Source: Blastococcus aggregatus
GTDB lineage: Bacteria > Actinomycetota > Actinomycetes > Mycobacteriales > Geodermatophilaceae
Reading direction: 5' to 3'
Assembly: GCF_900221005.1 (NCBI RefSeq)
Contig: NZ_OBQI01000001.1
Location: 620,001 to 684,000, forward strand
Length of the DNA: 64,000 nt
Shown: one piece after another, positions 1-64,000 of the stretch
How positions within the stretch are numbered: the first letter of the stretch is position 1
How the letters are laid out: each line of letters opens with the position of its first letter
The notes under the pieces: generated by a model
Seen by the model: only the letters and a program-made list of their open reading frames with translations
The model's database searches: none
What the model was told of the DNA's origin: nothing
Translations under genes and position numbers: made by a program

Positions 1-1002
1 GCTGGCCTGCGACGGGAGGCCGGTCCCGCCGACGGACTGCCAGGTGCCGACCCCGAACTGGTACAGGCCGTGGTACTTGCCGGTGCTGCTGACCGCGTTG
101 GGGCGACCGCCGGACTCGCAGGCCGCCAGAGCGCCCCAGTTGAGGCCGTCGGCAGCGGGGCTCGCGGTCGGGCGGGCCTTGGTGCCCACGGTGACCTGCT
201 CGGTCACCGGCGCGCGGTCGACGGTCGTGCTCAGCGTCTCGCGGGCGGTCTCGACGCCGTCGGTGAGGGTGACGCGGTAGGTGACGGTCTGCTGGCCGTC
301 GACGCCCGCCGTCGTGACCTTCTTCGTGCCGACGAGGGCCTCGGGGTCGGGCGTCTCGACGCGCTCGTGCGGCACGGCGACGGTCTCGGTGACGTCGCTG
401 ACGGTGACGCGGAAGACCTGCAGGCGCAGCTGCGAGGTGAGCGGCTGGGAGAGCTCGGTGCTGGCGCGGTCGGTCGGGCTCAGGACGATGCCCTGCTCGT
501 CCAGGAGGTCGCCTGCGGTGGCGGCGGTCGTGGTCACGACGCGCTCCTGGCCGTCCACGACGAGGACGACGTCCTTGGGCGTGGTGACCTTGAGGCTCAT
601 GCCGTCCAGCGGCAGGCGCTCGCTGCGGCTCGCGGAGAGGACCAGGCCGTCGGCGCGGAGGCCGAGCTGCTCGAGCGCCTCGTCCACCGACAGGGCGGTC
701 ACGTAGATCTCCTGCTCGACGCCGTCGATGCTGAGCTTCAGCGGACGGGCGCGGGTGAGCACGATGGTGTCGCCGTCGGCCAGCGCCTCGTGGGCGGCCG
801 GCAGGAGGACATCGTGGGCGGCCGGCTCCAGGCCTTCCTCGTCGAGCACCTCGGCCACGGTGTCGGCGTAGGTGCCGATCCGCTGGGCCTGCCCGTCGAT
901 GGTGAGGACGACGGACTTCTGGGCGATGAAGAACGCCAGCGTCCCGCCCACGAGTCCGAGCAGGACCAGGGCGAAGAGGCTGAAACGGAGCGAGCGGCGC
1001 AC
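1..1002 (-). CDS. rpfB: Resuscitation-promoting factor RpfB (3' end outside window)
   Basis: Secreted, membrane-anchored peptidoglycan-cleaving enzyme of the RpfB type, which helps dormant actinobacteria resume growth. The reading frame starts at a GTG at 1002 and runs off the left edge, giving 334 visible residues. An N-terminal membrane anchor (about residues 5-27) is followed by three DUF348-type repeats (about 28-190), a G5 domain (about 200-275) and the transglycosylase-like Rpf domain, of which LNWGALAACESGG, with predicted catalytic Glu296, is visible. It is last in a leftward group with metG, tatD and a membrane protein; M. tuberculosis has metS-tatD-rpfB in the same order. The ribosome site is weak (GGATG), so the GTG start is likely but not certain. 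Confidence 0.93.
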   Translation of the reverse strand, partial: MRRSLRFSLFALVLLGLVGGTLAFFIAQKSVVLTIDGQAQRIGTYADTVAEVLDEEGLEPAAHDVLLPAAHEALADGDTIVLTRARPLKLSIDGVEQEIYVTALSVDEALEQLGLRADGLVLSASRSERLPLDGMSLKVTTPKDVVLVVDGQERVVTTTAATAGDLLDEQGIVLSPTDRASTELSQPLTSQLRLQVFRVTVSDVTETVAVPHERVETPDPEALVGTKKVTTAGVDGQQTVTYRVTLTDGVETARETLSTTVDRAPVTEQVTVGTKARPTASPAADGLNWGALAACESGGRPNAVSSTGKYHGLYQFGVGTWQSVGGTGLPSQAS

Positions 1003-1364
1003 GGCACATCCAGGGGTCTCGAAACCCGGGCAGGAGGAGGGGGCACACCGCCGGTGGACGGCACGCCCGCTGCAGTCCGCATCCGGGTCGGCTGCTCGGC
1101 TGGAACCTGGGTTCCGGCCGGGCGCGCGCGGCCCGGGGCGTCCTCCACCCCGGCTGATCACGACACGATAACGAGCACGGTGTGTGGTGCAACGGTGCGA
1201 GACGAGTGAATCAGACCGTCGCCATGTCGCTATGTGGACGCGCCGACACGTTGAGTGACAGCCGTGCCGAGGTCAGCCACCCGGAGGCCACCCGCGCCTC
1301 GTCGACCCCGGTGAGCAAGGACACAGGGTGAACAGAGGCCGTTCGGCGCATCGACGGCGCCCGG
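1003..1364 (-). promoter_or_regulatory. Intergenic leader of rpfB with candidate promoter
   Basis: This 362-base gap holds no convincing gene. On the minus strand TTGCAC (1192-1187) and TATCGT (1170-1165) are 16 bases apart, a plausible housekeeping promoter. It would give a leader of about 155 bases before the rpfB GTG. Inside the leader is a near-palindrome (GGAACC at 1102-1107 against GGTTCC at 1110-1115) and a GC-rich hairpin just beside it. I looked for the c-di-AMP (ydaO) riboswitch known upstream of some rpf genes and did not find its conserved strings. The promoter is an inference from spacing only. Confidence 0.35.
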
Positions 1365-2204
1365 TCAGCCCGCCAGCGCCCGCGCCCCGGCGCGCACCGG
1401 GCGCAGCCACGTCAGCAGGAACACCGCCACCGCCAGCCCGGCCACCAGCGCGCAGAACCCGCCGGCCACCAGAGCCACCGGGAGCAGGTCGAAGTGCTCG
1501 GTCACCCGGTCGCCCCGGTCGATCCCGGCGGTGAGCAGCAGCGCGCCCAGCGGCAGGAGCGCCAGCACGGTGGCCGCGGCCGAGACCAGGTGCGCCGACC
1601 AGGTGCGCAGCGCCTCGTCGACCGGCACGTCCGCCCCGGCCGCCGGCACCGGCCGGACGACCGCCCGCAGCAGCGCCAGCTCGGCCAGCACCCAGGCGAC
1701 CGCGGGGACGGCGACGGCGGTCCAGCCGACGACCTCGCCCACCTCCCCGCCCGACCACAGCCAGGCCGCGACGGCGAGCTCCGCGACGACCACCAGGCGG
1801 GTCGCCCACACCAGCCCGCCGGAGACGAGTTCCGCCTGCCGGGGCCGGCGGTGCGGCTGCGCCACGGTCCAGCGCGGGCGGGGGCGGGTGACCTCGGCGA
1901 GCAGCACGCCGGCCAGCAGGCCCAGCGCCAGGGCCGGCACCCAGAGGAAGACCGACGACTCGCCCTGCAGCACGACCAGGCCGACGATCCCGGCGATGCC
2001 CAGGAGCAGGCCCACCCGGCGCCAGCGCCGGCCGTGGATCGCCTGGGCGGTCAGCGCGGCCGAGCCCTCGGCCGTCGGTTCGGCCAGCTCGACCGACCCG
2101 CCGGCCACCGCCCGCCGGTCCGCAGCGCGGGCCCAGGCACGGGCCAGCAGCACGCCCGGCACGAGCAGGGCGATGAACAGCACGACAGCGATGAGACGGC
2201 CCAC
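1365..2204 (-). CDS. Multi-pass membrane protein of unknown function
   Basis: A 279-residue protein with about seven hydrophobic segments: one at the N-terminus (residues 5-25), a pair near 65-105, a pair near 133-180 and a pair near 210-270. The loops are rich in arginine and alanine. No catalytic motif or signature is recognised. It lies between tatD and rpfB on the same strand, 57 bases after the tatD stop, so it may be co-transcribed with tatD, but it is separated from rpfB by a 362-base gap. Coding is supported by sustained hydrophobic periodicity and actinobacterial codon use. Function cannot be assigned. Confidence 0.75.
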   Translation of the reverse strand: MGRLIAVVLFIALLVPGVLLARAWARAADRRAVAGGSVELAEPTAEGSAALTAQAIHGRRWRRVGLLLGIAGIVGLVVLQGESSVFLWVPALALGLLAGVLLAEVTRPRPRWTVAQPHRRPRQAELVSGGLVWATRLVVVAELAVAAWLWSGGEVGEVVGWTAVAVPAVAWVLAELALLRAVVRPVPAAGADVPVDEALRTWSAHLVSAAATVLALLPLGALLLTAGIDRGDRVTEHFDLLPVALVAGGFCALVAGLAVAVFLLTWLRPVRAGARALAG

Positions 2205-2261
2205 GCTGCTGATTGTCGTCCTTCGGGCGACACCTCGGCCACGAGCCGGGTCTCCCTACGG

Positions 2262-3146
2262 CTACCAGGGGCCGAAGACCCGCTCCGCGTTCGCGGTCAG
2301 GACGTCGCAGAGCTCGGTCAGCTCGGTGCCGGTGACCTCGGCCAGGGCGCGCACGGTGTGCGGCACCAGCCGGGAGGCGTTGGGGCGGCCCCGGTGCGGC
2401 ATCGGCGTCAGGAAGGGCGAGTCGGTCTCGACCAGGAGCTGGGCCGGCGGGGTGAGCGCGGCGGCCTCGCGGAGGTAGCCGGCGTTGCCGAAGGTCAGCG
2501 TCCCGGCGAAGGAGAGCACGAAGCCCCGCGCGACGCAGGCCTTCGCGAAGTCGGCGTCCCCGGAGAAGCAGTGGAAGACGGTGTGCTCGGGCGCACCCTC
2601 GTCGTCCAGCACGCGGAGGATCTCCTCGTGCGCGTCCCGGTCGTGGATGACCAGCGCGATGCCGTGCTCCTTGGCGATCCGGATGTGCGCCCGGAACGAC
2701 GCCTCCTGGGCGTCCCAGCCCTCGGGCCCGGTGCGGAAGCGGTCGAGGCCGGTCTCCCCCACGGCCCGCACCCGCGGCAGCGCGGCGAGCCGGTCGATCT
2801 CGGCCAGCGTCTCGTCGGTGGCCCTCCCCTCACCCGCCTCGTTGGGGTGCAGCGCCACGGCGGCCAGCACGGCCGGGTGGCGCTCGGCCAGCGCGGCCGA
2901 CCACCGCGACGAGGCGACGTCGACACCGACCTGGACCAGCCGGGTCACGTTCACCGCCGCGGCGGCCGCGATCTCGGCGTCGACGGCGGCGTCGGAGGCC
3001 CACTCGCCGTGCTCGTCGTCGGCCGGCCGCTCCCCCAGGACGATGTCGAGATGGGTGTGGCTGTCCAGCGCGGGCGCCGGCAGCGGTTCCGGCGACGGCG
3101 GCGGCTCACCGCGCCTGTTCGCGCGCGAGGAGGCCGACCGGCTCAC
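2262..3146 (-). CDS. tatD: TatD family metal-dependent DNase
   Basis: Metal-dependent hydrolase of the TatD DNase family, TIM-barrel fold, cytoplasmic, with 3'-5' exonuclease activity in characterised members. The 294-residue product shows the first metal-binding motif HTHLD (His30, His32), a later ETGLDR segment, HCFSG, and the C-terminal VETDSPFL and PHRGRPN motifs typical of the family. I place the start at a GTG at 3146, which overlaps the metG stop as GTGA and implies translational coupling. A much longer open frame continues upstream inside metG, but its sequence there is low-complexity frame shadow. Together with metG it forms a conserved actinobacterial pair upstream of rpfB. Confidence 0.93.
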
Positions 3147-4939
3147 GCAGAGCCCTCTTCGAGACGGGCGAGCTCCTCCTCGACCACCGAGTCGTCCAGC
3201 TTCTTGAAGATCGGCGTGGGCGCGCTCAGCGGGCTCCCGGACGGCAGCGGCCGGGAACCCCACGTCGCCGACGCACCGGCGTAGTCGCCGGTGATGATCG
3301 GGTACGGCGAGCCGTCGTCGAGGTCCGTGGTCTCCACGATCTGCGGAGCCGGCGACCACACCCCCTCACCTCCGAGCAGCTCGTGCACCTTCTGCGCCGA
3401 GTGCGGGAGGAACGGGGTGAGCAGCGCGTTGCAGTCGCTGATCGCCTGCAGGGCCGTGTGCAGCACGGTGTCCCGGCGGGCCGGGTCCTCCTTGAGCTTC
3501 CACGGCGCCTGGTCGGACAGGTACTTGTTGGCCTCGCCGACGACCCGCATCGCCTCGCCCGCCGCGGCCTTCTGCCGGTTGCGGCCCAGCAGGTCACCGA
3601 TCGGCCCGAACGCCGCCGACGTCGAGGCCAGCAGCGCGCGGTCGGCGTCGGTCAGCTCGCCGGGGGTGGGGATCGCGCCGACGTTCTTGGCCGCCATCGA
3701 CACCGTCCGGTTGACCAGGTTGCCCCAGCCCGCGACGAGCTCGTCGTTGTTGCGGCGGACGAACTCCGCCCAGGTGAAGTCGGTGTCCTGGTTCTCGGGG
3801 CCGGCGGCGGCGATGAAGTACCGCAGCGCGTCGGCGTCGTACCGGGCGAGGAAGTCGCGCACGTAGATGACGACGTTCCGCGAGGAGGAGAACTTGCGGC
3901 CCTCCATGGTGAGGAACTCGCTGGAGACCACCTCGGTCGGCAGGTTGAGCCGGCCGTAGGAGCCCGGCGTCCCGCCCTTGTCGCCCTCGCCGTTGTAACC
4001 GAGGAGCTGGGCGGGCCAGATCTCGGAGTGGAAGACGATGTTGTCCTTGCCCATGAAGTAGTAGGCATCGGCGTCCGGCGACTGCCACCACTGCCGCCAG
4101 GCCTCGGGGTCGCCGGAGCGACGGGCCCACTCGATCGACGCGGAGAGGTAGCCGACGACGGCGTCGAACCAGACGTAGATGCGCTTGTCGGGGCGGTCGC
4201 GCCAGCCGTCGAGCGGCACCGCGACGCCCCAGTCGATGTCCCGGGTGTAGCTGCGCGGCTTGAGGTCCTCGAGCAGGTTGACGCTGAAGTTCAGGACGTT
4301 GGAGCGCCAGTTCTTCCGCGTCCCCAGCCAGTCGCCGAGCGCGCGGGTGAACGCCGGCAGGTCGAGGAAGTAGTGCTCGCTCTCCACGAACTTCGGCGTC
4401 TCGCCGTTGATCTTGCTGACCGGGTTGATCAGGTCGGTCGGGTCGAGCTGGTTGCCGCAGTTGTCGCACTGGTCGCCGCGCGCCCCGTCGTACCCGCAGA
4501 TCGGGCAGGTGCCCTCGATGTAGCGGTCGGGCAGGGTGCGGCCGGTCGACGGGCTGATCGCGCCGAGCGTCGTCTTCGGGAAGACGTAACCGTTCTTCAG
4601 CAGCCCCAGGAAGATCTCCTGGCTGACGGCGGCGTGGTTGACCGTCGTCGTCCGCGTGAACAGGTCGTAGCTCAGCCCGAGGGACTGCAGGTCGTCCACG
4701 ATGATGCGGTTGTTGCGGTCGGCGATCTGCCGGGGCGTGACGCCCTCGGCGTCGGCGGCGACGGTGATGGGGGTGCCGTGCTCGTCGGTGCCGCTCACCA
4801 TCAGCACCCGGTTGCCGTTCATCCGCTGGAAGCGGCTGAAGACGTCGGAGGGAACTCCGAAACCGGAGACGTGGCCGATGTGCCGCGGGCCGTTGGCGTA
4901 GGGCCAGGCGACCGCGGTCAGGATGTGGCGATCACTCAC
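3143..4939 (-). CDS. metG: Methionyl-tRNA synthetase
   Basis: Class I aminoacyl-tRNA synthetase charging tRNA-Met, 598 residues. It carries the HIGH-class motif as PRHIGH (His20-His23) in the N-terminal Rossmann fold and a zinc knuckle with CPICG and CDNCG near residues 145-165. Near residue 350 the KMSKS-class loop appears as KFSSSR. An anticodon-binding helical domain (WGNLVNR, about 405 onward) follows. Length matches the compact actinobacterial enzyme without the C-terminal dimerisation extension. The stop overlaps the tatD GTG by four bases. Essential housekeeping gene; assignment is secure. Confidence 0.97.
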
Positions 4940-4987
4940 GGGTTCAACAGTACGGAGGCCCGTCCACCCGTTCCCGGGGCCGTCGGG

Positions 4988-5641
4988 TCAGGGCTGGTAC
5001 ACGGTCGTGGCGGCGGTCTCGCCGGTGCGCACCTGCTGGTCGACCGGGCCGAGCAGCGCGACCGCGCCGAGGGCCAGCCCGATGACGCCGAGGGTCGCCG
5101 TCGCCAGGACGCGGTGTGCCGCCGCCGGATCGGGACGACGCTCGACGGGGCGGGGACCGGCGGCCAGCCAGGCGACGACCGAGGGCGACCCGGCCAGCAG
5201 CAGCTTGCCCACGGGCACCGCCGTGGCGAGCAGGAGGAGCCCGGGCAGCGGGAGGGCGACCGGGACGAACACGGCGGCGACGCCGATCAGCGCGAGCAGG
5301 ACCAGCTCTCCGACGGCGACCCCGACCAGCAGCCGGCGGCCGGAGCCGTCGATCACCGCGGCGCCGCTGCCCGCCGCGAGGACGATCCAGGCCGCGAGCA
5401 CGAGCAGGGCGACCGCCAGCACCGGGCCGGCGGGGCGCGACGGCGCCGTGAGCAGCCCGTCCAGGCCGTGCAGCGCGACGGCGAGCAGGCCGACCGCCTC
5501 GACCATCGCGAGCAGGCCGGTGAGCAGCGCCGTCGTCGGTGGCCGGCGTCGCGCCGCCCCCGGCGCCGCGGTCCGGCGCACGGGGAGCACCAGCCGCGGA
5601 CGCGCGAAGGTGTCGCGGACGTCGTAGACGCTGATCGCCAC
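4988..5641 (-). CDS. Membrane protein of unknown function
   Basis: A 217-residue integral membrane protein. After a short basic N-terminus there are hydrophobic segments near residues 40-60, 70-95, 105-125 and 128-150, then a basic loop and a fifth segment near 180-197. The N-terminal MAISVYDVRDTF may be a soluble cap. No family motif is recognised. It sits upstream of metG on the same strand, 48 bases away, and is divergent from corA; the 177-base gap between them probably holds both promoters. Confidence 0.72.
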   Translation of the reverse strand: MAISVYDVRDTFARPRLVLPVRRTAAPGAARRRPPTTALLTGLLAMVEAVGLLAVALHGLDGLLTAPSRPAGPVLAVALLVLAAWIVLAAGSGAAVIDGSGRRLLVGVAVGELVLLALIGVAAVFVPVALPLPGLLLLATAVPVGKLLLAGSPSVVAWLAAGPRPVERRPDPAAAHRVLATATLGVIGLALGAVALLGPVDQQVRTGETAATTVYQP

Positions 5642-5818
5642 TGCGGGCCTCCCCTGACCGGTACGTGGGTGTCCCCGTCAGCTCGGCGCGCGGCGGGGCC
5701 GGCTGAAGGACCCTGAGCGCGGGTCCACCCGGACGGGTGAGCGGGTTCAGCCGACGGTGTCCACGACCGGGCGCGGGCATGCCTACGCTGCTGACGCCCG
5801 GCCCCGAGGAGATGCCCG

Positions 5819-6958
5819 ATGAGCAGCGCCGACACGTCGTCCACGCCCTCGACCCCGCCGCTGCCCGACCGCGCCGCCGCACCCCCCGTCGCGCCGGACG
5901 GCCCGCCCGGCCCCCGTCCCCGCACGGCCGGCCGGGAGCCGCGGATGTCGACCCGCCGCGACGGGACGCCCGCCGTCGTCGACTGCGCCGTCTACGTCGA
6001 CGGCCTGCGCCAGGACCTGGTCGAGCCGGAGGAGGCGCTCCGGACCGCCCGGGAGAGCGGCGGCTTCGTGTGGCTCGGGCTGTACGAGCCGGCGGAGGAC
6101 GAGCTCGGGGCGCTGGCCGGGCACTACGGCCTGCACCCGCTGGCCGTCGAGGACGCCGTCTTCGCCCACCAGCGGCCCAAGCTCGAGCGCTACGACGACG
6201 GGCTGTTCATGGTGCTGAAGACGGCGACCTACGTGGCGCACGAGGAGCTGACCGCGACCAGCGAGGTGGTCGAGACCGGCGAGGTGATGGTCTTCGTCGG
6301 GACCGACTACGTGATCACCGTGCGCCACGGGGACCACGGCGAGCTCAGCGAGCTGCGGCACCGGCTCGAGGAGCAGCGCGAGCTGCTGCGCCTGGGCCCC
6401 GCCGCGGTCCTGTACGCCGTCGCCGACCACGTCGTGGACGCCTTCGTCGACGTCGCGGGGGACGTGGAGGACGACGTCGACGAGCTCGAGGCCTCCGTCT
6501 TCAGCCCGTCGCGCACCGACGACATCGGCCGGCTGTACCAGCTGAAGCGCGAGCTGATGGCGCTGCGGCGGGCGGTCTTCCCGCTGGAGGTGCCGCTGCA
6601 GAAGCTGACCGAGCGGCAGATCGACGTCGTCCCGGAGGCGATGCGCTCCTACTTCCGCGACGTGCTCGACCACGCGATCCGGGTGCGCGACCAGGTCGCC
6701 GGGCTCGACGAGCTGCTCACCTCGATCCTGCAGGCGTCACTGGCCCGCACCTCGATGGCCGACAACGAGGACATGCGCAAGATCTCGGCGTGGGCCGGCA
6801 TCATCGCCGTCCCCACCGCGATCGCCGGGATCTACGGGATGAACTTCGAGCACATGCCGGAGCTGGGCGCGAGACACGGCTACCCGGTCGTGCTGCTGGT
6901 GATCCTCGCCGCCTGCCTCCTCCTGTACCGCGGCTTCAAGCGCAACGGCTGGCTCTGA
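5819..6958 (+). CDS. corA: CorA-type magnesium/cobalt transporter
   Basis: Pentameric CorA/2-TM-GxN channel for Mg2+ (and Co2+ or Ni2+) uptake across the cytoplasmic membrane. The 379-residue protein has a low-complexity Ser/Thr/Pro-rich N-terminus (about 40 residues). A large cytoplasmic alpha/beta funnel domain with long helices follows (GRLYQLKRELMALRR, about 235-255). Two C-terminal membrane helices are separated by the signature YGMN at about 339-342. A likely -10 box TACGCT lies at 5784-5789 and a GAGGAG-type ribosome site precedes the ATG. A strong hairpin follows the stop. Family assignment is firm; ion preference is not shown by the sequence. Confidence 0.95.
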   Translation: MSSADTSSTPSTPPLPDRAAAPPVAPDGPPGPRPRTAGREPRMSTRRDGTPAVVDCAVYVDGLRQDLVEPEEALRTARESGGFVWLGLYEPAEDELGALAGHYGLHPLAVEDAVFAHQRPKLERYDDGLFMVLKTATYVAHEELTATSEVVETGEVMVFVGTDYVITVRHGDHGELSELRHRLEEQRELLRLGPAAVLYAVADHVVDAFVDVAGDVEDDVDELEASVFSPSRTDDIGRLYQLKRELMALRRAVFPLEVPLQKLTERQIDVVPEAMRSYFRDVLDHAIRVRDQVAGLDELLTSILQASLARTSMADNEDMRKISAWAGIIAVPTAIAGIYGMNFEHMPELGARHGYPVVLLVILAACLLLYRGFKRNGWL

Positions 6959-6974
6959 CCCGCACCGAGTGCGC

Positions 6975-6997
6975 GCTCCGCGTCGTTCTCGCGGAGC
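6975..6997. terminator. Hairpin terminator between corA and the DUF559 gene
   Basis: GCTCCGCG at 6975-6982 pairs perfectly with CGCGGAGC at 6990-6997 around a seven-base loop. It lies 16 bases past the corA stop and 12 bases past the stop of the convergent gene, so it could serve both. No U-tract follows, as is usual in high-GC actinobacteria. Confidence 0.6.
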
Positions 6998-7008
6998 CGT
7001 GACCACGC

Positions 7009-7881
7009 TCAGCGCGCACCCAGTGCCCGGGCGACCCGGTCGACGAGGGCTCCGGGGCGTCGGAGGTCCTCGGCGGTCACGAACACGACCACCCAGCCCG
7101 CCTCCCGCAACCGGTTGAGGCGGCGCCGGTCCTTCGCGAACTGACCGGGCTCCGCATGCCACGACCCGTCGTATTCGAGCGCGACCTTCCGCTCCGGCCA
7201 GGCGAAGTCCACCCGCGCCACGAAGAACCCGCCCACCGTGATGGTGTGCTGCGCGACGGAGCGTGGCAGCGAGCTGTCCTCGAGGAGCAGGCGCACGCGG
7301 GTCTCCGGCGGGGACTCGGCGAGACCGTCCGCCCGCGCACACGCCGTCCGCGCACGTGCGCACCCCCGGCCCCTGCCGGCGGCCGCGATGGCCCGCACCT
7401 CCGCGAGGTCGGTCGCTCCCGTCGCGATCATCCGGTCGACGGCGACCACTGCCTCGACGGGCGGCAGCATGCTCGCGAGGCGCACCGCGGTGGCGCCGGC
7501 CGTGGTGACGGGCAGTCCGAGCCGGCGCCACCGGTGCTGGTCCGGCACGACCGCCCGACGGACGACCAGGCCCGGGACACGGCGCTGATGAGTGCCTGGA
7601 GGCACGGTGACCTCGACGTCGTCCTCCGCAGCCGCGAGGTCGACGCCCCACACCGCTGCGGCGCTCCTCCCCGTGACGACGGATGCTGGCAGGAGCAGGG
7701 TCGCCGCCCGCACGCGCACGAGGTGGGTGACGGGGACGTCGCGATGGAGGTAGACGTCCGGGTAGAGACGCCGCCACGCCCGTCCGCGGAGCTGGTTCGC
7801 GGTCAGCGTCCCGGCGCGGACGGCCTCCGTCCCGCGGAAGGCGTGCCGCTCCAACGCGGCGGGGACGAGTGGCGGACGCAC
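7009..7881 (-). CDS. DUF559 / Vsr-like endonuclease-fold protein with N-terminal regulatory-type domain
   Basis: A 290-residue protein. The N-terminal part (LTANQLRGRAWRRLYPDVYL, about 25-45) resembles the AbiEi-like winged-helix region that precedes DUF559 in many actinobacterial proteins. The C-terminal 100 residues form the DUF559 (Vsr/PD-(D/E)XK) core: SPPETRVRLLL, then VDFAWPERKVALEYDGSWH and a closing LREAGWVVVFVT. The Glu, Asp and Glu-Tyr-Asp of the nuclease fold are present. Such genes are very numerous in actinobacteria and their roles are unknown. It starts at GTG 7881 and is convergent with corA. Nuclease activity is an inference from fold residues. Confidence 0.82.
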   Translation of the reverse strand: MRPPLVPAALERHAFRGTEAVRAGTLTANQLRGRAWRRLYPDVYLHRDVPVTHLVRVRAATLLLPASVVTGRSAAAVWGVDLAAAEDDVEVTVPPGTHQRRVPGLVVRRAVVPDQHRWRRLGLPVTTAGATAVRLASMLPPVEAVVAVDRMIATGATDLAEVRAIAAAGRGRGCARARTACARADGLAESPPETRVRLLLEDSSLPRSVAQHTITVGGFFVARVDFAWPERKVALEYDGSWHAEPGQFAKDRRRLNRLREAGWVVVFVTAEDLRRPGALVDRVARALGAR

Positions 7882-8001
7882 GGGGTCACGCTGCCCGACG
7901 GAGCGTGGCGACCCGGGGCGCTGTCCACAGGGCTCGACGAGTGCGCGGTCATGGTGGTCCTGGCGCGGGTCGGACCACGTCTCGTGCGCACTCGCGCCGG
8001 G

Positions 8002-8841
8002 TCAGGAGCCCTTGGCGGCGACGACGGCGTCGTAGACGACCCGGCGCGGCATGCCGGTGCGCTCGACGACGGCGCGGATCGCGTCCTTGCGGGTCGCGCC
8101 GGACGCCTCCTCGGCAGCCACCTCCGCGGCGAGCTCGGCCGGCGTGAGCTGCACCGCCCGCTCGGGAGCGCCACCCACCACCAGCGTGATCTCGCCCTTG
8201 ACCCCCTCGGCGGCCCACGCGGCGAGCTCGGCCAGGGAGCCGCGGCGGATCTCCTCGTAGGTCTTGGTCAGCTCGCGGCACACCGCGGCGGCGCGGTCGT
8301 CCCCGAGGACGGCGGCGGCGTCGGTCAGGGCGTCGGCGAGGCGGTGCGGCGACTCGAAGAACACCATCGTGCGCTGCTCGTCGGCCAGCGCCGCGAACCG
8401 CGACCGCCGCTCCCCCGCCTTGCGCGGCAGGAACCCCTCGAAGCAGAACCGGTCGACCGGCAGTCCGGAGACCGCCAGCGCCGTGGTCACCGCGGAGGGG
8501 CCCGGCACCGAGGTGACGAGGATCCCGGCGTCGATGGCAGCGCGCACCAGCGTGTAGCCGGGGTCGGACACCGAGGGCATGCCGGCGTCGGTGAGCAGCA
8601 GCACGGTCGCGCCGTCGACCAGGGCGCTCAGCAGGCCCGGCAGCCGCTGCTGCTCCACCGACTCGTGGAACGTGACCACGCGGCCGGTGAAGGTGACCCC
8701 GAGGTCGGAGGCGAGCCGGTGGAGGCGGCGGGTGTCCTCGACGGCGAGGACGTCGGCGGTCTCCATCACCGCACGCAGCCGCGGGCCGACGTCGCCGGGC
8801 TGTCCCAGGGGCGCTCCACCCAGCACCAGCCGTCCAGTCAC
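8002..8841 (-). CDS. rsmI: 16S rRNA (cytidine-1402 2'-O)-methyltransferase
   Basis: RsmI methylates the ribose of C1402 in the decoding centre of 16S rRNA using S-adenosylmethionine. The 279-residue product shows family landmarks: LVLGGAPLGQPGDV at the start, VEDTRRLHRL, the TFHE motif, LLTDAGMPSVSDPG, VTSVPGPSAVTTALAVSG, and GFLPRK. The start is GTG 8841. It is back-to-back with pmt, an arrangement also seen in M. tuberculosis (Rv1003 beside Rv1002c). The window keeps this whole neighbourhood in the same relative order with metG-tatD-rpfB nearby. Assignment is secure. Confidence 0.95.
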   Translation of the reverse strand: MTGRLVLGGAPLGQPGDVGPRLRAVMETADVLAVEDTRRLHRLASDLGVTFTGRVVTFHESVEQQRLPGLLSALVDGATVLLLTDAGMPSVSDPGYTLVRAAIDAGILVTSVPGPSAVTTALAVSGLPVDRFCFEGFLPRKAGERRSRFAALADEQRTMVFFESPHRLADALTDAAAVLGDDRAAAVCRELTKTYEEIRRGSLAELAAWAAEGVKGEITLVVGGAPERAVQLTPAELAAEVAAEEASGATRKDAIRAVVERTGMPRRVVYDAVVAAKGS

Positions 8842-8894
8842 CGATGCAGCCTGTCACGGCGGGCAGGGGAGCCGGTCCACCTACCCTGACCCGC

Positions 8895-10418
8895 ATGGCG
8901 GTGACGGCACCCGAGCGGGCGGAGCAGGAGCCGGCCCCGCCTCCTCCGGCCCCCGCCGGCCGGCCGACGGCGCCCCGCCCGCGACGCGACCGCACCCCTC
9001 CCCTGCCCCGCGACACGAGGCTGTCCTGGCTGCTCACCGCCGTGCTCGGGGCGCTGACGCTGACCAGCCGGCTCGTGGGCATCAGCTATCCCGGCCAGCT
9101 GATCTTCGACGAGGCCTACTACCCGCCGGAGGCCGCGGAACTGCTCCGCTGGGGCCACGAGTACAACCGCGGCTACACCTTCATCGTCCATCCGCCGCTC
9201 GGGAAATGGCTGATCGCGACGGGCGAGGCGCTCTTCGGCAACGACTCGTTCGGCTGGCGGTTCCCGGGCGCGGTGGCGGGCACGATCGCCGTCGTCGTCC
9301 TCGTCCGGCTGACGCGGCGGCTGACCGGCTCGACGCTCCTCGGGCTGGTCGCCGGACTGCTGCTGGCGCTGGACGGCTTCTCCTTCGTCCTGTCGCGCAC
9401 CGGACTGCTCGACGTCTTCCTGCAGACCTTCGTGGTCGCGGCCGTGGCCTGCCTGGTGGTCGACCGCGACCGGGTGCGGGCCCGCATCCGCGACGCCGGG
9501 GACCGGGCCACCGACGGCTTCCGGCTGGGCCCCCGCGGCTGGCGGATCGCGGCCGGCTTCCTCTTCGGCTGCGCCTGCGCGGTGAAGTGGAGCGGCGTCT
9601 GGTTCCTGGCGTTCTTCGCCGTCGCGTCGCTGCTCTGGGATCGCGCGTCCTGGCGGGACGCCGGCGCTGCGCGGCCCACGCGTGCGGCCGCCCGGTACGG
9701 CCTGCCCGGGGCGCTGTGGGCGCTGGCCGCGGTGCCGGTGCTCACCTACCTGGCCAGCTTCACGGGGTGGTTCCTCGGCGAGACCTCGCAGGGCAAGGCG
9801 TGGGCGCAGCAGAACCCCGACACCGCGTTCCCGTTCGTCCCGGACGCGCTGCGCTCGCTGTGGCACCAGCACGCCGAGTGGCTCCGCTTCCACGGCGGCC
9901 TGTCGACGCCGCACCCGTGGGAGTCGGGCCCCTGGTCGTGGGTGGTGAACGGTCGCCCGATCCTGCTGTGGAACCCGCAGGGGCTGACCGACGACGCCGG
10001 CGAGCCGGTGGTGCGCTACATCCTGATGGTCGGCACCCCGACGCTGTGGTTCCTCTTCGTCCCGGCGATGGTCTGGCTCGTCTGGCGCTGGGCGGCCCGG
10101 CGCGACCCGGCTGCCGGGATCGTCGGCACGGCGATCGCCGCGGGCTGGCTGACCTGGCTGGTCAACACCGACCGGACGATGTTCATCTTCTACCTGGCGC
10201 CGGTCGTGCCCTTCCTCGTCCTGGGGGTGACCCTGCTGCTCCAGGACGTGCTCGGCCCGCGCGCGCGGGGGCCCCGGCGCACCGTCGGGCTGGCGGTCGT
10301 CTGCCTGTACGTGGCCTTCGTGGCGGTCACGTTCGTCTTCTTCCTGCCGGTCCTCACCGGGGAGCCGCTCAGCAACGCGGAGTGGCTGCGGCGGATGTGG
10401 TTCCCGTCGTGGTTCTGA
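8895..10418 (+). CDS. pmt: Dolichyl/polyprenyl-phosphate-mannose protein mannosyltransferase (GT39)
   Basis: Membrane GT-C fold enzyme that transfers mannose from polyprenyl-phosphate-mannose to secreted proteins. From ATG 8895 it is 507 residues. A proline-rich cytoplasmic head (about 40 residues) is followed by a first membrane segment and the catalytic acidic pair in GQLIFDEAYYPPEA. The motif VHPPLGKWLI and many further membrane segments come next, with a C-terminal block of four. An upstream ATG at 8844 is in frame but would start two bases from rsmI and adds no conserved sequence, so I prefer 8895. Orthologue of mycobacterial Rv1002c by context and motifs. Confidence 0.93.
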   Translation: MAVTAPERAEQEPAPPPPAPAGRPTAPRPRRDRTPPLPRDTRLSWLLTAVLGALTLTSRLVGISYPGQLIFDEAYYPPEAAELLRWGHEYNRGYTFIVHPPLGKWLIATGEALFGNDSFGWRFPGAVAGTIAVVVLVRLTRRLTGSTLLGLVAGLLLALDGFSFVLSRTGLLDVFLQTFVVAAVACLVVDRDRVRARIRDAGDRATDGFRLGPRGWRIAAGFLFGCACAVKWSGVWFLAFFAVASLLWDRASWRDAGAARPTRAAARYGLPGALWALAAVPVLTYLASFTGWFLGETSQGKAWAQQNPDTAFPFVPDALRSLWHQHAEWLRFHGGLSTPHPWESGPWSWVVNGRPILLWNPQGLTDDAGEPVVRYILMVGTPTLWFLFVPAMVWLVWRWAARRDPAAGIVGTAIAAGWLTWLVNTDRTMFIFYLAPVVPFLVLGVTLLLQDVLGPRARGPRRTVGLAVVCLYVAFVAVTFVFFLPVLTGEPLSNAEWLRRMWFPSWF

Positions 10419-10502
10419 GCCCCGCTCGTCGCGCCCGCTCCTGAGACACCGGCCGCCGCGCCCGCCTACGGTGACGGTGGCCACCCCCGGGAGAGGACGA
10501 CG

Positions 10503-11297
10503 ATGACCGACGCGCCCGACCGCCCCACCGTGCTGACCGCTGCCGACGGCGACGTCTGGCGGATCACCCTGGACCGGCCGGAGACGGGCAACCCCGTCAC
10601 GCCCGCACTCGCCGCCGACCTGGCGGCCGCCCTCGCCGCCCGGCCGGAACAGTCGCGGGTGGTGCTGCTGCTGGCCAACGGCCCGCGGTTCTGCGTGGGC
10701 GGCGACATCGGCTCCTTCGCCGGAGCGAGCAACCCCGGCGACTTCGTCGGCCGGCTCGCCTCCGACTGGCACCAGGTCATCCGCGCGCTGCTCTCCTGCC
10801 CCGTGCCGGTCGTCGCGGGTGTCCAGGGTGCCGTCGCCGGGGCCGGCGTCGGGCTCATCGGCGCCTGCGACCTCGTCGTCTGCGCGCGGACGACGAAGAT
10901 CCGGCCCGCCTACGGGGCCATCGGCTTCACCCCGGACGGCGGGACGTCGTGGGCGCTGAGCCGCGCACTCGGCGCGCCCCGCGCCCTGGACCTGCTGCTC
11001 AGCAACGGCTCGCTCACCGCCGCCGAAGCGCACCTGACCGGGCTGGTGGCCCGCCTCGTCGAGGACGAGGACCTGCAAGCGACCGCGGAGCAGCTGGCGA
11101 CCCGGATCGCGGCCGGCCCGATCCGCACCATGGTCCGCACCCGGGCGCTGGTGCGGCAGGCGGCCACCCGCACCCTCGAGGAGCAGCTGGACGACGAGGC
11201 GCAACTGATCGCCGAGTCCGCCTCCGACCCGGAGGGACGCGAGGGGGTGCGGGCGTTCGTCGAGAAGCGCGCGCCCGACTTCCGGAACGCCCGCTGA
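10503..11297 (+). CDS. Enoyl-CoA hydratase/isomerase family protein
   Basis: Crotonase-fold protein of 264 residues, acting on a CoA thioester. The oxyanion-hole segment FCVGGDIGSFAG (about 61-72) and the second conserved block VAGVQGAVAGAGVGLIGACDLVV (about 103-125) are present. The usual catalytic Glu of hydratases near residue 140 is replaced by a GFTPDGGTSW stretch, where an Asp is available as in some isomerases. The ribosome site GGAGAGGACGACG precedes the ATG. No pathway genes are adjacent, so the substrate is unknown. A hairpin follows the stop. Confidence 0.9.
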   Translation: MTDAPDRPTVLTAADGDVWRITLDRPETGNPVTPALAADLAAALAARPEQSRVVLLLANGPRFCVGGDIGSFAGASNPGDFVGRLASDWHQVIRALLSCPVPVVAGVQGAVAGAGVGLIGACDLVVCARTTKIRPAYGAIGFTPDGGTSWALSRALGAPRALDLLLSNGSLTAAEAHLTGLVARLVEDEDLQATAEQLATRIAAGPIRTMVRTRALVRQAATRTLEEQLDDEAQLIAESASDPEGREGVRAFVEKRAPDFRNAR

Positions 11298-11304
11298 ACG
11301 CACG

Positions 11305-11336
11305 AACGCCGCCGGGCTGATGCCCGACGGCGTTCA
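11305..11336. terminator. Bidirectional hairpin between the crotonase gene and tRNA-Ala
   Basis: GAACGCCG (11305-11312) pairs with CGGCGTTC (11329-11336), and the interior CGGGC/GCCCG pairs as well around a TGAT loop. It begins seven bases after the crotonase stop and ends 13 bases before the 3' end of the oppositely transcribed tRNA-Ala, so it is well placed to end both transcripts. Confidence 0.7.
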
Positions 11337-11349
11337 TGGCGTACTGGGG

Positions 11350-11423
11350 TGGAGCTGAGGGGAGTTGAACCCCTGACCCCCTCGATGCGAACGAGGTGCG
11401 CTACCGGACTGCGCCACAGCCCC
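11350..11423 (-). tRNA. tRNA-Ala (anticodon CGC)
   Basis: The minus strand folds into a full cloverleaf of 74 bases. Acceptor GGGGCTG pairs with CAGCTCC (one G-T), the D stem is GCGC/GCGC, the anticodon stem CCTCG/CGAGG with loop TTCGCAT gives anticodon CGC, and the T arm is AGGGG-TTCAACT-CCCCT. Discriminator A is present and CCA is not encoded. It reads GCG alanine codons, common in this genome. Confidence 0.95.
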
Positions 11424-11489
11424 CTACGAGTGGCCAGCTTACCGTCCTGCCCCTCCGGCGCCACCACCGGGGGCGGCGCCGGCGAGCCG

Positions 11490-12197
11490 TCAGGCGTTCG
11501 CCACGCGGCGCGGCTGGTACTCGTCGATGTCGGCGAAACCGAGGTCGTCGTCGTCGAGCCCGACGACGGCGCTGTTCTGCCAGCCGGCCGGAGCGGGCGT
11601 GCGGGCGGCGACCACGCGGCCGCGGAACTGGGCGACCGGCGCGAGCGGGACGCTGGGGTGCGGCAGGCTCGGCAGGGCCTCCCCGGCGACGGTCTCGTGC
11701 ACCTCGGGTGCGGTGCGCGGAGCGGGCGCGGCGACCGGCGCGGGCTGCGCGGTGGTGCGCATCGCCGCACGGGCGGCGGTCCGGGCTGCCCGGCGGGCGG
11801 CGAGCCGCTCGCGGCGGGCGACCTTGCGCAGCACCAGCACGTACCCGACGACCGCGAGGTCGAGGACCAGCTGCGCGATCCACAGCCAGGGGCTGTAGAC
11901 CACGGCGCCGACCAGGCCGACGAGAGCGAGCGCGACCAGACCGCCGAGGGTGCGACGGCGCAGCGCGTGCACGTCGACCTTCAGCTCACCGGTGGTGAGC
12001 AGCGCCTCGCGGTCGATCGACACCCGCTCGGTCTCCGCGTGGACGACGTTGTTCGCCGTCCGGCGCCGCTGCAGCGTCCGCCCGGAGTCGGCACGCTCGG
12101 TCCGGCCGTCCTGTGCGTCGCCGCGGGTCACCACCATGGGCACCAGCACGACGAACCAGAGGACGACCAGAGCTGCCAGCAGCACGCCTGATCCCAT
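11490..12197 (-). CDS. glpR: GlpR/SepX-type divisome membrane protein
   Basis: A 235-residue membrane protein with an N-terminal helix (residues 2-22), a basic cytoplasmic stretch (DGRTERADSGRTLQRRRTANN), a pair of membrane segments near 85-125, and a long Ala/Pro/Arg tail ending in an acidic patch (LDDDDLGFADIDEYQPRRVA). This architecture and its place beside glp, rimJ and galU match GlpR of corynebacteria and SepX of Streptomyces. Those are membrane receptors of the gephyrin-like protein Glp that act in cell division. I chose ATG 12197, eight bases after AGGTGG, over a GTG at 12209. Assignment rests mainly on context and topology. Confidence 0.8.
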   Translation of the reverse strand: MGSGVLLAALVVLWFVVLVPMVVTRGDAQDGRTERADSGRTLQRRRTANNVVHAETERVSIDREALLTTGELKVDVHALRRRTLGGLVALALVGLVGAVVYSPWLWIAQLVLDLAVVGYVLVLRKVARRERLAARRAARTAARAAMRTTAQPAPVAAPAPRTAPEVHETVAGEALPSLPHPSVPLAPVAQFRGRVVAARTPAPAGWQNSAVVGLDDDDLGFADIDEYQPRRVANA

Positions 12198-12373
12198 TTC
12201 GAACACCACCTGTCACATGAGTCACTCGCGAGGGCGAGGTTATGCAGACGGGTCCTCCGAACGAGGGAGGCGCGCGGCGTGTCGCCGATGAGTCGTGTGA
12301 CTGGTGTGACCAGCGGTCGGCGTGTCGACACCGGAGAGCCGGTGACCTCTCCGGCCCCGTGCTAACGGACCGG

Positions 12374-12991
12374 TCATCGACCCGCGTGCTCGCGCCAGCG
12401 CGCGAGCGCGCCACCGGGCAGGTCCTCGGCGAGCAGCGCGTACGCCAGGTGGTCCCGCCACTCCCCGTCGATGTCGAGGTAGCGGCGCAGCAGGCCCTCC
12501 CGCGTGAAGCCGAGGCGCTCGACCAGCCGCTGGCTGGGCCCGTTCTCCGGGCGGATGTCGGCCTGCAGCCGGTGCAGCCCCATCTCCGTGAAGGCGTGGT
12601 CGCAGACGAGCGCGACGGCGAGCGAGGCCATGCCGCGCCCGGCCACCTCGCGGTCGACCCAGTAGCCGAGCCAGCCCGAGCGCAGCGCGCCGCGCACGAC
12701 GTTGTCGACGGTGACCTGGCCGGCCAGCCGGCCCTCGACCCGGACGGCGAAGGGCACGCTGATGCCGGCCCGCGCCCGCCGCGCCAGCGCCCGCCGCATC
12801 ACGCGGTAGGCGGCCGGGCTGTGCCGCACCGCCCAGGGCTGGGTCGACGTGGGTTCCCAGGGTCGCAGCCAGTCCTCGTTCGCCGACCGCAGCCGGCTCC
12901 ATTCCCCCGCGTCCCTGCGGCGCAGCGGGTGCAGCTCGACGGGGCCCCAGCCCAGCCGCGCGGGCCAGCCGGGGTGCGGGACGGGCTCCAG
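12374..12991 (-). CDS. rimJ: RimJ-type GNAT acetyltransferase with probable CTG start
   Basis: GNAT-fold N-acetyltransferase of the RimJ/RimL ribosomal-protein type. The conserved core includes LGYWVDREVAGRGMASLAV (acetyl-CoA loop), HRLQADIRPENGPSQRLVERLGF and a C-terminal DHLAYALL. The canonical start furthest upstream in this frame is GTG 12829, which would delete the first strand and helix of the fold. Conserved-looking coding (HPGWPARLG, LRPLR-like and EWSRLRSANEDWLRPWE) continues upstream to a CTG at 12991, one base after the glp stop. From there the protein is 205 residues, normal for the family. No ATG, GTG or TTG is available between. Context: galU-glp-rimJ-glpR, as in mycobacteria. 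Confidence 0.8.
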   Translation of the reverse strand: MEPVPHPGWPARLGWGPVELHPLRRRDAGEWSRLRSANEDWLRPWEPTSTQPWAVRHSPAAYRVMRRALARRARAGISVPFAVRVEGRLAGQVTVDNVVRGALRSGWLGYWVDREVAGRGMASLAVALVCDHAFTEMGLHRLQADIRPENGPSQRLVERLGFTREGLLRRYLDIDGEWRDHLAYALLAEDLPGGALARWREHAGR

Positions 12992-12992
12992 C

Positions 12993-14399
12993 TCAGCCGC
13001 CGAGCAGCAGGGGCATGACCGTGACCAGCCCGCCGGCGGCGACGTCGGTGACGTCCTCGTCGACCACGATGAGGCAGTTGGCCCGCGCCATCCGCGCCAG
13101 GAGCGCGTCGGTGCCGTCGCCCACCGGTTCGACGACGTAGCCGCCGTCGGGGTGGCGCATGACCGTGCCGTGCAGGTACTGGCGGTAGCCCAGCGGTGAG
13201 GCCAGGGCCTGGCCCGCGACCGCCTGCACCGTGCGGCGGAACAGCTGGCGCTTGCCCAGCATGAGCCGGATCGCGGGACGCACGAAGACCTCGAAGGCGA
13301 CCAGCGCGGCCACCGGCTCGCCCGGGACGCAGATGACCGGCACCCGGTCCCGGCCCAGCCGACCGAAGCCCTGCACCGGCCCGGGGTGCATCGTCACCTG
13401 ACGGAACTGCATCTCCCCGAGCTCGGCGAGCACCTCCTGCACCATGTCCAGCCCGCCGGGGGCGAAGGTGCCGGCGATGAGCACGAGGTCGCTGCGCAGC
13501 AGCTGGCTCTCGAGCACCTCGGTCAGCCGGCGGCGGTCGGTCGGCAGGATGCCGGAGCGGTAGGCCTCGGCCCCGGCGTCGCGGGCGGCCGCGGCGAGGG
13601 CGTAGCTGTTGACGTCGACGACCTGCCCCGGGGCCGGCGTCGTGCCGACGTCCACGAGCTCGGTGCCGGCGCAGAGGACGGCGATCCGCGGCCGCGGGCG
13701 GACCAGCACGCGCTCCCGGCCGACGGCGGCCAGCAGGCTGATCTGCGCGGGGCCGATCGGCGTCCCCACCTGGACGGCGGGATCGCCGGGCGCGACGTCG
13801 TCCCCGGTCCGGCGCACGTAGCCGCCGGCCGGCGGGCCGGCCAGCACCTCGACGCGGACCCGGCCCTGGTCGGTCCACACCCCGGGGACGACGACGTCGG
13901 CGCCCACGGGCAGCATCGCGCCGGCCGACACCCGGAAGGCCAGCCCGGGGCCGATGGAGGCCGGGGTGCCCGCACCGGCGACGCTCTCCCCCACGACGGC
14001 CAGGGGCACCGGAGCGGACAGCCGCGCACCGGCGACGTCCTCGGCGCGGACGGCGTAGCCGTCGAGCGCGGCCTGGTCGAAGGCGGGCAGCGCGCGCTGG
14101 CTGACGACCTCCTCGGCGCAGAGCAGGCCCTGGGCGTCGAGGACGGCGAGCTCGATGGGGTCGGGCTGCGGAACGCTGGCGAGGATCTCGTCGAGGTGCC
14201 GCTCCACGGTGCAGATCACCGACAGCGGCACGGACTCGGCGGGAGGGAGCGGGATCGGGCCCTCGACGACGGACCGCGGGGTCGGCAGCGGGGGGACGTC
14301 GCCGGTGGCCGGCGGGCGTACCGGACCGTCGACGAACTGGGTGTCCCGGTACCCCCGGTCCACCCCGCCGTTGCCGTCTTCGCTGCCGATCATGCCCAC
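12993..14399 (-). CDS. glp: Gephyrin-like molybdotransferase Glp (MoeA family)
   Basis: A MoeA/gephyrin E-domain protein of 468 residues with a disordered N-terminal extension of about 60 residues (Pro/Gly/Asp rich). The MoeA core shows SQRALPAFDQAALDGYAVRAEDV, GTPASIGPGLAFRVSAGAMLPVGADVVV, the domain III motif VLCAGTELVD, and VICVPGEPVAALVAFEVFVRPAIR. In corynebacteria this paralogue, encoded beside its receptor GlpR, binds FtsZ and acts in septum formation. In other genomes it is annotated as molybdenum insertion enzyme, so both roles remain possible. The start is GTG 14399 or ATG 14393. It lies between galU and rimJ, and its stop sits one base from the rimJ start. Confidence 0.88.
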   Translation of the reverse strand: MGMIGSEDGNGGVDRGYRDTQFVDGPVRPPATGDVPPLPTPRSVVEGPIPLPPAESVPLSVICTVERHLDEILASVPQPDPIELAVLDAQGLLCAEEVVSQRALPAFDQAALDGYAVRAEDVAGARLSAPVPLAVVGESVAGAGTPASIGPGLAFRVSAGAMLPVGADVVVPGVWTDQGRVRVEVLAGPPAGGYVRRTGDDVAPGDPAVQVGTPIGPAQISLLAAVGRERVLVRPRPRIAVLCAGTELVDVGTTPAPGQVVDVNSYALAAAARDAGAEAYRSGILPTDRRRLTEVLESQLLRSDLVLIAGTFAPGGLDMVQEVLAELGEMQFRQVTMHPGPVQGFGRLGRDRVPVICVPGEPVAALVAFEVFVRPAIRLMLGKRQLFRRTVQAVAGQALASPLGYRQYLHGTVMRHPDGGYVVEPVGDGTDALLARMARANCLIVVDEDVTDVAAGGLVTVMPLLLGG

Positions 14400-14520
14400 A
14401 CCACCACCGTTCCGCCGTGCCGTCCGCCGTTCGGCGGCACCGGCCCGCGCGGCGCCGCGGGCCCCGATCGGGGGCCGGCGCGGTACCCCGCCGCCCGATG
14501 GTGCCCCCTGTCGGGCCCGG

Positions 14521-15453
14521 TCAGGCCGGCGACGCGCCCTCGGCGGGCAGCTCGCTGACGAACTCGTGCAGCCAGGTGCGCAGCGCGGGGCCGAGATCGT
14601 CGCGCTCGGCGGCCAGCCGGATGACCGCCTTGAGGTAGTCCAGCTTGTCGCCGGTGTCGTAGCGGCGGCCGCTGAAGACGACGCCGTGGACGGGCTCCCC
14701 GCGCGCCACGAGGGTGGCCAGCGCGTCGGTCAGCTGGATCTCCCCGCCGCGGCCGGGCTCGGTCTCGCGCAGCACGTCGAAGATCTGCGGGCTCAGCACG
14801 TAGCGGCCGATGATCGCCAGGCTGCTGGGGGCTTCGTCGACCGGTGGCTTCTCGACCAGGCCGGTGACGGTCACGACCTCGTCGCCGTCCAGTGCCGGCT
14901 GCCCGCCCGGCTCGACGGCGACCGCGCCGTACTTGTCGATGTTCTCCATGCCGACGTCGAGCAGCGCGATGACCGAGCCGCCGTGCTCGGCCTGCACGGC
15001 GAGCATCTGCTCGAGCAGGTGGTCGCGGGCGTCGATGAGGTCGTCGCCGAGCAGGACGGCGAACGGCTCGTCCCCGACGAACGCCGCGGCCTGCAGGACG
15101 GCGTGCCCCAGGCCCTTGGCCTCGCCCTGCCGGACGAAGTGCACCTGGGCGATGTCGGTGGAGGAGCGGACGGCGTCGAGGCGGGCCGCGTCGCCCTTCT
15201 TCTCCAGCGCCGTCTCCAGCTCGGGGGTGCTGTCGAAGAAGTCCTCGATGGCGCCCTTGTTCCGGCCGGTCACCATGAGCACCTCGGGCAGGCCGGCCCG
15301 GGCCGCCTCCTCGACGATGTACTGCAGCGCCGGCCGGTCGACCACCGGCAGCAGTTCCTTGGGCACGGCCTTGGTCGCCGGCAGGAAGCGTGTGCCCATC
15401 CCCGCGACGGGGATGACGGCCTTGCGTGCAGGTCGGGCGCCCGAGGTCGACAT
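14521..15453 (-). CDS. galU: UTP-glucose-1-phosphate uridylyltransferase
   Basis: GalU makes UDP-glucose from UTP and glucose-1-phosphate for cell-wall and storage glycans. The 310-residue product has the nucleotide-binding signature PVAGMGTRFLPATKAVPKELLP (about 16-37), VVDRPALQYIVEEA, LLGDDLID, and GLVEKP. The ATG at 15453 is preceded at six bases by TAGGCT, a -10-like box, with no ribosome site, so the mRNA is probably leaderless. It is divergent from the 5-formyl-THF cyclo-ligase gene with only 26 bases between start codons. It is first in the leftward galU-glp-rimJ-glpR cluster. Confidence 0.96.
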   Translation of the reverse strand: MSTSGARPARKAVIPVAGMGTRFLPATKAVPKELLPVVDRPALQYIVEEAARAGLPEVLMVTGRNKGAIEDFFDSTPELETALEKKGDAARLDAVRSSTDIAQVHFVRQGEAKGLGHAVLQAAAFVGDEPFAVLLGDDLIDARDHLLEQMLAVQAEHGGSVIALLDVGMENIDKYGAVAVEPGGQPALDGDEVVTVTGLVEKPPVDEAPSSLAIIGRYVLSPQIFDVLRETEPGRGGEIQLTDALATLVARGEPVHGVVFSGRRYDTGDKLDYLKAVIRLAAERDDLGPALRTWLHEFVSELPAEGASPA

Positions 15454-15482
15454 CCCGGCAGCCTAGCTAGCCTCCCGGCATG
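15451..15482. promoter_or_regulatory. Palindromic back-to-back leaderless promoters of galU and the cyclo-ligase gene
   Basis: The 32 bases from the galU ATG to the opposite ATG form a near-palindrome centred on CTAGCTAG. Rightward, TAGCCT (15468-15473) sits six bases before ATG 15480. Leftward, TAGGCT (15465-15460) sits six bases before ATG 15453. Both spacers are the same sequence family (CCCGGC / GCCGGG). Neither gene has room for a ribosome site, so both transcripts would begin at or next to the start codon. Each -35 region would lie inside the other gene. Confidence 0.6.
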
Positions 15483-16112
15483 GCCCCCGGTGGAGATCTG
15501 GTCGGTGGAGATCCGGTCGCCGCGAAGGCGGCGCTCCGCGCCCGACACCTGGCGGCGCGCCTCGCCCGTCCGCCGGCCGCCCGGGCGGAAGCGGCCGCCG
15601 CGGTCGCCGCGGCGCTCCTCGGGGGGCTCGGCGGGGCCGGCACCGTGGCCGCGCACGTGCCGGACGAGACCGAGCCCGGGCACGGCCGGCTCCCGGCGGC
15701 GCTCGCCGGGTCGGGCGCGCGCGTCCTGCTGCCCGTGGTGCCGGCGCAGGGCCGGGAACTGGCGTGGGCGGTCGCCGACGGCCGGCTGGTGCCCGGGCGG
15801 TTCGGCCTGCTCGAGCCGGCCGGCCCGCGGCTGGGGCCGGAGACGATCGGGACGGCCGAGGTCGTCGTCGTCCCGGCCCTGGCGGTGTCCCGCGACGGGG
15901 TGCGGCTCGGCCGGGGCGGGGGCTACTACGACCGGGCACTGGCCCACGCCCGCCCGGACGCCGTCGTCGTGGCGGTGGTGTTCGACGACGAACTGCTCGA
16001 CGCGGTGCCCGGGGAGGCGCACGACCACCGGGTGACCGCGGTCGTCACGCCGTCCGGCGGCTGGGAGATCATCGGCACCCCGCACCTCCCCCATGGAATG
16101 GAGCTCCCGTGA
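15480..16112 (+). CDS. 5-formyltetrahydrofolate cyclo-ligase
   Basis: MTHFS-type enzyme that converts 5-formyl-THF to 5,10-methenyl-THF with ATP, returning this storage folate to one-carbon metabolism. The 210-residue product has the N-terminal AAKAALRARHLAARLARP segment, LLPVVPAQGRELAWAV, and the family signature RLGRGGGYYDRALA near residues 140-153. It ends with AHDHRVTAVVTP. It starts at a probably leaderless ATG and its stop overlaps the carboxyltransferase GTG as GTGA. The same gene is beside galU in mycobacteria. Confidence 0.93.
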   Translation: MAPGGDLVGGDPVAAKAALRARHLAARLARPPAARAEAAAAVAAALLGGLGGAGTVAAHVPDETEPGHGRLPAALAGSGARVLLPVVPAQGRELAWAVADGRLVPGRFGLLEPAGPRLGPETIGTAEVVVVPALAVSRDGVRLGRGGGYYDRALAHARPDAVVVAVVFDDELLDAVPGEAHDHRVTAVVTPSGGWEIIGTPHLPHGMELP

Positions 16113-17662
16113 CCGCCGCCCCCGACCGGCCCTCGCGGCTGGACGCCCGCGCGCTGCGCGACCTGGTGCTCGATCCGGGGTCGTGGCGGTCCTGGGACTC
16201 GCCGATCCCGCCCCGCGAGGTGAGCGAGGAGTACGCCCGCGACCTGGCCCGCGCCGCGGAGAGGACCCGGCAGGACGAGTCGATCATCACCGGCGAGGGG
16301 CTGCTCCGCGGGCGGCGCGTCGCCGTCGTCGCCGGGGAGTTCGGCTTCCTGGCGGGTTCGATCGGCGTGGCGGCCGCCGACCGGCTGATCGCCGCGGTCG
16401 AGCGGGCGACCGACGAGGGGCTGCCGCTGCTGGCCGCGCCGGTGTCCGGCGGCACCCGCATGCAGGAGGGCACCGTCGCCTTCCTCCAGATGATCGGCAT
16501 CACCGCGGCGATCGCCCGCCACAAGCAGGCCGGGCTCCCCTACCTGGTCTACCTGCGCAACCCCACCTTCGGCGGCGTGCTCGCGTCGTGGGGCTCGCTC
16601 GGGCACGTGACCATCGCCGAGCCCGCGGCCTCGATCGGCTTCCTCGGCCCGCGGGTGTTCGAGGCGCTGTACGGCGAGCCGTTCCCCGAGGGCGTGCAGA
16701 CCGCCGAGAACATGGCCGAGCACGGCCTCATCGACGCCGTCGTCCCCCACGACGAGATCGCCGAGGTGGCCGACCGGGCGCTGCGGGTGCTGGCCGCCCG
16801 GCAGACGTGGCACGTCGACGTCGCCTCGGCCGACCGGCCCACGGCCGAGGACGGGACCGACGCCGACGGGGCGGGCGGGTCCGATGACGGAGACGGGCGC
16901 TCGGCGTGGGACGTCGTGACCGCCTCCCGGCGCGAGGACCGCCCCGGCGTGCGACGGCTGCTGCGCACCGCGGCCACCGACGTCGTCGGGCTGTCCGGCA
17001 CCGGGGCCGGCGAGAAGGACCCCGGCCTGCTGCTGGCGCTGGCCCGGTTCGGCGGGGCGCCCTGCGTCGTGCTGGGCCAGGACCGGCGCGGCCAGTCGTT
17101 GGCGGCGCCGCTGGGCCCGGCCGCGCTGCGCGAGGCGCGGCGCGGCATGCACCTGGCCCAGGAGCTGCGGCTGCCGCTGGTGACGCTCATCGACACCCCG
17201 GGCGCGGCGCTGTCCCGCGAGGCCGAGGAGGGCGGGCTGGCCGGGGAGATCGCCCGGTGCCTGCAGGACCTGGTGATGCTGCAGGCACCGACGCTGGCGG
17301 TGCTGCTCGGTCAGGGCACCGGCGGGGGCGCGCTGGCGCTGGTGCCGGCCGACCGGGTGCTCGCCGCGGCCAACGGCTGGCTCGGGCCGCTGCCACCCGA
17401 GGGCGCCTCGGCGATCGTGCACCGCGACACCGACCACGCCGGCGAGATGGCCGCGGCGCAGGGCGTGCGGGCCACCGACCTGTGGCGGGCGGGGATCGTC
17501 GACCGCGTCGTCCCCGAGCGGCCCGACGCCGCCGACGAACCGACCGACTTCTGCCTGCGCCTGGGCCGGGTGCTGGGCGAGGAACTGGCCGGTCTGCTCG
17601 GCCGCGACGACACCGAGCGCTTCCGCACGCGACTGCACCGGTACCGCCACCTCGGCCGCTGA
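16109..17662 (+). CDS. Fused acetyl-CoA carboxylase carboxyltransferase (beta-alpha)
   Basis: A 517-residue single-chain carboxyltransferase that moves carboxyl from biotin to acetyl-CoA (fatty acid synthesis). The N-terminal half is AccD-like (ESIITGEGLLRGRRVAVVAGEFGFLAGSIG, then SGGTRMQEG and ASWGSLGHVTIAEPAASIGFLGPR). After a Gly/Asp-rich linker near residues 245-270 the C-terminal half is AccA-like (LPLVTLIDTPGA, GQGTGGGALAL). No zinc finger is visible at the N-terminus. GTG 16109 has GGAG eight bases upstream and overlaps the cyclo-ligase stop. The longer frame reaching back to 15764 is shadow inside the upstream gene. Confidence 0.9.
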   Translation: MTAAPDRPSRLDARALRDLVLDPGSWRSWDSPIPPREVSEEYARDLARAAERTRQDESIITGEGLLRGRRVAVVAGEFGFLAGSIGVAAADRLIAAVERATDEGLPLLAAPVSGGTRMQEGTVAFLQMIGITAAIARHKQAGLPYLVYLRNPTFGGVLASWGSLGHVTIAEPAASIGFLGPRVFEALYGEPFPEGVQTAENMAEHGLIDAVVPHDEIAEVADRALRVLAARQTWHVDVASADRPTAEDGTDADGAGGSDDGDGRSAWDVVTASRREDRPGVRRLLRTAATDVVGLSGTGAGEKDPGLLLALARFGGAPCVVLGQDRRGQSLAAPLGPAALREARRGMHLAQELRLPLVTLIDTPGAALSREAEEGGLAGEIARCLQDLVMLQAPTLAVLLGQGTGGGALALVPADRVLAAANGWLGPLPPEGASAIVHRDTDHAGEMAAAQGVRATDLWRAGIVDRVVPERPDAADEPTDFCLRLGRVLGEELAGLLGRDDTERFRTRLHRYRHLGR

Positions 17663-17676
17663 GGGCCGGGCCTCAG
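17659..17676. terminator. Convergent hairpin overlapping two stop codons
   Basis: CTGAGG (17659-17664) pairs with CCTCAG (17671-17676) around GCCGGG. It includes the stop codons of the carboxyltransferase gene and of the oppositely oriented MarR gene, which end 10 bases apart, and could end both transcripts. Confidence 0.5.
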
Positions 17677-18164
17677 GTCGGCTGGTCGCCCTCCTGCAGG
17701 CGCTGGCTGTGGTCGGGGTCCAGCCGGTCGAGGACCGCCTGGAGCGCGTCGCCGAGCACACGGGTCTGCTCCGCGGTCAGCGGCTCGAACAGCGCCTCGC
17801 GGACGGCGTCGACGTGACCGGGCGCCAGCGTCCGGACGACGTCCCAGCCCGCGTCGGTGAGGACGGCGAGGTTGCCGCGACCGTCCTCGCTGGCGCGTTC
17901 GCGGCGCACCCAGCCCCGGTCCTCGAGCCGGGTGACGGTGTGGGAGAGCCGGCTCTGCGACTGGTTGGACCGGCGCGCCAGGTCGCTCATCCGCCGGCTG
18001 CGGCCGGGCGCCTCGGAGAGCATCGCCAGCACCACGTAGGCGGCGTGGCTGAGGCCGGCGTCGCGCTGCAGCTGGGCGTCCAGCGCGCGGGGCAGCAGCT
18101 CGGAGACCGACAGCCAGGCGCGCCAGGTCCGCTGCTGGTCCTCGTCCAGCCACCGCTGCGCCAC
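17673..18164 (-). CDS. MarR family transcriptional regulator
   Basis: A 163-residue winged-helix regulator. The helix-turn-helix RMSDLARRSNQSQSRLSHTVTRLEDRGWVRRE (about 58-89) and the wing ASEDGRGNLAVLTDAGWDVV are standard for MarR proteins, which bind palindromic operators as dimers and respond to small ligands. It lies 25 bases after the chrA stop on the same strand, so it may be the last gene of the arsR-CDF-chrA-marR run. Ligand and targets are not evident. Confidence 0.92.
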   Translation of the reverse strand: MAQRWLDEDQQRTWRAWLSVSELLPRALDAQLQRDAGLSHAAYVVLAMLSEAPGRSRRMSDLARRSNQSQSRLSHTVTRLEDRGWVRRERASEDGRGNLAVLTDAGWDVVRTLAPGHVDAVREALFEPLTAEQTRVLGDALQAVLDRLDPDHSQRLQEGDQPT

Positions 18165-18189
18165 GGCGCGACCGTACTGCGCACCCGCG

Positions 18190-19587
18190 TCAGGCCAGCG
18201 GCAACCCGGCCAGGCCGGCGGCGAGGCCGAGCAGCGCGCAGACGCCGAGGGTGCGCAGCACCGACCACCTCAGCCGGAACAGCAGCACCGCCGCGACGAG
18301 GGCGATGGCCAGGGGCACGAGCCGCAGGGTGCCGAGGTCGGGCAGCTCGAGCGCCAGAGGCCCGTCGTCCAGGGCCACGGTCCGGTCGAACAGCGTGTGG
18401 ACGGCGAAGTAGACGCCGAGGTTGGCGATCACCCCGACGATCGCGGCGGTGATGCCGGTGAGCGCCGCCGACAGCGACCGGTTGCCGCGCAGCCGCTCCA
18501 TGTACGGGGCGCCGAGCAGCACGAACAGGAAGCTCGGCACGAACGTGACCCAGGTGACCAGCAGCGAGGCCAGCACCGCGGCCACCCAGGGGTCGAGGTC
18601 GCCGGGGTCGCGGTAGGCACCGAGGAACGCGACGAACTGGACCACCATGATCAGCGGACCGGGCGTGGTCTCGGCCAGCGCCAGCCCCCGGACCATCTCG
18701 CGCGGGGCCAGCCAGCCGTAGACCTCGACCGCCTGCTGCGCGACGTAGGCCAGCACCGCGTAGGCGCCGCCGAAGGTGACCACGGCCGCGCCGGAGAAGA
18801 AGAGCCCCTGCTCGGTGAAGACGCTCCCGCCCCCGGTCAGCAGCGCGACCGCCGTCAGGGGGACTCCCCAGACCAGCAGCCCGACGAGGAGCACCCGCAG
18901 GCTGCGACGGGCAGACGGCGCCTCGTGGTGCAGGACGTCGTCGGAGATCACCGGCGCCGGGCCGGCGTCCGGCCCGTCGGCGGCCGTCGGGCCCGGCAGC
19001 GCGGAGGGTCGCCAGCGTCCCAGGGCCCAGCCGGCGAGGCCGGCCACGCCGACGACGAGCGGGAAGGGCACCCCGAACACGGCGAGCGCGACGAAGGACG
19101 CGACCGCCAGCGCGACGAGCGCGCGGCTGTCGAGCGCCTTCTTCCCGACCCGGATCACGGCCTGCGCGACGATGGCGAGCACCGCCGCCGCGAGCCCCGT
19201 GAACACGGCGGTGACGCCGGTCGTGGTGCCGAACTGCACGTAGACGGCCGACAGTGCCAGGAGCGCGACGACGCCGGGGAGGACGAAGAGCCCGCCGGCG
19301 ACCAGTCCGCCGCGGGTGCCGTGCAGCAGCCAGCCGATGTAGGTGGCCAGTTGCTGGGCCTCGGGGCCCGGCAGCAGGGTGCAGTAGTTCAGCGCGTGCA
19401 GGAAACGGCGCTGCCCGATCCACCGCTTCTCCTCGACGAGCGCGCGCTGCATCACCGCGATCTGGCCGGCCGGGCCGCCGAAGGTCTGCAGCGAGATGAG
19501 GAACCAGGTGCGCACGGCTGCGCCGAACGGCACGCCGTCCCGCTGGTCCGCGGCCGGCGGGGGCGGGGTTGGCACGCCGAGATGCAA
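18190..19587 (-). CDS. chrA: Chromate efflux transporter ChrA (two-domain)
   Basis: CHR-family transporter that exports chromate. It is the long two-domain form, 465 residues from TTG 19587 (461 from GTG 19575). Each half begins with a related motif: FGGPAGQIAVMQRALVEEKRWI, with NYCTLLPGPEAQQLATYIGWLLHG, in the first half, and FGGAYAVLAYVAQQAV, with ALAETTPGPLIMVVQFVAFLGAY, in the second. About ten membrane segments are visible. A very long frame continues upstream through the CDF gene, but that part is shadow. It follows the CDF exporter by 23 bases. The start is uncertain because both candidates sit next to an inverted repeat. Confidence 0.9.
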   Translation of the reverse strand: MHLGVPTPPPPAADQRDGVPFGAAVRTWFLISLQTFGGPAGQIAVMQRALVEEKRWIGQRRFLHALNYCTLLPGPEAQQLATYIGWLLHGTRGGLVAGGLFVLPGVVALLALSAVYVQFGTTTGVTAVFTGLAAAVLAIVAQAVIRVGKKALDSRALVALAVASFVALAVFGVPFPLVVGVAGLAGWALGRWRPSALPGPTAADGPDAGPAPVISDDVLHHEAPSARRSLRVLLVGLLVWGVPLTAVALLTGGGSVFTEQGLFFSGAAVVTFGGAYAVLAYVAQQAVEVYGWLAPREMVRGLALAETTPGPLIMVVQFVAFLGAYRDPGDLDPWVAAVLASLLVTWVTFVPSFLFVLLGAPYMERLRGNRSLSAALTGITAAIVGVIANLGVYFAVHTLFDRTVALDDGPLALELPDLGTLRLVPLAIALVAAVLLFRLRWSVLRTLGVCALLGLAAGLAGLPLA

Positions 19588-19600
19588 CCACGGTGCATCT
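19580..19600. promoter_or_regulatory. Inverted repeat at the chrA start
   Basis: AGATGCA (19580-19586) and TGCATCT (19594-19600) are perfect 7-bp arms around a 7-base centre. The repeat covers the region between the GGAG ribosome site and the candidate TTG start of chrA. It could be an operator for an internal promoter or an RNA hairpin that limits translation. Confidence 0.4.
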
Positions 19601-19610
19601 CCACGTCCGA

Positions 19611-20621
19611 TCAGGAACGCACGACCTCGTGCCGGGTGGCCGGATAGGCGTGGACCACCACGGTGCGCAGCCGCGGGACGTCGTGGACGAGCCGGTGCTC
19701 CGCGTCGTGGGCCAGGTCGTGCGCCGCGGAGATGCTGAGGCCACCGTCGATGTCCAGGTCTGCCTCGGCGTGCAGTGCGTGGCCGATCCAGCGCATCCGG
19801 ACCGCACCGACCCCGACGACCCCCGGCGTGCCCGCGAGGGACCGCTCGGCGAGCTCCACCAGGTCGGGATCGACGGCGTCCATCAGGCGGCGCCAGACGT
19901 CCCGGACGGCGGTGCGGAGGACGAGCACGATCGCCACGGTGATGGCCAGCCCGACGATCGGGTCGGCCAGTGGGAAACCGGCCGCCACACCGGCGGCGCC
20001 GGCCAGCACGGCCAGGGACGTGAGCCCGTCGGTGCGGGCGTGCAGGCCGTCGGCGACCAGAGCCGCCGAGCCGATCTGCCGGCCGACGCGGATGCGGTAG
20101 ACCGCGACCAGCTCGTTGCCGAGGAAGCCGACGAACCCGGCCAGCGCCACCCAGCCCAGGTGCTGGACCGGAGCCGGGTCGATCAGGCGGCGGACCGCCT
20201 CGACACCGGCGACCACGGCCGAGAGCGCGATCATCGCGACGATGAAGAGCCCGGCGAGGTCCTCCGCCCGCCCGTAGCCGTAGGTGTAGCGGCGGTCGGC
20301 CGCGCGCCGGCCGACGACGAAGGCGATCCAGAGCGGGACCGCCGTGAGCGCGTCGGAGAAGTTGTGCACCGTGTCGGCGAGGAGGGCGACCGACCCGCTC
20401 ACCAGCACGACCAGCAACTGCAGGACGGCGGTGACGGCCAGCGCGACCAGGCTGATCTTCACCGCCCGGATGCCCTGCGCGGAGGACTCCAGGGCCGGGT
20501 CGACCGAGTCGGCCGCATCGTGGCTGTGCGGGTGGACCAGACCGGTGAGCCACCCCCGCAGTCCGTGCTCGTGCTCGTGCTCGTGCTGCTGCTGGTGGTC
20601 GTGGTCGTGGTCGTGGCTCAT
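19611..20621 (-). CDS. Cation diffusion facilitator (CzcD/ZitB-type metal exporter)
   Basis: CDF antiporter exporting a divalent metal such as Zn2+, Co2+ or Cd2+. The 336-residue protein starts with a histidine-rich metal-binding tail (MSHDHDHDHQQQHEHEHEHG) and has another His cluster (HPHSHD). Six membrane segments follow. The CDF site motif SVALLADTVHNFSDAL (about 77-92) and its partner AALVADGLHARTDGL lie in helices 2 and 5, and a cytoplasmic domain ends the protein. It starts one base after the arsR stop, so the two are one operon under ArsR control. Metal specificity cannot be read from sequence. Confidence 0.95.
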   Translation of the reverse strand: MSHDHDHDHQQQHEHEHEHGLRGWLTGLVHPHSHDAADSVDPALESSAQGIRAVKISLVALAVTAVLQLLVVLVSGSVALLADTVHNFSDALTAVPLWIAFVVGRRAADRRYTYGYGRAEDLAGLFIVAMIALSAVVAGVEAVRRLIDPAPVQHLGWVALAGFVGFLGNELVAVYRIRVGRQIGSAALVADGLHARTDGLTSLAVLAGAAGVAAGFPLADPIVGLAITVAIVLVLRTAVRDVWRRLMDAVDPDLVELAERSLAGTPGVVGVGAVRMRWIGHALHAEADLDIDGGLSISAAHDLAHDAEHRLVHDVPRLRTVVVHAYPATRHEVVRS

Positions 20622-20622
20622 G

Positions 20623-21012
20623 TCAGGCCCGCTCCTCGTTCCCGTGCAGGCGGACGAGTTCGGCGTCGGCCAGGTGGTGCCCCGGCACCCCGGGCCCGGA
20701 GTGCTCGGCGTTGTGGACCGCGTCGGTGACCAGCTGGGCGACGTGCTGGTTCTCCAGCCGGTAGAACACCGTGGTCCCCTCGCGACGGGTGGCGACGAGG
20801 CGGGAGATGCGCAGCTTGGCCAGGTGCTGGGAGACGGCCGCCGGCAGCTTGCCGACCTCGGCGGCCAGCTCGTTCACCGATGACTCCCGGCCGATGAGCG
20901 CCCACAGGATCCGGATCCGGGTGCCGTCGGCGAGCATGCGGAACACCTCGACGGCGAGATCGACCTGGTCGTCCGGCAGGGACCGGCGACAAGCCTGGTT
21001 ATCTGCGCTCAT
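20623..21012 (-). CDS. ArsR/SmtB family metal-sensing repressor
   Basis: A 129-residue ArsR-type winged-helix repressor. The core is DLAVEVFRMLADGTRIRILWAL, then VNELAAEVGKLPAAVSQHLAKLRISRLVATRREGTTVFYRL (HTH and wing). The C-terminal helix HVAQLVTDAVHNAEHSG is followed by a His-containing tail GHHLADAELVRLHG that could bind metal, as in alpha5-type sensors. A GTG at 21027 would add five residues. ATG 21012 is preferred since CACTAT lies six bases upstream, which suggests a leaderless start. It heads the CDF-chrA operon. Confidence 0.93.
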   Translation of the reverse strand: MSADNQACRRSLPDDQVDLAVEVFRMLADGTRIRILWALIGRESSVNELAAEVGKLPAAVSQHLAKLRISRLVATRREGTTVFYRLENQHVAQLVTDAVHNAEHSGPGVPGHHLADAELVRLHGNEERA

Positions 21013-21021
21013 ACGCAGATA
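21000..21021. promoter_or_regulatory. ArsR operator overlapping the arsR start codon
   Basis: TATCTGCG (21000-21007) and CGCAGATA (21014-21021) are perfect 8-bp arms around CTCATA. The arsR ATG (21012-21010) lies in the centre and the candidate -10 box CACTAT (21024-21019) overlaps one arm. This is the geometry expected for autorepression of a leaderless arsR-CDF-chrA operon. Form and position match ArsR-family operators; binding is inferred. Confidence 0.7.
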
Positions 21022-21132
21022 GTGCACCGCGGTGCTCCCCCAGGGAAGACCGGTGCGTGGAGTGCGGGCCGAGCCGACCGGCTCCGGCGGGCCGGACCCG
21101 CCGGCCGGGAGGTGACGTTCGCCCGCAGTCGT

Positions 21133-21243
21133 TGTCGGCGAGCGTCACGTTTGCGCACCTGATGAGCTTCGCCGCAATCTCCGTGAGCGCCGGTCTGCGC
21201 CCGCGAGTGTGGAATTGCGGCTGCCCGTGCGTGAGATTGCGGC
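21133..21243. repeat. Left transposon end with five 19-bp transposase-site repeats
   Basis: Five related 19-bp units start at 21138, 21162, 21183, 21203 and 21225. The clear ones are GCGAGCGTCACGTTTGCGC, GTGAGCGCCGGTCTGCGCC and GCGAGTGTGGAATTGCGGC; the second (21162) is degenerate. The pattern is roughly GYGAGSGT, then four to five variable bases, then TTGCGS. Such arrays bind TnsB/TniA. Beyond it, 21244-21429 holds no gene; the only structure is an inverted repeat GTTATGG/CCATAAC (21265-21271, 21282-21288). Confidence 0.85.
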
Positions 21244-21264
21244 CGCGAGGAGCGGATGTGGCCG

Positions 21265-21288
21265 GTTATGGGGTGTCACGTCCATAAC
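21265..21288. repeat. Short inverted repeat inside the left transposon end
   Basis: GTTATGG (21265-21271) and CCATAAC (21282-21288) flank GGTGTCACGT. It lies between the end repeats and the first cargo gene, downstream of that gene's stop, so it could be a terminator or a protein-binding site. Confidence 0.35.
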
Positions 21289-21429
21289 ACCGTCCGGTTG
21301 CCCGGTGGTCGGCACAAGGTCGTGGCTCGAGGCAGTCAACGGCCCGTCCGCAGCGCCACGGGCGGCCGCTACGGCCTCCCACCCACCGCCGCACGGAGCG
21401 GCCTGGAGGTCGAGGCGTGCCCGGCTGCG

Positions 21430-21846
21430 CTACTGGAGCGGGCTGGTGGTGCCGCTGGTGGTGCCGTTCGGCGGGTAGCGCCTCAGCTTGCCGTGCTCGT
21501 CGAGGGCGACCGTGGTCACGCCGCGCGCGGCGAGGACCTCTCCGAAGCGGATGGTGCGGGCCGCTTCGGAGATAGACGCGTCCAGCGGGTCCGTCGCGAT
21601 GAGGTGGGCACGAGCAGCAGCGCGCAGGTACAGGTCCGGGGTGCCGGGTGCGATGTGGAGGTGGACCCTGCGCGTGGCTCCGTACCCGACGATGTCGATG
21701 ACCTGGGCGAACACCGGCTCTTCTTCGTTGCCGGTGATCACGATGGCTCCGGGAACGATGACGCTCGGATCGTGAGCCTCGTCGAGGAGCGTCCAGACGT
21801 AGCCGCGCTCGTCGCCCTGCTGCACATCACAGCGGATGTCCACCAT
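21430..21846 (-). CDS. Hypothetical protein, second gene of a toxin-antitoxin-like pair
   Basis: A 138-residue soluble protein. It starts VDIRCDVQQGDERGYVW, contains PGAIVITGNEEEPVFAQVIDIV and VHLHIAPGTPDLYLRAA, and ends in a Gly/Thr/Ser/Pro tail. Alternating hydrophobic residues suggest a small beta-barrel-like fold. I do not recognise a nuclease or other catalytic motif. Its ATG is two bases after the stop of a 77-residue helical protein, so they are co-transcribed. The small-helical-then-larger order resembles toxin-antitoxin pairs, but toxicity is only a guess. Confidence 0.6.
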   Translation of the reverse strand: MVDIRCDVQQGDERGYVWTLLDEAHDPSVIVPGAIVITGNEEEPVFAQVIDIVGYGATRRVHLHIAPGTPDLYLRAAARAHLIATDPLDASISEAARTIRFGEVLAARGVTTVALDEHGKLRRYPPNGTTSGTTSPLQ

Positions 21847-21848
21847 CG

Positions 21849-22082
21849 TCAGGACCTCCTGCCACGGTCAGCGCTCGACCGCTGGGGCGAGGCCGTGAGT
21901 TCGGCAGCGTGGCGGGCCTGCCTGTCGGCGGACACCCGCGCCCGCTTTGCGGCCGAATCCATCTCACTGGCGGTGATCTCCCCGTGCGCGGCTTCGTACT
22001 CAGCCAGGAACGCATCCAGCGCCGCGAGGCGCTCGCCTTCGGTTCGGTTCACGTCGGGCACGCTACGGCTGGACACGGACAT
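21849..22082 (-). CDS. Small helical, antitoxin-like protein
   Basis: A 77-residue, mostly helical and charged protein: MSVSSRSVPDVNRTEGERL leads into ALDAFLAEYEAAHGEITASEM and a basic helix KRARVSADRQARHAAEL. The pattern of a helix followed by an EAEHG-like segment and a basic tail is common in small antitoxins of actinobacteria. The frame is open further upstream to 22229, but that extension has poor codon use, so I start at ATG 22082. It precedes the 138-residue gene by two bases. Confidence 0.55.
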   Translation of the reverse strand: MSVSSRSVPDVNRTEGERLAALDAFLAEYEAAHGEITASEMDSAAKRARVSADRQARHAAELTASPQRSSADRGRRS

Positions 22083-22309
22083 CTCGAACGGCCGATGACG
22101 TCCCTGACCGCTATCAGCAACGGTTGGCCTCGGTGTCACAGAGGCGACTGCAGTGATGTGTTGTCGTTGCGACCGGGTGAGGCGTGGCCGGTGGATGACC
22201 GCAAGCCGCCCGCATCCGGTAAGGCTCAACTGGCCAGGGCGCTTCGACGGAGCTGACCACCAGCGTCGTCCTCGCTGCCGTGCCGTCGAGTGCGGCGCGT
22301 CGGCCGGCG

Positions 22310-23212
22310 TCAGTACCAGGCCAGAGCCGACGGGCTGGCGACCGAGCCGTCGAAGCTGAGCAGCTGGTCACCAGGGCGCTGGCCGATGACGCCTGCGTGC
22401 AGTCGCTGGCGGACAAGAGCCCGGCGCAGGGGTGCCGGGACGGAGATGGTGCGGTCGCGCAGGTGCAGCTCGGCGCCGTCGGTGGTCAGCTCGCGCACCC
22501 GCAGGCAGCGCAGGAAGCGCTCGTCGTTCAGGCCGACGGCGTGCAGGGCGGTGATGGCCGGCTGCACCGTGGCGCGGGTGTAGACGTCCTCGACGGCCCG
22601 GCGGTGCGCTCCGCTGAGGCCGGCGAGGACCTCCACGACGGTGCGCCGTGCGGTGTCGCTGCTGGTGCGGCCGCTGAGCACCGGCTTGCGCAGCCGGGCG
22701 GCGTTCTTGCTGGCAGGCGGCCTGGCCCACCACTGCCGAGAGGCCTCGGCGAGGGAGAGCCAAGGGTCGCAGTGCTCCCGCAGAAGGTCGGCGAGCTCCG
22801 GCGAGGGCGTCTCCCCGAGGACCAGCCACAGTTGGTGGTCGGCGACCGCGGCGATGGCGATGAGGTCCTCGACGCCGTCGACGCCAAGCCAGCCGGCGTC
22901 CATGACCACCAGCGTGTCGGTGGAGTCGGTGAGCAGGAACGGCACCAGCTGGGTCAGGTCCGCCGACTGTGTGCGGCGGATGACCGCCTGGGTCCCGACC
23001 CGCCCGAGGCCGTCGAGGATGTCGGCGGCCAGGTCGGCCAGTCGGGGCCGGCGGGCGCCGTAGCGGACCCGTACTGGCAGGTAGTTGGGGTGGTCGGCGA
23101 GCTTGGTGGTGAGGTCGCCGAAGGTCGACGGGTCGCGCTCGAGATCGGGGGCGACGACCACCACCGGCGGCTGATGGGCCGGGAGCGGGCCGGCCGGGTG
23201 CAGGTTGGTCAT
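22310..23212 (-). CDS. Unrecognised third protein of the transposition operon (protein C)
   Basis: A 300-residue protein starting at ATG 23212, two bases after the tniB stop. The N-terminal half (VVVVAPDLERDP, later TLVVMDAGWLGVDGVEDLI and LWLVLGETPSPELADLL) looks like an ATPase-type alpha/beta fold that lacks a Walker A loop; VVMDAG sits where a Walker B would be. The C-terminal part (RVRELTTDGAELHLRDRTISVPAPLRRALVRQ, then RPGDQLLSF and SPSALAWY) recalls the strand region of tyrosine recombinases but lacks their catalytic residues. It may be a target-selection or regulatory subunit. No TniQ motif is seen. The abrupt end may mean a C-terminal truncation. Confidence 0.75.
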   Translation of the reverse strand: MTNLHPAGPLPAHQPPVVVVAPDLERDPSTFGDLTTKLADHPNYLPVRVRYGARRPRLADLAADILDGLGRVGTQAVIRRTQSADLTQLVPFLLTDSTDTLVVMDAGWLGVDGVEDLIAIAAVADHQLWLVLGETPSPELADLLREHCDPWLSLAEASRQWWARPPASKNAARLRKPVLSGRTSSDTARRTVVEVLAGLSGAHRRAVEDVYTRATVQPAITALHAVGLNDERFLRCLRVRELTTDGAELHLRDRTISVPAPLRRALVRQRLHAGVIGQRPGDQLLSFDGSVASPSALAWY

Positions 23213-23214
23213 GG

Positions 23215-24075
23215 TTATGCAGCGAACGCCGGCGGGTCGTTGTCGATGGCCGTGATGGCTGCGATGAGGTCCTCGCGGGTGAACGGGCCGGCGCCCGGGT
23301 GCAGGTCGAGCAGCCACTCCAGCAGCAGCGTCCACTGCCGGAGCAGCCCGTGGGCGTGCACCCGGTTGGCCTCGATGAGCAGCCGCGCCGGCGTGGTGGC
23401 CAGCCGCGGGTGCAGCCCGGCCAGGGTGGGTAGCAGCTGCGAGCGGCGGGCGAGGTCGGCGGCCCGGCCCGCGGGGGCGGTCATCACCTGGTGAGGTGTG
23501 AGCAGCGGCTCGAGGCACTTGGTGAACCCCCGCCAGGTGTGCAGCATCGGCTCGCGGGCGATGTTGGCCCGCACGCCGGTGCCGAACAGAGCCACTGCGA
23601 ACTGGGCGCCGGGTGCCTCGAGCAGGGTGCGCAGGTTGCGCAGTACCTCCAGTGGCGCGTTCTGTGCCTCGTCGATGAACAGCAGCATCGGCTCCTCAGC
23701 CAGCAGCTCCCCTAGGGCGTTCTCGTGCTCGCGCTGGCTGAGGTTGCGCACCGGTCGGCCGGCGACCGCGCTGTGCGCCCGTTCCATGAACTGCCGGCCG
23801 TGCCCGGACCGGTTCGTCGGCACGGTGAACACGGCGGTGCGGATGGGGCTGGCTGCTGCCAGCACGGCCAGCGCGGTGGACTTCCCGCACCCGGGCTGTC
23901 CGTCGACGACGACCAGCCGCCGGTTGCGCAGCGCCACTGGCGCGCCGGCGAGCAGTTCGACCAGCTCGGGCGTGAAGACGATGTCGGCCCCGTCGGGCAG
24001 GAACTCTGTGGCGTGCGCGGGCAGGTCACCGCGGGTGGTCACCGGGTGGAACGGCGGCAGGTGCAGGCGGGGCAT
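23215..24075 (-). CDS. tniB: TniB/TnsC-type AAA+ ATPase of the transposon
   Basis: A 286-residue AAA+ ATPase. Walker A is GQPGCGKST (59-67) and Walker B is LLFIDEAQN (Asp135, Glu136); a sensor-like ALFGTG follows. In Tn7, Mu and Tn5053 such proteins (TnsC, MuB, TniB) form filaments on DNA and direct the transposase to a target. ATG 24075 is six bases after AGGAG, which itself overlaps the tniA stop codon, so translation is coupled. A GTG one codon upstream is possible. Confidence 0.9.
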   Translation of the reverse strand: MPRLHLPPFHPVTTRGDLPAHATEFLPDGADIVFTPELVELLAGAPVALRNRRLVVVDGQPGCGKSTALAVLAAASPIRTAVFTVPTNRSGHGRQFMERAHSAVAGRPVRNLSQREHENALGELLAEEPMLLFIDEAQNAPLEVLRNLRTLLEAPGAQFAVALFGTGVRANIAREPMLHTWRGFTKCLEPLLTPHQVMTAPAGRAADLARRSQLLPTLAGLHPRLATTPARLLIEANRVHAHGLLRQWTLLLEWLLDLHPGAGPFTREDLIAAITAIDNDPPAFAA

Positions 24076-24084
24076 CACGGTCTC

Positions 24085-25908
24085 CTACGGGGCGTCAGCG
24101 GCGGTCTGGGGTGCCGCGGCGCGCTGGTGCGCTTCCGCGGCGGCGAGGCGGGCGGCGAAGGAAACGCCCGACGCGCTGCTCTGCGGCGCGATGCTGAGCG
24201 ACGGCGACGACTCGGCCTGGCCGACGGCCTCCTCGGGCGCGTCGGGGGCGGCGTTGGCGGGGACGGCGTGCCGCCCCACGGCCGGTGCCTCGTGGCGGTC
24301 GTCCGCCGCGGCGCCACCCTCGGCGGCGCAGTCGGCGCCCAGCTCGTCGGCGTCGTCGGCGGGCGTGAGCTCGTCGGCCGGGGTCGGCCGAGCCGGGGTG
24401 GCGCCGTGCTCGATGCGGTGGCGGCGCGCGGCCTCGGCGAGGATGGTCTCCACCGTCTCCCGCTGCCGGGCGCGCGTGCGCATGATGGCGCCCTCGGTGG
24501 CGCCGGACATGTCGCTCGTGCGCTCAAGCGTGGCGACGTAGGCGCCGGTGGTCGGGTCGAAGATTTCCAGGTGCCTGTCGTCGCCGACCCACGTGCCGAG
24601 CGCGAAGACGGTGCCGTTGCGCACGCCGACCAGCGCCGGGCCGGAGTAGGTGAGGCCGCCGCCGGGCACGGTGATGCCGTTCCGCTGCTTGGTCGCGGTC
24701 TTGCCGGTCGGCAGGCTCAGGGCGGCGAGCTCGCGGTTGCTGGCGCGCTCGACGGTGTCGCCGGCGTCGATGCGCTCGCACCAGCTGGCGAAGGGCGTCA
24801 GCCCGCCGACAGCGGGGTTGGCCCGCTCGAAGTTGTAGGACAGCGCCCAGCGGTCCAGCCGCGCGGCCAGCTCGTCGAAGGACATGGTGGCCTCGGCGAA
24901 GCGCAGCTTGCCCGAGCGGGTGCGCGGGCCCTCGTTGGAGGCCGGCAGCCCCTGCAGCGCCTCGCGGCGGATGACCTGGTGCATTCGCTCGTGCGCGCCG
25001 TTCTCCCAGGAGGAGTAGGAGTTGGTCGGGTCGACCTCGATGCCCAGGGTCATCAGCAGGGTGCGCAGCTCCTCGGTGAGGAACAGCGCCTCCCGGTCGC
25101 AGCGCAGGGCCCGCGGCAGGCCGCCGCAGAACACCCCGTCGCGGGTCCAGCCGCGGATGGCCTCGCCGAGCAGCGCCAGCACGGTGGCCGCGGTCGGCCC
25201 GGACGCCGGGTCGCCCTCGACGTCGAAGTCGTCGCGCGGGGTGCGGTGGAACAGCCCCCACGCCAGCAGCAGGCCCCGGGAGCGCTCGCGCACCGACACC
25301 CACACCGGCACGGCGGTGGTGCCGTCGGCCAGTGTGGTGCGCACCCGGGGGAAGAACAGGTCGATGGTGAACTGGTCCATCAGCGGGTTCTCCCGGCGGT
25401 CGAGGTACACCCACTGCTGCGGCAGGACCCGCTGGCCCAGGCGCAGGCCGTTGAGCTCGTTGGCACTGAGCTCCTTGAGCACCGCGTCGCGGTAGGTGGT
25501 GCGGTGGCACGGCGGGATGAGGCCCTGCGCGATGGCCAGCATGTGCGCGTTGGTGAGGTCGCGGCCGACGTGGCACAGCAGCACCTCGTCGCTGATGTCG
25601 AGCTTCGAAGTGCGCGCGGTGCGCGGGTCGGGCAGTGGCTCGCCGCCGGCGGCGGCGTTGCGCAGCGCGGCAGCGAGCAGCCCCTCCAGCGTCCGCTTGG
25701 ACGCGCCGGTGCGGGCGCTGATGGCGGCGTAGGCCGCCGCGTCGAGCCGGCCGGCGACCTTGAGCGCGACCAGCTCGCGGGTCGTGCGGACCCGCTGCTC
25801 GTCTGACAGCCGGACGTAGCCGCGCTTGGGTGCGGCGGTGTGCCGGGCGCGGTGCAGCGGGATGACCTTCGCGCCGGAGTCCCGCCGCCGGGTCGTTGTG
25901 GTGCTCAT
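24085..25908 (-). CDS. tniA: TniA/TnsB-type DDE transposase
   Basis: A 607-residue DDE transposase of the rve/Mu family. N-terminal helix-turn-helix domains (about 33-150) are followed by the catalytic core with Asp183 (DQFTIDLFF), Asp271 (ALRCDRE) and Glu307 (ENGAHERMH), exactly D-35-E between the last two. A Mu-C-type beta-barrel follows (about 415-475, GLTYSGPALVGVRNG and LEIFDPTTGAYVATL). The Ala/Pro/Glu-rich C-terminal tail (about 510-607) probably contacts the ATPase. ATG 25908 overlaps the upstream stop as ATGA. It would bind the 19-bp repeats at both transposon ends. Confidence 0.92.
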   Translation of the reverse strand: MSTTTTRRRDSGAKVIPLHRARHTAAPKRGYVRLSDEQRVRTTRELVALKVAGRLDAAAYAAISARTGASKRTLEGLLAAALRNAAAGGEPLPDPRTARTSKLDISDEVLLCHVGRDLTNAHMLAIAQGLIPPCHRTTYRDAVLKELSANELNGLRLGQRVLPQQWVYLDRRENPLMDQFTIDLFFPRVRTTLADGTTAVPVWVSVRERSRGLLLAWGLFHRTPRDDFDVEGDPASGPTAATVLALLGEAIRGWTRDGVFCGGLPRALRCDREALFLTEELRTLLMTLGIEVDPTNSYSSWENGAHERMHQVIRREALQGLPASNEGPRTRSGKLRFAEATMSFDELAARLDRWALSYNFERANPAVGGLTPFASWCERIDAGDTVERASNRELAALSLPTGKTATKQRNGITVPGGGLTYSGPALVGVRNGTVFALGTWVGDDRHLEIFDPTTGAYVATLERTSDMSGATEGAIMRTRARQRETVETILAEAARRHRIEHGATPARPTPADELTPADDADELGADCAAEGGAAADDRHEAPAVGRHAVPANAAPDAPEEAVGQAESSPSLSIAPQSSASGVSFAARLAAAEAHQRAAAPQTAADAP

Positions 25909-26513
25909 CGGGCCGACCTCGGGCTGCTGCAGGCGGCGCACTGGCCGAGCAGGTGCCAGTCGGTGGCGGTGCGGTAGTGGCGGCTGGCCCGCGGGACGCG
26001 GAAGGCCAGCAGTCGCACCCCGGCGAAGGAGGGCAGCTGCCCGCCGAGGGCCAGGTGTGCGGCGACCGCGGCGCGGGCGAACCCGTCCACGCCGACCGAG
26101 CGGGCGGTGTTGGGCTGGGTCAGCTGGTCGATGACCACACCGGCCGGAGTCGCGTACAGCAGCCGCAGGTCCAGCGGGTGCACGCCGTCGATGGCGCCGG
26201 GCACTCCGGCGAGCAGCGCCCGCTGCACGGCGGCAACCGGGCGGGACAGGCCCAGCGACGGGATGTCGCGCAGCACGCTGACGCGGGTGCGGTCGGCGAA
26301 GGTGCGCAGATAGGTGTTCGCGTGACTGGCGGCGTACACGCCCAGGCGCCGGTCCAGCCGGCGGACGTCGCAGACCGCGGCGTGCTCGGCTGCGGCCGCG
26401 ATGAGCTCCATCGCCGTGCTCCGCGGGCCGGCGGACGGGTGGTGCTCGATGACGTCGGCGGCAGCCGCGGCGGCGACCAGCAACGCGGCGACCTGCGTCG
26501 GCGAGGGGCTCAC
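25905..26513 (-). CDS. Unrecognised protein B upstream of tniA
   Basis: A 202-residue protein from GTG 26513, overlapping the preceding gene's stop (GTGA) and the tniA start (ATGA). It is Ala-rich and helical at first (VAALLVAAAAAADVIEHH), then has VCDVRRLDRRLGVYAASHANTYLRTFADRTRVSVLRDIPSLGLS and PAGVVIDQLTQPNTARSVGVDGFARAAVAAHL. It ends with a Cys pair (LLGQCAACSSPRSAR). I recognise no family. Tight coupling to tniA argues for a role in transposition rather than cargo. Confidence 0.75.
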   Translation of the reverse strand: MSPSPTQVAALLVAAAAAADVIEHHPSAGPRSTAMELIAAAAEHAAVCDVRRLDRRLGVYAASHANTYLRTFADRTRVSVLRDIPSLGLSRPVAAVQRALLAGVPGAIDGVHPLDLRLLYATPAGVVIDQLTQPNTARSVGVDGFARAAVAAHLALGGQLPSFAGVRLLAFRVPRASRHYRTATDWHLLGQCAACSSPRSAR

Positions 26514-26893
26514 TGGGCCACCGTCCGGACCCCGGCCGGGTGCGTGCAGCACCGGGTGACGACCGGCCAGCGGGCGGGGTGCACTCGAGCGGGGCAGCTG
26601 GCGCACCGGCTCACCCTTCCCGTCGCCGCGGGCGTGCCGGTGAGGTGCGTGAGCAACGCCGCCGCGAGGACGCGCTGCTCCTCACGGGTGTCGATGCCGG
26701 CCCGGCCGGCCGCGCGGACGCACACCTCGGCGAGTTCGTCGCCGTCCTCGGCGGTGTCGAGTCCGGTGCGCAGCCGGTGCAGCACGTCGGTCGTCGCGGC
26801 AGGCAGTAGGTGGTGCGCCGCGGCGTGGGTGTGAGAGCGGAGCTGTCGGTAGAGGCTGCTGCAGCCGGTCGGCAGGAGGTTGTAGGGAGCCAT
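26510..26893 (-). CDS. Unrecognised small Cys-containing protein A, first gene of the transposition operon
   Basis: About 127 residues from ATG 26893; the frame stays open to an ATG at 26974 through Cys-rich sequence (CAPRHC, GCAPC), so the start is unsure. The visible protein begins MAPYNLLPTGCSSLYRQL, has a helical middle (LHRLRTGLDTAEDGDELAEV) and ends with CASCPARVHPARWPVVTRCCTHP, a possible zinc knuckle. Its stop overlaps the GTG of protein B. It is divergent from the XRE regulator with a 146-base gap that should hold the operon promoter. Confidence 0.62.
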   Translation of the reverse strand: MAPYNLLPTGCSSLYRQLRSHTHAAAHHLLPAATTDVLHRLRTGLDTAEDGDELAEVCVRAAGRAGIDTREEQRVLAAALLTHLTGTPAATGRVSRCASCPARVHPARWPVVTRCCTHPAGVRTVAQ

Positions 26894-27024
26894 GCGGCGG
26901 CACGGTGCGCAGCCAGCAGGCGGCGCAGTCGCGCTGCAGTGCCTCGGTGCACACATGTGCCGCAGTAGTGGCAAGTGTGCTCTCGTAACGCCTTGCGTGC
27001 AGTAGCAGTGGCCAGGTTGCGGTT

Positions 27025-27039
27025 CCTAGCGTCGCCGTT
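27025..27039 (+). promoter_or_regulatory. Leaderless promoter -10 region of the XRE gene
   Basis: TAGCGT (27027-27032) ends seven bases before the GTG start at 27040, with no ribosome site. The 13-mer CCTAGCGTCGCCG (27025-27037) recurs exactly at 31946-31958, again with seven bases between the hexamer and a start codon. Confidence 0.5.
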
Positions 27040-27474
27040 GTGCCGGATGTGCCCCCACGGAGCTACCCGGTCACCGGAGACCCGTTCGGCGCCAAGCCGC
27101 CGAAGGCGCATGGTCCGGCCGACCAGCCCTGGGGACGCAAGACCTTCGACAAGCAGACCATCCCCGACGAGCGGGTCCGCTTTGCGCTGGTCTGGCTTCA
27201 GGACCTGACCAACGCGATCGGCCGCGTGCAGGAGCTCGAGCAGATGCCGCCTGACGAACTCGCCCGGCGGGCCGGCGTGAGCTTGGCCAACTTGCAGGCG
27301 GTGCTGCGCGGCGACCACGCACCCAGCTGGGAGACCTTCACCGCCCTGCTGGCTGTCCTGGAGATGGATCTGCACATCGACGACCGGGCCGACCTCCGAC
27401 CCCGGGTGCAGGAGGAACCCGGTCGTGAACCGTGGTGGCGGGGCAAGCGCCGTCGCCGTCGTCCAGCCGGCTGA
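27040..27474 (+). CDS. XRE-family helix-turn-helix regulator
   Basis: A 144-residue DNA-binding protein. A polar N-terminus (about 45 residues) is followed by a lambda-repressor-like HTH: MPPDELARRAGVSLANLQAVLRGDHAPSWETFTALLAVL (about 69-107). The tail is strongly basic (WWRGKRRRRRP). It is divergent from the transposition operon and 63 bases upstream of an SOS box, so it could repress transposition, the cargo module, or both. Translation probably starts from a leaderless mRNA. Confidence 0.85.
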   Translation: MPDVPPRSYPVTGDPFGAKPPKAHGPADQPWGRKTFDKQTIPDERVRFALVWLQDLTNAIGRVQELEQMPPDELARRAGVSLANLQAVLRGDHAPSWETFTALLAVLEMDLHIDDRADLRPRVQEEPGREPWWRGKRRRRRPAG

Positions 27475-27829
27475 GCACTGCCGACCACGAACCTCGCTGG
27501 TGCCGGCCATCGGGCCGCCTCCCGTTCTCCCCCCTGTTCGAACGCTTGTTCGAAGCGTGCCACGTGCGTTCCAAGATCAGCAAGTCATGCCGTCAGCTGT
27601 AGCTGTTGCATGAGCGGGCCGCCGGGCACCCGGGGCCCGACGGGAGGAAGCGCTACGCCGGTGGCGAGGGTGGGTTCGCTGGTGGACACGGCACACCGTG
27701 CGCTGGGCCTTGCGGCCCAGGACGGTCTCGGTCGTCGCCTACGCTCCCGGGGAATCAGGGATCGGCTCTGTCCGCGCCAGCTCGGCGCCGGTGACGCGGG
27801 GCCGCAACGGGGACTTGTGGAGGTACTCC
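27475..27829 (+). promoter_or_regulatory. Long leader of the predicted defence module
   Basis: This 355-base stretch has no convincing gene; short frames in it have poor codon use. It holds a perfect LexA box at 27537-27554, a TACGCT box at 27741-27746 that could be a second promoter, and a strong ribosome site GGAGG six bases before ATG 27830. The distance from the LexA box to the ATG (about 276 bases) leaves room for a regulated leader. Confidence 0.45.
27537..27554. promoter_or_regulatory. LexA (SOS) box
   Basis: TTCGAACGCTTGTTCGAA is an 18-bp palindrome apart from its four-base centre and contains TCGAAC-N4-GTTCGA (27538-27553), matching the mycobacterial/actinobacterial LexA consensus exactly. 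It lies between the XRE gene and the coiled-coil/GIY-YIG module, suggesting DNA-damage induction of one of these units. Confidence 0.75.
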
Positions 27830-29077
27830 ATGGCACGCAGGCGCGGCTTCTTCGCCGAGATCTCACATCAGGCGGCAGTGGCTGAGAAGAACCGGCAGCG
27901 CGCCCAGGCCGCCGCGACCAAGGAGCAGGCTCGGCGCCAGCGCGAGGCGGAACGCCTCCAGCAGCAGCTCGAGCGGGCCCGCACCCGGCAGTTCATCATG
28001 ACGGAGAAGGAAGAGAAGCAGCTTCACATCGCCGCCCGCGAGGCCGAGGTGGAGCGCCTCAACGGCGAGCTGGCGATGCAGCTGGCCGACATCGACAACG
28101 TGCTGACCGCGACCCTCGAGGTGGACGACTACGTCGACCTCGAGGATCTCCGCAAGAAGGCCAAGCACCCCCGATTCGAGTCTCGCCACAGCTCGCCGAT
28201 CCCGGCCCCTGCACCGATCGAGACGCCACCGGAGCCGGTGTACGTCGAGCCGGACGCGCCCCGCGGCGTCGGCGCGGTGTTCGGCGGCAAGAAGAAGCAC
28301 GCCGAGGCCGTGGCCGCTGCCCAGGCTGCCTTCGCGCAGGCGCACCAGCAGTGGCAACAGGCCGCGGCCGCCGTGCCGATGCAGCAGCTGTCGCAGTTGG
28401 CCGAGCACAAGCAGGCCGAGGACGCCCGACAGGCGAACCTTGCGACCGACCGCGCCCGGTACGACGCTGAGTGCGCCGAGCGGCAGCGGGAGGTCGATGA
28501 GTCGAACGCCGAGCTCGACGAGCTGATTCGGGACCTCGACGCCGGCACTCCGGAGGCGATCGAGGAGTACCTGAGCATCGTGTTCGGGAACTCCGTCTAC
28601 CCGGCCGACTGGCCGTGGCCCCCGGAGTACACCTACGACGCAGAGACCAAGGAGCTGGAGATCCAGCTGCACTTCCCGGCTCCGGAGACCCTGCCCACGA
28701 TCCGGCAGTACAAGTACGTCCGGGCGAAGGACGAGATCACCAGCACCGAGCAGACGCAGAAGGAGCAGCGCGAGCGGTACGCCGCACTGGTGAGCAACAT
28801 GACGCTGCGGACGCTGCACGAGGTGTGGGAGTCCGATCGCCGCCAGAAGGTCGACAGCATCTCGTTGATCGGCTCGGTGAGCCACGTCGACCCGGCCACC
28901 GGGAAGGACACCGTCACGCCGCTGGTCGCAGCCGCTGTCGACCGGCTCACGTTCGAGGACATCGACCTGTCACGTGTCGCACCGGGCGAAACGCTGCGAC
29001 ACCTGGGCGCTGTCGTGTCGAAGAACGCCCACGCGATCACCCCGATCAAGCTCGCCCCCGGCGTCCGCGCCCACTGA
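27830..29077 (+). CDS. Coiled-coil protein with restriction-associated C-terminal domain
   Basis: A 415-residue cytoplasmic protein from ATG 27830 (GGAGG six bases upstream). Residues 1-90 are basic coiled coil (FAEISHQAAVAEKNRQRAQAA). A Pro-rich linker follows (IPAPAPIETPPEPVYVEP), then a second coiled coil (about 150-240). The C-terminal 165 residues (YPADWPWPPEYTYDAETKELEI, TIRQYKYVRAKDEITSTEQ, LRTLHEVWESDR, AVVSKNAHAITPI) resemble a domain I associate with Mrr-type restriction proteins, without the Mrr nuclease. The partner gene begins 21 bases later. It probably forms filaments or a scaffold; recognition is from memory and needs a profile search. Confidence 0.8.
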   Translation: MARRRGFFAEISHQAAVAEKNRQRAQAAATKEQARRQREAERLQQQLERARTRQFIMTEKEEKQLHIAAREAEVERLNGELAMQLADIDNVLTATLEVDDYVDLEDLRKKAKHPRFESRHSSPIPAPAPIETPPEPVYVEPDAPRGVGAVFGGKKKHAEAVAAAQAAFAQAHQQWQQAAAAVPMQQLSQLAEHKQAEDARQANLATDRARYDAECAERQREVDESNAELDELIRDLDAGTPEAIEEYLSIVFGNSVYPADWPWPPEYTYDAETKELEIQLHFPAPETLPTIRQYKYVRAKDEITSTEQTQKEQRERYAALVSNMTLRTLHEVWESDRRQKVDSISLIGSVSHVDPATGKDTVTPLVAAAVDRLTFEDIDLSRVAPGETLRHLGAVVSKNAHAITPIKLAPGVRAH

Positions 29078-29098
29078 CCGACCAACGAGGTCCACGAG

Positions 29099-30565
29099 AT
29101 GCACGGATTCCGGTTCAACACCCCTCCTGGCTGGCCCGCGCCGCCGCCGGGATGGACCCCACCCACCGGTTGGGTACCCGACCCCAGCTGGCCGGCCGCG
29201 CCGGCGGGATGGGCGTTCTGGGTACCGGACGAGACCCCCGCGCCCACCTCCGCAGCTGCTCCTGCGCCGGCCGCGGAGCCGATGGAGGCGCCGCCGGGTA
29301 CCGAAGCGATCGCGGAGCCGGCGCCCATTCCGATCGCACGCCACGCGGCCCCGCAAGAGCCGGAGACTGCGCCCTCCGTGGGCGCCGACGCCGCGGCACC
29401 GGTGTCGACTGAGAGCTCGCGCGTTCGCGAGCTCGAGGCGGAAGTCGAGGCGCTGCGTCGCCAGCTGGCCGAAGCGAACAGCCGCCCCAACGCGACGCGA
29501 CCGGTCGGCGACGACTTCGTCGAGCTCGACGACGCGCGGCTGTTGCAGCAGGTGGGCATCTACCACTACCACCACCCGCTGGAGAACACGGAGCTCTACC
29601 GCGAGCGCCTCGCCGAACTGCGGGAGCAGGTGAAGGAGATGGTCAAGGCCGGCAACGCGATCGAGGCCTCAGACAAGTTCTCGTACAACAACTCCCTCGC
29701 CCTCGGCCGCCGCATGACGGCCGACTTCAGCAAGCTGATGCTGCGGGCGTACAACGCCGAGGCCGACAACTGCGTGCGCTCACTGCGCGCCGGCGCTCTA
29801 CCCGCAGCGACCAAGCGCCTGGAGACGGCCGCCGGCACGATCGCTCGGCTGGGCAAGATGATGGAGATGCGGGTCTCCCCGGACTACCACGCTGTCCGGA
29901 TCACTGAACTGGAACTGACCGCGGACTACCTGTTCAAGCAGCAGGAGGAACGTGAAGCCGCCCGAGAAGAGCGCGAGCGGTTGCGCGAAGAGCGCAAGGC
30001 CGAGCAGGAGCTCGCGCAGCAGCGAGAGAAGCTCGACAAGGAGCGCGCGCACTACGCCAACACCCTTGCTGCACTGCGCGCCCAGGGCGCGGACGCCGAC
30101 CTCGCCGACGTAGAAGCTCGACTGGCCGAGCTCGACGCGGCGATCGAGCTCAACGACTTCCGGGCGGCCAACATCCGTGCCGGTTACGTGTACGTCATCA
30201 GCAATGTCGGTGCCTTCGGTGACCGGGTCGTGAAGATTGGGATGACCCGACGACTCGAGCCCATGGACCGCATCCGCGAACTGGGCGACGCGTCCGTGCC
30301 ATTCCCGTTCGACGTGCACGCCCTCTACTTCTCCGATGACGCTGTCACGCTGGAGAACGAGCTGCACAAGGCGTTCGGCGAGCGCCGCCTGAACCGCGTC
30401 AACGAGCGGCGCGAGTTCTTCTTCGCGACTCCGGAACAGGTCCGCGCGGTCCTCGCCGAGAAGGTTGGGAACCTGCTCGAGTACGCCGCCACACCCGACG
30501 CGGAGCAGTACTACCAGAGCCTGTCCAGCTGGCCGGCCGACGCCCGGACGAGCGCGAAGCCGTAG
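29099..30565 (+). CDS. DUF4041 / T5orf172 (GIY-YIG fold) protein
   Basis: A 488-residue protein. The start has Trp/Pro repeats (PPGWPAPPPGWTPPTGWVPDP, with FWVPDE), like DUF2510 sequences. A short coiled coil follows, then DUF4041 (about 145-300: LLQQVGIYHYHHPLENTELYRERL) with a long Glu/Arg coiled coil (about 280-355). The T5orf172 GIY-YIG domain starts at about 360: GYVYVISNVGAFGDRVVKIGMTRRLEPMDRIRELGD, later LENELHKAFGERRLNRVNERREFF with a candidate metal Glu. GIY-YIG enzymes cut DNA. Together with the coiled-coil gene it forms a two-gene unit. Confidence 0.85.
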   Translation: MHGFRFNTPPGWPAPPPGWTPPTGWVPDPSWPAAPAGWAFWVPDETPAPTSAAAPAPAAEPMEAPPGTEAIAEPAPIPIARHAAPQEPETAPSVGADAAAPVSTESSRVRELEAEVEALRRQLAEANSRPNATRPVGDDFVELDDARLLQQVGIYHYHHPLENTELYRERLAELREQVKEMVKAGNAIEASDKFSYNNSLALGRRMTADFSKLMLRAYNAEADNCVRSLRAGALPAATKRLETAAGTIARLGKMMEMRVSPDYHAVRITELELTADYLFKQQEEREAAREERERLREERKAEQELAQQREKLDKERAHYANTLAALRAQGADADLADVEARLAELDAAIELNDFRAANIRAGYVYVISNVGAFGDRVVKIGMTRRLEPMDRIRELGDASVPFPFDVHALYFSDDAVTLENELHKAFGERRLNRVNERREFFFATPEQVRAVLAEKVGNLLEYAATPDAEQYYQSLSSWPADARTSAKP

Positions 30566-30586
30566 CGCCGCCAGCGTCTGCGGCGG

Positions 30587-30814
30587 CTACCAGCCCCATT
30601 CGCCGCGTCGTGGAGCGCCCGGGGCGCGCTGGTCGAGCCAGAAGGCCAGGAAGCGCCGGGTGGCGGTCAGCGCACGCTGTGGGTCCCGCTGCGCGACCTG
30701 GGCGGCGGACTCACCGCCTAGCAGGTCGGTCGGCCGGTCGACGAACTCCACCGCGTCCTCTGCGGGCACTCCGCACTGCACGAGCAGCTCGATGAGGCTC
30801 CCGGCACCGGACAC
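30587..30814 (-). CDS. Small MbcA/ParS-like protein (possible orphan antitoxin)
   Basis: A 75-residue frame from GTG 30814: LIELLVQCGVPAEDAVEFVDRPTDLLGGESAAQVAQRDPQRALTATRRFLAFW. The segment RPTDLLGGESAAQVAQRD followed by a helix is like the toxin-binding domain of Xre/MbcA/ParS antitoxins, where L-GG-(S/T)P-E-L is typical. A RES-type toxin would be expected beside it, but none is present: its stop lies 22 bases from the end of the convergent GIY-YIG gene. It may be a remnant or a stand-alone gene. Confidence 0.5.
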   Translation of the reverse strand: MSGAGSLIELLVQCGVPAEDAVEFVDRPTDLLGGESAAQVAQRDPQRALTATRRFLAFWLDQRAPGAPRRGEWGW

Positions 30815-31026
30815 GTGGTCACGGTGTCACGGTTCCTCGCAGTCAGGAAGATCCACGTCGCCACGCAGCGAGTGGCCAATGCACGGCGCACGCGACGACC
30901 TACCGAGGTGGCGGCGCGGTGAGGACGCGGCCCGCCACTCAGCGCGCCGCGACCGGCCGCGGCCGCTGCCCGGCCGGCGGGGTGTCGGCGCCGGGTCGAC
31001 GCACCCGGTGGTCGAGGATCCGGAGC

Positions 31027-31905
31027 ATGCCGAGGTCCAGAACCGCACCGGTGGCCTACGCCGACGCGCTGGTCGGTGAGCTCGCCGACATCGAGGCGGC
31101 CTACCTGGCAGTGCTGCAGGCGTCGGCGATCGAGCGCTACGCCCCCGTGCCCGGCGTCTTCGGCCTGCCGCCCTGGGGGTGGGCGGACAGCGATGCCGCC
31201 CTCGAGGCGGCGCGGATGGTTCTGCTGGCACAGGTGCGCGACCTGCGGCCGCGGTTCGAGCTGCTGTTCCGGCATCCGACCCCGGAGGTGGAGCACCGCC
31301 ACACCGAGGCCTTCGAGCTGCTGGAGGGCTGGCTGGTGCGCGCCGGCGGGGACATCAACGCCCCGGGCAGCATCGACTCGGCGACCGGGCGGCTGCGCGC
31401 GGCGGTGCAGACCCTGCGGGACGCCCGTCGGCTGCTGCCCGACGACGACCTGGCGGTGCGGGTGGTCGCCGACACCAACGCCCTCATCGACTGCCCGGAC
31501 CTCACCGTGTACGCCGAGCAGCTCGGGCCGCGGTACCGGGTGCATCTGCTGCCGGTGGTGCTCGGGGAGCTTGACGACCTCAAGCGGTCGGGTCGCACAC
31601 CCGAGCTCCGAGACGCCGCGCGCACCGCCGTGCGCCGGCTCAAGGGGCTGCGCGACGCCGGCGACGTGCGCGCCGGGGTCCGGGTCGCCGGGGACATCTC
31701 TGCGGTGTTCGAGCACATCGAGCCGCGCGACGAGCAGCTGCCCAGCTGGCTGGACCTCACCGTGCCCGACGACCGCCTCGTCGCCGCCGCACTGCTGCTG
31801 CAGAGCGCCCACCCGGGCTCGACGGTGTTCGTGGCTACCGGCGACTTGAACCTGCAGACGAAGCTGGCCGCGGTACGGCTGCCGTTCGTCGAGCCGCCGG
31901 ACTGA
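31027..31905 (+). CDS. PIN-domain protein
   Basis: A 292-residue protein from ATG 31027. The first 150 residues are helical (YADALVGELADIEAAYLAVL, ALEAARMVLLAQVRDLRPRFELLF). The C-terminal half is a PIN ribonuclease domain: VVADTNALIDCPDL with the first Asp, LPVVLGELDDLKRSGRTPELRDAARTAVRRL, LTVPDDRLVAAALLL, and VFVATGDLNLQTKLAAVRLPFVEPP with the last acidic pair. The layout resembles PhoH-associated or PINc proteins more than VapC toxins, which are about 130 residues. No antitoxin is adjacent. RNA cleavage is inferred. Confidence 0.82.
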   Translation: MPRSRTAPVAYADALVGELADIEAAYLAVLQASAIERYAPVPGVFGLPPWGWADSDAALEAARMVLLAQVRDLRPRFELLFRHPTPEVEHRHTEAFELLEGWLVRAGGDINAPGSIDSATGRLRAAVQTLRDARRLLPDDDLAVRVVADTNALIDCPDLTVYAEQLGPRYRVHLLPVVLGELDDLKRSGRTPELRDAARTAVRRLKGLRDAGDVRAGVRVAGDISAVFEHIEPRDEQLPSWLDLTVPDDRLVAAALLLQSAHPGSTVFVATGDLNLQTKLAAVRLPFVEPPD

Positions 31906-32214
31906 GCTTCACCGCCGCGGGGGACGCGCGCCGACGAGTCGCGCGCCTAGCGTCGCCGACATGGCGTACCCGAGCCGGCCCGTGCTGCCCGCGCGACCGG
32001 AGTTCGGTGTCCCTAGGTGGGCCGCTCAGAGACAAACACTGGGGGTCGCTCTGAGGGCGGCCTATGGGACACCGAGCTGGCGAGCTGGCCTCTCTGCGTT
32101 GACCCAGGCTGAGGGACGCCCTCGTCACCCGGTCGAGTGCTCCGCCTGCGTACCTAGCACTCGACTTCTACCGTTCCGGAGGTCGCGACCCGTCGCTCAT
32201 TAGATCGGAGCCCG
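31906..32214 (+). other. Intergenic stretch with leaderless promoter, interrupted ORF and mini-element
   Basis: TAGCGT (31948-31953) sits seven bases before ATG 31961, the same arrangement and 13-mer as at the XRE gene. The frame from 31961 (MAYPSRPVLPARPEFG) runs only about 16 residues before it enters a 64-bp inverted-repeat element at 32008; it continues to a stop at 32203 with no recognisable sequence. It is best read as the 5' end of a gene broken by the mini-element. Confidence 0.45.
32008..32071. repeat. 64-bp mini-element with ends related to the neighbouring IS110 element
   Basis: The left arm TGTCCCTAGGTGGGCCGC (from 32008) extends to TCAGAG and pairs imperfectly with CTCTGAGGGCGGCC plus TATGGGACA (to 32071), around about 18 bases. 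The left arm matches the left end of the IS110 element (TGTCCCTGAGTGGGCCGC at 32441), and the right arm resembles its right end (CCCCATTAGGGACA to 33966). It looks like an internally deleted derivative. Confidence 0.55.
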
Positions 32215-32394
32215 ATGCCCTGGAGCTTCAAGCCCAAGCCCGAGAACGTCATGGTCAAGCCGGAGGTCCAAGCGCGTGTAGTCGAGCTCGCCCGCCAGAA
32301 CAAGGCACGCGGCGTGCGTCTGCTGCGTGAAGAGACTGGACTGCCCCTCACTTTCGCCGCAGTGCTCGTCAACACCTGGCTTGAGGAGAAGTAG
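32215..32394 (+). CDS. Small protein resembling the L7/L12 C-terminal helix pair
   Basis: A 59-residue frame, ATG 32215 to TAG 32394, with CGGAG six bases upstream. The sequence MPWSFKPKPENVMVKPEV leads into ARVVELARQNKARGVRLLRE, then ETGLPLTFAAVLVNTWLEEK. The stretch RLLREETGLPL is close to the IKVVREITGLGLKEA signature of ribosomal L7/L12 C-terminal domains, which also occurs in small actinobacterial proteins of unknown role. It lies between the mini-element and the IS110 copy. Good ribosome site and codon use support coding; function is unknown. Confidence 0.6.
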   Translation: MPWSFKPKPENVMVKPEVQARVVELARQNKARGVRLLREETGLPLTFAAVLVNTWLEEK

Positions 32395-32483
32395 GGCGCC
32401 CCGCCGGGGGCGCTCGGCGGCACATCCCCCCAATGTCAACTGTCCCTGAGTGGGCCGCTTAGACATCCCACGGCTGTAAGTCG

Positions 32484-33716
32484 TCAAGCGGCGATGGAAG
32501 CCTCCATGTTCTCGGCGGGCCAGGCGGTGGTCTCGTCGTAGCGGCGGTGGTGGTGCAGGCAGCCGTGCAGGATGCCGACGAGCCTGTTGGCAAGGGCGCG
32601 CAGGGCTTGGTGGTGGGTGGCGCCGCGGGCGCGCTGGCGGTCGTAGTAGGCGCGGGCGCCCGGTGAGCTGGTAAGCGCGCTGAATGACTGGCAGTAGAGG
32701 GCGTCGGCGAGGCGGCGGTTGCGGGCATAGCGGGCCAGCACGATGCGTCGGGTGCCTGAGGCGCGGGTGATTGGCGCCATGCCGGAGTAGTTCTTCCGTG
32801 CCTTGGAGTCGGTGTAGCGCGTCGGGTCGTCTCCGAACTCGGCGAGCACCCGGGCGCCCAGAACCGGCCCCAGTCCGGGCTGGCTCAGGTAGATCTCAGC
32901 GTCCGGGTGCTGACCAAAACCCGCCTCCACCTGCGCCCTGAGCCCCTCGATCTGGGTCGCCATCTCGGCGATCACCGCGACAAGCGAACGCACTGCGGTG
33001 GCGTAGGCGCCCACCACGCCGGGATGGGCAGCCAGCTGCGGGGCGCGCAGAGTGGCCTGGATCCGTTCGGCGGTGGGCTCGAGGTTGCGTTGTCTCCCGG
33101 CCCGCCGCAGCGCGGCGGCGATCTTGCTCTGGGAGAGCCGTCGGCCGGCTTCTGGAGAGGGGGCGATGGCCAAGATCGCCAGCGCGTCCCGGCCGTCGAG
33201 CTCTTCGCCGAAGGCGGCCAGCGCGGCGGGGTAGAACTCGCGCAGCATGGAGCGCAGCGCGTTGGTCTGCCGCTGCCGGGACCAGATCAGCGACTGATGG
33301 GCACGGGCCAGCACCTTGACGTGTTCGGCGGTTGCGGAGTCACCGGCCACCGGGCGGTGATGGGCCCGGTCTAGTCGCACCAGTTCGGCCAGCACGTGCG
33401 CGTCGCCGGGGTCGCTCTTGGCACCGGAGGTGCCGTGTCGTTCCCGGTAGCGGGCCGCCTGCAACGGATTAACCGCATAGACGATGTAGCCGGCCGCGAT
33501 CAGCGCGCCGACCCACGGACCGCGATCGGTCTCGATCCCGATCGCTACCTGGTCAGCGTCGTCGTCCTCGGTCAAGTGGTCGGCGATCAGGCTGTGCAAC
33601 GTCGCTAACCCTTCGACGCCCTCAGGCAGTCGCCGCCGGGCAAGGCGCCGGCCCTCGGCATCGACGATCTCGATGTCGTGATGGGCCTCGGCCCAGTCAT
33701 CTCCGATAAACAACAC
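32484..33716 (-). CDS. IS110-family DEDD transposase/recombinase
   Basis: A 410-residue bridge-RNA-type recombinase. The N-terminal RuvC-like domain has Asp6/Asp7 (IGDDWAE), Glu62 (IGIETDRG) and Asp102/Asp105 (KSDPGDAHVLAELVRLD). A coiled-coil middle follows. The C-terminal Transposase_20 domain has LSQPGLGPVLGARVLAEFGDDPTRY and YSGMAPITRASGTRR with the presumed nucleophile Ser320. GTG 33716 is ten bases after GGAGG; a longer frame to 33815 adds unlikely sequence. All key residues are present, so it should be active. Confidence 0.92.
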   Translation of the reverse strand: MLFIGDDWAEAHHDIEIVDAEGRRLARRRLPEGVEGLATLHSLIADHLTEDDDADQVAIGIETDRGPWVGALIAAGYIVYAVNPLQAARYRERHGTSGAKSDPGDAHVLAELVRLDRAHHRPVAGDSATAEHVKVLARAHQSLIWSRQRQTNALRSMLREFYPAALAAFGEELDGRDALAILAIAPSPEAGRRLSQSKIAAALRRAGRQRNLEPTAERIQATLRAPQLAAHPGVVGAYATAVRSLVAVIAEMATQIEGLRAQVEAGFGQHPDAEIYLSQPGLGPVLGARVLAEFGDDPTRYTDSKARKNYSGMAPITRASGTRRIVLARYARNRRLADALYCQSFSALTSSPGARAYYDRQRARGATHHQALRALANRLVGILHGCLHHHRRYDETTAWPAENMEASIAA

Positions 33717-33966
33717 TGCGCTACGGCCTCCTCCGGATCGGCACCACCGGCCCGAACCCTGGAGGAGAAGACCGTGGCGACCTAATGGATCAGTGCTCGA
33801 GGCACGACATCCCACCGGCCATCCGCTCCTCCTCGCTCACCGGCGGGGGCACGATCTAAGCGTGGGCCTCGACCAACGGACCCGGGACTGGCAGTGCTCA
33901 CCCGCCGGCGGCTCGGACACCCGATCCTGGTCCAGAAGCGACCGGATGCAGCCCCATTAGGGACAC
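33717..33966 (-). ncRNA. Candidate bridge RNA of the IS110 element
   Basis: The 250 bases between the right end and the transposase GTG have no coding frame and are the expected place for a bridge RNA in IS110-group elements, which is about 180 bases in the characterised IS621. Several GC-rich hairpins are visible. A 14-mer GGCACGACATCCCA at 33801-33814 recurs at 34035-34048, just outside the element, and its core GACATCCCA recurs at 32462, inside the other end. Guide loops would give such short repeats, but I cannot fold it reliably by eye. The 610-base gap 33717-34326 holds only this, the transposon end and the fmdB leader. Confidence 0.4.
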
Positions 33967-34117
33967 CGACCCACACGGCGGCTTCGAGGCCACCCTCGCG
34001 GCCTCCTACAGGGCCGCCAGACGCCTCCGCCTGCGGCACGACATCCCACGACGCTGCCTACACACCCGCCCGCAGGGCTGACGACGGCTTGCGCCAGCGT
34101 CACCGGCGGTGCATCGA

Positions 34118-34227
34118 CCGCAAAGCCACCCTCACGGGCGCAGAGCTGACCCTCGCCGCCGCAAAGCCGCCCACGGGTGCTGCCGAAATCAGACCCTCGC
34201 GCAGCGCAAAGGTGACGCTCGCCGACA
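34118..34227. repeat. Right transposon end with five 19-bp transposase-site repeats
   Basis: Read on the plus strand, five 19-bp units lie at 34118, 34138, 34159, 34182 and 34204, spaced 20-23 bases apart. Examples are CCGCAAAGCCACCCTCACG, GCGCAGAGCTGACCCTCGC and GCGCAAAGGTGACGCTCGC. They are inverted relative to the left-end units. The outermost unit sits five bases from the terminus at both ends. Confidence 0.88.
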
Positions 34228-34326
34228 GTCGTGGACGGGCGGGCGCGTGATGGCGCATCATTGGCAGTCGCCGGGTGCGAGTGCCAGCCCGGCGCCCACC
34301 TCCGCTCGACCAGGGAGCCCACGCAC

Positions 34327-34638
34327 GTGCCGACCTACCAGTACGCCTGCACCAACCCCGAGGGAAAGCACGAGTTCGAGCTCGTCCAGTCGTTCACCGA
34401 CGCCGCGGTGACCGAGTGCCCGCAGTGCGGAGCGCCCGTCCGCAAGGTCTACGGCTCCGTGGGCGTCGTCTTCAAGGGCTCGGGCTTCTACCGGACGGAC
34501 AGCCGCAAGGCGTCCTCGGCCACGGAGACCGCCTCGACGAGCAGCTCCTCCTCCGACAGCAAGCCGGCCGCCGCCGCGCCGGCGGCCGCCAGCGCGCCGG
34601 CCTCGACGTCGGGCAGCGGGGCCAAGGCCGCCGACTGA
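34327..34638 (+). CDS. FmdB family zinc-ribbon protein
   Basis: A 103-residue protein from GTG 34327, nine bases after AGGGAG. It begins VPTYQYACTNPEGKHEFELVQSF, a one-Cys FmdB start, followed by the Cys pair TECPQCGAPVRKVYG and GVVFKGSGFYRTD. The tail is low-complexity Ser/Ala (about 60-103). FmdB proteins are small putative regulators; in mycobacteria the homologue lies next to the cyclo-ligase gene. Here the transposon end is 100 bases upstream, so its promoter may be altered. Confidence 0.9.
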   Translation: MPTYQYACTNPEGKHEFELVQSFTDAAVTECPQCGAPVRKVYGSVGVVFKGSGFYRTDSRKASSATETASTSSSSSDSKPAAAAPAAASAPASTSGSGAKAAD

Positions 34639-34722
34639 TCCGGTCGGTCCACAGCCGACCGGTCCGTCCACAACCTCGGCGCGCGGACCCCGCGCAGCCC
34701 GCGGCAGCAGCAGGCTCGCTGC

Positions 34723-35340
34723 ATGCCGCGCCTGCGCCGACCCCGCTCCCCGGCCGCTCTCGCCCGCCGGATCGCCGCCGTGCTCCTGGCCGTGACCGCC
34801 GTGGCGCTGGCCGTGCGGCCCGGTCCCCCGGCCGACGCGGCCACCCCGGAGGCGGTGCCCGTCGTGGTCGCCGCCCGCGCGCTCGAGGCCGGCCGGGCGC
34901 TGGCCGCCGGCGACCTGACCGTCGGCCGCTACCCCGCCGGCACCGCGCCCACGGGCGTGGTGCCCGATCCCGACCTGCTGATCGGTCGGGTGCTCGCCGG
35001 CGCCGTGCGGCCCGGCGAGCCCCTCACCGACGCCCGGCTGGTCGGCCCGGGCCTCACGGCCCTGCTCCCCGAGGGGGAGGTGGCCGCCCCGGTCCGCCTC
35101 GCCGACCTCGCCGTGGCCGCGCTGGTGCGCACCGGCGACCGGGTCGACGTGCTGGCCACCGCGCCCGGGGCGGCGGAGGCCGAACTCCTCGCCGCCGGGG
35201 TCCGCGTGCTCGCCGCGGGCGGCTCCGGGGACGACCCGGCCGCGGGGCTGCTGCTGGTCGCCGTCGACACGCCGACGGCGGCGCGACTCGCCGCGGCCGC
35301 GACCGGTTCGACGCTCACCGTGAGCCTGCCGCCACCGTGA
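34723..35340 (+). CDS. SAF-domain protein (CpaB/RcpC-like)
   Basis: A 205-residue exported protein with an Arg-rich start and a membrane segment (RIAAVLLAVTAVALAV, about 16-31). A SAF domain follows (VPVVVAARALEAGRALAAGDLTVGRYPAGTAPTG, about 45-79) with a beta-clip fold region (VRTGDRVDVLATAPG). SAF proteins include the Flp-pilus factor CpaB/RcpC and antifreeze-like domains. No tad pilus genes are adjacent, and it lies between fmdB and mscL, so its role is open. Confidence 0.82.
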   Translation: MPRLRRPRSPAALARRIAAVLLAVTAVALAVRPGPPADAATPEAVPVVVAARALEAGRALAAGDLTVGRYPAGTAPTGVVPDPDLLIGRVLAGAVRPGEPLTDARLVGPGLTALLPEGEVAAPVRLADLAVAALVRTGDRVDVLATAPGAAEAELLAAGVRVLAAGGSGDDPAAGLLLVAVDTPTAARLAAAATGSTLTVSLPPP

Positions 35341-35381
35341 GCCCTCGTCAGCAGCCGGGGGAACCCTGTTGGATGTCGCCC

Positions 35382-35819
35382 ATGATCAAGGGATTCAAGG
35401 ACTTCCTCCTCCGGGGCAACATCGTCGACCTCGCGGTCGCCGTCGTCATCGGCACCGCCTTCACGGCACTCGTCGCCGCGTTCACCGCGTCGTTCCTCGA
35501 GCCGCTGATCGCCCTGATCGGCGGTGGCGGGGTGAACGGCGGATCGGTCGAGGTGGACGGTCAGTTCTTCACCTGGGGCGCGTTCCTCAACGCGGTCATC
35601 ACCTTCGTGCTGACCGCGGCCGTCGTCTACTTCGTCGTCGTGCTGCCCATGAAGGCGCTCATCGAGCGGCGCAAGCGCGGCGAGGAGGCCGGCCCGTCCG
35701 AGCCCACCCAGGTCGAACTGCTGGTCGAGATCCGCGACCTGCTGCTCGCGCAGCAGGGCCAGGGCCCCGGCACCGACCCCTCCGGCCCGGGCACGACGTC
35801 GCTCCCCGGCCAGCTCTGA
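35382..35819 (+). CDS. mscL: Large-conductance mechanosensitive channel
   Basis: MscL pentameric channel that opens under hypo-osmotic stress. The 145-residue protein shows the defining N-terminus MIKGFKDFLLRGNIVDLAVAV, first membrane helix to about residue 40, a periplasmic loop (GGVNGGSVEVDGQFFTWG), a second helix (AVITFVLTAAVVYFVVVLPM) and a charged cytoplasmic helix. An in-frame ATG at 35373 would add three residues; I prefer 35382 since GGA lies about eight bases upstream. A hairpin overlaps the stop. Confidence 0.95.
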   Translation: MIKGFKDFLLRGNIVDLAVAVVIGTAFTALVAAFTASFLEPLIALIGGGGVNGGSVEVDGQFFTWGAFLNAVITFVLTAAVVYFVVVLPMKALIERRKRGEEAGPSEPTQVELLVEIRDLLLAQQGQGPGTDPSGPGTTSLPGQL

Positions 35820-35840
35820 CCCCGAGCTGACCCGGGGTCA
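35817..35840. terminator. Bidirectional terminator overlapping the mscL and ybaK stops
   Basis: TGACCCCG (35817-35824) and CGGGGTCA (35833-35840) form an 8-bp stem around AGCTGACC. The first arm begins with the mscL TGA and the second ends with the stop codon of the convergent gene, so each stop codon is part of the stem. Confidence 0.65.
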
Positions 35841-36533
35841 GTCGCTGCCCCAGTGCGGCGGCCGGTCCTCGAGGTAGCGCCGGTCGCTGTCGGAGGTGTC
35901 GGCCGGCCGCTCCCCCCAGCCCACGTCGCTGTCGTCCGGTGCCCGGAGGCGGACGGGGGCCGGCGGCGGGGGCGCGGACGTCTCGACCACGGGCTGCCCG
36001 AGTCCGTCGAGCACCTCGGCCGACGGCAGGCCCGCGAGCACCGTTCCCGGGACGGCGAGCTTGCTGCCGCGCGTGCCCGAGCCGACCACCACGAGCCCGG
36101 CCGCGGCGACGGCGGCGTCGACCAGCACCGGCCACGACGCGGGCAGCCCCACCGGCGTGATGCCGCCGTAGGCCATGCCGCTCTCCGTGACGGCGACGTC
36201 CTGCGGGGCGAACGAGGCCTTCCGCGCGCCCAGGTGCCGGCGGACCAGCCCGTTGACGTCGGCCCGGGTGGTGGCCAGCACCAGGCAGGCGGCCAGCGCG
36301 GTCTGACCGGCGCGGCGGGTGGCCACCACCACGCAGTTCGCCGACGCCTCGGCCGGGACGCCGTAGGCCTCGGTGAAGGCGGCGGTGTCGGCGAGGTCGT
36401 CGTCGATCTCGGCCACCCAGGCCGGGCCGGTCAGCTGCGCGAGCGCGGCGGCGACCGGCGCCCCGAGCAGCTCGGGGTGCTCGGCGGCCGGCAGCCAGGT
36501 GAGTGTGCCCAGGACGGGCGGGGTCGGAGCCAC
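35838..36533 (-). CDS. YbaK/ProX-type aminoacyl-tRNA deacylase
   Basis: A 231-residue protein with a YbaK/prolyl-tRNA editing domain. Landmarks are YGVPAEASANCVVVATRRAG, RADVNGLVRRHLGARKASFAPQDVAVTESGMAYGGITPVGLPAS and VVVGSGTRGSKLAVPG. This family hydrolyses mischarged tRNAs such as Ala- or Cys-tRNA-Pro. The C-terminal 45 residues are Pro- and Asp-rich and lie outside the domain. GTG 36533 follows AGGA by eight bases. The longer open frame upstream is shadow of the divergent glyoxalase gene. Confidence 0.88.
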   Translation of the reverse strand: MAPTPPVLGTLTWLPAAEHPELLGAPVAAALAQLTGPAWVAEIDDDLADTAAFTEAYGVPAEASANCVVVATRRAGQTALAACLVLATTRADVNGLVRRHLGARKASFAPQDVAVTESGMAYGGITPVGLPASWPVLVDAAVAAAGLVVVGSGTRGSKLAVPGTVLAGLPSAEVLDGLGQPVVETSAPPPPAPVRLRAPDDSDVGWGERPADTSDSDRRYLEDRPPHWGSD

Positions 36534-36599
36534 CCCACGATCCTGCGCCAGCGCCGGCCGGGGCTGCCTCCGGGGGTCGGACGGGCCAGGATGGATCCC

Positions 36600-36956
36600 A
36601 TGATCGGCCAGCTGCACTCCGTCGTCATCGATGCGCCCGACGCGCACGCCCTCGCGCGCTTCTACGCCGACCTGCTCGGGATGGAGGTGAAGGGCGAGCC
36701 CGGTGACGACTGGGTGGTGGTCACCGGCGCCGGCTACCGCATCGCCTTCCAGCAGGCCCCGGACCTGCGGCCGCCGGACTGGCCCGACCCGGAGCGCCCG
36801 CAGCAGTTCCACCTCGACATCCGCGTCGCCGACATCACCGAGGCGGAGCCGAAGGTGCTCGCGCTGGGCGCCCGGCGGCTGCCCGGCGAGGGCGGCGACT
36901 TCCGCGTGTACGCCGACCCGGTCGGCCACCCCTTCTGCCTCGTGTGGGACGCATGA
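36600..36956 (+). CDS. Glyoxalase/VOC family protein
   Basis: A 118-residue vicinal-oxygen-chelate protein: MIGQLHSVVIDAPDAHALARFYADLLGMEVKGEP, QQFHLDIRVADI and RVYADPVGHPFCLVW. These are the two beta-alpha-beta-beta-beta halves of the fold; His and Glu metal ligands are incomplete, so it may bind rather than convert a ligand. An in-frame ATG at 36591 is possible. Its stop overlaps the next start as ATGA, pairing it with a thioesterase. Confidence 0.88.
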   Translation: MIGQLHSVVIDAPDAHALARFYADLLGMEVKGEPGDDWVVVTGAGYRIAFQQAPDLRPPDWPDPERPQQFHLDIRVADITEAEPKVLALGARRLPGEGGDFRVYADPVGHPFCLVWDA

Positions 36957-37351
36957 GCGAGCCCGGGCAGGCGCCGGCGTTCGTCCGCGCCATGGGGCTC
37001 ACCACGACCGAGGTGAGCGGCACGCGGGTGACCGGCACGGCAGAGCTGGGCCCCGAACACCACACCCCCTGGGGCGTCGTGCACGGCGGCGTCTACTGCG
37101 CGATCGTCGAGACCGCCGCCAGCGTCGGCGCCAGCACCGCGGTGAAGGATGCCGGGCAGTTCTCCGTGGGCGTCAACAACAGCACCGACTTCGTCCGCTC
37201 GATGACCGCGGGGCGGGTCGACGTCGTCGCCGAGCCGGTGCAGCAGGGCCGCACCCAGCAGCTCTGGCAGGTGACGCTCACCCGGGAGGACGGCAAGCTC
37301 GTCGCCCAGGGCCGGGTGCGGCTGCAGAACATCCCGCTGCCGGGGGCCTGA
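36953..37351 (+). CDS. PaaI-type hotdog thioesterase
   Basis: A 132-residue hotdog-fold protein. The family motif appears as HHTPWGVVHGGVYCAIVETAASVGAS (about 31-56), with the His-Gly-Gly and the catalytic Glu in place, followed by GVNNSTDFVRSMTAGRVDVVAEPVQQG. PaaI-like enzymes hydrolyse acyl- or aryl-CoA esters. Translation is coupled to the upstream glyoxalase gene through ATGA. Confidence 0.9.
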   Translation: MSEPGQAPAFVRAMGLTTTEVSGTRVTGTAELGPEHHTPWGVVHGGVYCAIVETAASVGASTAVKDAGQFSVGVNNSTDFVRSMTAGRVDVVAEPVQQGRTQQLWQVTLTREDGKLVAQGRVRLQNIPLPGA

Positions 37352-37361
37352 CCCGCTCCGG

Positions 37362-38276
37362 TCAGCCGAGGACGGCGGGGTCGAGCACGACCGAGAACAG
37401 CGCGCGCGGGTCCTGCAGCGTCGCCGGCGGCCGGGCGGCCGAGCGCGGGACCACCCGGTCCCAGCGCGCGGCCCGGCGGTGCGGCAGCAGCTCGCGGCCC
37501 TGGAACAGGTAGTCGCCGACCAACTCGCCGAGCAGCAGCCCCGCCCCGTTCTCGATCGGCAGGCCCACCGGGTCGCCCGGGCGCAGCTCGTCGAGGAAGG
37601 TCGACAGCTGGCGCAGGTCCTTGGCCGGCCGGCGGCCGGAGATCTCCTTCGACAGGTTCCGCAGCTCCGCGGGCCCCAGCCCGGTGGCGTCGACGTCGAT
37701 CCCCGACTGGGTGCCCAGCCCGATCACGCCGGCGGCCAGGCAGGCCCCGAGCTCGTTGTGCGCCCGCGGCCGCACGACCCAGACGCGCACACCCTCGGGC
37801 TCCGGGCGCGGGGGCAGCTCGTCGGGCCCGGGCCACAGATAGGGCAGGTCGTCGGGCTCGGGGCCGAACAGCTCGGCGAAGCGGGCGCGGTAGAAGTCCG
37901 GCTCCTTGGCCACCAGGTTGGACCGGTGCGAGCGGTGCAGCTCCTCGTTGCCCACCCAGGACGGGAGCAGCCCGGCCGCGGCCAGCTCGGCCTGGGGCAC
38001 GCCCACCACCTCGGGGGCGAACTCGCCGATCAGCGTCTCGGTGCTGTCGGCGAACCCGCGCTCGCGCCAGCCCCGCACCATCGCCAGCCCGTAGCCGACC
38101 AGGGCGGGGGTCCGCCCGCGCCACATCGCGACCGCGGGGTGGCTGGCCCAGCCGTAGTCGGGCAGCTCGAGCGCGCGCAGGATCTGCAGCGTCTCGACCC
38201 GCTGCTTGCCCAGCCGCGGGGAGTCCAGCAGCCGCGCGCTCTCCTCGAAGTCGGCCACCGGCACGAAGGTCTGCAT
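37362..38276 (-). CDS. Fusion of MSMEG_6728-type domain with restriction-type reader domain
   Basis: A 304-residue protein. Residues 1-150 match the MSMEG_6728 family (MQTFVPVADFEESARLLD, LGKQRVETLQILRALELP, YGWASHPAVAMWRG), related to pyrimidine-dimer glycosylase (Pyr_excise) proteins. After a Pro/Glu linker near 165, residues 170-300 (VRVWVVRPRAHNELGACLAAGVIGLG, LRQLSTFLDELRPGDPVGLPI, LLGELVGDYLF, WDRVVPRSA) resemble the PUA-like sensor domain found at the N-terminus of Mrr- and McrB-type restriction proteins. MSMEG_6728 proteins are usually about half this length. An upstream ATG at 38285 is possible. Confidence 0.75.
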   Translation of the reverse strand: MQTFVPVADFEESARLLDSPRLGKQRVETLQILRALELPDYGWASHPAVAMWRGRTPALVGYGLAMVRGWRERGFADSTETLIGEFAPEVVGVPQAELAAAGLLPSWVGNEELHRSHRSNLVAKEPDFYRARFAELFGPEPDDLPYLWPGPDELPPRPEPEGVRVWVVRPRAHNELGACLAAGVIGLGTQSGIDVDATGLGPAELRNLSKEISGRRPAKDLRQLSTFLDELRPGDPVGLPIENGAGLLLGELVGDYLFQGRELLPHRRAARWDRVVPRSAARPPATLQDPRALFSVVLDPAVLG

Positions 38277-38314
38277 CGCCCCCATCCTGACCGAGCGGGG
38301 CCCTGCCCGCCGGA

Positions 38315-38620
38315 TCAGCCGCCGAGCGAGCGCAGCGCCTCCTCCCAGCGGGCCCGCCGCTCGTCGTCGGACTGCTCCCACCACGCGGTGCCCCGCTCCC
38401 CCAGCCCGGTCTTGGCCAGCTGAACCCGCGCCCGGGCGGCGGCCACGGCGTCGGCGTCGCCCGCCTTCTTCGCCGTGCGCACCCCGGAGCGCCCCACCCC
38501 GAGGTGGTGCAGCAGCTGCTCGCGGACGTCGTCCGGCAGGCTGGGGTCCGCCGTCCGCCAGCGCCGCCCGTCGACCACGATGTAGCGGCCGTCGTCGGTG
38601 CGCTCGACCTCGCGGGTCAT
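38315..38620 (-). CDS. Small conserved hypothetical protein
   Basis: A 101-residue soluble protein: MTREVERTDDGRYIVVDGRRWR, then RTADPSLPDDVREQLLHHLGVGRSGVR and a charged helical C-terminus (AWWEQSDDERRARWEEALRSLGG). A short beta hairpin is followed by three helices. I have seen this type annotated only as hypothetical in actinobacteria. The ATG overlaps the sir2 stop (ATGA), so the two are co-translated. Confidence 0.82.
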   Translation of the reverse strand: MTREVERTDDGRYIVVDGRRWRTADPSLPDDVREQLLHHLGVGRSGVRTAKKAGDADAVAAARARVQLAKTGLGERGTAWWEQSDDERRARWEEALRSLGG

Positions 38621-39465
38621 CCGGCCAGGCGGGCGGCGAGCGCCGGGAGCACCTCGCCCAGCGGGGCGTCGACGCGGACGTCGGCCCTGGTGTCGCCGCG
38701 GGTCGGCCCGACGTTGACGATGGCCACCGGGATGCCGAGCTTGGCCGCGTGCAGCACGAAGCGGTAGCCGCTCATCACGGTCAGCGACGAGCCGAGCACG
38801 AGCAGGCTGCCGGCGTCCTCCACGAGGGCGAAGCAGCCGTCGACGCGGTCGCGGGGCACCGTCTCGCCGAAGAAGACGACGTCGGGCTTGAGCAGGTCCG
38901 CGCCGCAGGCCAGGCACTCGACCATCACGAAGCCGTCGAGCACCTCGTCGGGCAGCTCGGCGTCGCCGTCGGGGTTGATCTCGTCGACCCGCGGCCCGAA
39001 GTCCGGGTTGGCCGCGCGCAGCCGATCGTCGAGCACGCCCCGGTCGGCTACGTCGCCGCAGCCCAGGCAGAGCGTGCGATCCAGGCCGCCGTGCAGCTCG
39101 ACGACGTCCCGCGCGCCCCCGGCCTGGTGCAGGCCGTCGACGTTCTGGGTGATCAGCCCGCCGACCAGCCCGGCCGCCTGCAGCCGGCCCACGGCGCGGT
39201 GCCCGTCGTTGGGCCGGGCCGCGCGCATCTGCCGCCAGCCGACGAAGCTGCGCGCCCAGTACCGGTGCCGGCCGCGGGGATCGCGGGTGAAGGTCTGGTA
39301 GGTCATCGGGGTGTGCCGCCGCAGGCTGCCGGTGGCGCCGCGGTAGTCGGGGATCCCGGAGTCGGTGGACAGCCCCGCGCCGGAGAGGACGACGGCGTCG
39401 CCGTCGCCCACCAGGTCGGCCAGGGCGTCGAGCGAGGCGGCGACGGCGGGTGGTGCGAGGGTCAC
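38617..39465 (-). CDS. SIR2 family NAD-dependent protein deacetylase
   Basis: A sirtuin of 282 residues from GTG 39465. It has the NAD site VVLSGAGLSTDSGIPDYRG (about 25-43), TQNVDGLHQAGG with the catalytic His in VVELHGG, a zinc ribbon (CLGCG and CLACG), KPDVVFFGE, and LGSSLTVMSGY. Sirtuins remove acyl groups from lysines, for example on acyl-CoA synthetases. The frame open to 39621 has shadow sequence and is not used. It is coupled to the downstream 101-residue gene. Confidence 0.93.
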   Translation of the reverse strand: MTLAPPAVAASLDALADLVGDGDAVVLSGAGLSTDSGIPDYRGATGSLRRHTPMTYQTFTRDPRGRHRYWARSFVGWRQMRAARPNDGHRAVGRLQAAGLVGGLITQNVDGLHQAGGARDVVELHGGLDRTLCLGCGDVADRGVLDDRLRAANPDFGPRVDEINPDGDAELPDEVLDGFVMVECLACGADLLKPDVVFFGETVPRDRVDGCFALVEDAGSLLVLGSSLTVMSGYRFVLHAAKLGIPVAIVNVGPTRGDTRADVRVDAPLGEVLPALAARLAG

Positions 39466-39503
39466 CGGCTCATGGTCCCCGCCGATCGGCCTCCGCGCCC
39501 GGA

Positions 39504-39950
39504 TCAGCCGGCGGCGAGCTCCGCGTCGAGGCGGTGCAGCAGGTCGACGTAGACCCGGCCCAGGCCCTTGGGCGCGAAGGTGCGCTCGAAGAAGCCGCCG
39601 ATGCCGCCGGCGCCGTCCCACGTCGTGCGGACCTTCACCGTGGCTGCGCCGGCACCCTCGGGCAGCACCGTCCAGGTGGTGACCATCGAGGAGTTCCGGT
39701 CGGTCTCCACCAGGGTGCCGATCGCGGGCTCCGTGACGTCGATCAGCTGGTCGCGGACGCGCTTGGAGGTGGCGGCGAACTTCCAGTGCACCGCCGTGCC
39801 GGCGCCGTGCCCGCCGCTCTCGACGCGGTACTCGCTGAACTGCACGGGCAGGATGCGCGGGCGGACCGTCTCGTAGTCGGCCAGCGCCCGGCTCACCTGC
39901 TCGGCGGATGCGGAGATGATCTTCTCGGCGTGCACGACGACCTGGCTCAT
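39504..39950 (-). CDS. SRPBCC (polyketide cyclase/START-like) family protein
   Basis: A 148-residue protein with the helix-grip fold pattern: SQVVVHAEKIISASAEQVSRALADYETVRPRILP, GTAVHWKFAATSKRVRDQLIDVTEP, TTWTVLPEGAGAATVKVRTTW, and the long C-terminal helix RVYVDLLHRLDAELA. The fold binds hydrophobic ligands. It stands alone between sir2 and the CBS-domain pair, so no pathway is indicated. Confidence 0.88.
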   Translation of the reverse strand: MSQVVVHAEKIISASAEQVSRALADYETVRPRILPVQFSEYRVESGGHGAGTAVHWKFAATSKRVRDQLIDVTEPAIGTLVETDRNSSMVTTWTVLPEGAGAATVKVRTTWDGAGGIGGFFERTFAPKGLGRVYVDLLHRLDAELAAG

Positions 39951-39983
39951 GCCGTCATCCTCCCGTGCGGGCCCGCGCCCGGC

Positions 39984-41003
39984 TCAGGCGGTCGTCACCT
40001 CGCGCCGCGGGAACAGCCGGCGCAGCACGTCGGCCAGCGTGACCACCCCGACGACGGCCTCGCCGTCGACGACCACGGCGAGGTGGTTGCGGGTCTCGCG
40101 CATCGCCTTGAGCGCGGCGTGCACCGTGGTGCCCGCGTCCAGGCTGAACACCGGGCGGGCGAAGTCGGCCACGGGGGCGTCGTCGGCCGCGGCGAGGGTG
40201 TCGCGGACGTGCACCACCCCCGCGATGCGCTCGCCGTCACGGGTGAGGATCCGCAGGTGGCCGCTGCGCCGGGCGGCCGCGCGCACGTCGCCGGCGGTGC
40301 CGCCGGTGGGCACCCACGTCAGCGGCGTGCCCGGGTCGACGAGTTCGCGCACGGTCAGCTGCTCCAGCTCGAGCACCCCGGCGATCTGCTCGGAGAAGCT
40401 CGCGTCCAGCGCCCCGACGTTCGCCGAGTGCTCGACCAGGTGCCGGAGCGCATCGGGGCTGTGCCCGACGGCCAGCTCGTCGACGGCGTCCACGCCCACC
40501 CAGCGCAGCAGCCGGTTGGCCGCGGCGTTCAGGGCGCGCAGCAGCGGCCGGAAGACCGCCATGAACGCGCGCATGGGCACCGCCAGGAGCGTGGCCGAGC
40601 GCTCGGGGTGGGCGATCGCCCACGACTTGGGGGCCATCTCGCCGACGACGAGGTGGATGAAGGTCACGATCAGCAGGGCGAGCACGAACGCGGCGACGTC
40701 GGCGGCCACCTCCGGCAGCCCCCAGTCGGTGAACAGCGGCGTCAGCCAGTGGTGGACGGCGGGCTTGCTGATCGCACCGAGCGCCAGCGTGGCGGCGGTG
40801 ATGCCCAGCTGCGAGCCGGCCAGCAGCAGCGTCAGCTCCGAGGAGTTGCGCAGCGCGGCGCGGGCGGCGCGACTGGTCGGCGCGGCCTCCTCGAGCCGGT
40901 GCCGCTTGGCGGCGAGCGCGGCGAACTCCACGGCCACGAAGAACGCGCTCAGCGCGACGATGACGACCGTCGCGGTCACGACGACCCAGGGGCTGTCGCT
41001 CAT
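39984..41003 (-). CDS. CNNM/CorC-type membrane protein with CBS domains (second of pair)
   Basis: A 339-residue protein of the DUF21-CBS type (CNNM/YfjD, often labelled hemolysin). Three to four membrane segments (about 8-25, 62-80, 95-125) form DUF21, with NSSELTLLLAGSQLGITAATLALG. A CBS pair follows (about 205-325: PLTWVPTGGTAGDVRAAARRSGHLRILTRDG and HLAVVVDGEAVVGVVTLADVL). No C-terminal CorC domain is present. Relatives transport or sense Mg2+. Its start overlaps the upstream paralogue's stop as ATGA. Confidence 0.9.
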   Translation of the reverse strand: MSDSPWVVVTATVVIVALSAFFVAVEFAALAAKRHRLEEAAPTSRAARAALRNSSELTLLLAGSQLGITAATLALGAISKPAVHHWLTPLFTDWGLPEVAADVAAFVLALLIVTFIHLVVGEMAPKSWAIAHPERSATLLAVPMRAFMAVFRPLLRALNAAANRLLRWVGVDAVDELAVGHSPDALRHLVEHSANVGALDASFSEQIAGVLELEQLTVRELVDPGTPLTWVPTGGTAGDVRAAARRSGHLRILTRDGERIAGVVHVRDTLAAADDAPVADFARPVFSLDAGTTVHAALKAMRETRNHLAVVVDGEAVVGVVTLADVLRRLFPRREVTTA

Positions 41004-42400
41004 CGGGTCGTCTCCTCGGTGCCGGCGGCCGGCTGATCAGCGGGGGCGGTGCGGTCGGGCAGTTCGAGGCGCACGCGGGAGGGGACGTGCCGCTCCACCT
41101 CGAGCACCTCGACGTGCAGGAGCCGGGGCTCCGGGTCGTCCTCGTGCACCAGGTCGCCCGGGTCCGGGGGCAGCTCGACGGCGAGGCGGGTGCCCGGCTC
41201 GGGCAGGGTGCCGGCGGCCGCGATGACCAGGCCGGCGATGGTCTCGTAGTCCCCCCGCGGGAGGTCGATGGCCAGAGCCCGCTCCACCTCGTCCACGTGC
41301 ACGTCGCCGGACATCTCCCAGACGCCGTCGCCCTCGAGCGGCACGTAGCCGGGATCGTCGTCGTCGTGCTCGTCGGTGATCTCGCCGACCAGCTCCTCGG
41401 CGAGGTCCTCGAGCGTGATCACGCCGGCGAAGCCGCCGTACTCGTCGATGACGCAGGCCATCTGGTTGCCCGAGTCGGCGAGCTCGCGCAGCGCGTCCGG
41501 CAGCGAGGTGAACGTGGAGACGACCAGGCACGGGCGGGCCATGGCGGTCACCGGCGCGTCGTCGGGCGCCGTCGTCGTCAGCAGGTCGGCGAGGTGCACG
41601 ACGGAGACGACGTCACCGGTCTCGGGGTCGAGCACCGGGTAGCGCGAGTGGCCCTGGGCCATCAGCTCGCGCAGGTGCCCGATCGTGTCGGTGGTGGCGA
41701 CCGTCCCCACCCGCGGGCGGGGGATCATCGCGTGCTCGACGTGCCGGTTCGGGAAGTCGAGGATCCGGTCCAGCATCATCGACAGCTCGGCCGGCAGGTT
41801 CCCGCTCTCCCGAGACTCCTCCAGGATGTGCTCGAGGTCCCGCGCCGTGGCGGCGTGCTCGACGTCGTGCACCGGCTCGATCTTCAGCGCCCGGAGCAGC
41901 AGGTTCGACGCCTGGTCGAAGACCCAGACCAGCCAGCCGAACACCCTCAGGTAGAGCACGGTGGACGTCGCCAGCCAGAGCGCGACCGGCTCGGGCCTGG
42001 CGATGGCGAGGTTCTTCGGGAAGAGCTCGCCGAAGAGCATCTGCACCAGGGTCGAGAAGAGCAGGGCCAGCACCGCACCGATGCCGACGCTCACCCCGGA
42101 CGGGACGTCGACGCCGCCGAGCAGCCCGCCGATCGACTCACCGATCAGCGGTTCGGCGACGTAACCGACCAGCAGGCCGGTGACGGTGATGCCCAACTGG
42201 GCGCCCGAGAGCATGAACGAGGTGCGGCGGGTGACGGACAGGGCGCGGGTCGCCGCGGGGTTCCCGGAATCGGCGCGGGCGGCCAGCGTCGAGCGGTCGA
42301 CCGCCATGTAGGCGAACTCCTGGGCCACGAAGTACCCCGTGACCACCGTGATGCCGAGCACCACGAGCACGCCGAGCAGGAGGGACAGGAGATCGGTCAC
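41000..42400 (-). CDS. CNNM/CorC-type membrane protein with CBS and CorC_HlyC domains (first of pair)
   Basis: A 466-residue DUF21-CBS-CorC protein. The membrane domain spans about 5-165 (VVTGYFVAQEFAYMAVDRS, SFMLSGAQLGITVTGLLVGYVAEPLIG). The CBS pair spans about 225-340 (IPRPRVGTVATTDTIGHLRELMAQGHSRYPV, MACVIDEYGGFAGVITLEDLAEELVGEITDEHD), and a CorC_HlyC domain covers the last 100 residues. It pairs with the shorter paralogue, as is common in actinobacteria, where such pairs are thought to act in Mg2+ homeostasis. Confidence 0.93.
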   Translation of the reverse strand: MTDLLSLLLGVLVVLGITVVTGYFVAQEFAYMAVDRSTLAARADSGNPAATRALSVTRRTSFMLSGAQLGITVTGLLVGYVAEPLIGESIGGLLGGVDVPSGVSVGIGAVLALLFSTLVQMLFGELFPKNLAIARPEPVALWLATSTVLYLRVFGWLVWVFDQASNLLLRALKIEPVHDVEHAATARDLEHILEESRESGNLPAELSMMLDRILDFPNRHVEHAMIPRPRVGTVATTDTIGHLRELMAQGHSRYPVLDPETGDVVSVVHLADLLTTTAPDDAPVTAMARPCLVVSTFTSLPDALRELADSGNQMACVIDEYGGFAGVITLEDLAEELVGEITDEHDDDDPGYVPLEGDGVWEMSGDVHVDEVERALAIDLPRGDYETIAGLVIAAAGTLPEPGTRLAVELPPDPGDLVHEDDPEPRLLHVEVLEVERHVPSRVRLELPDRTAPADQPAAGTEETTR

Positions 42401-42601
42401 CGGCCACGCACCCCCTCATCGGGGCAGGGAGTCGTGGCCTGGGGACTGTGACTTGTACTCATGTCTCTCTTCGACGAGGGCGCGGGCGCCGAGGGGCGCT
42501 CGCGGGGAGACAACGGACGGATGCGGCGCCGCGTTCCGGGATCCGAGAATCAGTGGGAATCGTCTCCGCCGCCGTGGAACCGGGTCGGCGACGGCGCGGC
42601 C

Positions 42602-42877
42602 TCAGCGGGTCAGCGCGCAGCAGATCCAGCAGAGGGGCCACTCGTCCCCGGCGTCGTCGGGCCAGCGCCAGTCGGCCGGGTCCAGCAGCACGACCGGCAC
42701 CAGGCAGACCGCCCGGCCGAGAAGGAACCCCGCCCCGTCGACCGCGTGCAACCGACCCGTCGGCATCTCCACCGGCTCGCCCGACCACATCTGGGTGCCG
42801 AACCCGTCGGCGCCCACGATCCACGCGGACCGGCCGGTCTCCCGCCGGTCGGCCCCCTCGTCATGACTGGTCGTCAC
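42602..42877 (-). CDS. Small hypothetical protein
   Basis: A 91-residue protein from GTG 42877 with alternating hydrophobic and polar residues (SAWIVGADGFGTQMWSGEPVEMPTGRLHAVDGAGFLLGRAVCLVPVVLLDP) and a C-terminal Trp/Cys cluster (WPLCWICCALTR). No family is recognised. Other starts inside the frame are possible. The 200 bases after its stop up to the CorC-type gene hold nothing I can identify. Confidence 0.5.
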   Translation of the reverse strand: MTTSHDEGADRRETGRSAWIVGADGFGTQMWSGEPVEMPTGRLHAVDGAGFLLGRAVCLVPVVLLDPADWRWPDDAGDEWPLCWICCALTR

Positions 42878-43064
42878 CGCCGCACCTCCGCGAGCCCATG
42901 ACCGCACGCCCGGCGGATGCGCGGCAAGGAGCACCCGGTCGGACCTCGTCCGGCGGCCCACGCACCGCGCATCCCGGACCACCCGGGCCGCCGATCGGTC
43001 AGGCGCCCGCCCGGCCGAGCGGGGACCATGGGAGCGGGCGCAGCGGATCGGAGCGGAGGGCGAC

Positions 43065-44030
43065 ATGGACAGCGCGGTCCAGCGGTTCGAGGTCGCCACC
43101 CGCGACGTCCTCCGCGCGCACGAGTCCATCCGGGACACGTTCGCCGGTCACCGGCTGCTGATCCGGGGCAGCCAGGAGGGCTTCCGCTACCGGCAGACGA
43201 CGGCGACCAGCGGCGACCTCGCCGTCGACTCGCTGCTGCACACCATGGGCGTGCGCGAGGAGGTCGACCCGATCGACGCCGTGTGGATCGGGCTGATCGC
43301 CGGCGGCCAGCTCCAGGTGGGCCATGCCCGCGAGCAGGTCAGCGGCACGGCCGGTGAGGTCCTGCTCTTCCCCCAGGGCGTCGACTTCACCTGCGAGTGG
43401 CCGCTCATGGACCTGCGGGTCGTCCGGCTGCCCACCCATGAGGTCGCCCGCCGGGCCGCTGAGGTCGCCGGGGTCGATCCGCGGGACTTCCGGTTCCGCG
43501 GCCTGGCGCCGATCTCCCCCGCCCTGGCCCGGTACTGCGCGAACACCATCGGCTACGTGCACTCGCTCTTCGCGGGCGACGACGCGACGATCGCCGAGCC
43601 GCTGGTCCGGGCCGCGGCGCTCGACTCCATCGCGGCCGCCGCGCTGGCCACGTTCCCGCACAACGCGACGGACGACGAGGCGGCGCGGTCGGTCGATCAC
43701 GGCACACCGGCGTCGGTGCGGCGCGCTCTCGAGCTCATCGAGGCCCGCGCCCACGAGCCGCTCACCCTGCACGCGATCGCCGAGGGCGCCCGCGTCGGGC
43801 CGCGGGCGCTGCAGGAGGCGTTCCGCAGGCACCGCGGGACGACACCCATGGCCCACCTCCGGGGCACCCGCCTGGACCGGGCGCACCGGGAGCTGCAGGC
43901 CGGCGACCCCGGAGAGGGCGTCACCGTGACCGCGGTCGCCGCCCGCTGGGGGTTCCACCACCGCGGCCGGTTCGCCGAGGAGTACCGCCGCCGCTACGGG
44001 CGCAGCCCGCAGGAGACGCTGCTGTCCTGA
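43065..44030 (+). CDS. AraC family transcriptional regulator
   Basis: A 321-residue regulator. The N-terminal region is a cupin-like AraC-binding-like domain (GLIAGGQLQVGHAREQVSGTAGEVLLFPQGVDFTCEW). The C-terminal HTH_18 pair includes HEPLTLHAIAEGARVGPRALQEAFRRHRGTTPMAHLRGTRLDRAHRELQ and VTAVAARWGFHHRGRFAEEYRRRYGRSPQETL (about 220-318). GGAGGGCGAC precedes the ATG. No obvious target gene is next to it. Confidence 0.92.
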   Translation: MDSAVQRFEVATRDVLRAHESIRDTFAGHRLLIRGSQEGFRYRQTTATSGDLAVDSLLHTMGVREEVDPIDAVWIGLIAGGQLQVGHAREQVSGTAGEVLLFPQGVDFTCEWPLMDLRVVRLPTHEVARRAAEVAGVDPRDFRFRGLAPISPALARYCANTIGYVHSLFAGDDATIAEPLVRAAALDSIAAAALATFPHNATDDEAARSVDHGTPASVRRALELIEARAHEPLTLHAIAEGARVGPRALQEAFRRHRGTTPMAHLRGTRLDRAHRELQAGDPGEGVTVTAVAARWGFHHRGRFAEEYRRRYGRSPQETLLS

Positions 44031-44045
44031 CGGTCGCGGGCGCCG

Positions 44046-45227
44046 CTACCGGGCCGCCGTGATCGCGGCCTCGACCGGCTCGTACAGCTGCGCGGCCAGC
44101 GTCGCACCCAGCCGAGCGTCGGCCTCGAGCACGAGGTAGCCGCCGAAGCCGCCGTCGAGGTCGAGCCACGGCACCGCGCCGTAGGCGCCGGGGTCGGTGA
44201 TCCGGCTGCTGCCGTCCCGGTCGATCCACCAGCCGAAGCCGTAGCCCGTGCCCGTCATCGTCGCGCCGGCGTAGGTCTCGCCGACCCGGTCGGTGTGCAT
44301 CCGCTCGACCGACTCCGGCTCCAGGACCTGCGTGTCCCCGCACCGGCCGTCGCGCAGCTGCATGAGGAGCAGCTCGGCGTAGTCGACCGGGTCGATGTAC
44401 AGGCCGCCCTCCATGTGCGGGTTCTCGGTGGGCGCCAGCAGGCCCGGGTCGCCCCCGAACTCGTCCGGGTACCCGGACAGGCCCTCCCCGATCTGGGTCC
44501 AGTGGTTGTTGTAGCCGAGCGACTCGACGCCGCACGGCTCGACGTAGGTCTCCTCGAGCAGCTGCGACCACGGCTTGCCCGACACGGTCTCGGCCACGGC
44601 CCCCGCGATCTGCCACTGCACCCCGCCGTAGCGGAACTCGGTGTCCGGCGGCACGATGTCGGCGTCGTCGCCGGGCGTGGCCCAGGCGGTGGCCGCGCAG
44701 TCCTCGAGCTCCTCCGCGGGCAGGAACTGGCAGACGTAGGGCCCGTACGCCGGGTTCGGCAGGAGCCCCACGAGGCCGGAGCTGTTCGACAGCAGCTGGG
44801 CGACGGTGATCCCCGGGTTGGCGCCCTCCGCCCACTCGACGTACTCGGCGATCGGCTCGTCGAGGTCGAGCAGGCCCTGGTCGGCGAGGCGGACCAGCAC
44901 CCCGGCGGTGACCATCTTCGAGGCGGAGGCGACCAGCGAGACCCGGTCGGCGTCGAACTCCCCGAAGTACTGCTCGTCGATGATCCCCTCGTCCTCGTCG
45001 ACGATCACCAGGCCGGCGCCGTCCAGCCCGTTCTCGGCGAGAAACGCCTCGACGATCGGCGCGACCGCCGAGAAGTCGTACTCCCGGGCGGGCGCCGTCG
45101 ACGTCGCCCCGGACGCCGAGGGATCCCCCGCGCCGGCGGCGTCGTCGGACGAGCACCCGGCCGTCAGCGAGGCGAGCAGGGCGAGGACCCCGGCCGTGGA
45201 CCGGAGCCGGGTGCGGGAAGAGATCAC
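44046..45227 (-). CDS. Beta-lactamase-fold serine hydrolase lipoprotein
   Basis: A 393-residue exported protein from GTG 45227. The signal peptide ends in the lipobox LTAGC (Cys about 25), followed by a Ser/Ala/Gly linker. The serine-hydrolase motif S-x-x-K appears in LVASASKMVTAGVLVRLADQGLLDLDEPI, with VAQLLSNSSGL and the late GYGFGWW. The fold is that of class C beta-lactamases, D-alanyl carboxypeptidases and esterases. The open frame extends into the neighbouring tRNA gene, but that part reads the tRNA and is not protein. Confidence 0.88.
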   Translation of the reverse strand: MISSRTRLRSTAGVLALLASLTAGCSSDDAAGAGDPSASGATSTAPAREYDFSAVAPIVEAFLAENGLDGAGLVIVDEDEGIIDEQYFGEFDADRVSLVASASKMVTAGVLVRLADQGLLDLDEPIAEYVEWAEGANPGITVAQLLSNSSGLVGLLPNPAYGPYVCQFLPAEELEDCAATAWATPGDDADIVPPDTEFRYGGVQWQIAGAVAETVSGKPWSQLLEETYVEPCGVESLGYNNHWTQIGEGLSGYPDEFGGDPGLLAPTENPHMEGGLYIDPVDYAELLLMQLRDGRCGDTQVLEPESVERMHTDRVGETYAGATMTGTGYGFGWWIDRDGSSRITDPGAYGAVPWLDLDGGFGGYLVLEADARLGATLAAQLYEPVEAAITAAR

Positions 45228-45248
45228 GGGGCGACTCTGCCGCGAATC

Positions 45249-45324
45249 TGGTGCCCCCGGCAGGATTCGAACCTGCGACACACGGTTTAGGAAACCGATG
45301 CTCTATCCCCTGAGCTACGGGGGC
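45249..45324 (-). tRNA. tRNA-Arg (anticodon CCT)
   Basis: The minus strand folds as a 76-base tRNA with encoded CCA. Acceptor GCCCCCG pairs with CGGGGGC, the anticodon loop TTCCTAA gives CCT, and the T arm is GCAGG-TTCGAAT-CCTGC. It reads AGG, a rare arginine codon here. It lies 21 bases upstream of the serine hydrolase start on the same strand. Confidence 0.95.
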
Positions 45325-45505
45325 CTCCGCGCGACGCACGCGCGCGGGACCGACGGCGCAGAGGCTATCGGGGGCGCTCGGGGAACCCCCGCCCGACCCG
45401 ACTCGTCGTATCGAAGAGAGACGAACCGGTTCCCAGGCGTTACGGTTCTGCGTCACACGTCGAGCTCCGGCAACGGTGCCGGAGATGACGGAAGGTGGAT
45501 CTGAC

Positions 45506-45826
45506 ATGGAGACCTCGGTGGTCGACGTCCCCGAGCGGGGACGCTTCGAGATCCGGCAGGGCGAGCGGGTCGTCGGGCTGGCCAGCTACCACGTGGACAA
45601 CGGCCAGATGACGTTGCCGCACACCGAGGTCGACCCGTCCGTGGGCGGCCAGGGCATCGGGACGACGCTCGTCGCCGCCGTCCTCACCGCTGCCCGGGAG
45701 CGCGGCCTGACCGTGCTGCCCTACTGCTCCTTCGTGCGGCGCCACATCCTCCAGCACCCCGAGTTCCTCGACCTCGTCGCCGTCGACGACCGCCCGCACT
45801 TCGGCCTGGAGACCGTCGACCGCTGA
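45506..45826 (+). CDS. GNAT family N-acetyltransferase (YjdJ-type)
   Basis: A 106-residue short GNAT of the YjdJ/CG-type: VVDVPERGRFEIRQGERVVGLASYHVDNGQMTLPHTEVDPSVGGQGIGTTLVAAVLTAARERGLTVLPYCSFVRRHILQHPEF. The GGQGIGTTLV loop binds acetyl-CoA, and the CSFVRRHILQHPE ending is characteristic. AAGGTGGA precedes the ATG. The substrate is unknown. Confidence 0.92.
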   Translation: METSVVDVPERGRFEIRQGERVVGLASYHVDNGQMTLPHTEVDPSVGGQGIGTTLVAAVLTAARERGLTVLPYCSFVRRHILQHPEFLDLVAVDDRPHFGLETVDR

Positions 45827-45872
45827 GCCGGGCCCTGACCACGGGCAAGGACGCGGCACCTACGCTGCCCGG

Positions 45873-46682
45873 ATGCCCGAGGGCCACACCCTGTACCGCC
45901 TCGCGCGGGAGCAGTCCACGCTGTTCGCCGGCCGGCCGGTCCACGTCACCAGCCCGCAGGGCCGCTTCGAGGCGGGCGCGGCGCTGCTCGACGGTCGCGT
46001 CCTCGACGAGGTCTTCTCCTACGGCAAGCACCTGTTCGCCCGCTTCGGCGGCGACTCCCTGCACGTGCACCTGGGCCTGTACGGCACCTACCTGACCGGC
46101 GCGGGCACGCCACCCCCCGTCAAGGGCGCCCTGCGCATGCGCTGGGAGGCCGAGGGTCCCGAGGGCACCGGCGTCTGGACCGACCTGCGCGGCCCCACCG
46201 CCTGCGAGGTGCTCCCCGCCCCCGAGGTGACGACGATCCTCGACCGGCTCGGCCCCGACCCGCTGCGCCCGCGCGCCGACGGCGGCCGCGCGCACCGCCG
46301 GATCGCCGCCAGCCGCACCGCGATCGGCGCCCTGCTCATGGACCAGTCCGTGCTCGCCGGCGTCGGCAACGTCTACCGGGCCGAGCTGCTGTTCCGGCAC
46401 CGGGTCTCCCCCTTCCGCCCCGGGCGGGCGGTGGACGACGCGCTGTGGGCGCAGATGTGGGGCGACCTGGTTCCGCTGATGCGGGCCGGCGTCCGGATGG
46501 GCCGCATCGTCACCACCCGGCCCGAGGACCGGACCCGCCGCGGCGGTGCCGTGCGGCGCGAGGACGCCCACTACGTCTACCGCCGCACCGGGCTCCCCTG
46601 CCGGCTCTGCGGCACCGAGGTGCGCACCGAGGTCATGGCCGGCCGCAACCTGCACTGGTGCCCCACCTGCCAGGCCGTCTGA
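45873..46682 (+). CDS. Fpg/Nei family DNA glycosylase (endonuclease VIII type)
   Basis: Base-excision repair enzyme of 269 residues that removes oxidised bases and nicks the strand. It starts MPEGHTLYRLA, where processing exposes Pro2 and catalytic Glu3, and GH is typical of Nei-like actinobacterial forms. A helix-two-turn-helix region (MDQSVLAGVGNVYRAELLFRHRVSP) and a zinc finger with CRLCG and CPTC close the protein. TACGCT (45861-45866) ends six bases before the ATG with no ribosome site, so the mRNA is probably leaderless. Confidence 0.94.
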   Translation: MPEGHTLYRLAREQSTLFAGRPVHVTSPQGRFEAGAALLDGRVLDEVFSYGKHLFARFGGDSLHVHLGLYGTYLTGAGTPPPVKGALRMRWEAEGPEGTGVWTDLRGPTACEVLPAPEVTTILDRLGPDPLRPRADGGRAHRRIAASRTAIGALLMDQSVLAGVGNVYRAELLFRHRVSPFRPGRAVDDALWAQMWGDLVPLMRAGVRMGRIVTTRPEDRTRRGGAVRREDAHYVYRRTGLPCRLCGTEVRTEVMAGRNLHWCPTCQAV

Positions 46683-46734
46683 CCGCAGCCGCGGGGCTCC
46701 CCCCGGACCCCCGCACCCGGGTACCGTCGGCGGG

Positions 46735-47589
46735 ATGGCCAACGGGGGCACGTATCGCGGCAGGCTGCGCTCAGCGGCCGCCGTCGGGCTGGCCGCCGTC
46801 GCGACGGCGCTCGCCGGCCAGTCCCCCGCCGCCGCGGCGCCCACCGAGTTCGACCTCCCGCAGAGCCCGGTCGGCGTCGACATCTCGCACCCGCAGTGCG
46901 ACGCCACCCTCCCCGACGCGCGGGCCTTCGCCATCGTCGGGGTCAACGGCGGGGTGGCCACCGAGGCCAACCCGTGCCTGGCCGAGCAGCTCGAGTGGGC
47001 GTGGGCGTCCAACGGCTCCGTTCCCGAGCAGCCGGTCGCCCAGCTGTACCTGAACACCGCCAACCCCGGGCAGGTGCGAGGCCTCGTCAGCACCTGGCCC
47101 TCCACCGGTGAGACCCCGTACGGCGAGTGCGACGGCGAGAACTCGACGGCGTGCTCGTGGCGGTACGGGTGGGAGCGGGCCCGCGACAGCGTCACCGAGG
47201 TGTTCCAGCCGGCCGCCCGCGAGGCCGAGGTCGACAGCCTGGCGTCGAGCTACCGCTGGTGGCTCGACGTCGAGACGATGAACACCTGGCAGGCCGGCTC
47301 CGACGAGGCCCGGGAGCGCAACCGCGCCACCCTGGAGGGCATGGCCGGATACCTGGACTTCCGGGGCGCCGAGGTCGGCCTGTACTCCACGAACCAGCAG
47401 TGGCAGGAGATCGTCGGCACCGTGCCCGGCGACAGCCCGCTCGCCGGGCTGCCGAGCTGGCTGGCCGGCTCGGTCACCGTGGCGCAGGCCGTCGAGGCCT
47501 GCGAGCTGCCCCCGCTGGTCCCGCGCAGCCGGGTCACGCTGACCCAGTACGTGCCCGACGACCTGGACCGGAACCACTCCTGCCGCTGA
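46735..47589 (+). CDS. Secreted protein of GH25/DUF1906-like type
   Basis: A 284-residue exported protein. The signal peptide (RLRSAAAVGLAAVATALAGQSPAAAA, about 10-35) is followed by PVGVDISHPQCDATLPDARAFAIVGVNGG and QLYLNTANPGQ. Next come YRWWLDVETMNTWQ and VGLYSTNQQWQEIVG. The VGVDISHPQ start and WLDVE motif are like GH25 lysozymes and DUF1906 TIM barrels, with Asp and Glu placed as in such hydrolases. It may act on the cell wall or be an inactive relative. Confidence 0.8.
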   Translation: MANGGTYRGRLRSAAAVGLAAVATALAGQSPAAAAPTEFDLPQSPVGVDISHPQCDATLPDARAFAIVGVNGGVATEANPCLAEQLEWAWASNGSVPEQPVAQLYLNTANPGQVRGLVSTWPSTGETPYGECDGENSTACSWRYGWERARDSVTEVFQPAAREAEVDSLASSYRWWLDVETMNTWQAGSDEARERNRATLEGMAGYLDFRGAEVGLYSTNQQWQEIVGTVPGDSPLAGLPSWLAGSVTVAQAVEACELPPLVPRSRVTLTQYVPDDLDRNHSCR

Positions 47590-47593
47590 GGTC

Positions 47594-47609
47594 GCCGGGC
47601 GCGCCCGGC
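47594..47609. terminator. Hairpin between convergent genes
   Basis: GCCGGGC (47594-47600) pairs with GCCCGGC (47603-47609). It lies between the stop of the secreted protein gene and the stop of the convergent monooxygenase gene. High GC makes chance hairpins common, so confidence is modest. Confidence 0.35.
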
Positions 47610-47613
47610 CGGA

Positions 47614-47922
47614 TCAGACGGCGCCCTTGCCGGCGTCGCCGGCGGGCACGGGGGTGAGCCGGCGGATGTCGGGCGCGGCGGCGAGGTTGCCGGCCAGGGC
47701 GGCACCGAGGGTGGCGAGCGGCTCGGCCTTGCCGTGCGCCTTCATCGCGTCGGCGTCGGCCCAGCGCTCCACCATGACGAAGCTCCCGTCGGCCTCGTGG
47801 AGGGCGTAGAGCTCGCAGCCGGGCTCCTCGTGCACCTTCGGGATGGCGGCCAGGATCGCCTCCCGGACGGCGTCGGTGGCTTCGGGCTTGGGCGTGAGGG
47901 TGGCGACGACGACGATGGACAT
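47614..47922 (-). CDS. Antibiotic biosynthesis monooxygenase (ABM) domain protein
   Basis: A 102-residue ferredoxin-like ABM protein: SIVVVATLTPKPEATDAVREAILAAIPKVHEEPGCELYALHEADGSFVMVERWADADAMKAHG. These dimeric small proteins include quinol monooxygenases and heme-degrading enzymes; specific residues do not decide here. GGAGG lies upstream of ATG 47922. It is divergent from fprA. Confidence 0.92.
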   Translation of the reverse strand: MSIVVVATLTPKPEATDAVREAILAAIPKVHEEPGCELYALHEADGSFVMVERWADADAMKAHGKAEPLATLGAALAGNLAAAPDIRRLTPVPAGDAGKGAV

Positions 47923-48006
47923 GGAGGGGCCTCCTCGAGCGACGATGATCGGGAAACCGGGCGCGCGCTCTGGTGGAGTGCCCCCGGCCGGGTCAGGATG
48001 CCAGTC

Positions 48007-49407
48007 ATGGTCGCCGACGGTTCCGCCGCTCCCCCATCCGCGCGCCGTCCTCTCCGAGTGGCGATCATCGGCGCGGGGCCGGCGGGCATCTTCGCCGCCG
48101 ACGCGCTGACCCGGCAGGACGACGTCCCGGTCTCCATCGACCTCATCGACCGGCTGCCCACGCCGTTCGGCCTGGTCCGGCACGGGATCGCACCGGACCA
48201 CCCGAAGATGCGGGCCATCCGGGAGACGCTGCACCGCAGCCTCGACCAGCCGCTGGTCCGCTTCGTGGGCAACGTCGACATCGGCGTCGACCTGTCGCTG
48301 GAGGAGCTGCGGGAGCACGTCGACGCCGTGATCTACACCTACGGCGCCGCGCTGGACCGGCGCCTCGGCATCCCCGGCGAGGAGCTCCCCGGCAGCCTCG
48401 CGGCCACCGACGTCGTCGCCTGGTACACCGGCCACCCCGACGCCGACCGGGAGCGGGTCGAGGCCGCGCTGGCCCTCGCCCGCTCGGTCGTCGTCATCGG
48501 CGTCGGCAACGTCGCGCTGGACGTGGCCCGCGTGCTGGCCCGCGAGCCCTCGGAGCTGGAGTCCACCGACATGCCCCAGCACGTGCTGGACGTGCTGGCC
48601 GCCGCCCCCGTGGAGCAGGTGACGATCCTGGGTCGCCGCGGCCCGGCGCAGGCCGCCTTCACCACCCAGGAGCTGCGCGAGCTCGACGAGATGACCGCAG
48701 CGACCGTGCTCGTCGACCCCGTCGACCTGGAGCTCGACCCGGCGAGCGAGGAGCGCGCCGCCGCCGACCGCGTCGTCGGCCGCAACCTCGGGGTGCTGCG
48801 CGGCTGGGCCGGGCACGTGCTCGAGGCCGGCCGCACGCCGCTGCGGCTGCGCTTCTTCCGCCGCCCGGTGCGGCTGGTCGGCGAGGGCCGGGTCACCGGC
48901 ATCGAGGTCGAGCGCACCGCCGTCGACGGTGACGGACGCGCGGTCGGCACCGGCGAGCTGGAGCTGCTGCCCGCCGACCTGGTCGTCCGCTCCGTCGGCT
49001 ACCGCGGCACCCCCCTGCCGGGGCTGCCGGTCGACGAGAGCAGCGGGACGGTGCCGCACGACGGCGTGGGCCGGGTGCAGCGCGACGGTCGGTCCTCCGC
49101 CGGCGAGTACGTCGCCGGCTGGATCAAGCGCGGACCCAGCGGTGTCGTGGGCACCAACAAGCACGACGCCCGGGAGACGGTGGACGCGCTGCTCGCCGAC
49201 GCCGCGGACGGCACGCTCGCCGTCCGGGGCGCGGTCGACGACCTGGTGGAGACGCTGCAGGCCCGCGGGGCCGAGCCGGTGCTGCTGGAGGACTGGCGGG
49301 CGATCGACGCCGCGGAGGTGGCGCTGGGCGCCAGCCGCGGCCGGGCGCGCACGACGATGCACGAGCGCGAGGCCCTGCTGGCGGCGGTCCGGGCCGTCGT
49401 GCGCTGA
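48007..49407 (+). CDS. fprA: Ferredoxin/adrenodoxin-type NADP reductase
   Basis: FprA-like flavoprotein (adrenodoxin reductase family) that passes electrons from NADPH to ferredoxin, often for cytochromes P450. The 466-residue protein has FAD motif VAIIGAGPAGIFAADAL, the family segment PTPFGLVRHGIAPDHPKMRAI, NADP motif VVVIGVGNVALDVARVLA, and GWIKRGPSGVVGTNKHDA. ATG 48007 follows AGGA by eight bases; ATG 47998 is possible. A longer frame upstream is shadow of the ABM gene. Confidence 0.94.
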   Translation: MVADGSAAPPSARRPLRVAIIGAGPAGIFAADALTRQDDVPVSIDLIDRLPTPFGLVRHGIAPDHPKMRAIRETLHRSLDQPLVRFVGNVDIGVDLSLEELREHVDAVIYTYGAALDRRLGIPGEELPGSLAATDVVAWYTGHPDADRERVEAALALARSVVVIGVGNVALDVARVLAREPSELESTDMPQHVLDVLAAAPVEQVTILGRRGPAQAAFTTQELRELDEMTAATVLVDPVDLELDPASEERAAADRVVGRNLGVLRGWAGHVLEAGRTPLRLRFFRRPVRLVGEGRVTGIEVERTAVDGDGRAVGTGELELLPADLVVRSVGYRGTPLPGLPVDESSGTVPHDGVGRVQRDGRSSAGEYVAGWIKRGPSGVVGTNKHDARETVDALLADAADGTLAVRGAVDDLVETLQARGAEPVLLEDWRAIDAAEVALGASRGRARTTMHEREALLAAVRAVVR

Positions 49408-49414
49408 GGCCGGA

Positions 49415-50275
49415 TCAGCCCATGTCGAGGCTGCGCAGCGTCTGCGCGGCCAGCTGGTCGCCCGCCTCGGCACCGAGCCGGAACTGCTCGACGGCGCCGT
49501 CGAGGTCACCGCGGTCGGCCAGCAGCACGGCGAGGTTCTGGTGGCAGTACACGTCGCCGGCGGCGATGCCGGCGCGGAACGCCTCCTCGGCGGCCTCGTC
49601 GTCGCCGAGGTCCTCGCGGTAGAGGTTGCCCAGGGGGAGCCAGGACACCTGCTCGCCGAGCTTGGCGCCGCGCTCGAGCACCGACCGCGCCTCCGCACCC
49701 CGGCCGCTCTCGCGCAGCAGGTGCGCCAGGTCGGTGCGGGCGGCCGGGAAGTGGGCGGCGCCGGCCCGCAGGTCGTCCTCGAGCGCGGGGTCCAGCGTGG
49801 CGCAGAACCGCCAGCAGGCGACGACGGCGGCGGCCTCGGCGTCCCCGGCGGCGGCGATCTCCTCGGCGACGGCCAGCGCCTCCTCGCGCTCGCCCTGCTC
49901 GCGGAGCAGGAAGGCCAGCTGCAGCCCGCCCTCGAGGTCGCCGGCGTCGACGGCACCCCGGTAGGCGCGCATCGCACCGGCGAGGTCGCCGAGGTCCTCG
50001 AGCACGAGGCCCAGGTTGCGCCACGCGTCGGGCTCGCCGGCGGCCAGCGCCACCTCGTAGGCGTCGACGGCCTCGGCCCACCGGCCCTGCGCGGCCAGCG
50101 CGTTGCCGAGGTTGAACGACGCGACGGTGTCGCCGGCGTCGGCGGCCCGGCGGAAGCACTCCTCGGCGTCCGCGTGCCGGCCGGCGTCGGCGAGGTCGCA
50201 GCCGAGGTCGATCAGCGCATCGGGGTCCCCGGAGGCCCGCAGCCGCCGGAGGCGCCTGTCGAGGTCCTCGGTCAT
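49415..50275 (-). CDS. Tetratricopeptide/Sel1-repeat protein
   Basis: A 286-residue all-helical protein built of about seven TPR-like units, for example DADAEECFRRAADAGDTVASFNLGNALAAQG followed by WAEAVDAYEVALAAGEPDAWRNLGLVLEDLG. The Ala-Gly-Asp turns give a Sel1 flavour. TPR proteins are protein-binding scaffolds. It stands alone, convergent with fprA. ATG 50275 is chosen over 50296. Confidence 0.9.
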   Translation of the reverse strand: MTEDLDRRLRRLRASGDPDALIDLGCDLADAGRHADAEECFRRAADAGDTVASFNLGNALAAQGRWAEAVDAYEVALAAGEPDAWRNLGLVLEDLGDLAGAMRAYRGAVDAGDLEGGLQLAFLLREQGEREEALAVAEEIAAAGDAEAAAVVACWRFCATLDPALEDDLRAGAAHFPAARTDLAHLLRESGRGAEARSVLERGAKLGEQVSWLPLGNLYREDLGDDEAAEEAFRAGIAAGDVYCHQNLAVLLADRGDLDGAVEQFRLGAEAGDQLAAQTLRSLDMG

Positions 50276-50357
50276 GCCAGCGATCTTCGCGGGCACCCCG
50301 CCTCCCCCGCGCCGCCCGCAGGGGTGACCTCACCCCAACGGGAGGGTCTCCCGGCGG

Positions 50358-51338
50358 TCAGCCGCCGAACGCCTCCCGCCAGGCCGGCAGCAGGGTGCTC
50401 CGGGTCCACTCCAGGTAGGGCTCCTGCTGGTCGCCGCCGATCTGCACGAGCGCCAGGTGGGTGAAGCCGGCGTCGGCGTACTCCTTCGCCGCCTCGATCA
50501 CCGCGGCGACGTCGTCACCGCACGGGATGCTGCTCTCGACGTCGTCCTCGCGGACGAACTGCGCGGCCGCGTCGAAGGCGGCCGGGCCGGGCAGCTCGGC
50601 GTTGACCTTCCAGCCGAAGCCGAACCAGCGGAACAGGGTGTGCGCCCGGGCGACGGCGGCGGCCTTGTCGGTGCCGAAGCTGATCGGCATCTGCGCGATC
50701 CGCGGCTTCCCCGCCCCTCCGGCGGCGTCGAACGCCTCGATGAGCTCCCGCTCGGGTTCGGTGGCGATGAGCGCGTCGGCGAGCTCACCGGCGATCCGCG
50801 AGGCCTGCGCGCCACCGGAGGCGACACCGATCGGCACCCGCTTCTCCGGCAGGTCCCAGAGCTTGGCCGACTCCACGTCGAAGTGCTCGCCGCGGAAGTT
50901 GGTGTAGCCCTCGCCGTCGAAGAGCTCCCGGATGATGTGCAGGCCCTCCATGAGCATCTCCTGGCGGACGTCGGCCGGCGGCCAGCCGGCGCCCACGACG
51001 TGCTCGTTGAGGTTCTCGCCGGAGCCCAGGCCGAGGGTGAACCGGCCGTCGGACAGGATCTGCAACGTCGCCGCCTTCTGCGCCACGACCGCCGGGTGGT
51101 ACCGGAACGACGGGCAGGTCACGTAGGTCATCAGCGGGATGCGGCTGGTGGCCTGCGCCGCGGCGCCGAGCACCGTCCAGGCGTGCGGCGAGTGCCCCAT
51201 CTCGTCCAGCCACGGGAAGTAGTGGTCGCTGCTCACCGAGAAGTCGAAGCCGACCTCCTCGGCGCCCACCACGTGGCGGACCAGTTCCTTCGGCCCGGCC
51301 TGCTCGGTCATCATCGTGTAGCCCAGCTGCATGCCCAT
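50358..51338 (-). CDS. F420-dependent LLM-class oxidoreductase
   Basis: A luciferase-like TIM-barrel enzyme of 326 residues using coenzyme F420, like the glucose-6-phosphate dehydrogenase-related group: VGFDFSVSSDHYFPWLDEMGHSPHAWTVLGAAA, TYVTCPSFRYHPAVVAQKAATLQILSDGRFTLGLGSGENLNEHVVG, PIGVASGG. The His in SSDHYFPW and the GSGENLNEH segment bind F420. The start is ATG 51338 or 51332. The substrate is not evident. Confidence 0.92.
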   Translation of the reverse strand: MGMQLGYTMMTEQAGPKELVRHVVGAEEVGFDFSVSSDHYFPWLDEMGHSPHAWTVLGAAAQATSRIPLMTYVTCPSFRYHPAVVAQKAATLQILSDGRFTLGLGSGENLNEHVVGAGWPPADVRQEMLMEGLHIIRELFDGEGYTNFRGEHFDVESAKLWDLPEKRVPIGVASGGAQASRIAGELADALIATEPERELIEAFDAAGGAGKPRIAQMPISFGTDKAAAVARAHTLFRWFGFGWKVNAELPGPAAFDAAAQFVREDDVESSIPCGDDVAAVIEAAKEYADAGFTHLALVQIGGDQQEPYLEWTRSTLLPAWREAFGG

Positions 51339-51473
51339 GCCGCGCGGCTACCCCCGGGCCGCCGGGCCCAACCGGCGTGCAGACCGGCTCGCCGGCTCCC
51401 CGGGGACCGCACGGTCCGGATCGACAGGATCCGGAGACCACGCCGGGGGGTCCGTGCTGGCTACTGTCCGGGA

Positions 51474-52514
51474 ATGTGCGGAGGAGCGTCCCGTGAGGCC
51501 GCCGCGGCGGCGCCGCGGCCGGCGGTCGGTTCGGCGGTCGACCCCATCGCGCTGGAGCCGGTGGACGAGGTCGTCATCACCACGCTCGTCGACAACTCCT
51601 TCGACGGACTGCTCGTCGGCACCGAGCGGGTCCGCCGTGCGGCGGCGTGGAGCACCGGCGTCGTCACGGCCGCGCAGTTCGAGGGGGGCAGGACCATCGC
51701 CGGCCTGCGCGCCGAGCACGGCTTCTCCGCCCTCGTGACGGTGCGCCGGGGTGTGACCACCACGAGTCTGCTGTTCGACACGGGTGTCTCGCCCGACGGC
51801 ATGGTCGAGAACGCGAGCCGTCTGGGCATCGACCTCGGTGCCGTACAGGGCGTCGTCCTCAGCCACGGTCACTTCGACCACGCCGGCGGCCTGGCCGGCC
51901 TGGCCCGTCGGCGCTCGCTCCCCATGACCGTGCACCCGCTGATCTGGAGCAGGCGGCGCCTCGCTGTGCCGGGCGCGGAACCGGTCGAGCTGCCGACGCT
52001 GAGCCGCAGAGCCCTGGAGGGAGAGGGTTTCTCGGTGATCGAACGTCGGCAGCCGTCGCTGCTGGTAGACGGCAGCGTGCTGATCACCGGCGAGATCGAC
52101 CGCACCACCGACTACGAGAACGGCATGCCCCCGTCGCACCAGGCGTGGGACGGCGTCGGCTGGCAGCACGACCCACTGGTCCTGGACGACCAGGCGCTCG
52201 TCGTCCACGTCCGCGGGCGCGGACTGGTGGTGCTCACCGGCTGCGGCCATGGCGGCGCGGTCAACACGGTGCGGCACGCGATGCGCCTGACCGGTGTCGA
52301 CCGGTTGCACGCGCTGCTCGGCGGTCTCCACCTCGGCGGCCCCGCGTTCGAGCCGATCATCCCGCCCACCGTGCGGGCGCTCACCGACCTCGCGCCGGAC
52401 CTGCTCGCCCCCGGTCATTGCACCGGCTGGCGGGCTCAGCACGCCCTGGAGGCTGCGCTGCCCGACGCGTGGGTGGCGAGCAGCTCCGGGACGAGGTACT
52501 CCCTCGCCGCATGA
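51474..52514 (+). CDS. MBL-fold metallohydrolase
   Basis: A 346-residue metallo-beta-lactamase-fold protein of the RFAP-synthase-like group (7,8-dihydropterin-type). It has VVITTLVDNSFDGLL, LLFDTGVSPDGMVENASRLGIDL, metal motif SHGHFDHAGGL, VLTGCGHGGAVNT and LLGGLHLGG, ending with APGHCTGWRA. All expected ligands are present. TACTGT (51462-51467) ends six bases before the ATG, suggesting a leaderless mRNA. Confidence 0.9.
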   Translation: MCGGASREAAAAAPRPAVGSAVDPIALEPVDEVVITTLVDNSFDGLLVGTERVRRAAAWSTGVVTAAQFEGGRTIAGLRAEHGFSALVTVRRGVTTTSLLFDTGVSPDGMVENASRLGIDLGAVQGVVLSHGHFDHAGGLAGLARRRSLPMTVHPLIWSRRRLAVPGAEPVELPTLSRRALEGEGFSVIERRQPSLLVDGSVLITGEIDRTTDYENGMPPSHQAWDGVGWQHDPLVLDDQALVVHVRGRGLVVLTGCGHGGAVNTVRHAMRLTGVDRLHALLGGLHLGGPAFEPIIPPTVRALTDLAPDLLAPGHCTGWRAQHALEAALPDAWVASSSGTRYSLAA

Positions 52515-52575
52515 GGACCACCGACCACCACTCGCGGAAGATGTCCCGGCTGAGGAACCGACCCGCACCGGCCGG

Positions 52576-53766
52576 TCACGCCCGATCGGCGGCCAGCGCC
52601 TCCCGCATCTTGATCTTCCCGCCGGTGCGCAGCAGCGCGCCGGAGTAGATCCGGCCGCCGAGACGGACCACGAGCCCGATCGCCAGCACCATCAGGACGA
52701 CGGCCAGCGCGATCTCCCAGGGCGCCACCTCGCCCGCCGCCTGCCGCACCGGCATGACCAGCGGCGAGAGGCCGGGGACGAGCGACGTCACCGTGGCCAG
52801 CAGGCCACCCGGGTCGGAGGCGGCCTGGATGCCGATGAAGAAGGCGACGATGAGCACCATCGACGTCGGCATGAGCACGGTCGCCAGGTCCTCCTGCCGG
52901 CTCACCAGCGAGGCGGCCACGGCGAAGACGGCCGCGTACCAGGCGTAGCCCAGCACGAACCAGGCGATCACGATGGCGACGGTGCTGATCAGGTCACCGG
53001 GCACCTCGACGATGTCGAAGGCCAGTGCCGCGACGACCGCGACGACACCGATGGCGACGATCTGCCCGAGCGCCAGGACCCCCAGGCCGAGGATCTTCCC
53101 GGCGAGCAGCTGCCACGGACGCATCGTGGCCAGCAGCAGCTCGACCACCCGGCTGGACTTCTCCTCGACCACGCCCTGGGCGATGAACTGCCCGAACAGG
53201 ATCAGCAGGCTGTAGAGGATCACCACCCCGAAGATGGCGGCCACGACCCGCTGCTCGTCGGCCGCGGCATCGGCGTCCAGGGCCGTGACCGCGACCTCCG
53301 GCACGTCGAGCCCGGTGAGGCCTGCCTCGGTCAGCTGCTCGGCGACCGCGAGCTGCCCGACCGCGCCCTGGACGATCGCCTCGAGGGTGCCGCCGGCGGA
53401 CTCGCGGACGAGCAGCTCGGGGTCCGCCCCGGCGAGCAGTGCGCCGTCGACGTCCTCGTCGTCGACCGCGGTGCGGGCGGCGGCCTCGTCGTCGAGCTCG
53501 ACCACCTCGACGTCGACGTCCAGCGCCTCGCCCTGCGCCTCCAGGGCGGTGACCAGCGAGCCGTCGCCCCCGACGAGACCGACCCGGCTCTCCTCGTCAC
53601 CCGAGCCGGTCACCACCTGGATGACCACCGCCGCGACGATCACCAGCAGGATCACGACCGAGCTGATGATGAAGCCCTTGTCGCGGATGCGGGTGGCCAC
53701 CTCGCGGGCGGCGACCAGTCGGACCAGCGAGGCGCTGGAGGGCTCGTGCGGAGCGGGCGCGGTCAT
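52576..53766 (-). CDS. ABC-2 type permease (NatB-like exporter subunit)
   Basis: A 396-residue membrane protein: an N-terminal helix (about 27-48), a large extracytoplasmic domain (about 50-170, DVDVEVVELDDEAAARTAVDDEDVDGALLAG), then five membrane segments with FGQFIAQGVVEEKSSRVVELLLATMRPWQLLAGKI, the ABC-2/NatB signature. It is coupled by ATGA to the ATPase gene; the pair should export an unknown substrate, with Na+ or peptides as family precedents. Confidence 0.92.
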   Translation of the reverse strand: MTAPAPHEPSSASLVRLVAAREVATRIRDKGFIISSVVILLVIVAAVVIQVVTGSGDEESRVGLVGGDGSLVTALEAQGEALDVDVEVVELDDEAAARTAVDDEDVDGALLAGADPELLVRESAGGTLEAIVQGAVGQLAVAEQLTEAGLTGLDVPEVAVTALDADAAADEQRVVAAIFGVVILYSLLILFGQFIAQGVVEEKSSRVVELLLATMRPWQLLAGKILGLGVLALGQIVAIGVVAVVAALAFDIVEVPGDLISTVAIVIAWFVLGYAWYAAVFAVAASLVSRQEDLATVLMPTSMVLIVAFFIGIQAASDPGGLLATVTSLVPGLSPLVMPVRQAAGEVAPWEIALAVVLMVLAIGLVVRLGGRIYSGALLRTGGKIKMREALAADRA

Positions 53767-54677
53767 GCCGCCACCTCCGCCGGTGCCGGCGCTGCGACGG
53801 CCTCGCGGAAGAGCTCGACGAGCGAGGGCTGCTGCCAGGCGAAGTGCGTGACCCGGCCGGTCCGCAGCGCCGCGGCGAGCACCGCCTGGTCATCCGCGCC
53901 GTCCGCGAGCTCGAGGACCGTGTCCCCGGCCCGTTCCGAGACGACCCGGACACCGGGGACGGACGAGGCCCATGGCGCATCGGCGTCGGGGACGACCACC
54001 CGCAGCAGCCGACCGGACTCTCTGTGGCGCAGCTCGTCGACGGTGCCGGTGGCGACCATCCGGCCGCGGGCGAGGATGCCGACGGAGTCGCACAGCCGCT
54101 CGACGAGATCGAGCTGGTGGCTGGAGAACACGACCGGCACGCCGGCGCGCGCCTGACCCAGCAGCGCCTCCGCGAGGGAATCGACGCCGATCGGATCGAG
54201 GCCGGAGAACGGCTCGTCCAGGATGAGCACCTCGGGGCGGCTGACCAGTGCGGCCGCAAGCTGCACCCGCTGCTGGTTGCCCAGCGACAGCTTCTCGACG
54301 GCGTCCCCGCGACGTGCGCCCAGACCGAGCCGCTCGAGCCACTCGTCGGCGGCCGTCGCGGCGGCAGCGGCGCCGAGCCCGTGCAACCTCGCGAAGTAGG
54401 CGACCTGCTCGCCGACCTTCATCTTCGGGTAGAGCCCGCGTTCCTCCGGCATGTAGCCGACCCGCCGACGCGAGGCCTGGTCCAGCGGTCTGCCGTTCCA
54501 GCGGACCTCGCCGGCGTCGGCGCGGACCAGGCCCATGGCGATGCGCATCGTGGTCGTCTTGCCTGCGCCGTTGGATCCGCAGAACCCGAACATCGAGCCG
54601 GGGGCGACGGTGAACCCGACGCCCTCCAGGACCCGGACGTCGCCGAAGCTCTTGTGGAGCCCGTCGAACTCGAGCAC
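53763..54677 (-). CDS. ABC transporter ATP-binding protein (NatA-like)
   Basis: A 304-residue ABC ATPase. Walker A is GSNGAGKTT, the signature motif appears as LSLGNQQRVQLAAAL, where Gln-rich replaces the usual SGGQ, Walker B is VLILDEPFSGLDP, and the switch His is in FSSHQLD. A C-terminal domain of about 85 residues follows. GTG 54677 is preceded by AGGAGG. It is the partner of the ABC-2 permease. The longer open frame upstream lies over udgX and is shadow. Confidence 0.95.
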   Translation of the reverse strand: MLEFDGLHKSFGDVRVLEGVGFTVAPGSMFGFCGSNGAGKTTTMRIAMGLVRADAGEVRWNGRPLDQASRRRVGYMPEERGLYPKMKVGEQVAYFARLHGLGAAAAATAADEWLERLGLGARRGDAVEKLSLGNQQRVQLAAALVSRPEVLILDEPFSGLDPIGVDSLAEALLGQARAGVPVVFSSHQLDLVERLCDSVGILARGRMVATGTVDELRHRESGRLLRVVVPDADAPWASSVPGVRVVSERAGDTVLELADGADDQAVLAAALRTGRVTHFAWQQPSLVELFREAVAAPAPAEVAA

Positions 54678-54747
54678 CCGTCCTCCTGTCGTCGTCGCGT
54701 GAGAGGCCCGACCGTATCGGTCGCGGGGACCGCCGCCCTGCGGTGTC

Positions 54748-55461
54748 ATGAGGCCGATGAGCGAACGCAACGGCCCCGGACGCACCGGCCCCGCGCAGCC
54801 TCCGACCGGCGTCGGTCTCGACGGGCTGGCAGCCGCCGCGGCCGGCTGCCGGGCCTGCGAGCTGTGGGAGCCGGCGACGCAGACGGTCTTCGGCTCGGGC
54901 CCACCCACCGCGCGCGTCGTCCTCGTCGGCGAGCAGCCCGGCGACCAGGAGGACCGGACGGGCGAGCCGTTCGTCGGACCGGCCGGCCGGTTGCTGGACC
55001 AGGCGCTCGCCGGCGCCGGCATCGAGCGCTCCGACGCCTACGTCACCAATGCGGTGAAGCACTTCCGGTTCACACCGAAGGGCAAGCGGCGCATCCACCA
55101 GACGCCCGGCGCCGAGCACCTGCGCGCGTGCGCCCCGTGGCTGCACGCCGAGCTCGCCGTCCTCCGGCCCGAGGTGGTCGTGGCGCTCGGTGCGACGGCG
55201 GCCAAGGCGCTCATCGCGCCGTCCTTCCGGATCACGACCGACCGCGGTCGGCTGCTGCCCTGGGCACTGCCCGGCCTGCCGCCCCCGCCCGTGGCCCAGG
55301 AGGCCGACGACGACGAGCCGGACGAGGCCGCGCCCGCCCAGACCTGGATCCTGGCGACGACGCACCCCTCGGCCGTCCTGCGCACACCGGACGATGCCCG
55401 CGACGCCGCCTTCGACGCCCTCGTCTCCGACCTGCAGGTGGTGGCCGCCGCCCTGGCCTGA
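54748..55461 (+). CDS. udgX: UdgX-type uracil-DNA glycosylase
   Basis: A 237-residue family 4-like uracil-DNA glycosylase of the UdgX class. Motif A is GEQPGDQEDRTGEPFVGPAGRLLD, and the UdgX-specific loop is KRRIHQTPG, in which the His forms a covalent link to the abasic site in the mycobacterial enzyme. Iron-sulfur Cys residues are seen in GCRACELW and HLRACAPWL. A 15-residue acidic insert (AQEADDDEPDEAAP) precedes motif B (THPSAVLR). It is divergent from the ABC exporter pair. Confidence 0.93.
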   Translation: MRPMSERNGPGRTGPAQPPTGVGLDGLAAAAAGCRACELWEPATQTVFGSGPPTARVVLVGEQPGDQEDRTGEPFVGPAGRLLDQALAGAGIERSDAYVTNAVKHFRFTPKGKRRIHQTPGAEHLRACAPWLHAELAVLRPEVVVALGATAAKALIAPSFRITTDRGRLLPWALPGLPPPPVAQEADDDEPDEAAPAQTWILATTHPSAVLRTPDDARDAAFDALVSDLQVVAAALA

Positions 55462-55462
55462 G

Positions 55463-56728
55463 TCAGACCGCCGTGCGGGAGGCGCGGAAGAGCCAGAACG
55501 ACGGCACCAGCACGGCCACCAGCGCCATCGCCACCACGACGACGACGCCGCCGGACACCATCGCCACGCTCACCGACGCCGCGCTCGCCAGCGCACCGGC
55601 GCGCAGGTCGCCCAGCCGCGGCCCCCCGGCGACGACGACGATGAAGACGCCCTGCATCCGCCCGCGCATCTCCTCCGGCGCGGCCAGCTGCAGCATCGAC
55701 GACCGCAGCACCGCGCTGACCATGTCGCCGGCTCCGGCCACCGCGAGGCAGAGCACGGCCAGCCACAGCGACTGCGCCCAGCCGAAGCCGACGATCGCCA
55801 CGCCCCACACCGCGATCGCCGCCAGCACCACCGCGCCCTGCCGGTCGACCCGGGACACCCACCCCGAGGTGAGCCCCATGAGCAGCGCGCCGATCGAGAC
55901 ACCGGCGAACAGCCAGCCCAGCGCATTGGGCGAGTCGGTGAACCGGGTCTCCGACAGCTCGGGGAACACCGCCTGGGGCCAGGCGAAGCACATCGCGACG
56001 ATGTCGACGACGAACGTCATGAGCAGGACCGGCTGGGTGCGCAGGAAGACGAAGCCCTCCCCCACACCGCGGATCGCCGCGCCCAGGCGCAGCGGGCCGA
56101 CGTCCCGGCCCGGCGGCAGTGGCGGCAGCCCGCGCAGCAGGACGGCGGCGGCGAGGAAGCCCAGCGCGTCGATCGCGTAGGCCAGGAACAGCTCCCCCGC
56201 CCCGATGAGGACGCCGGCCAGCAGCGGCCCCACGATGACCGCGGCCTGGCGCACGGTCATCGACAGCGCATTGGCCGCGGACACCCCCGCCGGCCCCACC
56301 AGAGCAGGGATGACCGCGCTGCGCGCCGGCTGGTTGACCGCCGCGAACGCGGAGACGCAGGCGGTCAGCACCCACAGCACCGCGAGGTTCCCGTCCCCGG
56401 GGAACAGCGCCTGCACCGCCAGCAGCGCGCTCGTCGCCGCGGCACCGACGGAGGTGACGAGCATCAGCCGGCGGCGGTCCATCGAGTCGGCGATGGCGCC
56501 GCCGAGCAGACCGAAGACGACGAGCGGCACCAGCGCGACGATCGAGGTCACGCCCACCATCAGCGAGTCGCCGGTGAGCAGGTAGACCTGGAACGGGACG
56601 GCGACCAGCGTCATCTGCTGGCCGAGCATGGTCGCGGCCACACCCCAGAACAGCCGCCGGTAGGCCGGGTTGCGCAGCGGCGTGGTGTCGATCGCCCAGG
56701 AGCGCCGAGGGGTGGAACCCCCGCTCAC
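55463..56728 (-). CDS. MFS transporter (enterobactin-exporter-like)
   Basis: A 421-residue major-facilitator protein with 12 hydrophobic segments, starting NPAYRRLFWGVAATMLGQQMTLVAVPFQVYLLTGDSLMVG and containing the loop GLLGGAIADSMDRRRLM typical of EntS-like drug or siderophore exporters. GTG 56728 overlaps the pdxH stop as GTGA. Substrate is unknown. Confidence 0.92.
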   Translation of the reverse strand: MSGGSTPRRSWAIDTTPLRNPAYRRLFWGVAATMLGQQMTLVAVPFQVYLLTGDSLMVGVTSIVALVPLVVFGLLGGAIADSMDRRRLMLVTSVGAAATSALLAVQALFPGDGNLAVLWVLTACVSAFAAVNQPARSAVIPALVGPAGVSAANALSMTVRQAAVIVGPLLAGVLIGAGELFLAYAIDALGFLAAAVLLRGLPPLPPGRDVGPLRLGAAIRGVGEGFVFLRTQPVLLMTFVVDIVAMCFAWPQAVFPELSETRFTDSPNALGWLFAGVSIGALLMGLTSGWVSRVDRQGAVVLAAIAVWGVAIVGFGWAQSLWLAVLCLAVAGAGDMVSAVLRSSMLQLAAPEEMRGRMQGVFIVVVAGGPRLGDLRAGALASAASVSVAMVSGGVVVVVAMALVAVLVPSFWLFRASRTAV

Positions 56729-57372
56729 GGGGCGAGTCGCTGGACGATCCAGCCGCCACCTTCCTCGTCGTCACGCACGAAGCGGATCCGGTCGTGCAGC
56801 CGGTCGGTGCCGCCCTGCCAGAACTCCACCCGCTCGGGCAGGACCCGGTACCCGCCCCAGGCGGCCGGGCGCGGCACCTTCCCCTCCGGCGTCTGCTCGT
56901 CGAGCCGGCGCACCCGTTCCTCGAGCTCCTGCCGGGAGTCGACGACGGTCGACTGCACCGAGGCGGCCGCGGCCAGCTGCGAACCGCGCGGCCTCGGGTC
57001 CCACAGGTCGTCGGAGGCGCCGTCCCCGATCCGCTCCACCGTGCCGGTGATCCGGACCTGGCGCTGCAGCGCGTGCCACGGGAAGACCAGCGCCGCCCGC
57101 GGGTTGATGGCCAGCTGCGCGCCCTTGGCCGAGGCGTAGCTCGTGCCGAACACGACCCCGGCCTCGTCGTAGCCCTTCATCAGCACGATGCGCGCGTCGG
57201 GGGCACCGTCGGCGTCGGCCGTCGCGACGACGACGGCGTTGGGCTCGGGGATCTCGGCGGCCACGGTGTCGGCGAACCAGCGGTCGAACTGCTCGACCCA
57301 CGTCGGGGCGAGGTCGTCCTCGCGCAGCCGCCCGAGCGTGTAGTCGTTGCGCATGCGGGAGAGGTCGGGCAC
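56725..57372 (-). CDS. pdxH: Pyridoxamine 5'-phosphate oxidase
   Basis: PdxH oxidises pyridoxine or pyridoxamine phosphate to PLP with FMN and oxygen. The 215-residue protein has LREDDLAPTWVEQFDRWFADTVAAEIPEPNAVVVATADADG, RIVLMKGYDEAGVVFGTSYASAKGAQL, RQVRITGTVERI, RPRGSQLAAAASVQS, WGGYRVLPERVEFWQGG and RLHDRIRF. All are family marks. GTG 57372 is the best start. It is co-translated with the downstream MFS gene. Confidence 0.95.
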   Translation of the reverse strand: MPDLSRMRNDYTLGRLREDDLAPTWVEQFDRWFADTVAAEIPEPNAVVVATADADGAPDARIVLMKGYDEAGVVFGTSYASAKGAQLAINPRAALVFPWHALQRQVRITGTVERIGDGASDDLWDPRPRGSQLAAAASVQSTVVDSRQELEERVRRLDEQTPEGKVPRPAAWGGYRVLPERVEFWQGGTDRLHDRIRFVRDDEEGGGWIVQRLAP

Positions 57373-57536
57373 CCCGCCATGCTGACACCGTGCGGGCGGT
57401 CCGGCGCGGAAAGCCTTCCGGCGGGGCGGACGACGGCCCCACTTGCGCCCGGCGAGTCCCCACGGCCTAGGGTCGGAAGCAATCGTGCGGCATGACCCAT
57501 GCGCGCACGGGTTCCGTGCGCAGAGGAGCATGCGAG

Positions 57537-59883
<2,347 letters not shown>

Positions 59884-59886
59884 CGC

Positions 59887-62547
59887 GTGGACGCAGCACA
59901 CTCCGGCGCCGCCGCACCCGACGGCCTGTTCGCGGCCGGCGGCGAGGCGGGGCGGCTCATGGCCGCCCTCGACTGGTCGGCCACCCCGGTCGGCCCGGTG
60001 TCGGGCTGGCCGGCCAGCCTGCGCTTCGCCGTGCGCACGGTGCTCGTCTCCCGGTTCCCCATGGTCCTGACCTGGGGGCCGGAGTTCACCCAGTTCTACA
60101 ACGACGCCTACGCGCCCTTCATCGGCGCCAAGCACCCCGCGATCGGCGCGGACATCCGCGCCACGCTGGCCGAGGGCTGGGACGCCCTCGGCCCGCCGAT
60201 CGAGCACGCCATGAGCACGCTCGAGGCCTCCTGGCTGCCCGGGCTGCTGCTCCTCCTGGAGCGCGCCGGCTACCGCGAGGAGACCTACTTCACCGTCTCC
60301 CACGCGCCCGCCTTCGACGACGACGGCCGCGTCGCCGGGATGCACGCCGTCTGCACCGAGGTCACCGGCGAGATCCTGGGCACGCGACGGCAGGCGCTGC
60401 TGCACGAGCTGGCGACGGTCGGGGGTCACCTGGGTGCGGAGCGGGAGGTCGTGACCGCGATGTGCTCGGCGCTGTCGAGCGACCCCCTCGACGTGCCGTT
60501 CGCCGCCGTCTACCTGTCCACGCCCGGACGCGAGGGCTTCTCCCGCGTCGCGGCGGTCGGCTGCGACGCGGCGCTGCTGCCGGGGGCCGCGGCCTCGGCG
60601 GCCGACCTGGCCGCGGTCGCCGACGCGCTCCAGGTGACCGGCGGGCCCTTCGGCGACCGGGTCACCGACGCCGTCGTCCTCCCGCTCACCGCCACGAGGG
60701 ACGGCGAACCCCTGGGCCTCCTTCTGGCGGGGCGCAGCCCCAACCTGGTTCTGGACGCGGAGTACCGCACGTTCCACGAGCTGCTCGCCGCCCAGTTCGT
60801 CGCGGCCGTGGTCAACATCCGGGCGTTCGAGACCGAGCGGCTGCGGGCGGAGTCGCTCGCCGAGCTCGACCGCGCCAAGACGACGTTCTTCTCCGACGTG
60901 AGCCACGAGCTGCGGACGCCGTTGACCCTGCTGCTCGGCCCCATCGGCGACGTCCTCGCGGCTCCCGACGGGTCCCTGCCCGCCGCCGCCCGGGAGGCGC
61001 TCGAGCTGGCCCTGCGCAACGGCCAGCGCCTGCAGCGACTGGTCAACGACCTGCTCGACTTCGCCAGCATCGAGGCCGGCCGGGCGAGCCCGGTGCGCGT
61101 GGAGACCGACGTCGCGACCTTCACCGCGGAGCTCGCCGGGATCTTCCGCGCGGCCACCGAGCGGGCCGGTCTGCGGCTGACCGTCGACTGCCCGCCACTG
61201 CCCCGGCCCGCGCACGTCGACCCCCGCATGTGGGAGAAGATCGTCGTCAACCTGCTCGCCAACGCGGTCAAGTACACGTTCGTCGGGGGTATCGACGTCG
61301 CCCTGCGGTCCGACGACGAGGGCTTCGCGCTCACCGTCCGCGACACCGGGGTGGGCATCGTCGCCGAGGAGCTGCCGCACCTGTTCGAGCGCTTCCACCG
61401 CGTGGCGGGGGCGACGGCGCGCACGCGGGAGGGCACCGGCATCGGGCTGGCCCTGGTGCAGGAGCTGGCCGCGCTGCACGGCGGCGCGGTCGCGGTGACC
61501 AGCGAGCCCGGCGTCGGCAGCGCGTTCACCGTGGCGCTGCCCTACGGCGCCTCGGACCTCGGCGCCGACGAGCAGCCCGCCGCGGCGCGCCCCTCGGACG
61601 CCGCGCGCGGCGAGGCGGCGAGCTGGGAGTCGGACACGGCCCGGCCGAGCGCGCCGGCGACCGCGCGCCCCGGCGCCGCCGGCATCCTCGTGGTCGACGA
61701 CAACGCCGACATGCGCGGCTACCTGACCCGGTTGCTCGGCGCGCACTGGACCGTGCGCTCGACCGCCAACGGCGAGGAGGCGCTGCGGGCCGTGAGCGAG
61801 CAGCAGCCCGACGTCGTCCTGACCGACGTGATGATGCCGCGGGTGGACGGCTTCCAGCTGCTGCACGCCCTGCGCTCCGACCCCACCACCCGGCACATCC
61901 CGGTGATCATGCTGACCGCGCGCGCCGGCCAGGAGGCCTCGGTCGAGGGCCTGGACGCCGGCGCCGACGACTACCTGGCCAAGCCGTTCCGGGCCGATGA
62001 GCTCGTCGCCCGCGTGCGGGCCGTGCTCGAGCGCAGCACCGGGCGCACCGGCCCCATCCGGCTGCCGGTGCCGGCACCGGCACCGGCGGTCCCCGCATCG
62101 ACCGCCCCGATCCCCCTGCCGAGCGCCCCCGTCCCGCCGCTCCCGCGCACGCCGGCCGGTCATCCCGCACCGCCGGCCCTGCTGGCCTCGTGGCGGCTGC
62201 CCTCGGAGCCGGCCTCGGTGCCGCTGCTGCGGCGCCGGCTGCGCGCCGTGCTCGACGGCGCGGGCGTGGACGCCGACCGCGCCTACGACCTGCTGCTGGC
62301 AGCCGGCGAGGCCGTGACGAACGCGATCGAGCACGCCCAGCAGCCCACCGAGCCGTTCGTCGAGGTCGGCGTCGGGATGCGCGGCGACCGGCCGGAGATC
62401 ACGGTGCGGGACTTCGGCCAGTGGCGGGAACGGGTGCCCAGCATGGACCGCGGGCGCGGCTCCACGCTGATGAGCGCGTTCGCCTCCGTCACCGCCACGC
62501 CCAGCCCCGCCGGCACGACCGTGGTCATCACCGGCCTGCCGGCCTGA
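59887..62547 (+). CDS. Hybrid sensor kinase with receiver and RsbW-like C-terminal domain
   Basis: An 886-residue soluble signalling protein. Order: PAS-like sensor (about 20-160, WGPEFTQFYNDAYAPFIGAKHP), GAF-like domain (about 170-310), HisKA with phosphorylated His339 (SDVSHELRTPL), HATPase (about 440-555, N box near 454), and receiver (about 600-715, ILVVDDNADMRGYL, phosphoacceptor Asp647). A Pro-rich linker precedes an RsbW-type HATPase_c_2 domain (about 770-886, LAAGEAVTNAIEHAQQP). It lacks membrane segments. The last domain suggests control of an anti-sigma-factor pathway. Three bases separate it from serC. Confidence 0.92.
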   Translation: MDAAHSGAAAPDGLFAAGGEAGRLMAALDWSATPVGPVSGWPASLRFAVRTVLVSRFPMVLTWGPEFTQFYNDAYAPFIGAKHPAIGADIRATLAEGWDALGPPIEHAMSTLEASWLPGLLLLLERAGYREETYFTVSHAPAFDDDGRVAGMHAVCTEVTGEILGTRRQALLHELATVGGHLGAEREVVTAMCSALSSDPLDVPFAAVYLSTPGREGFSRVAAVGCDAALLPGAAASAADLAAVADALQVTGGPFGDRVTDAVVLPLTATRDGEPLGLLLAGRSPNLVLDAEYRTFHELLAAQFVAAVVNIRAFETERLRAESLAELDRAKTTFFSDVSHELRTPLTLLLGPIGDVLAAPDGSLPAAAREALELALRNGQRLQRLVNDLLDFASIEAGRASPVRVETDVATFTAELAGIFRAATERAGLRLTVDCPPLPRPAHVDPRMWEKIVVNLLANAVKYTFVGGIDVALRSDDEGFALTVRDTGVGIVAEELPHLFERFHRVAGATARTREGTGIGLALVQELAALHGGAVAVTSEPGVGSAFTVALPYGASDLGADEQPAAARPSDAARGEAASWESDTARPSAPATARPGAAGILVVDDNADMRGYLTRLLGAHWTVRSTANGEEALRAVSEQQPDVVLTDVMMPRVDGFQLLHALRSDPTTRHIPVIMLTARAGQEASVEGLDAGADDYLAKPFRADELVARVRAVLERSTGRTGPIRLPVPAPAPAVPASTAPIPLPSAPVPPLPRTPAGHPAPPALLASWRLPSEPASVPLLRRRLRAVLDGAGVDADRAYDLLLAAGEAVTNAIEHAQQPTEPFVEVGVGMRGDRPEITVRDFGQWRERVPSMDRGRGSTLMSAFASVTATPSPAGTTVVITGLPA

Positions 62548-62554
62548 CCGGAGG

Positions 62555-64000
62555 TCAGGGCAGCAGCCAGGTGTCCTTGCTGCCGGCGACCGGCCCGCCC
62601 AGGGCCACCCGCGTCCACGGTGCGGGGAGCGCACGCGTCGCCCCGCCGGTCCCGACCGAGAAGACCCGCAGCCGGGCCGACCGCGGTCGCAGCGTGCCGT
62701 CCACGAACGCCGGCAGGGTCGCCTCCGCGAGAGGCTCCCGGGCCACGAACCGGTGCGGGGCCGCGTCGACCGCCGCCTCCAGCCGGGCGAGCTCCGTGGC
62801 GCTGCAGGTGCGGCCGTCCACGGCCTCCCGGCCGCCGTACCCGGCGACCTCCTCGACGACCAGGTCGGGCAGCCGGCCGCGGACCTCGGCGAGCGCCACC
62901 GGGTCGGCGAGCACCCAGGTGCGCGGCGAGGGCAGCAGCGGCTGCTCGCCCAGGTAGAAGCCGATCATCGCCGGCACGAAGGCGAAGGTGGCGGCGTCGT
63001 CGGCCACGCCGTTGCCCGGCACGTTCGCCAGACCCAGCCGCCCCGCGCGGACGGCCTCGGTCAGCTGCTGGTCCAGGGGCTGGCCGACGGGCGTGCGGTA
63101 GGCACCGAGGGCGCCCTCGTCGAACCGCCGGTACAGGACGTCGACCGGACGGCGCTCGCCGTCGACCGCGATCTCCAGGCCGCCGTCGGTGCGCGGCCAG
63201 AGGTCGCCTGCCTGCACCAGCGGCACGCCCAGCGCGTCGGCGAGGACGGCGTGCTCGAACCAGGAGCTGTCGGTGTCCCCCGCGCTGAGGACGGCGATCC
63301 GGGGGGCGCCCGGGCAGGCCGGCGGAGCGGCCTCGGCCAGCGCCGCGCGCAGCAGGTCCACCGCGACCTCGGGGGCACCCGGCGCAGCCGCGCCGAACAA
63401 CGCGGGGGCGGCGGCTCGCAGCGCGAGGCGGTCCTCCACGGCGAAGCCGAGGCCCGCGGGGGTGCGCAGGTCGTCGGCGGTCACCGCCCACCCGCCGTCG
63501 GCGGTGCGGACCAGGTCGGCCGCGGCCACCGTCGCGCGCGGCTGTCCCGGCCAGGCCTGACCGATGGCGGCGGGATCGCGGGCCGGGTTGTGCACCACCG
63601 CCCACTCGGGGAGCACACCGGCACGGACGATCTCCGGCGCCCGGTCGGCGTCGCCGCGACGCCGGCCGGCCGCCCGGTAGGTGTCGGCGAGGAACGCCCC
63701 CAGGGCGCGGTGCCGCTGCTCGACGCCGGCGGCCACGAGCCGCCACTGCGCGGCGGGGATCAGCCGGGGCAGCGGGTCCAGGACCACCGGGTGCCGCTCG
63801 TGCCGGCAGTCGGACCAGCTGCCCAGCGCCACCCCGCGGGCGGCGCGCAGCTCGGCGAGCGCCTGCCCGGCCGCGGCGAGCCCGCCGGCACCCAGCCCGG
63901 CCAGCACCGGTTCGAGCGGGGCGTAGTCCGGGCGCAGCCGGCCCTCGGCGGTCACCGCCTCGTCGGCGGTGGGCGCGGGGTAGCCGGCGAGCAGTCCGCC
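62555..64000 (-). CDS. Circularly permuted ATP-grasp protein (5' end outside window)
   Basis: The visible part is 481 residues; the frame is open to the edge, and the sequence before the first in-window GTG (63955) still looks coding (LLAGYPAPTADEA). Landmarks are SWSDCRHERHPVVLDPLPRLIPAAQW, RHRALGAFLADTYRA, IAVLSAGDTDSSWFEHAVLADALGVPLVQAGDLWP, LANVPGNGVADDAATFAFVP, and VVEEVAGYGGREAVDG. This is the CP-ATP-grasp type (DUF404/407/403), which in actinobacteria usually precedes alpha-E and transglutaminase genes and is thought to make peptide bonds. Confidence 0.88.
   Translation of the reverse strand, partial: GGLLAGYPAPTADEAVTAEGRLRPDYAPLEPVLAGLGAGGLAAAGQALAELRAARGVALGSWSDCRHERHPVVLDPLPRLIPAAQWRLVAAGVEQRHRALGAFLADTYRAAGRRRGDADRAPEIVRAGVLPEWAVVHNPARDPAAIGQAWPGQPRATVAAADLVRTADGGWAVTADDLRTPAGLGFAVEDRLALRAAAPALFGAAAPGAPEVAVDLLRAALAEAAPPACPGAPRIAVLSAGDTDSSWFEHAVLADALGVPLVQAGDLWPRTDGGLEIAVDGERRPVDVLYRRFDEGALGAYRTPVGQPLDQQLTEAVRAGRLGLANVPGNGVADDAATFAFVPAMIGFYLGEQPLLPSPRTWVLADPVALAEVRGRLPDLVVEEVAGYGGREAVDGRTCSATELARLEAAVDAAPHRFVAREPLAEATLPAFVDGTLRPRSARLRVFSVGTGGATRALPAPWTRVALGGPVAGSKDTWLLP

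What the first reader, a model, noticed from the sequence alone, without database searches (positions are those of the whole stretch)
27830..30565. Predicted two-gene DNA-targeting defence module in the transposon cargo
A coiled-coil protein with a C-terminal domain resembling Mrr-associated restriction proteins lies 21 bases before a DUF4041/T5orf172 GIY-YIG protein that also has Trp-rich repeats and long coiled coils. The pairing of a scaffold and a nuclease fold, carried on a mobile element and next to a LexA box, fits an antiphage or anti-plasmid system. I know of no described system with this pair.
Basis: inference. Interest (0 to 1): 0.8.

Follow-up and report, generated by a model that had tools for sequence, protein, structure and literature searches.

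The report
Two-gene SNIPE-family phage defence operon
Two adjacent genes on a mobile element make a DNA-cutting protein of a recently described phage-defence family (SNIPE) and a partner protein whose relatives are mostly fused to a different DNA-cutting domain; the pair recurs side by side in many bacteria, which suggests a two-part version of a defence so far described as one gene.

Summary
Gene A (27830-29077, 415 aa) ends 21 bases before gene B (29099-30565, 488 aa). E. coli SNIPE is one membrane-anchored gene; B shows no such anchor and starts with a Trp/Pro-rich module. A matches the non-catalytic part of PADLOC's mREase_IV model; 21 of 24 longer relatives scanned are fused to an Mrr nuclease domain, which A lacks.

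The pair is conserved: each of the 80 best of 403 B relatives in GTDB genomes has A upstream, mostly overlapping or within 10 bases. In 394 class genomes all 9 full-length nuclease-less A genes have B next (one a remnant), but only 8 of 29 DUF4041 genes are paired. Neighbours match many more defence models than control genes. The LexA box is perfect here but not conserved; the transposon has terminal repeats and a target duplication. My paper searches showed no two-gene form.

Best reading: a two-gene variant of SNIPE in which A, a module shared with Mrr enzymes, targets and/or restrains an unanchored SNIPE nuclease. The operon is well supported; the mechanism is inferred.

The parts
27830..29077 (+). 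Gene A, 415 aa: nuclease-less relative of Mrr-fused type IV enzymes (helical hairpin plus alpha/beta domain)
28550..29059 (+). A residues 241-410, alpha/beta domain, covered by most matches to Mrr-fused relatives
29099..30565 (+). Gene B, 488 aa: SNIPE/PD-Lambda-1 family nuclease without a predicted transmembrane segment
29099..29233 (+). B residues 1-45: Trp/Pro-rich N-terminal module, in the place where E. coli SNIPE has its membrane anchor
29732..29899 (+). DUF4041 domain of B
30179..30457 (+). GIY-YIG (T5orf172/MUG113) nuclease domain of B
30353..30355 (+). Codon of E419 of B, aligned to catalytic E414 of E. coli SNIPE; invariant in 73 of 73 rows
27538..27553 (.). Perfect LexA-type box upstream of A; local to this element, not conserved with the pair
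21133..21156 (+). Left terminal inverted repeat of the transposon
34204..34227 (-). Right terminal inverted repeat of the transposon
21128..21132 (.). Target duplication GTCGT, left copy
34228..34232 (.). Target duplication GTCGT, right copy
23215..24078 (-). AAA ATPase of the transposon (TniB-like; label recalled)
24085..25941 (-). rve-type transposase (TniA-like; label recalled)

Best explanation
The two genes form one anti-phage operon, a two-subunit variant of SNIPE. B is the effector: DUF4041 binds DNA and GIY-YIG cuts it. In place of the membrane anchor that keeps E. coli SNIPE off the host chromosome, this variant uses a separate protein, A. A is a coiled-coil plus alpha/beta module that in other proteins sits in cis in front of an Mrr nuclease; here it acts in trans on B, holding it in check and bringing or licensing it onto incoming phage DNA. 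Shown here: family membership of B by sequence, conserved pairing within its clade, tight spacing, co-divergence, defence-rich neighbourhood of related loci, no predicted membrane segment in B, no nuclease domain detected in A. Inferred: physical contact of A and B, that A targets or restrains B, DNA binding and cutting by this B, and that the substrate is phage DNA.
For: B: PADLOC PD-Lambda-1 E 5.6e-108, 32% identity to an annotated E. coli PD-Lambda-1 over 341 columns with E414 aligned to E419, invariant in 73 of 73. Pairing: the 80 best of 403 B relatives all have A upstream on the same strand; in 72 cleanly parsed loci 41 overlap and 61 lie within 10 bases, range -8 to +66. From A's side, the 9 matches that span all of A in 394 class genomes have B next, 8 by a long match and one by a remnant beside a DDE transposase. 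Distances of A and B correlate r 0.853, best of 1000 permutations 0.135. The 74 paired B form one clade with 0 of 24 single-gene SNIPE inside, support only 0.42. Module exchange: 21 of 24 other A relatives scanned carry Mrr_cat; 0 of 73 short A carry the tested nuclease motif. Defence context: 120 PADLOC models at E 1e-10 matched among 125 nearest neighbours against 3 among 125 control proteins. No anchor: hydrophobicity peak 0.94 in B, 3.37 in E. coli PD-Lambda-1, 0 of 79 paired B at 1.6 or more. SNIPE without its membrane segment is toxic and its inactive form sits on the nucleoid (PMC13190303, passages), so an unanchored B plausibly needs a restraint.
Against: No experiment. 21 of 29 DUF4041 genes in 394 class genomes have no A within the 1.5-kb flanks searched, and five of these have the same Trp/Pro-rich start as paired B (by eye), so neither SNIPE proteins nor that module always need A; 34% of SNIPE homologues in print lack a membrane segment and are treated without a partner gene. 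The 80 loci were chosen for likeness to B of this window, so 80 of 80 describes this clade, not all SNIPE. Co-divergence may partly reflect species history. No convincing solved match was found for the fold of A, so its biochemical role is open. A complex could not be modelled.
Confidence: 0.55

Rival explanations
1. Type IV-like restriction: A reads modified bases (as the label of its Mrr-fused relatives implies) and recruits B, so the pair cuts modified DNA in the cytoplasm irrespective of entry. The GIY-YIG nuclease simply replaces Mrr.
For: A matches PADLOC's type IV methyl-directed model; Mrr_cat in 21 of 24 other A relatives scanned; most of the 18 plasmid records with an A relative are annotated restriction endonuclease there.
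Against: The methyl-directed label is annotation only; B keeps DUF4041, which in E. coli SNIPE probably contributes to tape-measure recognition; no convincing solved match of A was found, which leaves a reader fold open.
Confidence: 0.25
2. Toxin-antitoxin logic: B is a toxic nuclease, A a dedicated inhibitor made first and released on infection, giving abortive infection.
For: A precedes B, with coding overlap in 41 of 72 loci; SNIPE without its membrane segment is toxic; B lacks such a segment.
Against: Most A relatives scanned are fused in cis to an unrelated nuclease (21 of 24), which fits a targeting module better than an inhibitor of B; E. coli SNIPE acts at DNA entry (abstract).
Confidence: 0.12
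3. B is an ordinary one-gene SNIPE held at the membrane by its Trp/Pro-rich start; A is an accessory that widens range or is an independent defence gene travelling with it.
For: Five unpaired SNIPE relatives share the Trp/Pro-rich start (by eye); SNIPE N-termini are known to vary and may act as adapters.
Against: 80 of 80 adjacency in the clade, 41 of 72 with coding overlap; 9 of 9 full-length short A with B or its remnant; paired B separate from single ones in the tree (weak support).
Confidence: 0.08

Closest known systems
SNIPE / PD-Lambda-1 (E. coli; PMC9519451, PMC13190303)
   Same: DUF4041 plus C-terminal GIY-YIG with the catalytic Glu; defence family
   Different: One gene with an N-terminal membrane anchor in E. 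coli; here two genes, no predicted membrane segment, Trp/Pro-rich start, and A as regular neighbour
Mrr-fused type IV enzymes (PADLOC mREase_IV PDLC03663)
   Same: Helical part and alpha/beta domain of A, about 28-37% identity to the eleven Mrr-fused-type relatives L011-L021
   Different: A ends before the Mrr_cat domain; the nuclease is a separate GIY-YIG protein
Mrr-TerD variants of A-module proteins (L181-L183)
   Same: Same A module
   Different: Carry Mrr_cat plus TerD in one chain

Membership tests
SNIPE / PD-Lambda-1 (gene B) | DUF4041 domain | tested here: met
   PF13250 E 8.8e-18
SNIPE / PD-Lambda-1 (gene B) | C-terminal GIY-YIG with catalytic Glu (E414 in E. coli) | tested here: met
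   T5orf172 and MUG113; E419 aligned to E414, invariant in 73 of 73
SNIPE / PD-Lambda-1 (gene B) | Whole-protein model match | tested here: met
   PDLC03976 E 5.6e-108, residues 103-476
SNIPE / PD-Lambda-1 (gene B) | N-terminal membrane anchor (present in 66% of homologues in print, so typical rather than defining) | tested here: not met
   Hydrophobicity peak 0.94 against 3.37 for E. coli; simple scale, not a trained predictor
SNIPE / PD-Lambda-1 (gene B) | Works as a single gene | not testable with these tools
   Genomic pairing in 80 of 80 argues against, but sufficiency needs an experiment
SNIPE / PD-Lambda-1 (gene B) | Cuts phage DNA at entry, gives phage protection | not testable with these tools
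   needs an experiment
Type IV Mrr enzyme (gene A) | Mrr-associated N-terminal and central module | tested here: met
   PDLC03663 E 1.8e-39, profile 19-381 of 544
Type IV Mrr enzyme (gene A) | Mrr_cat PD-(D/E)xK nuclease domain | tested here: not met
   No Pfam match in A; tested motif in 0 of 73 short A; Mrr_cat in 21 of 24 other relatives
Toxin-antitoxin pair | B toxic alone, neutralised by A | not testable with these tools
   needs an experiment

The most novel reading that the evidence does not exclude
A is a general sensor or guide subunit that has been coupled to unrelated nucleases: in cis to Mrr (with or without TerD) and in trans to a SNIPE-type GIY-YIG protein. The operon would be a two-component SNIPE class, widespread in Actinomycetota, in which self/non-self discrimination has passed from a membrane anchor to a protein partner whose fold found no convincing solved match here.
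Probability: 0.45. Interest if true: 0.78.

Novelty: new variant of a known kind. Interest (0 to 1): 0.64.

Why it matters
SNIPE was reported in 2026 as a one-gene nuclease that spares the host by sitting in the membrane. A coherent clade of relatives has no predicted anchor but a conserved partner gene. That makes a sharp question testable: how does an unanchored SNIPE avoid cutting its own chromosome? It also links SNIPE to Mrr-type restriction through a shared module, and suggests that annotation which calls PD-Lambda-1 from B alone overlooks a partner gene in these bacteria.

Tried and rejected
LexA control as part of the system: rejected. The box is perfect in the window, but no match with 0-1 mismatch was found in up to 1 kb upstream of A in 80 loci (71 hold the full 1 kb), nor in same-genus L207. 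Five of the 80 have a 2-mismatch match within 400 bases (L029, L073, L076, L095, L103), and same-genus L208 has one in its 4.2 kb.

Transposon as the vehicle of the family: not supported. No relative of the window's AAA or rve transposase lies in the 82 loci searched (80 with up to 9 kb on each side of the match, plus two same-genus pairs of 4.2 kb).

Flanking HTH gene (27040-27474) and PIN gene (from 31051) as parts: no relative in the same 82 loci.

Trp/Pro-rich start of B as the docking site for A: not supported. 66 of 73 B rows have a GW motif ahead of the DUF4041 core, others pair without it, and five unpaired SNIPE have it (by eye).

Homology of A to B: none convincing; hhalign aligned 41 columns of coiled coil at probability 44%.

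A shared FG-(R/K) motif: by a loose pattern of mine, 38 of 73 A and 12 of 24 single SNIPE have it, 0 of 73 paired B. It could mean that a coil segment moved from B to A, but only 1 of 24 other A relatives has it; a lead only.

Solved structures: by sequence no match of A better than E 0.36 or of B better than 0.23. Foldseek found none at E 0.001 for A or B (the GIY-YIG protein Slx1 is among weak rows). VIA-align best Z for A is 7.4 (2qx2, rmsd 3.8, 101 aligned), within the range of common arrangements; the alpha/beta domain was not folded and searched alone.

Empty site: flanks searched apart in 11 same-genus loci; the left flank was not found. In L198 window positions 18189-19545 and 34210 onward lie 75 bases apart, so the stretch 19546-34209 is absent there, which is more than the transposon.

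Rows dropped: 8 of 80 loci (L069, L076, L078, L079, L083, L087, L102, L106) left out of spacing, length, alignment and tree counts because gene ends were cut, shifted or unclear; 1 of 80 B and 2 of 80 A left out of the hydrophobicity count as too short; L147 (fragment) left out of the tree. Of neighbours only the nearest suitable gene on each side within 3 kb (125) was scanned; 98 second-nearest were not. Genes were called with a simple codon-usage script of mine that recovered 155 of 160 A and B ends. One PADLOC hit among neighbours, PD-Lambda-1, is probably the B gene of L078 itself. Control: 125 of 166 called genes, random draw. The hydrophobicity scale is no trained predictor: 2 of 78 A (L075, L103) reach 1.6-1.7.

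Viral contigs: a scan with A gave 1 relative, and 1 of the 80 best of 374 viral B relatives has A; it is the same contig, and its A is split. Phage records: no match to A. A search of 396 phylum genomes with the A alignment gave matches in 19; these were not sorted further for pairing.

Full report
Observation. A is 27830-29077 (415 aa) and B is 29099-30565 (488 aa), 21 bases apart. Against three close relatives dN/dS is 0.25-0.34 for A and 0.17-0.18 for B, so both are under selection as proteins. They lie between 24-nt inverted repeats (21133-21156 and 34204-34227, 96% complementary) flanked by the 5-base duplication GTCGT, with AAA and rve-type transposase genes inside. The cargo claim holds. 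The window's genome has one copy of each gene, and 3 of 23 genomes of its genus, itself included, have A.

What B is. B carries DUF4041 and a T5orf172/MUG113 GIY-YIG domain and matches PADLOC's PD-Lambda-1 models at E 5.6e-108. This family came out of a functional selection in E. coli (PMC9519451, passages seen) and was studied as SNIPE (PMC13190303; abstract, section 9 and passages seen): a membrane-anchored nuclease that cuts phage DNA during injection, whose DUF4041 promotes DNA binding, and whose form without the membrane segment is toxic. B aligns to an annotated E. coli PD-Lambda-1 (L023) at 32% over 341 columns; E414, needed for defence, corresponds to E419 of B, invariant in 73 of 73 aligned B. 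The anchor is missing: the highest 19-residue hydrophobicity is 0.94 in B, 3.37 in the E. coli protein, and 0 of 79 paired B reach 1.6. Instead B starts with a Trp/Pro-rich module; residues 1-40 are predicted with pLDDT of about 90. The paper reports that 34% of SNIPE homologues lack a membrane segment, so this alone does not exclude B from the family.

What A is. A has no Pfam match and no solved relative by sequence (best E 0.36). It matches PADLOC mREase_IV over positions 19-381 of 544. In 394 genomes of the class, 55 have an A relative. Nine matches span all of A (from residue 1-4 to 413-415); the others stop earlier, and those looked at mostly continue into a nuclease domain. Of 24 of these others scanned (20 fetched plus L116, L117, L020 and the Agrobacterium plasmid protein in L027), 21 carry Mrr_cat; three of the 21 also carry TerD (L181-L183). 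Three have no Pfam match: L170, L180 (cut short, beside an IS66 transposase) and L184. None of 73 short A carries the tested nuclease motif (though that strict pattern also missed 9 of 12 long forms in that call; Pfam gave the fuller count), and short and long forms separate cleanly in a midpoint-rooted tree (73 and 12 tips; support 0.64 and 1.0). The predicted structure is a helical hairpin (4-89, 153-238) and an alpha/beta domain (241-410), mean pLDDT 91.8; no convincing solved match was found.

The pair is conserved. A scan of GTDB genomes with a B alignment found 403 relatives and kept the best 80. All 80 have an A relative upstream on the same strand. In the 72 loci with clean gene ends the spacing is -4 in 31, +2 in 12, -1 in 9, overall -8 to +66; 41 overlap and 61 lie within 10 bases. 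A is 409-430 aa long in these. By my count of the record titles 69 of 80 name Actinomycetota, 10 name other phyla (such as Chloroflexi, Nitrospira, Verrucomicrobia, Gemmatimonas), all of these metagenome bins where misbinning is possible, and one is unspecific. From A's side, the 9 full-length short A all have B next; in G088 only B residues 18-46 remain within 18 kb, beside a DDE transposase. A Kocuria rosea plasmid has the pair with a one-base overlap, annotated hypothetical protein and DUF4041 protein. Distances of A and B correlate at r 0.853 (best of 1000 permutations 0.135). The 74 paired B form one clade with none of 24 single-gene SNIPE inside, though with support of only 0.42.

Results that limit this. 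The 80 loci were picked by likeness to this B. In the 394 class genomes 29 have DUF4041 and only 8 of these are paired. The 21 unpaired ones have various starts: Trp/Pro-rich, DUF2510-like, transmembrane or other (read by eye). So two-gene SNIPE is one clade among several. Among the best 80 viral-contig relatives of B only one has A, and a search of phage records found no A. In 72,556 plasmid records 184 have a B relative and 18 an A relative; the pair was seen in one of them, Kocuria rosea.

Defence context. The 125 nearest neighbours of the pair in these loci match 120 PADLOC models at E 1e-10 or better. Names among the 25 shown include JetA, IetS, QatA, QatC, UzuA, AbiEi, AbiEii, Old, SoFic, type II methyltransferase and mad3, so about a dozen proteins at least (my estimate; the tool counts models, not proteins). 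One further hit, PD-Lambda-1, is probably the B of L078. The same scan of 125 genes from 20 arbitrary stretches of class genomes gave 3 models, all PbeA, one member each. By Pfam the neighbours include 4 phage integrases and 3 rve proteins.

Mechanism. Shown: B is a SNIPE-family protein by sequence, it lacks a predicted anchor, A is its regular neighbour in this clade, and A's module is otherwise mostly joined to another nuclease. Inferred: A and B bind, and A supplies in trans what the anchor supplies in E. coli SNIPE, namely restraint and aim. The strongest rival is that A reads modified DNA and the pair is a type IV restriction system with an exchanged nuclease. An inhibitor-only role for A, or an accessory role, fits less well.

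Novelty. In the held library DUF4041 with phage occurs in three papers and PD-lambda-1 in twelve; further searches are. Nothing that I saw describes a partner gene, but I saw passages of five papers and the rest only as listings, and the library holds open-licence papers only. A Clavibacter survey reports PD-Lambda-1 in 95 of 114 genomes (PMC11856565, passages). The Clavibacter locus seen here (L081) is paired, so that survey may hold many two-gene forms (inference). A Streptococcus thermophilus PD-Lambda-1 gives phage resistance (PMC12322248, passages). The fifth is a review (PMC12904381, passages). I call the finding a new variant of a known kind.

Noticed in passing
L181:1908-4157, L182:1969-4182, L183:1502-3916: A-module proteins that carry Mrr_cat and a C-terminal TerD domain in one chain.
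   Followed up: partly
window 27538-27553: Perfect LexA-type palindrome upstream of A, without a match of 0-1 mismatch in the related loci; possibly SOS control peculiar to this element.
   Followed up: yes
window 32484-33815: IS110-family transposase inside the larger transposon.
   Followed up: no
window 19546-34209: In same-genus L198 the flanks of this stretch are 75 bases apart, so a larger region than the transposon is missing there.
   Followed up: partly
window 30919-31905: PIN-domain gene (PF13638) downstream of the pair; no relative in the 82 related loci.
   Followed up: partly
L122-L146: Single-gene actinobacterial SNIPE relatives have diverse starts, including Trp/Pro-rich and DUF2510-like ones (by eye), as if the start were an exchangeable targeting tag.
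   Followed up: partly
L108:8200-9450: B of this pair is interrupted: only its Trp-rich start was found, followed by a DDE transposase, while A is full length.
   Followed up: yes
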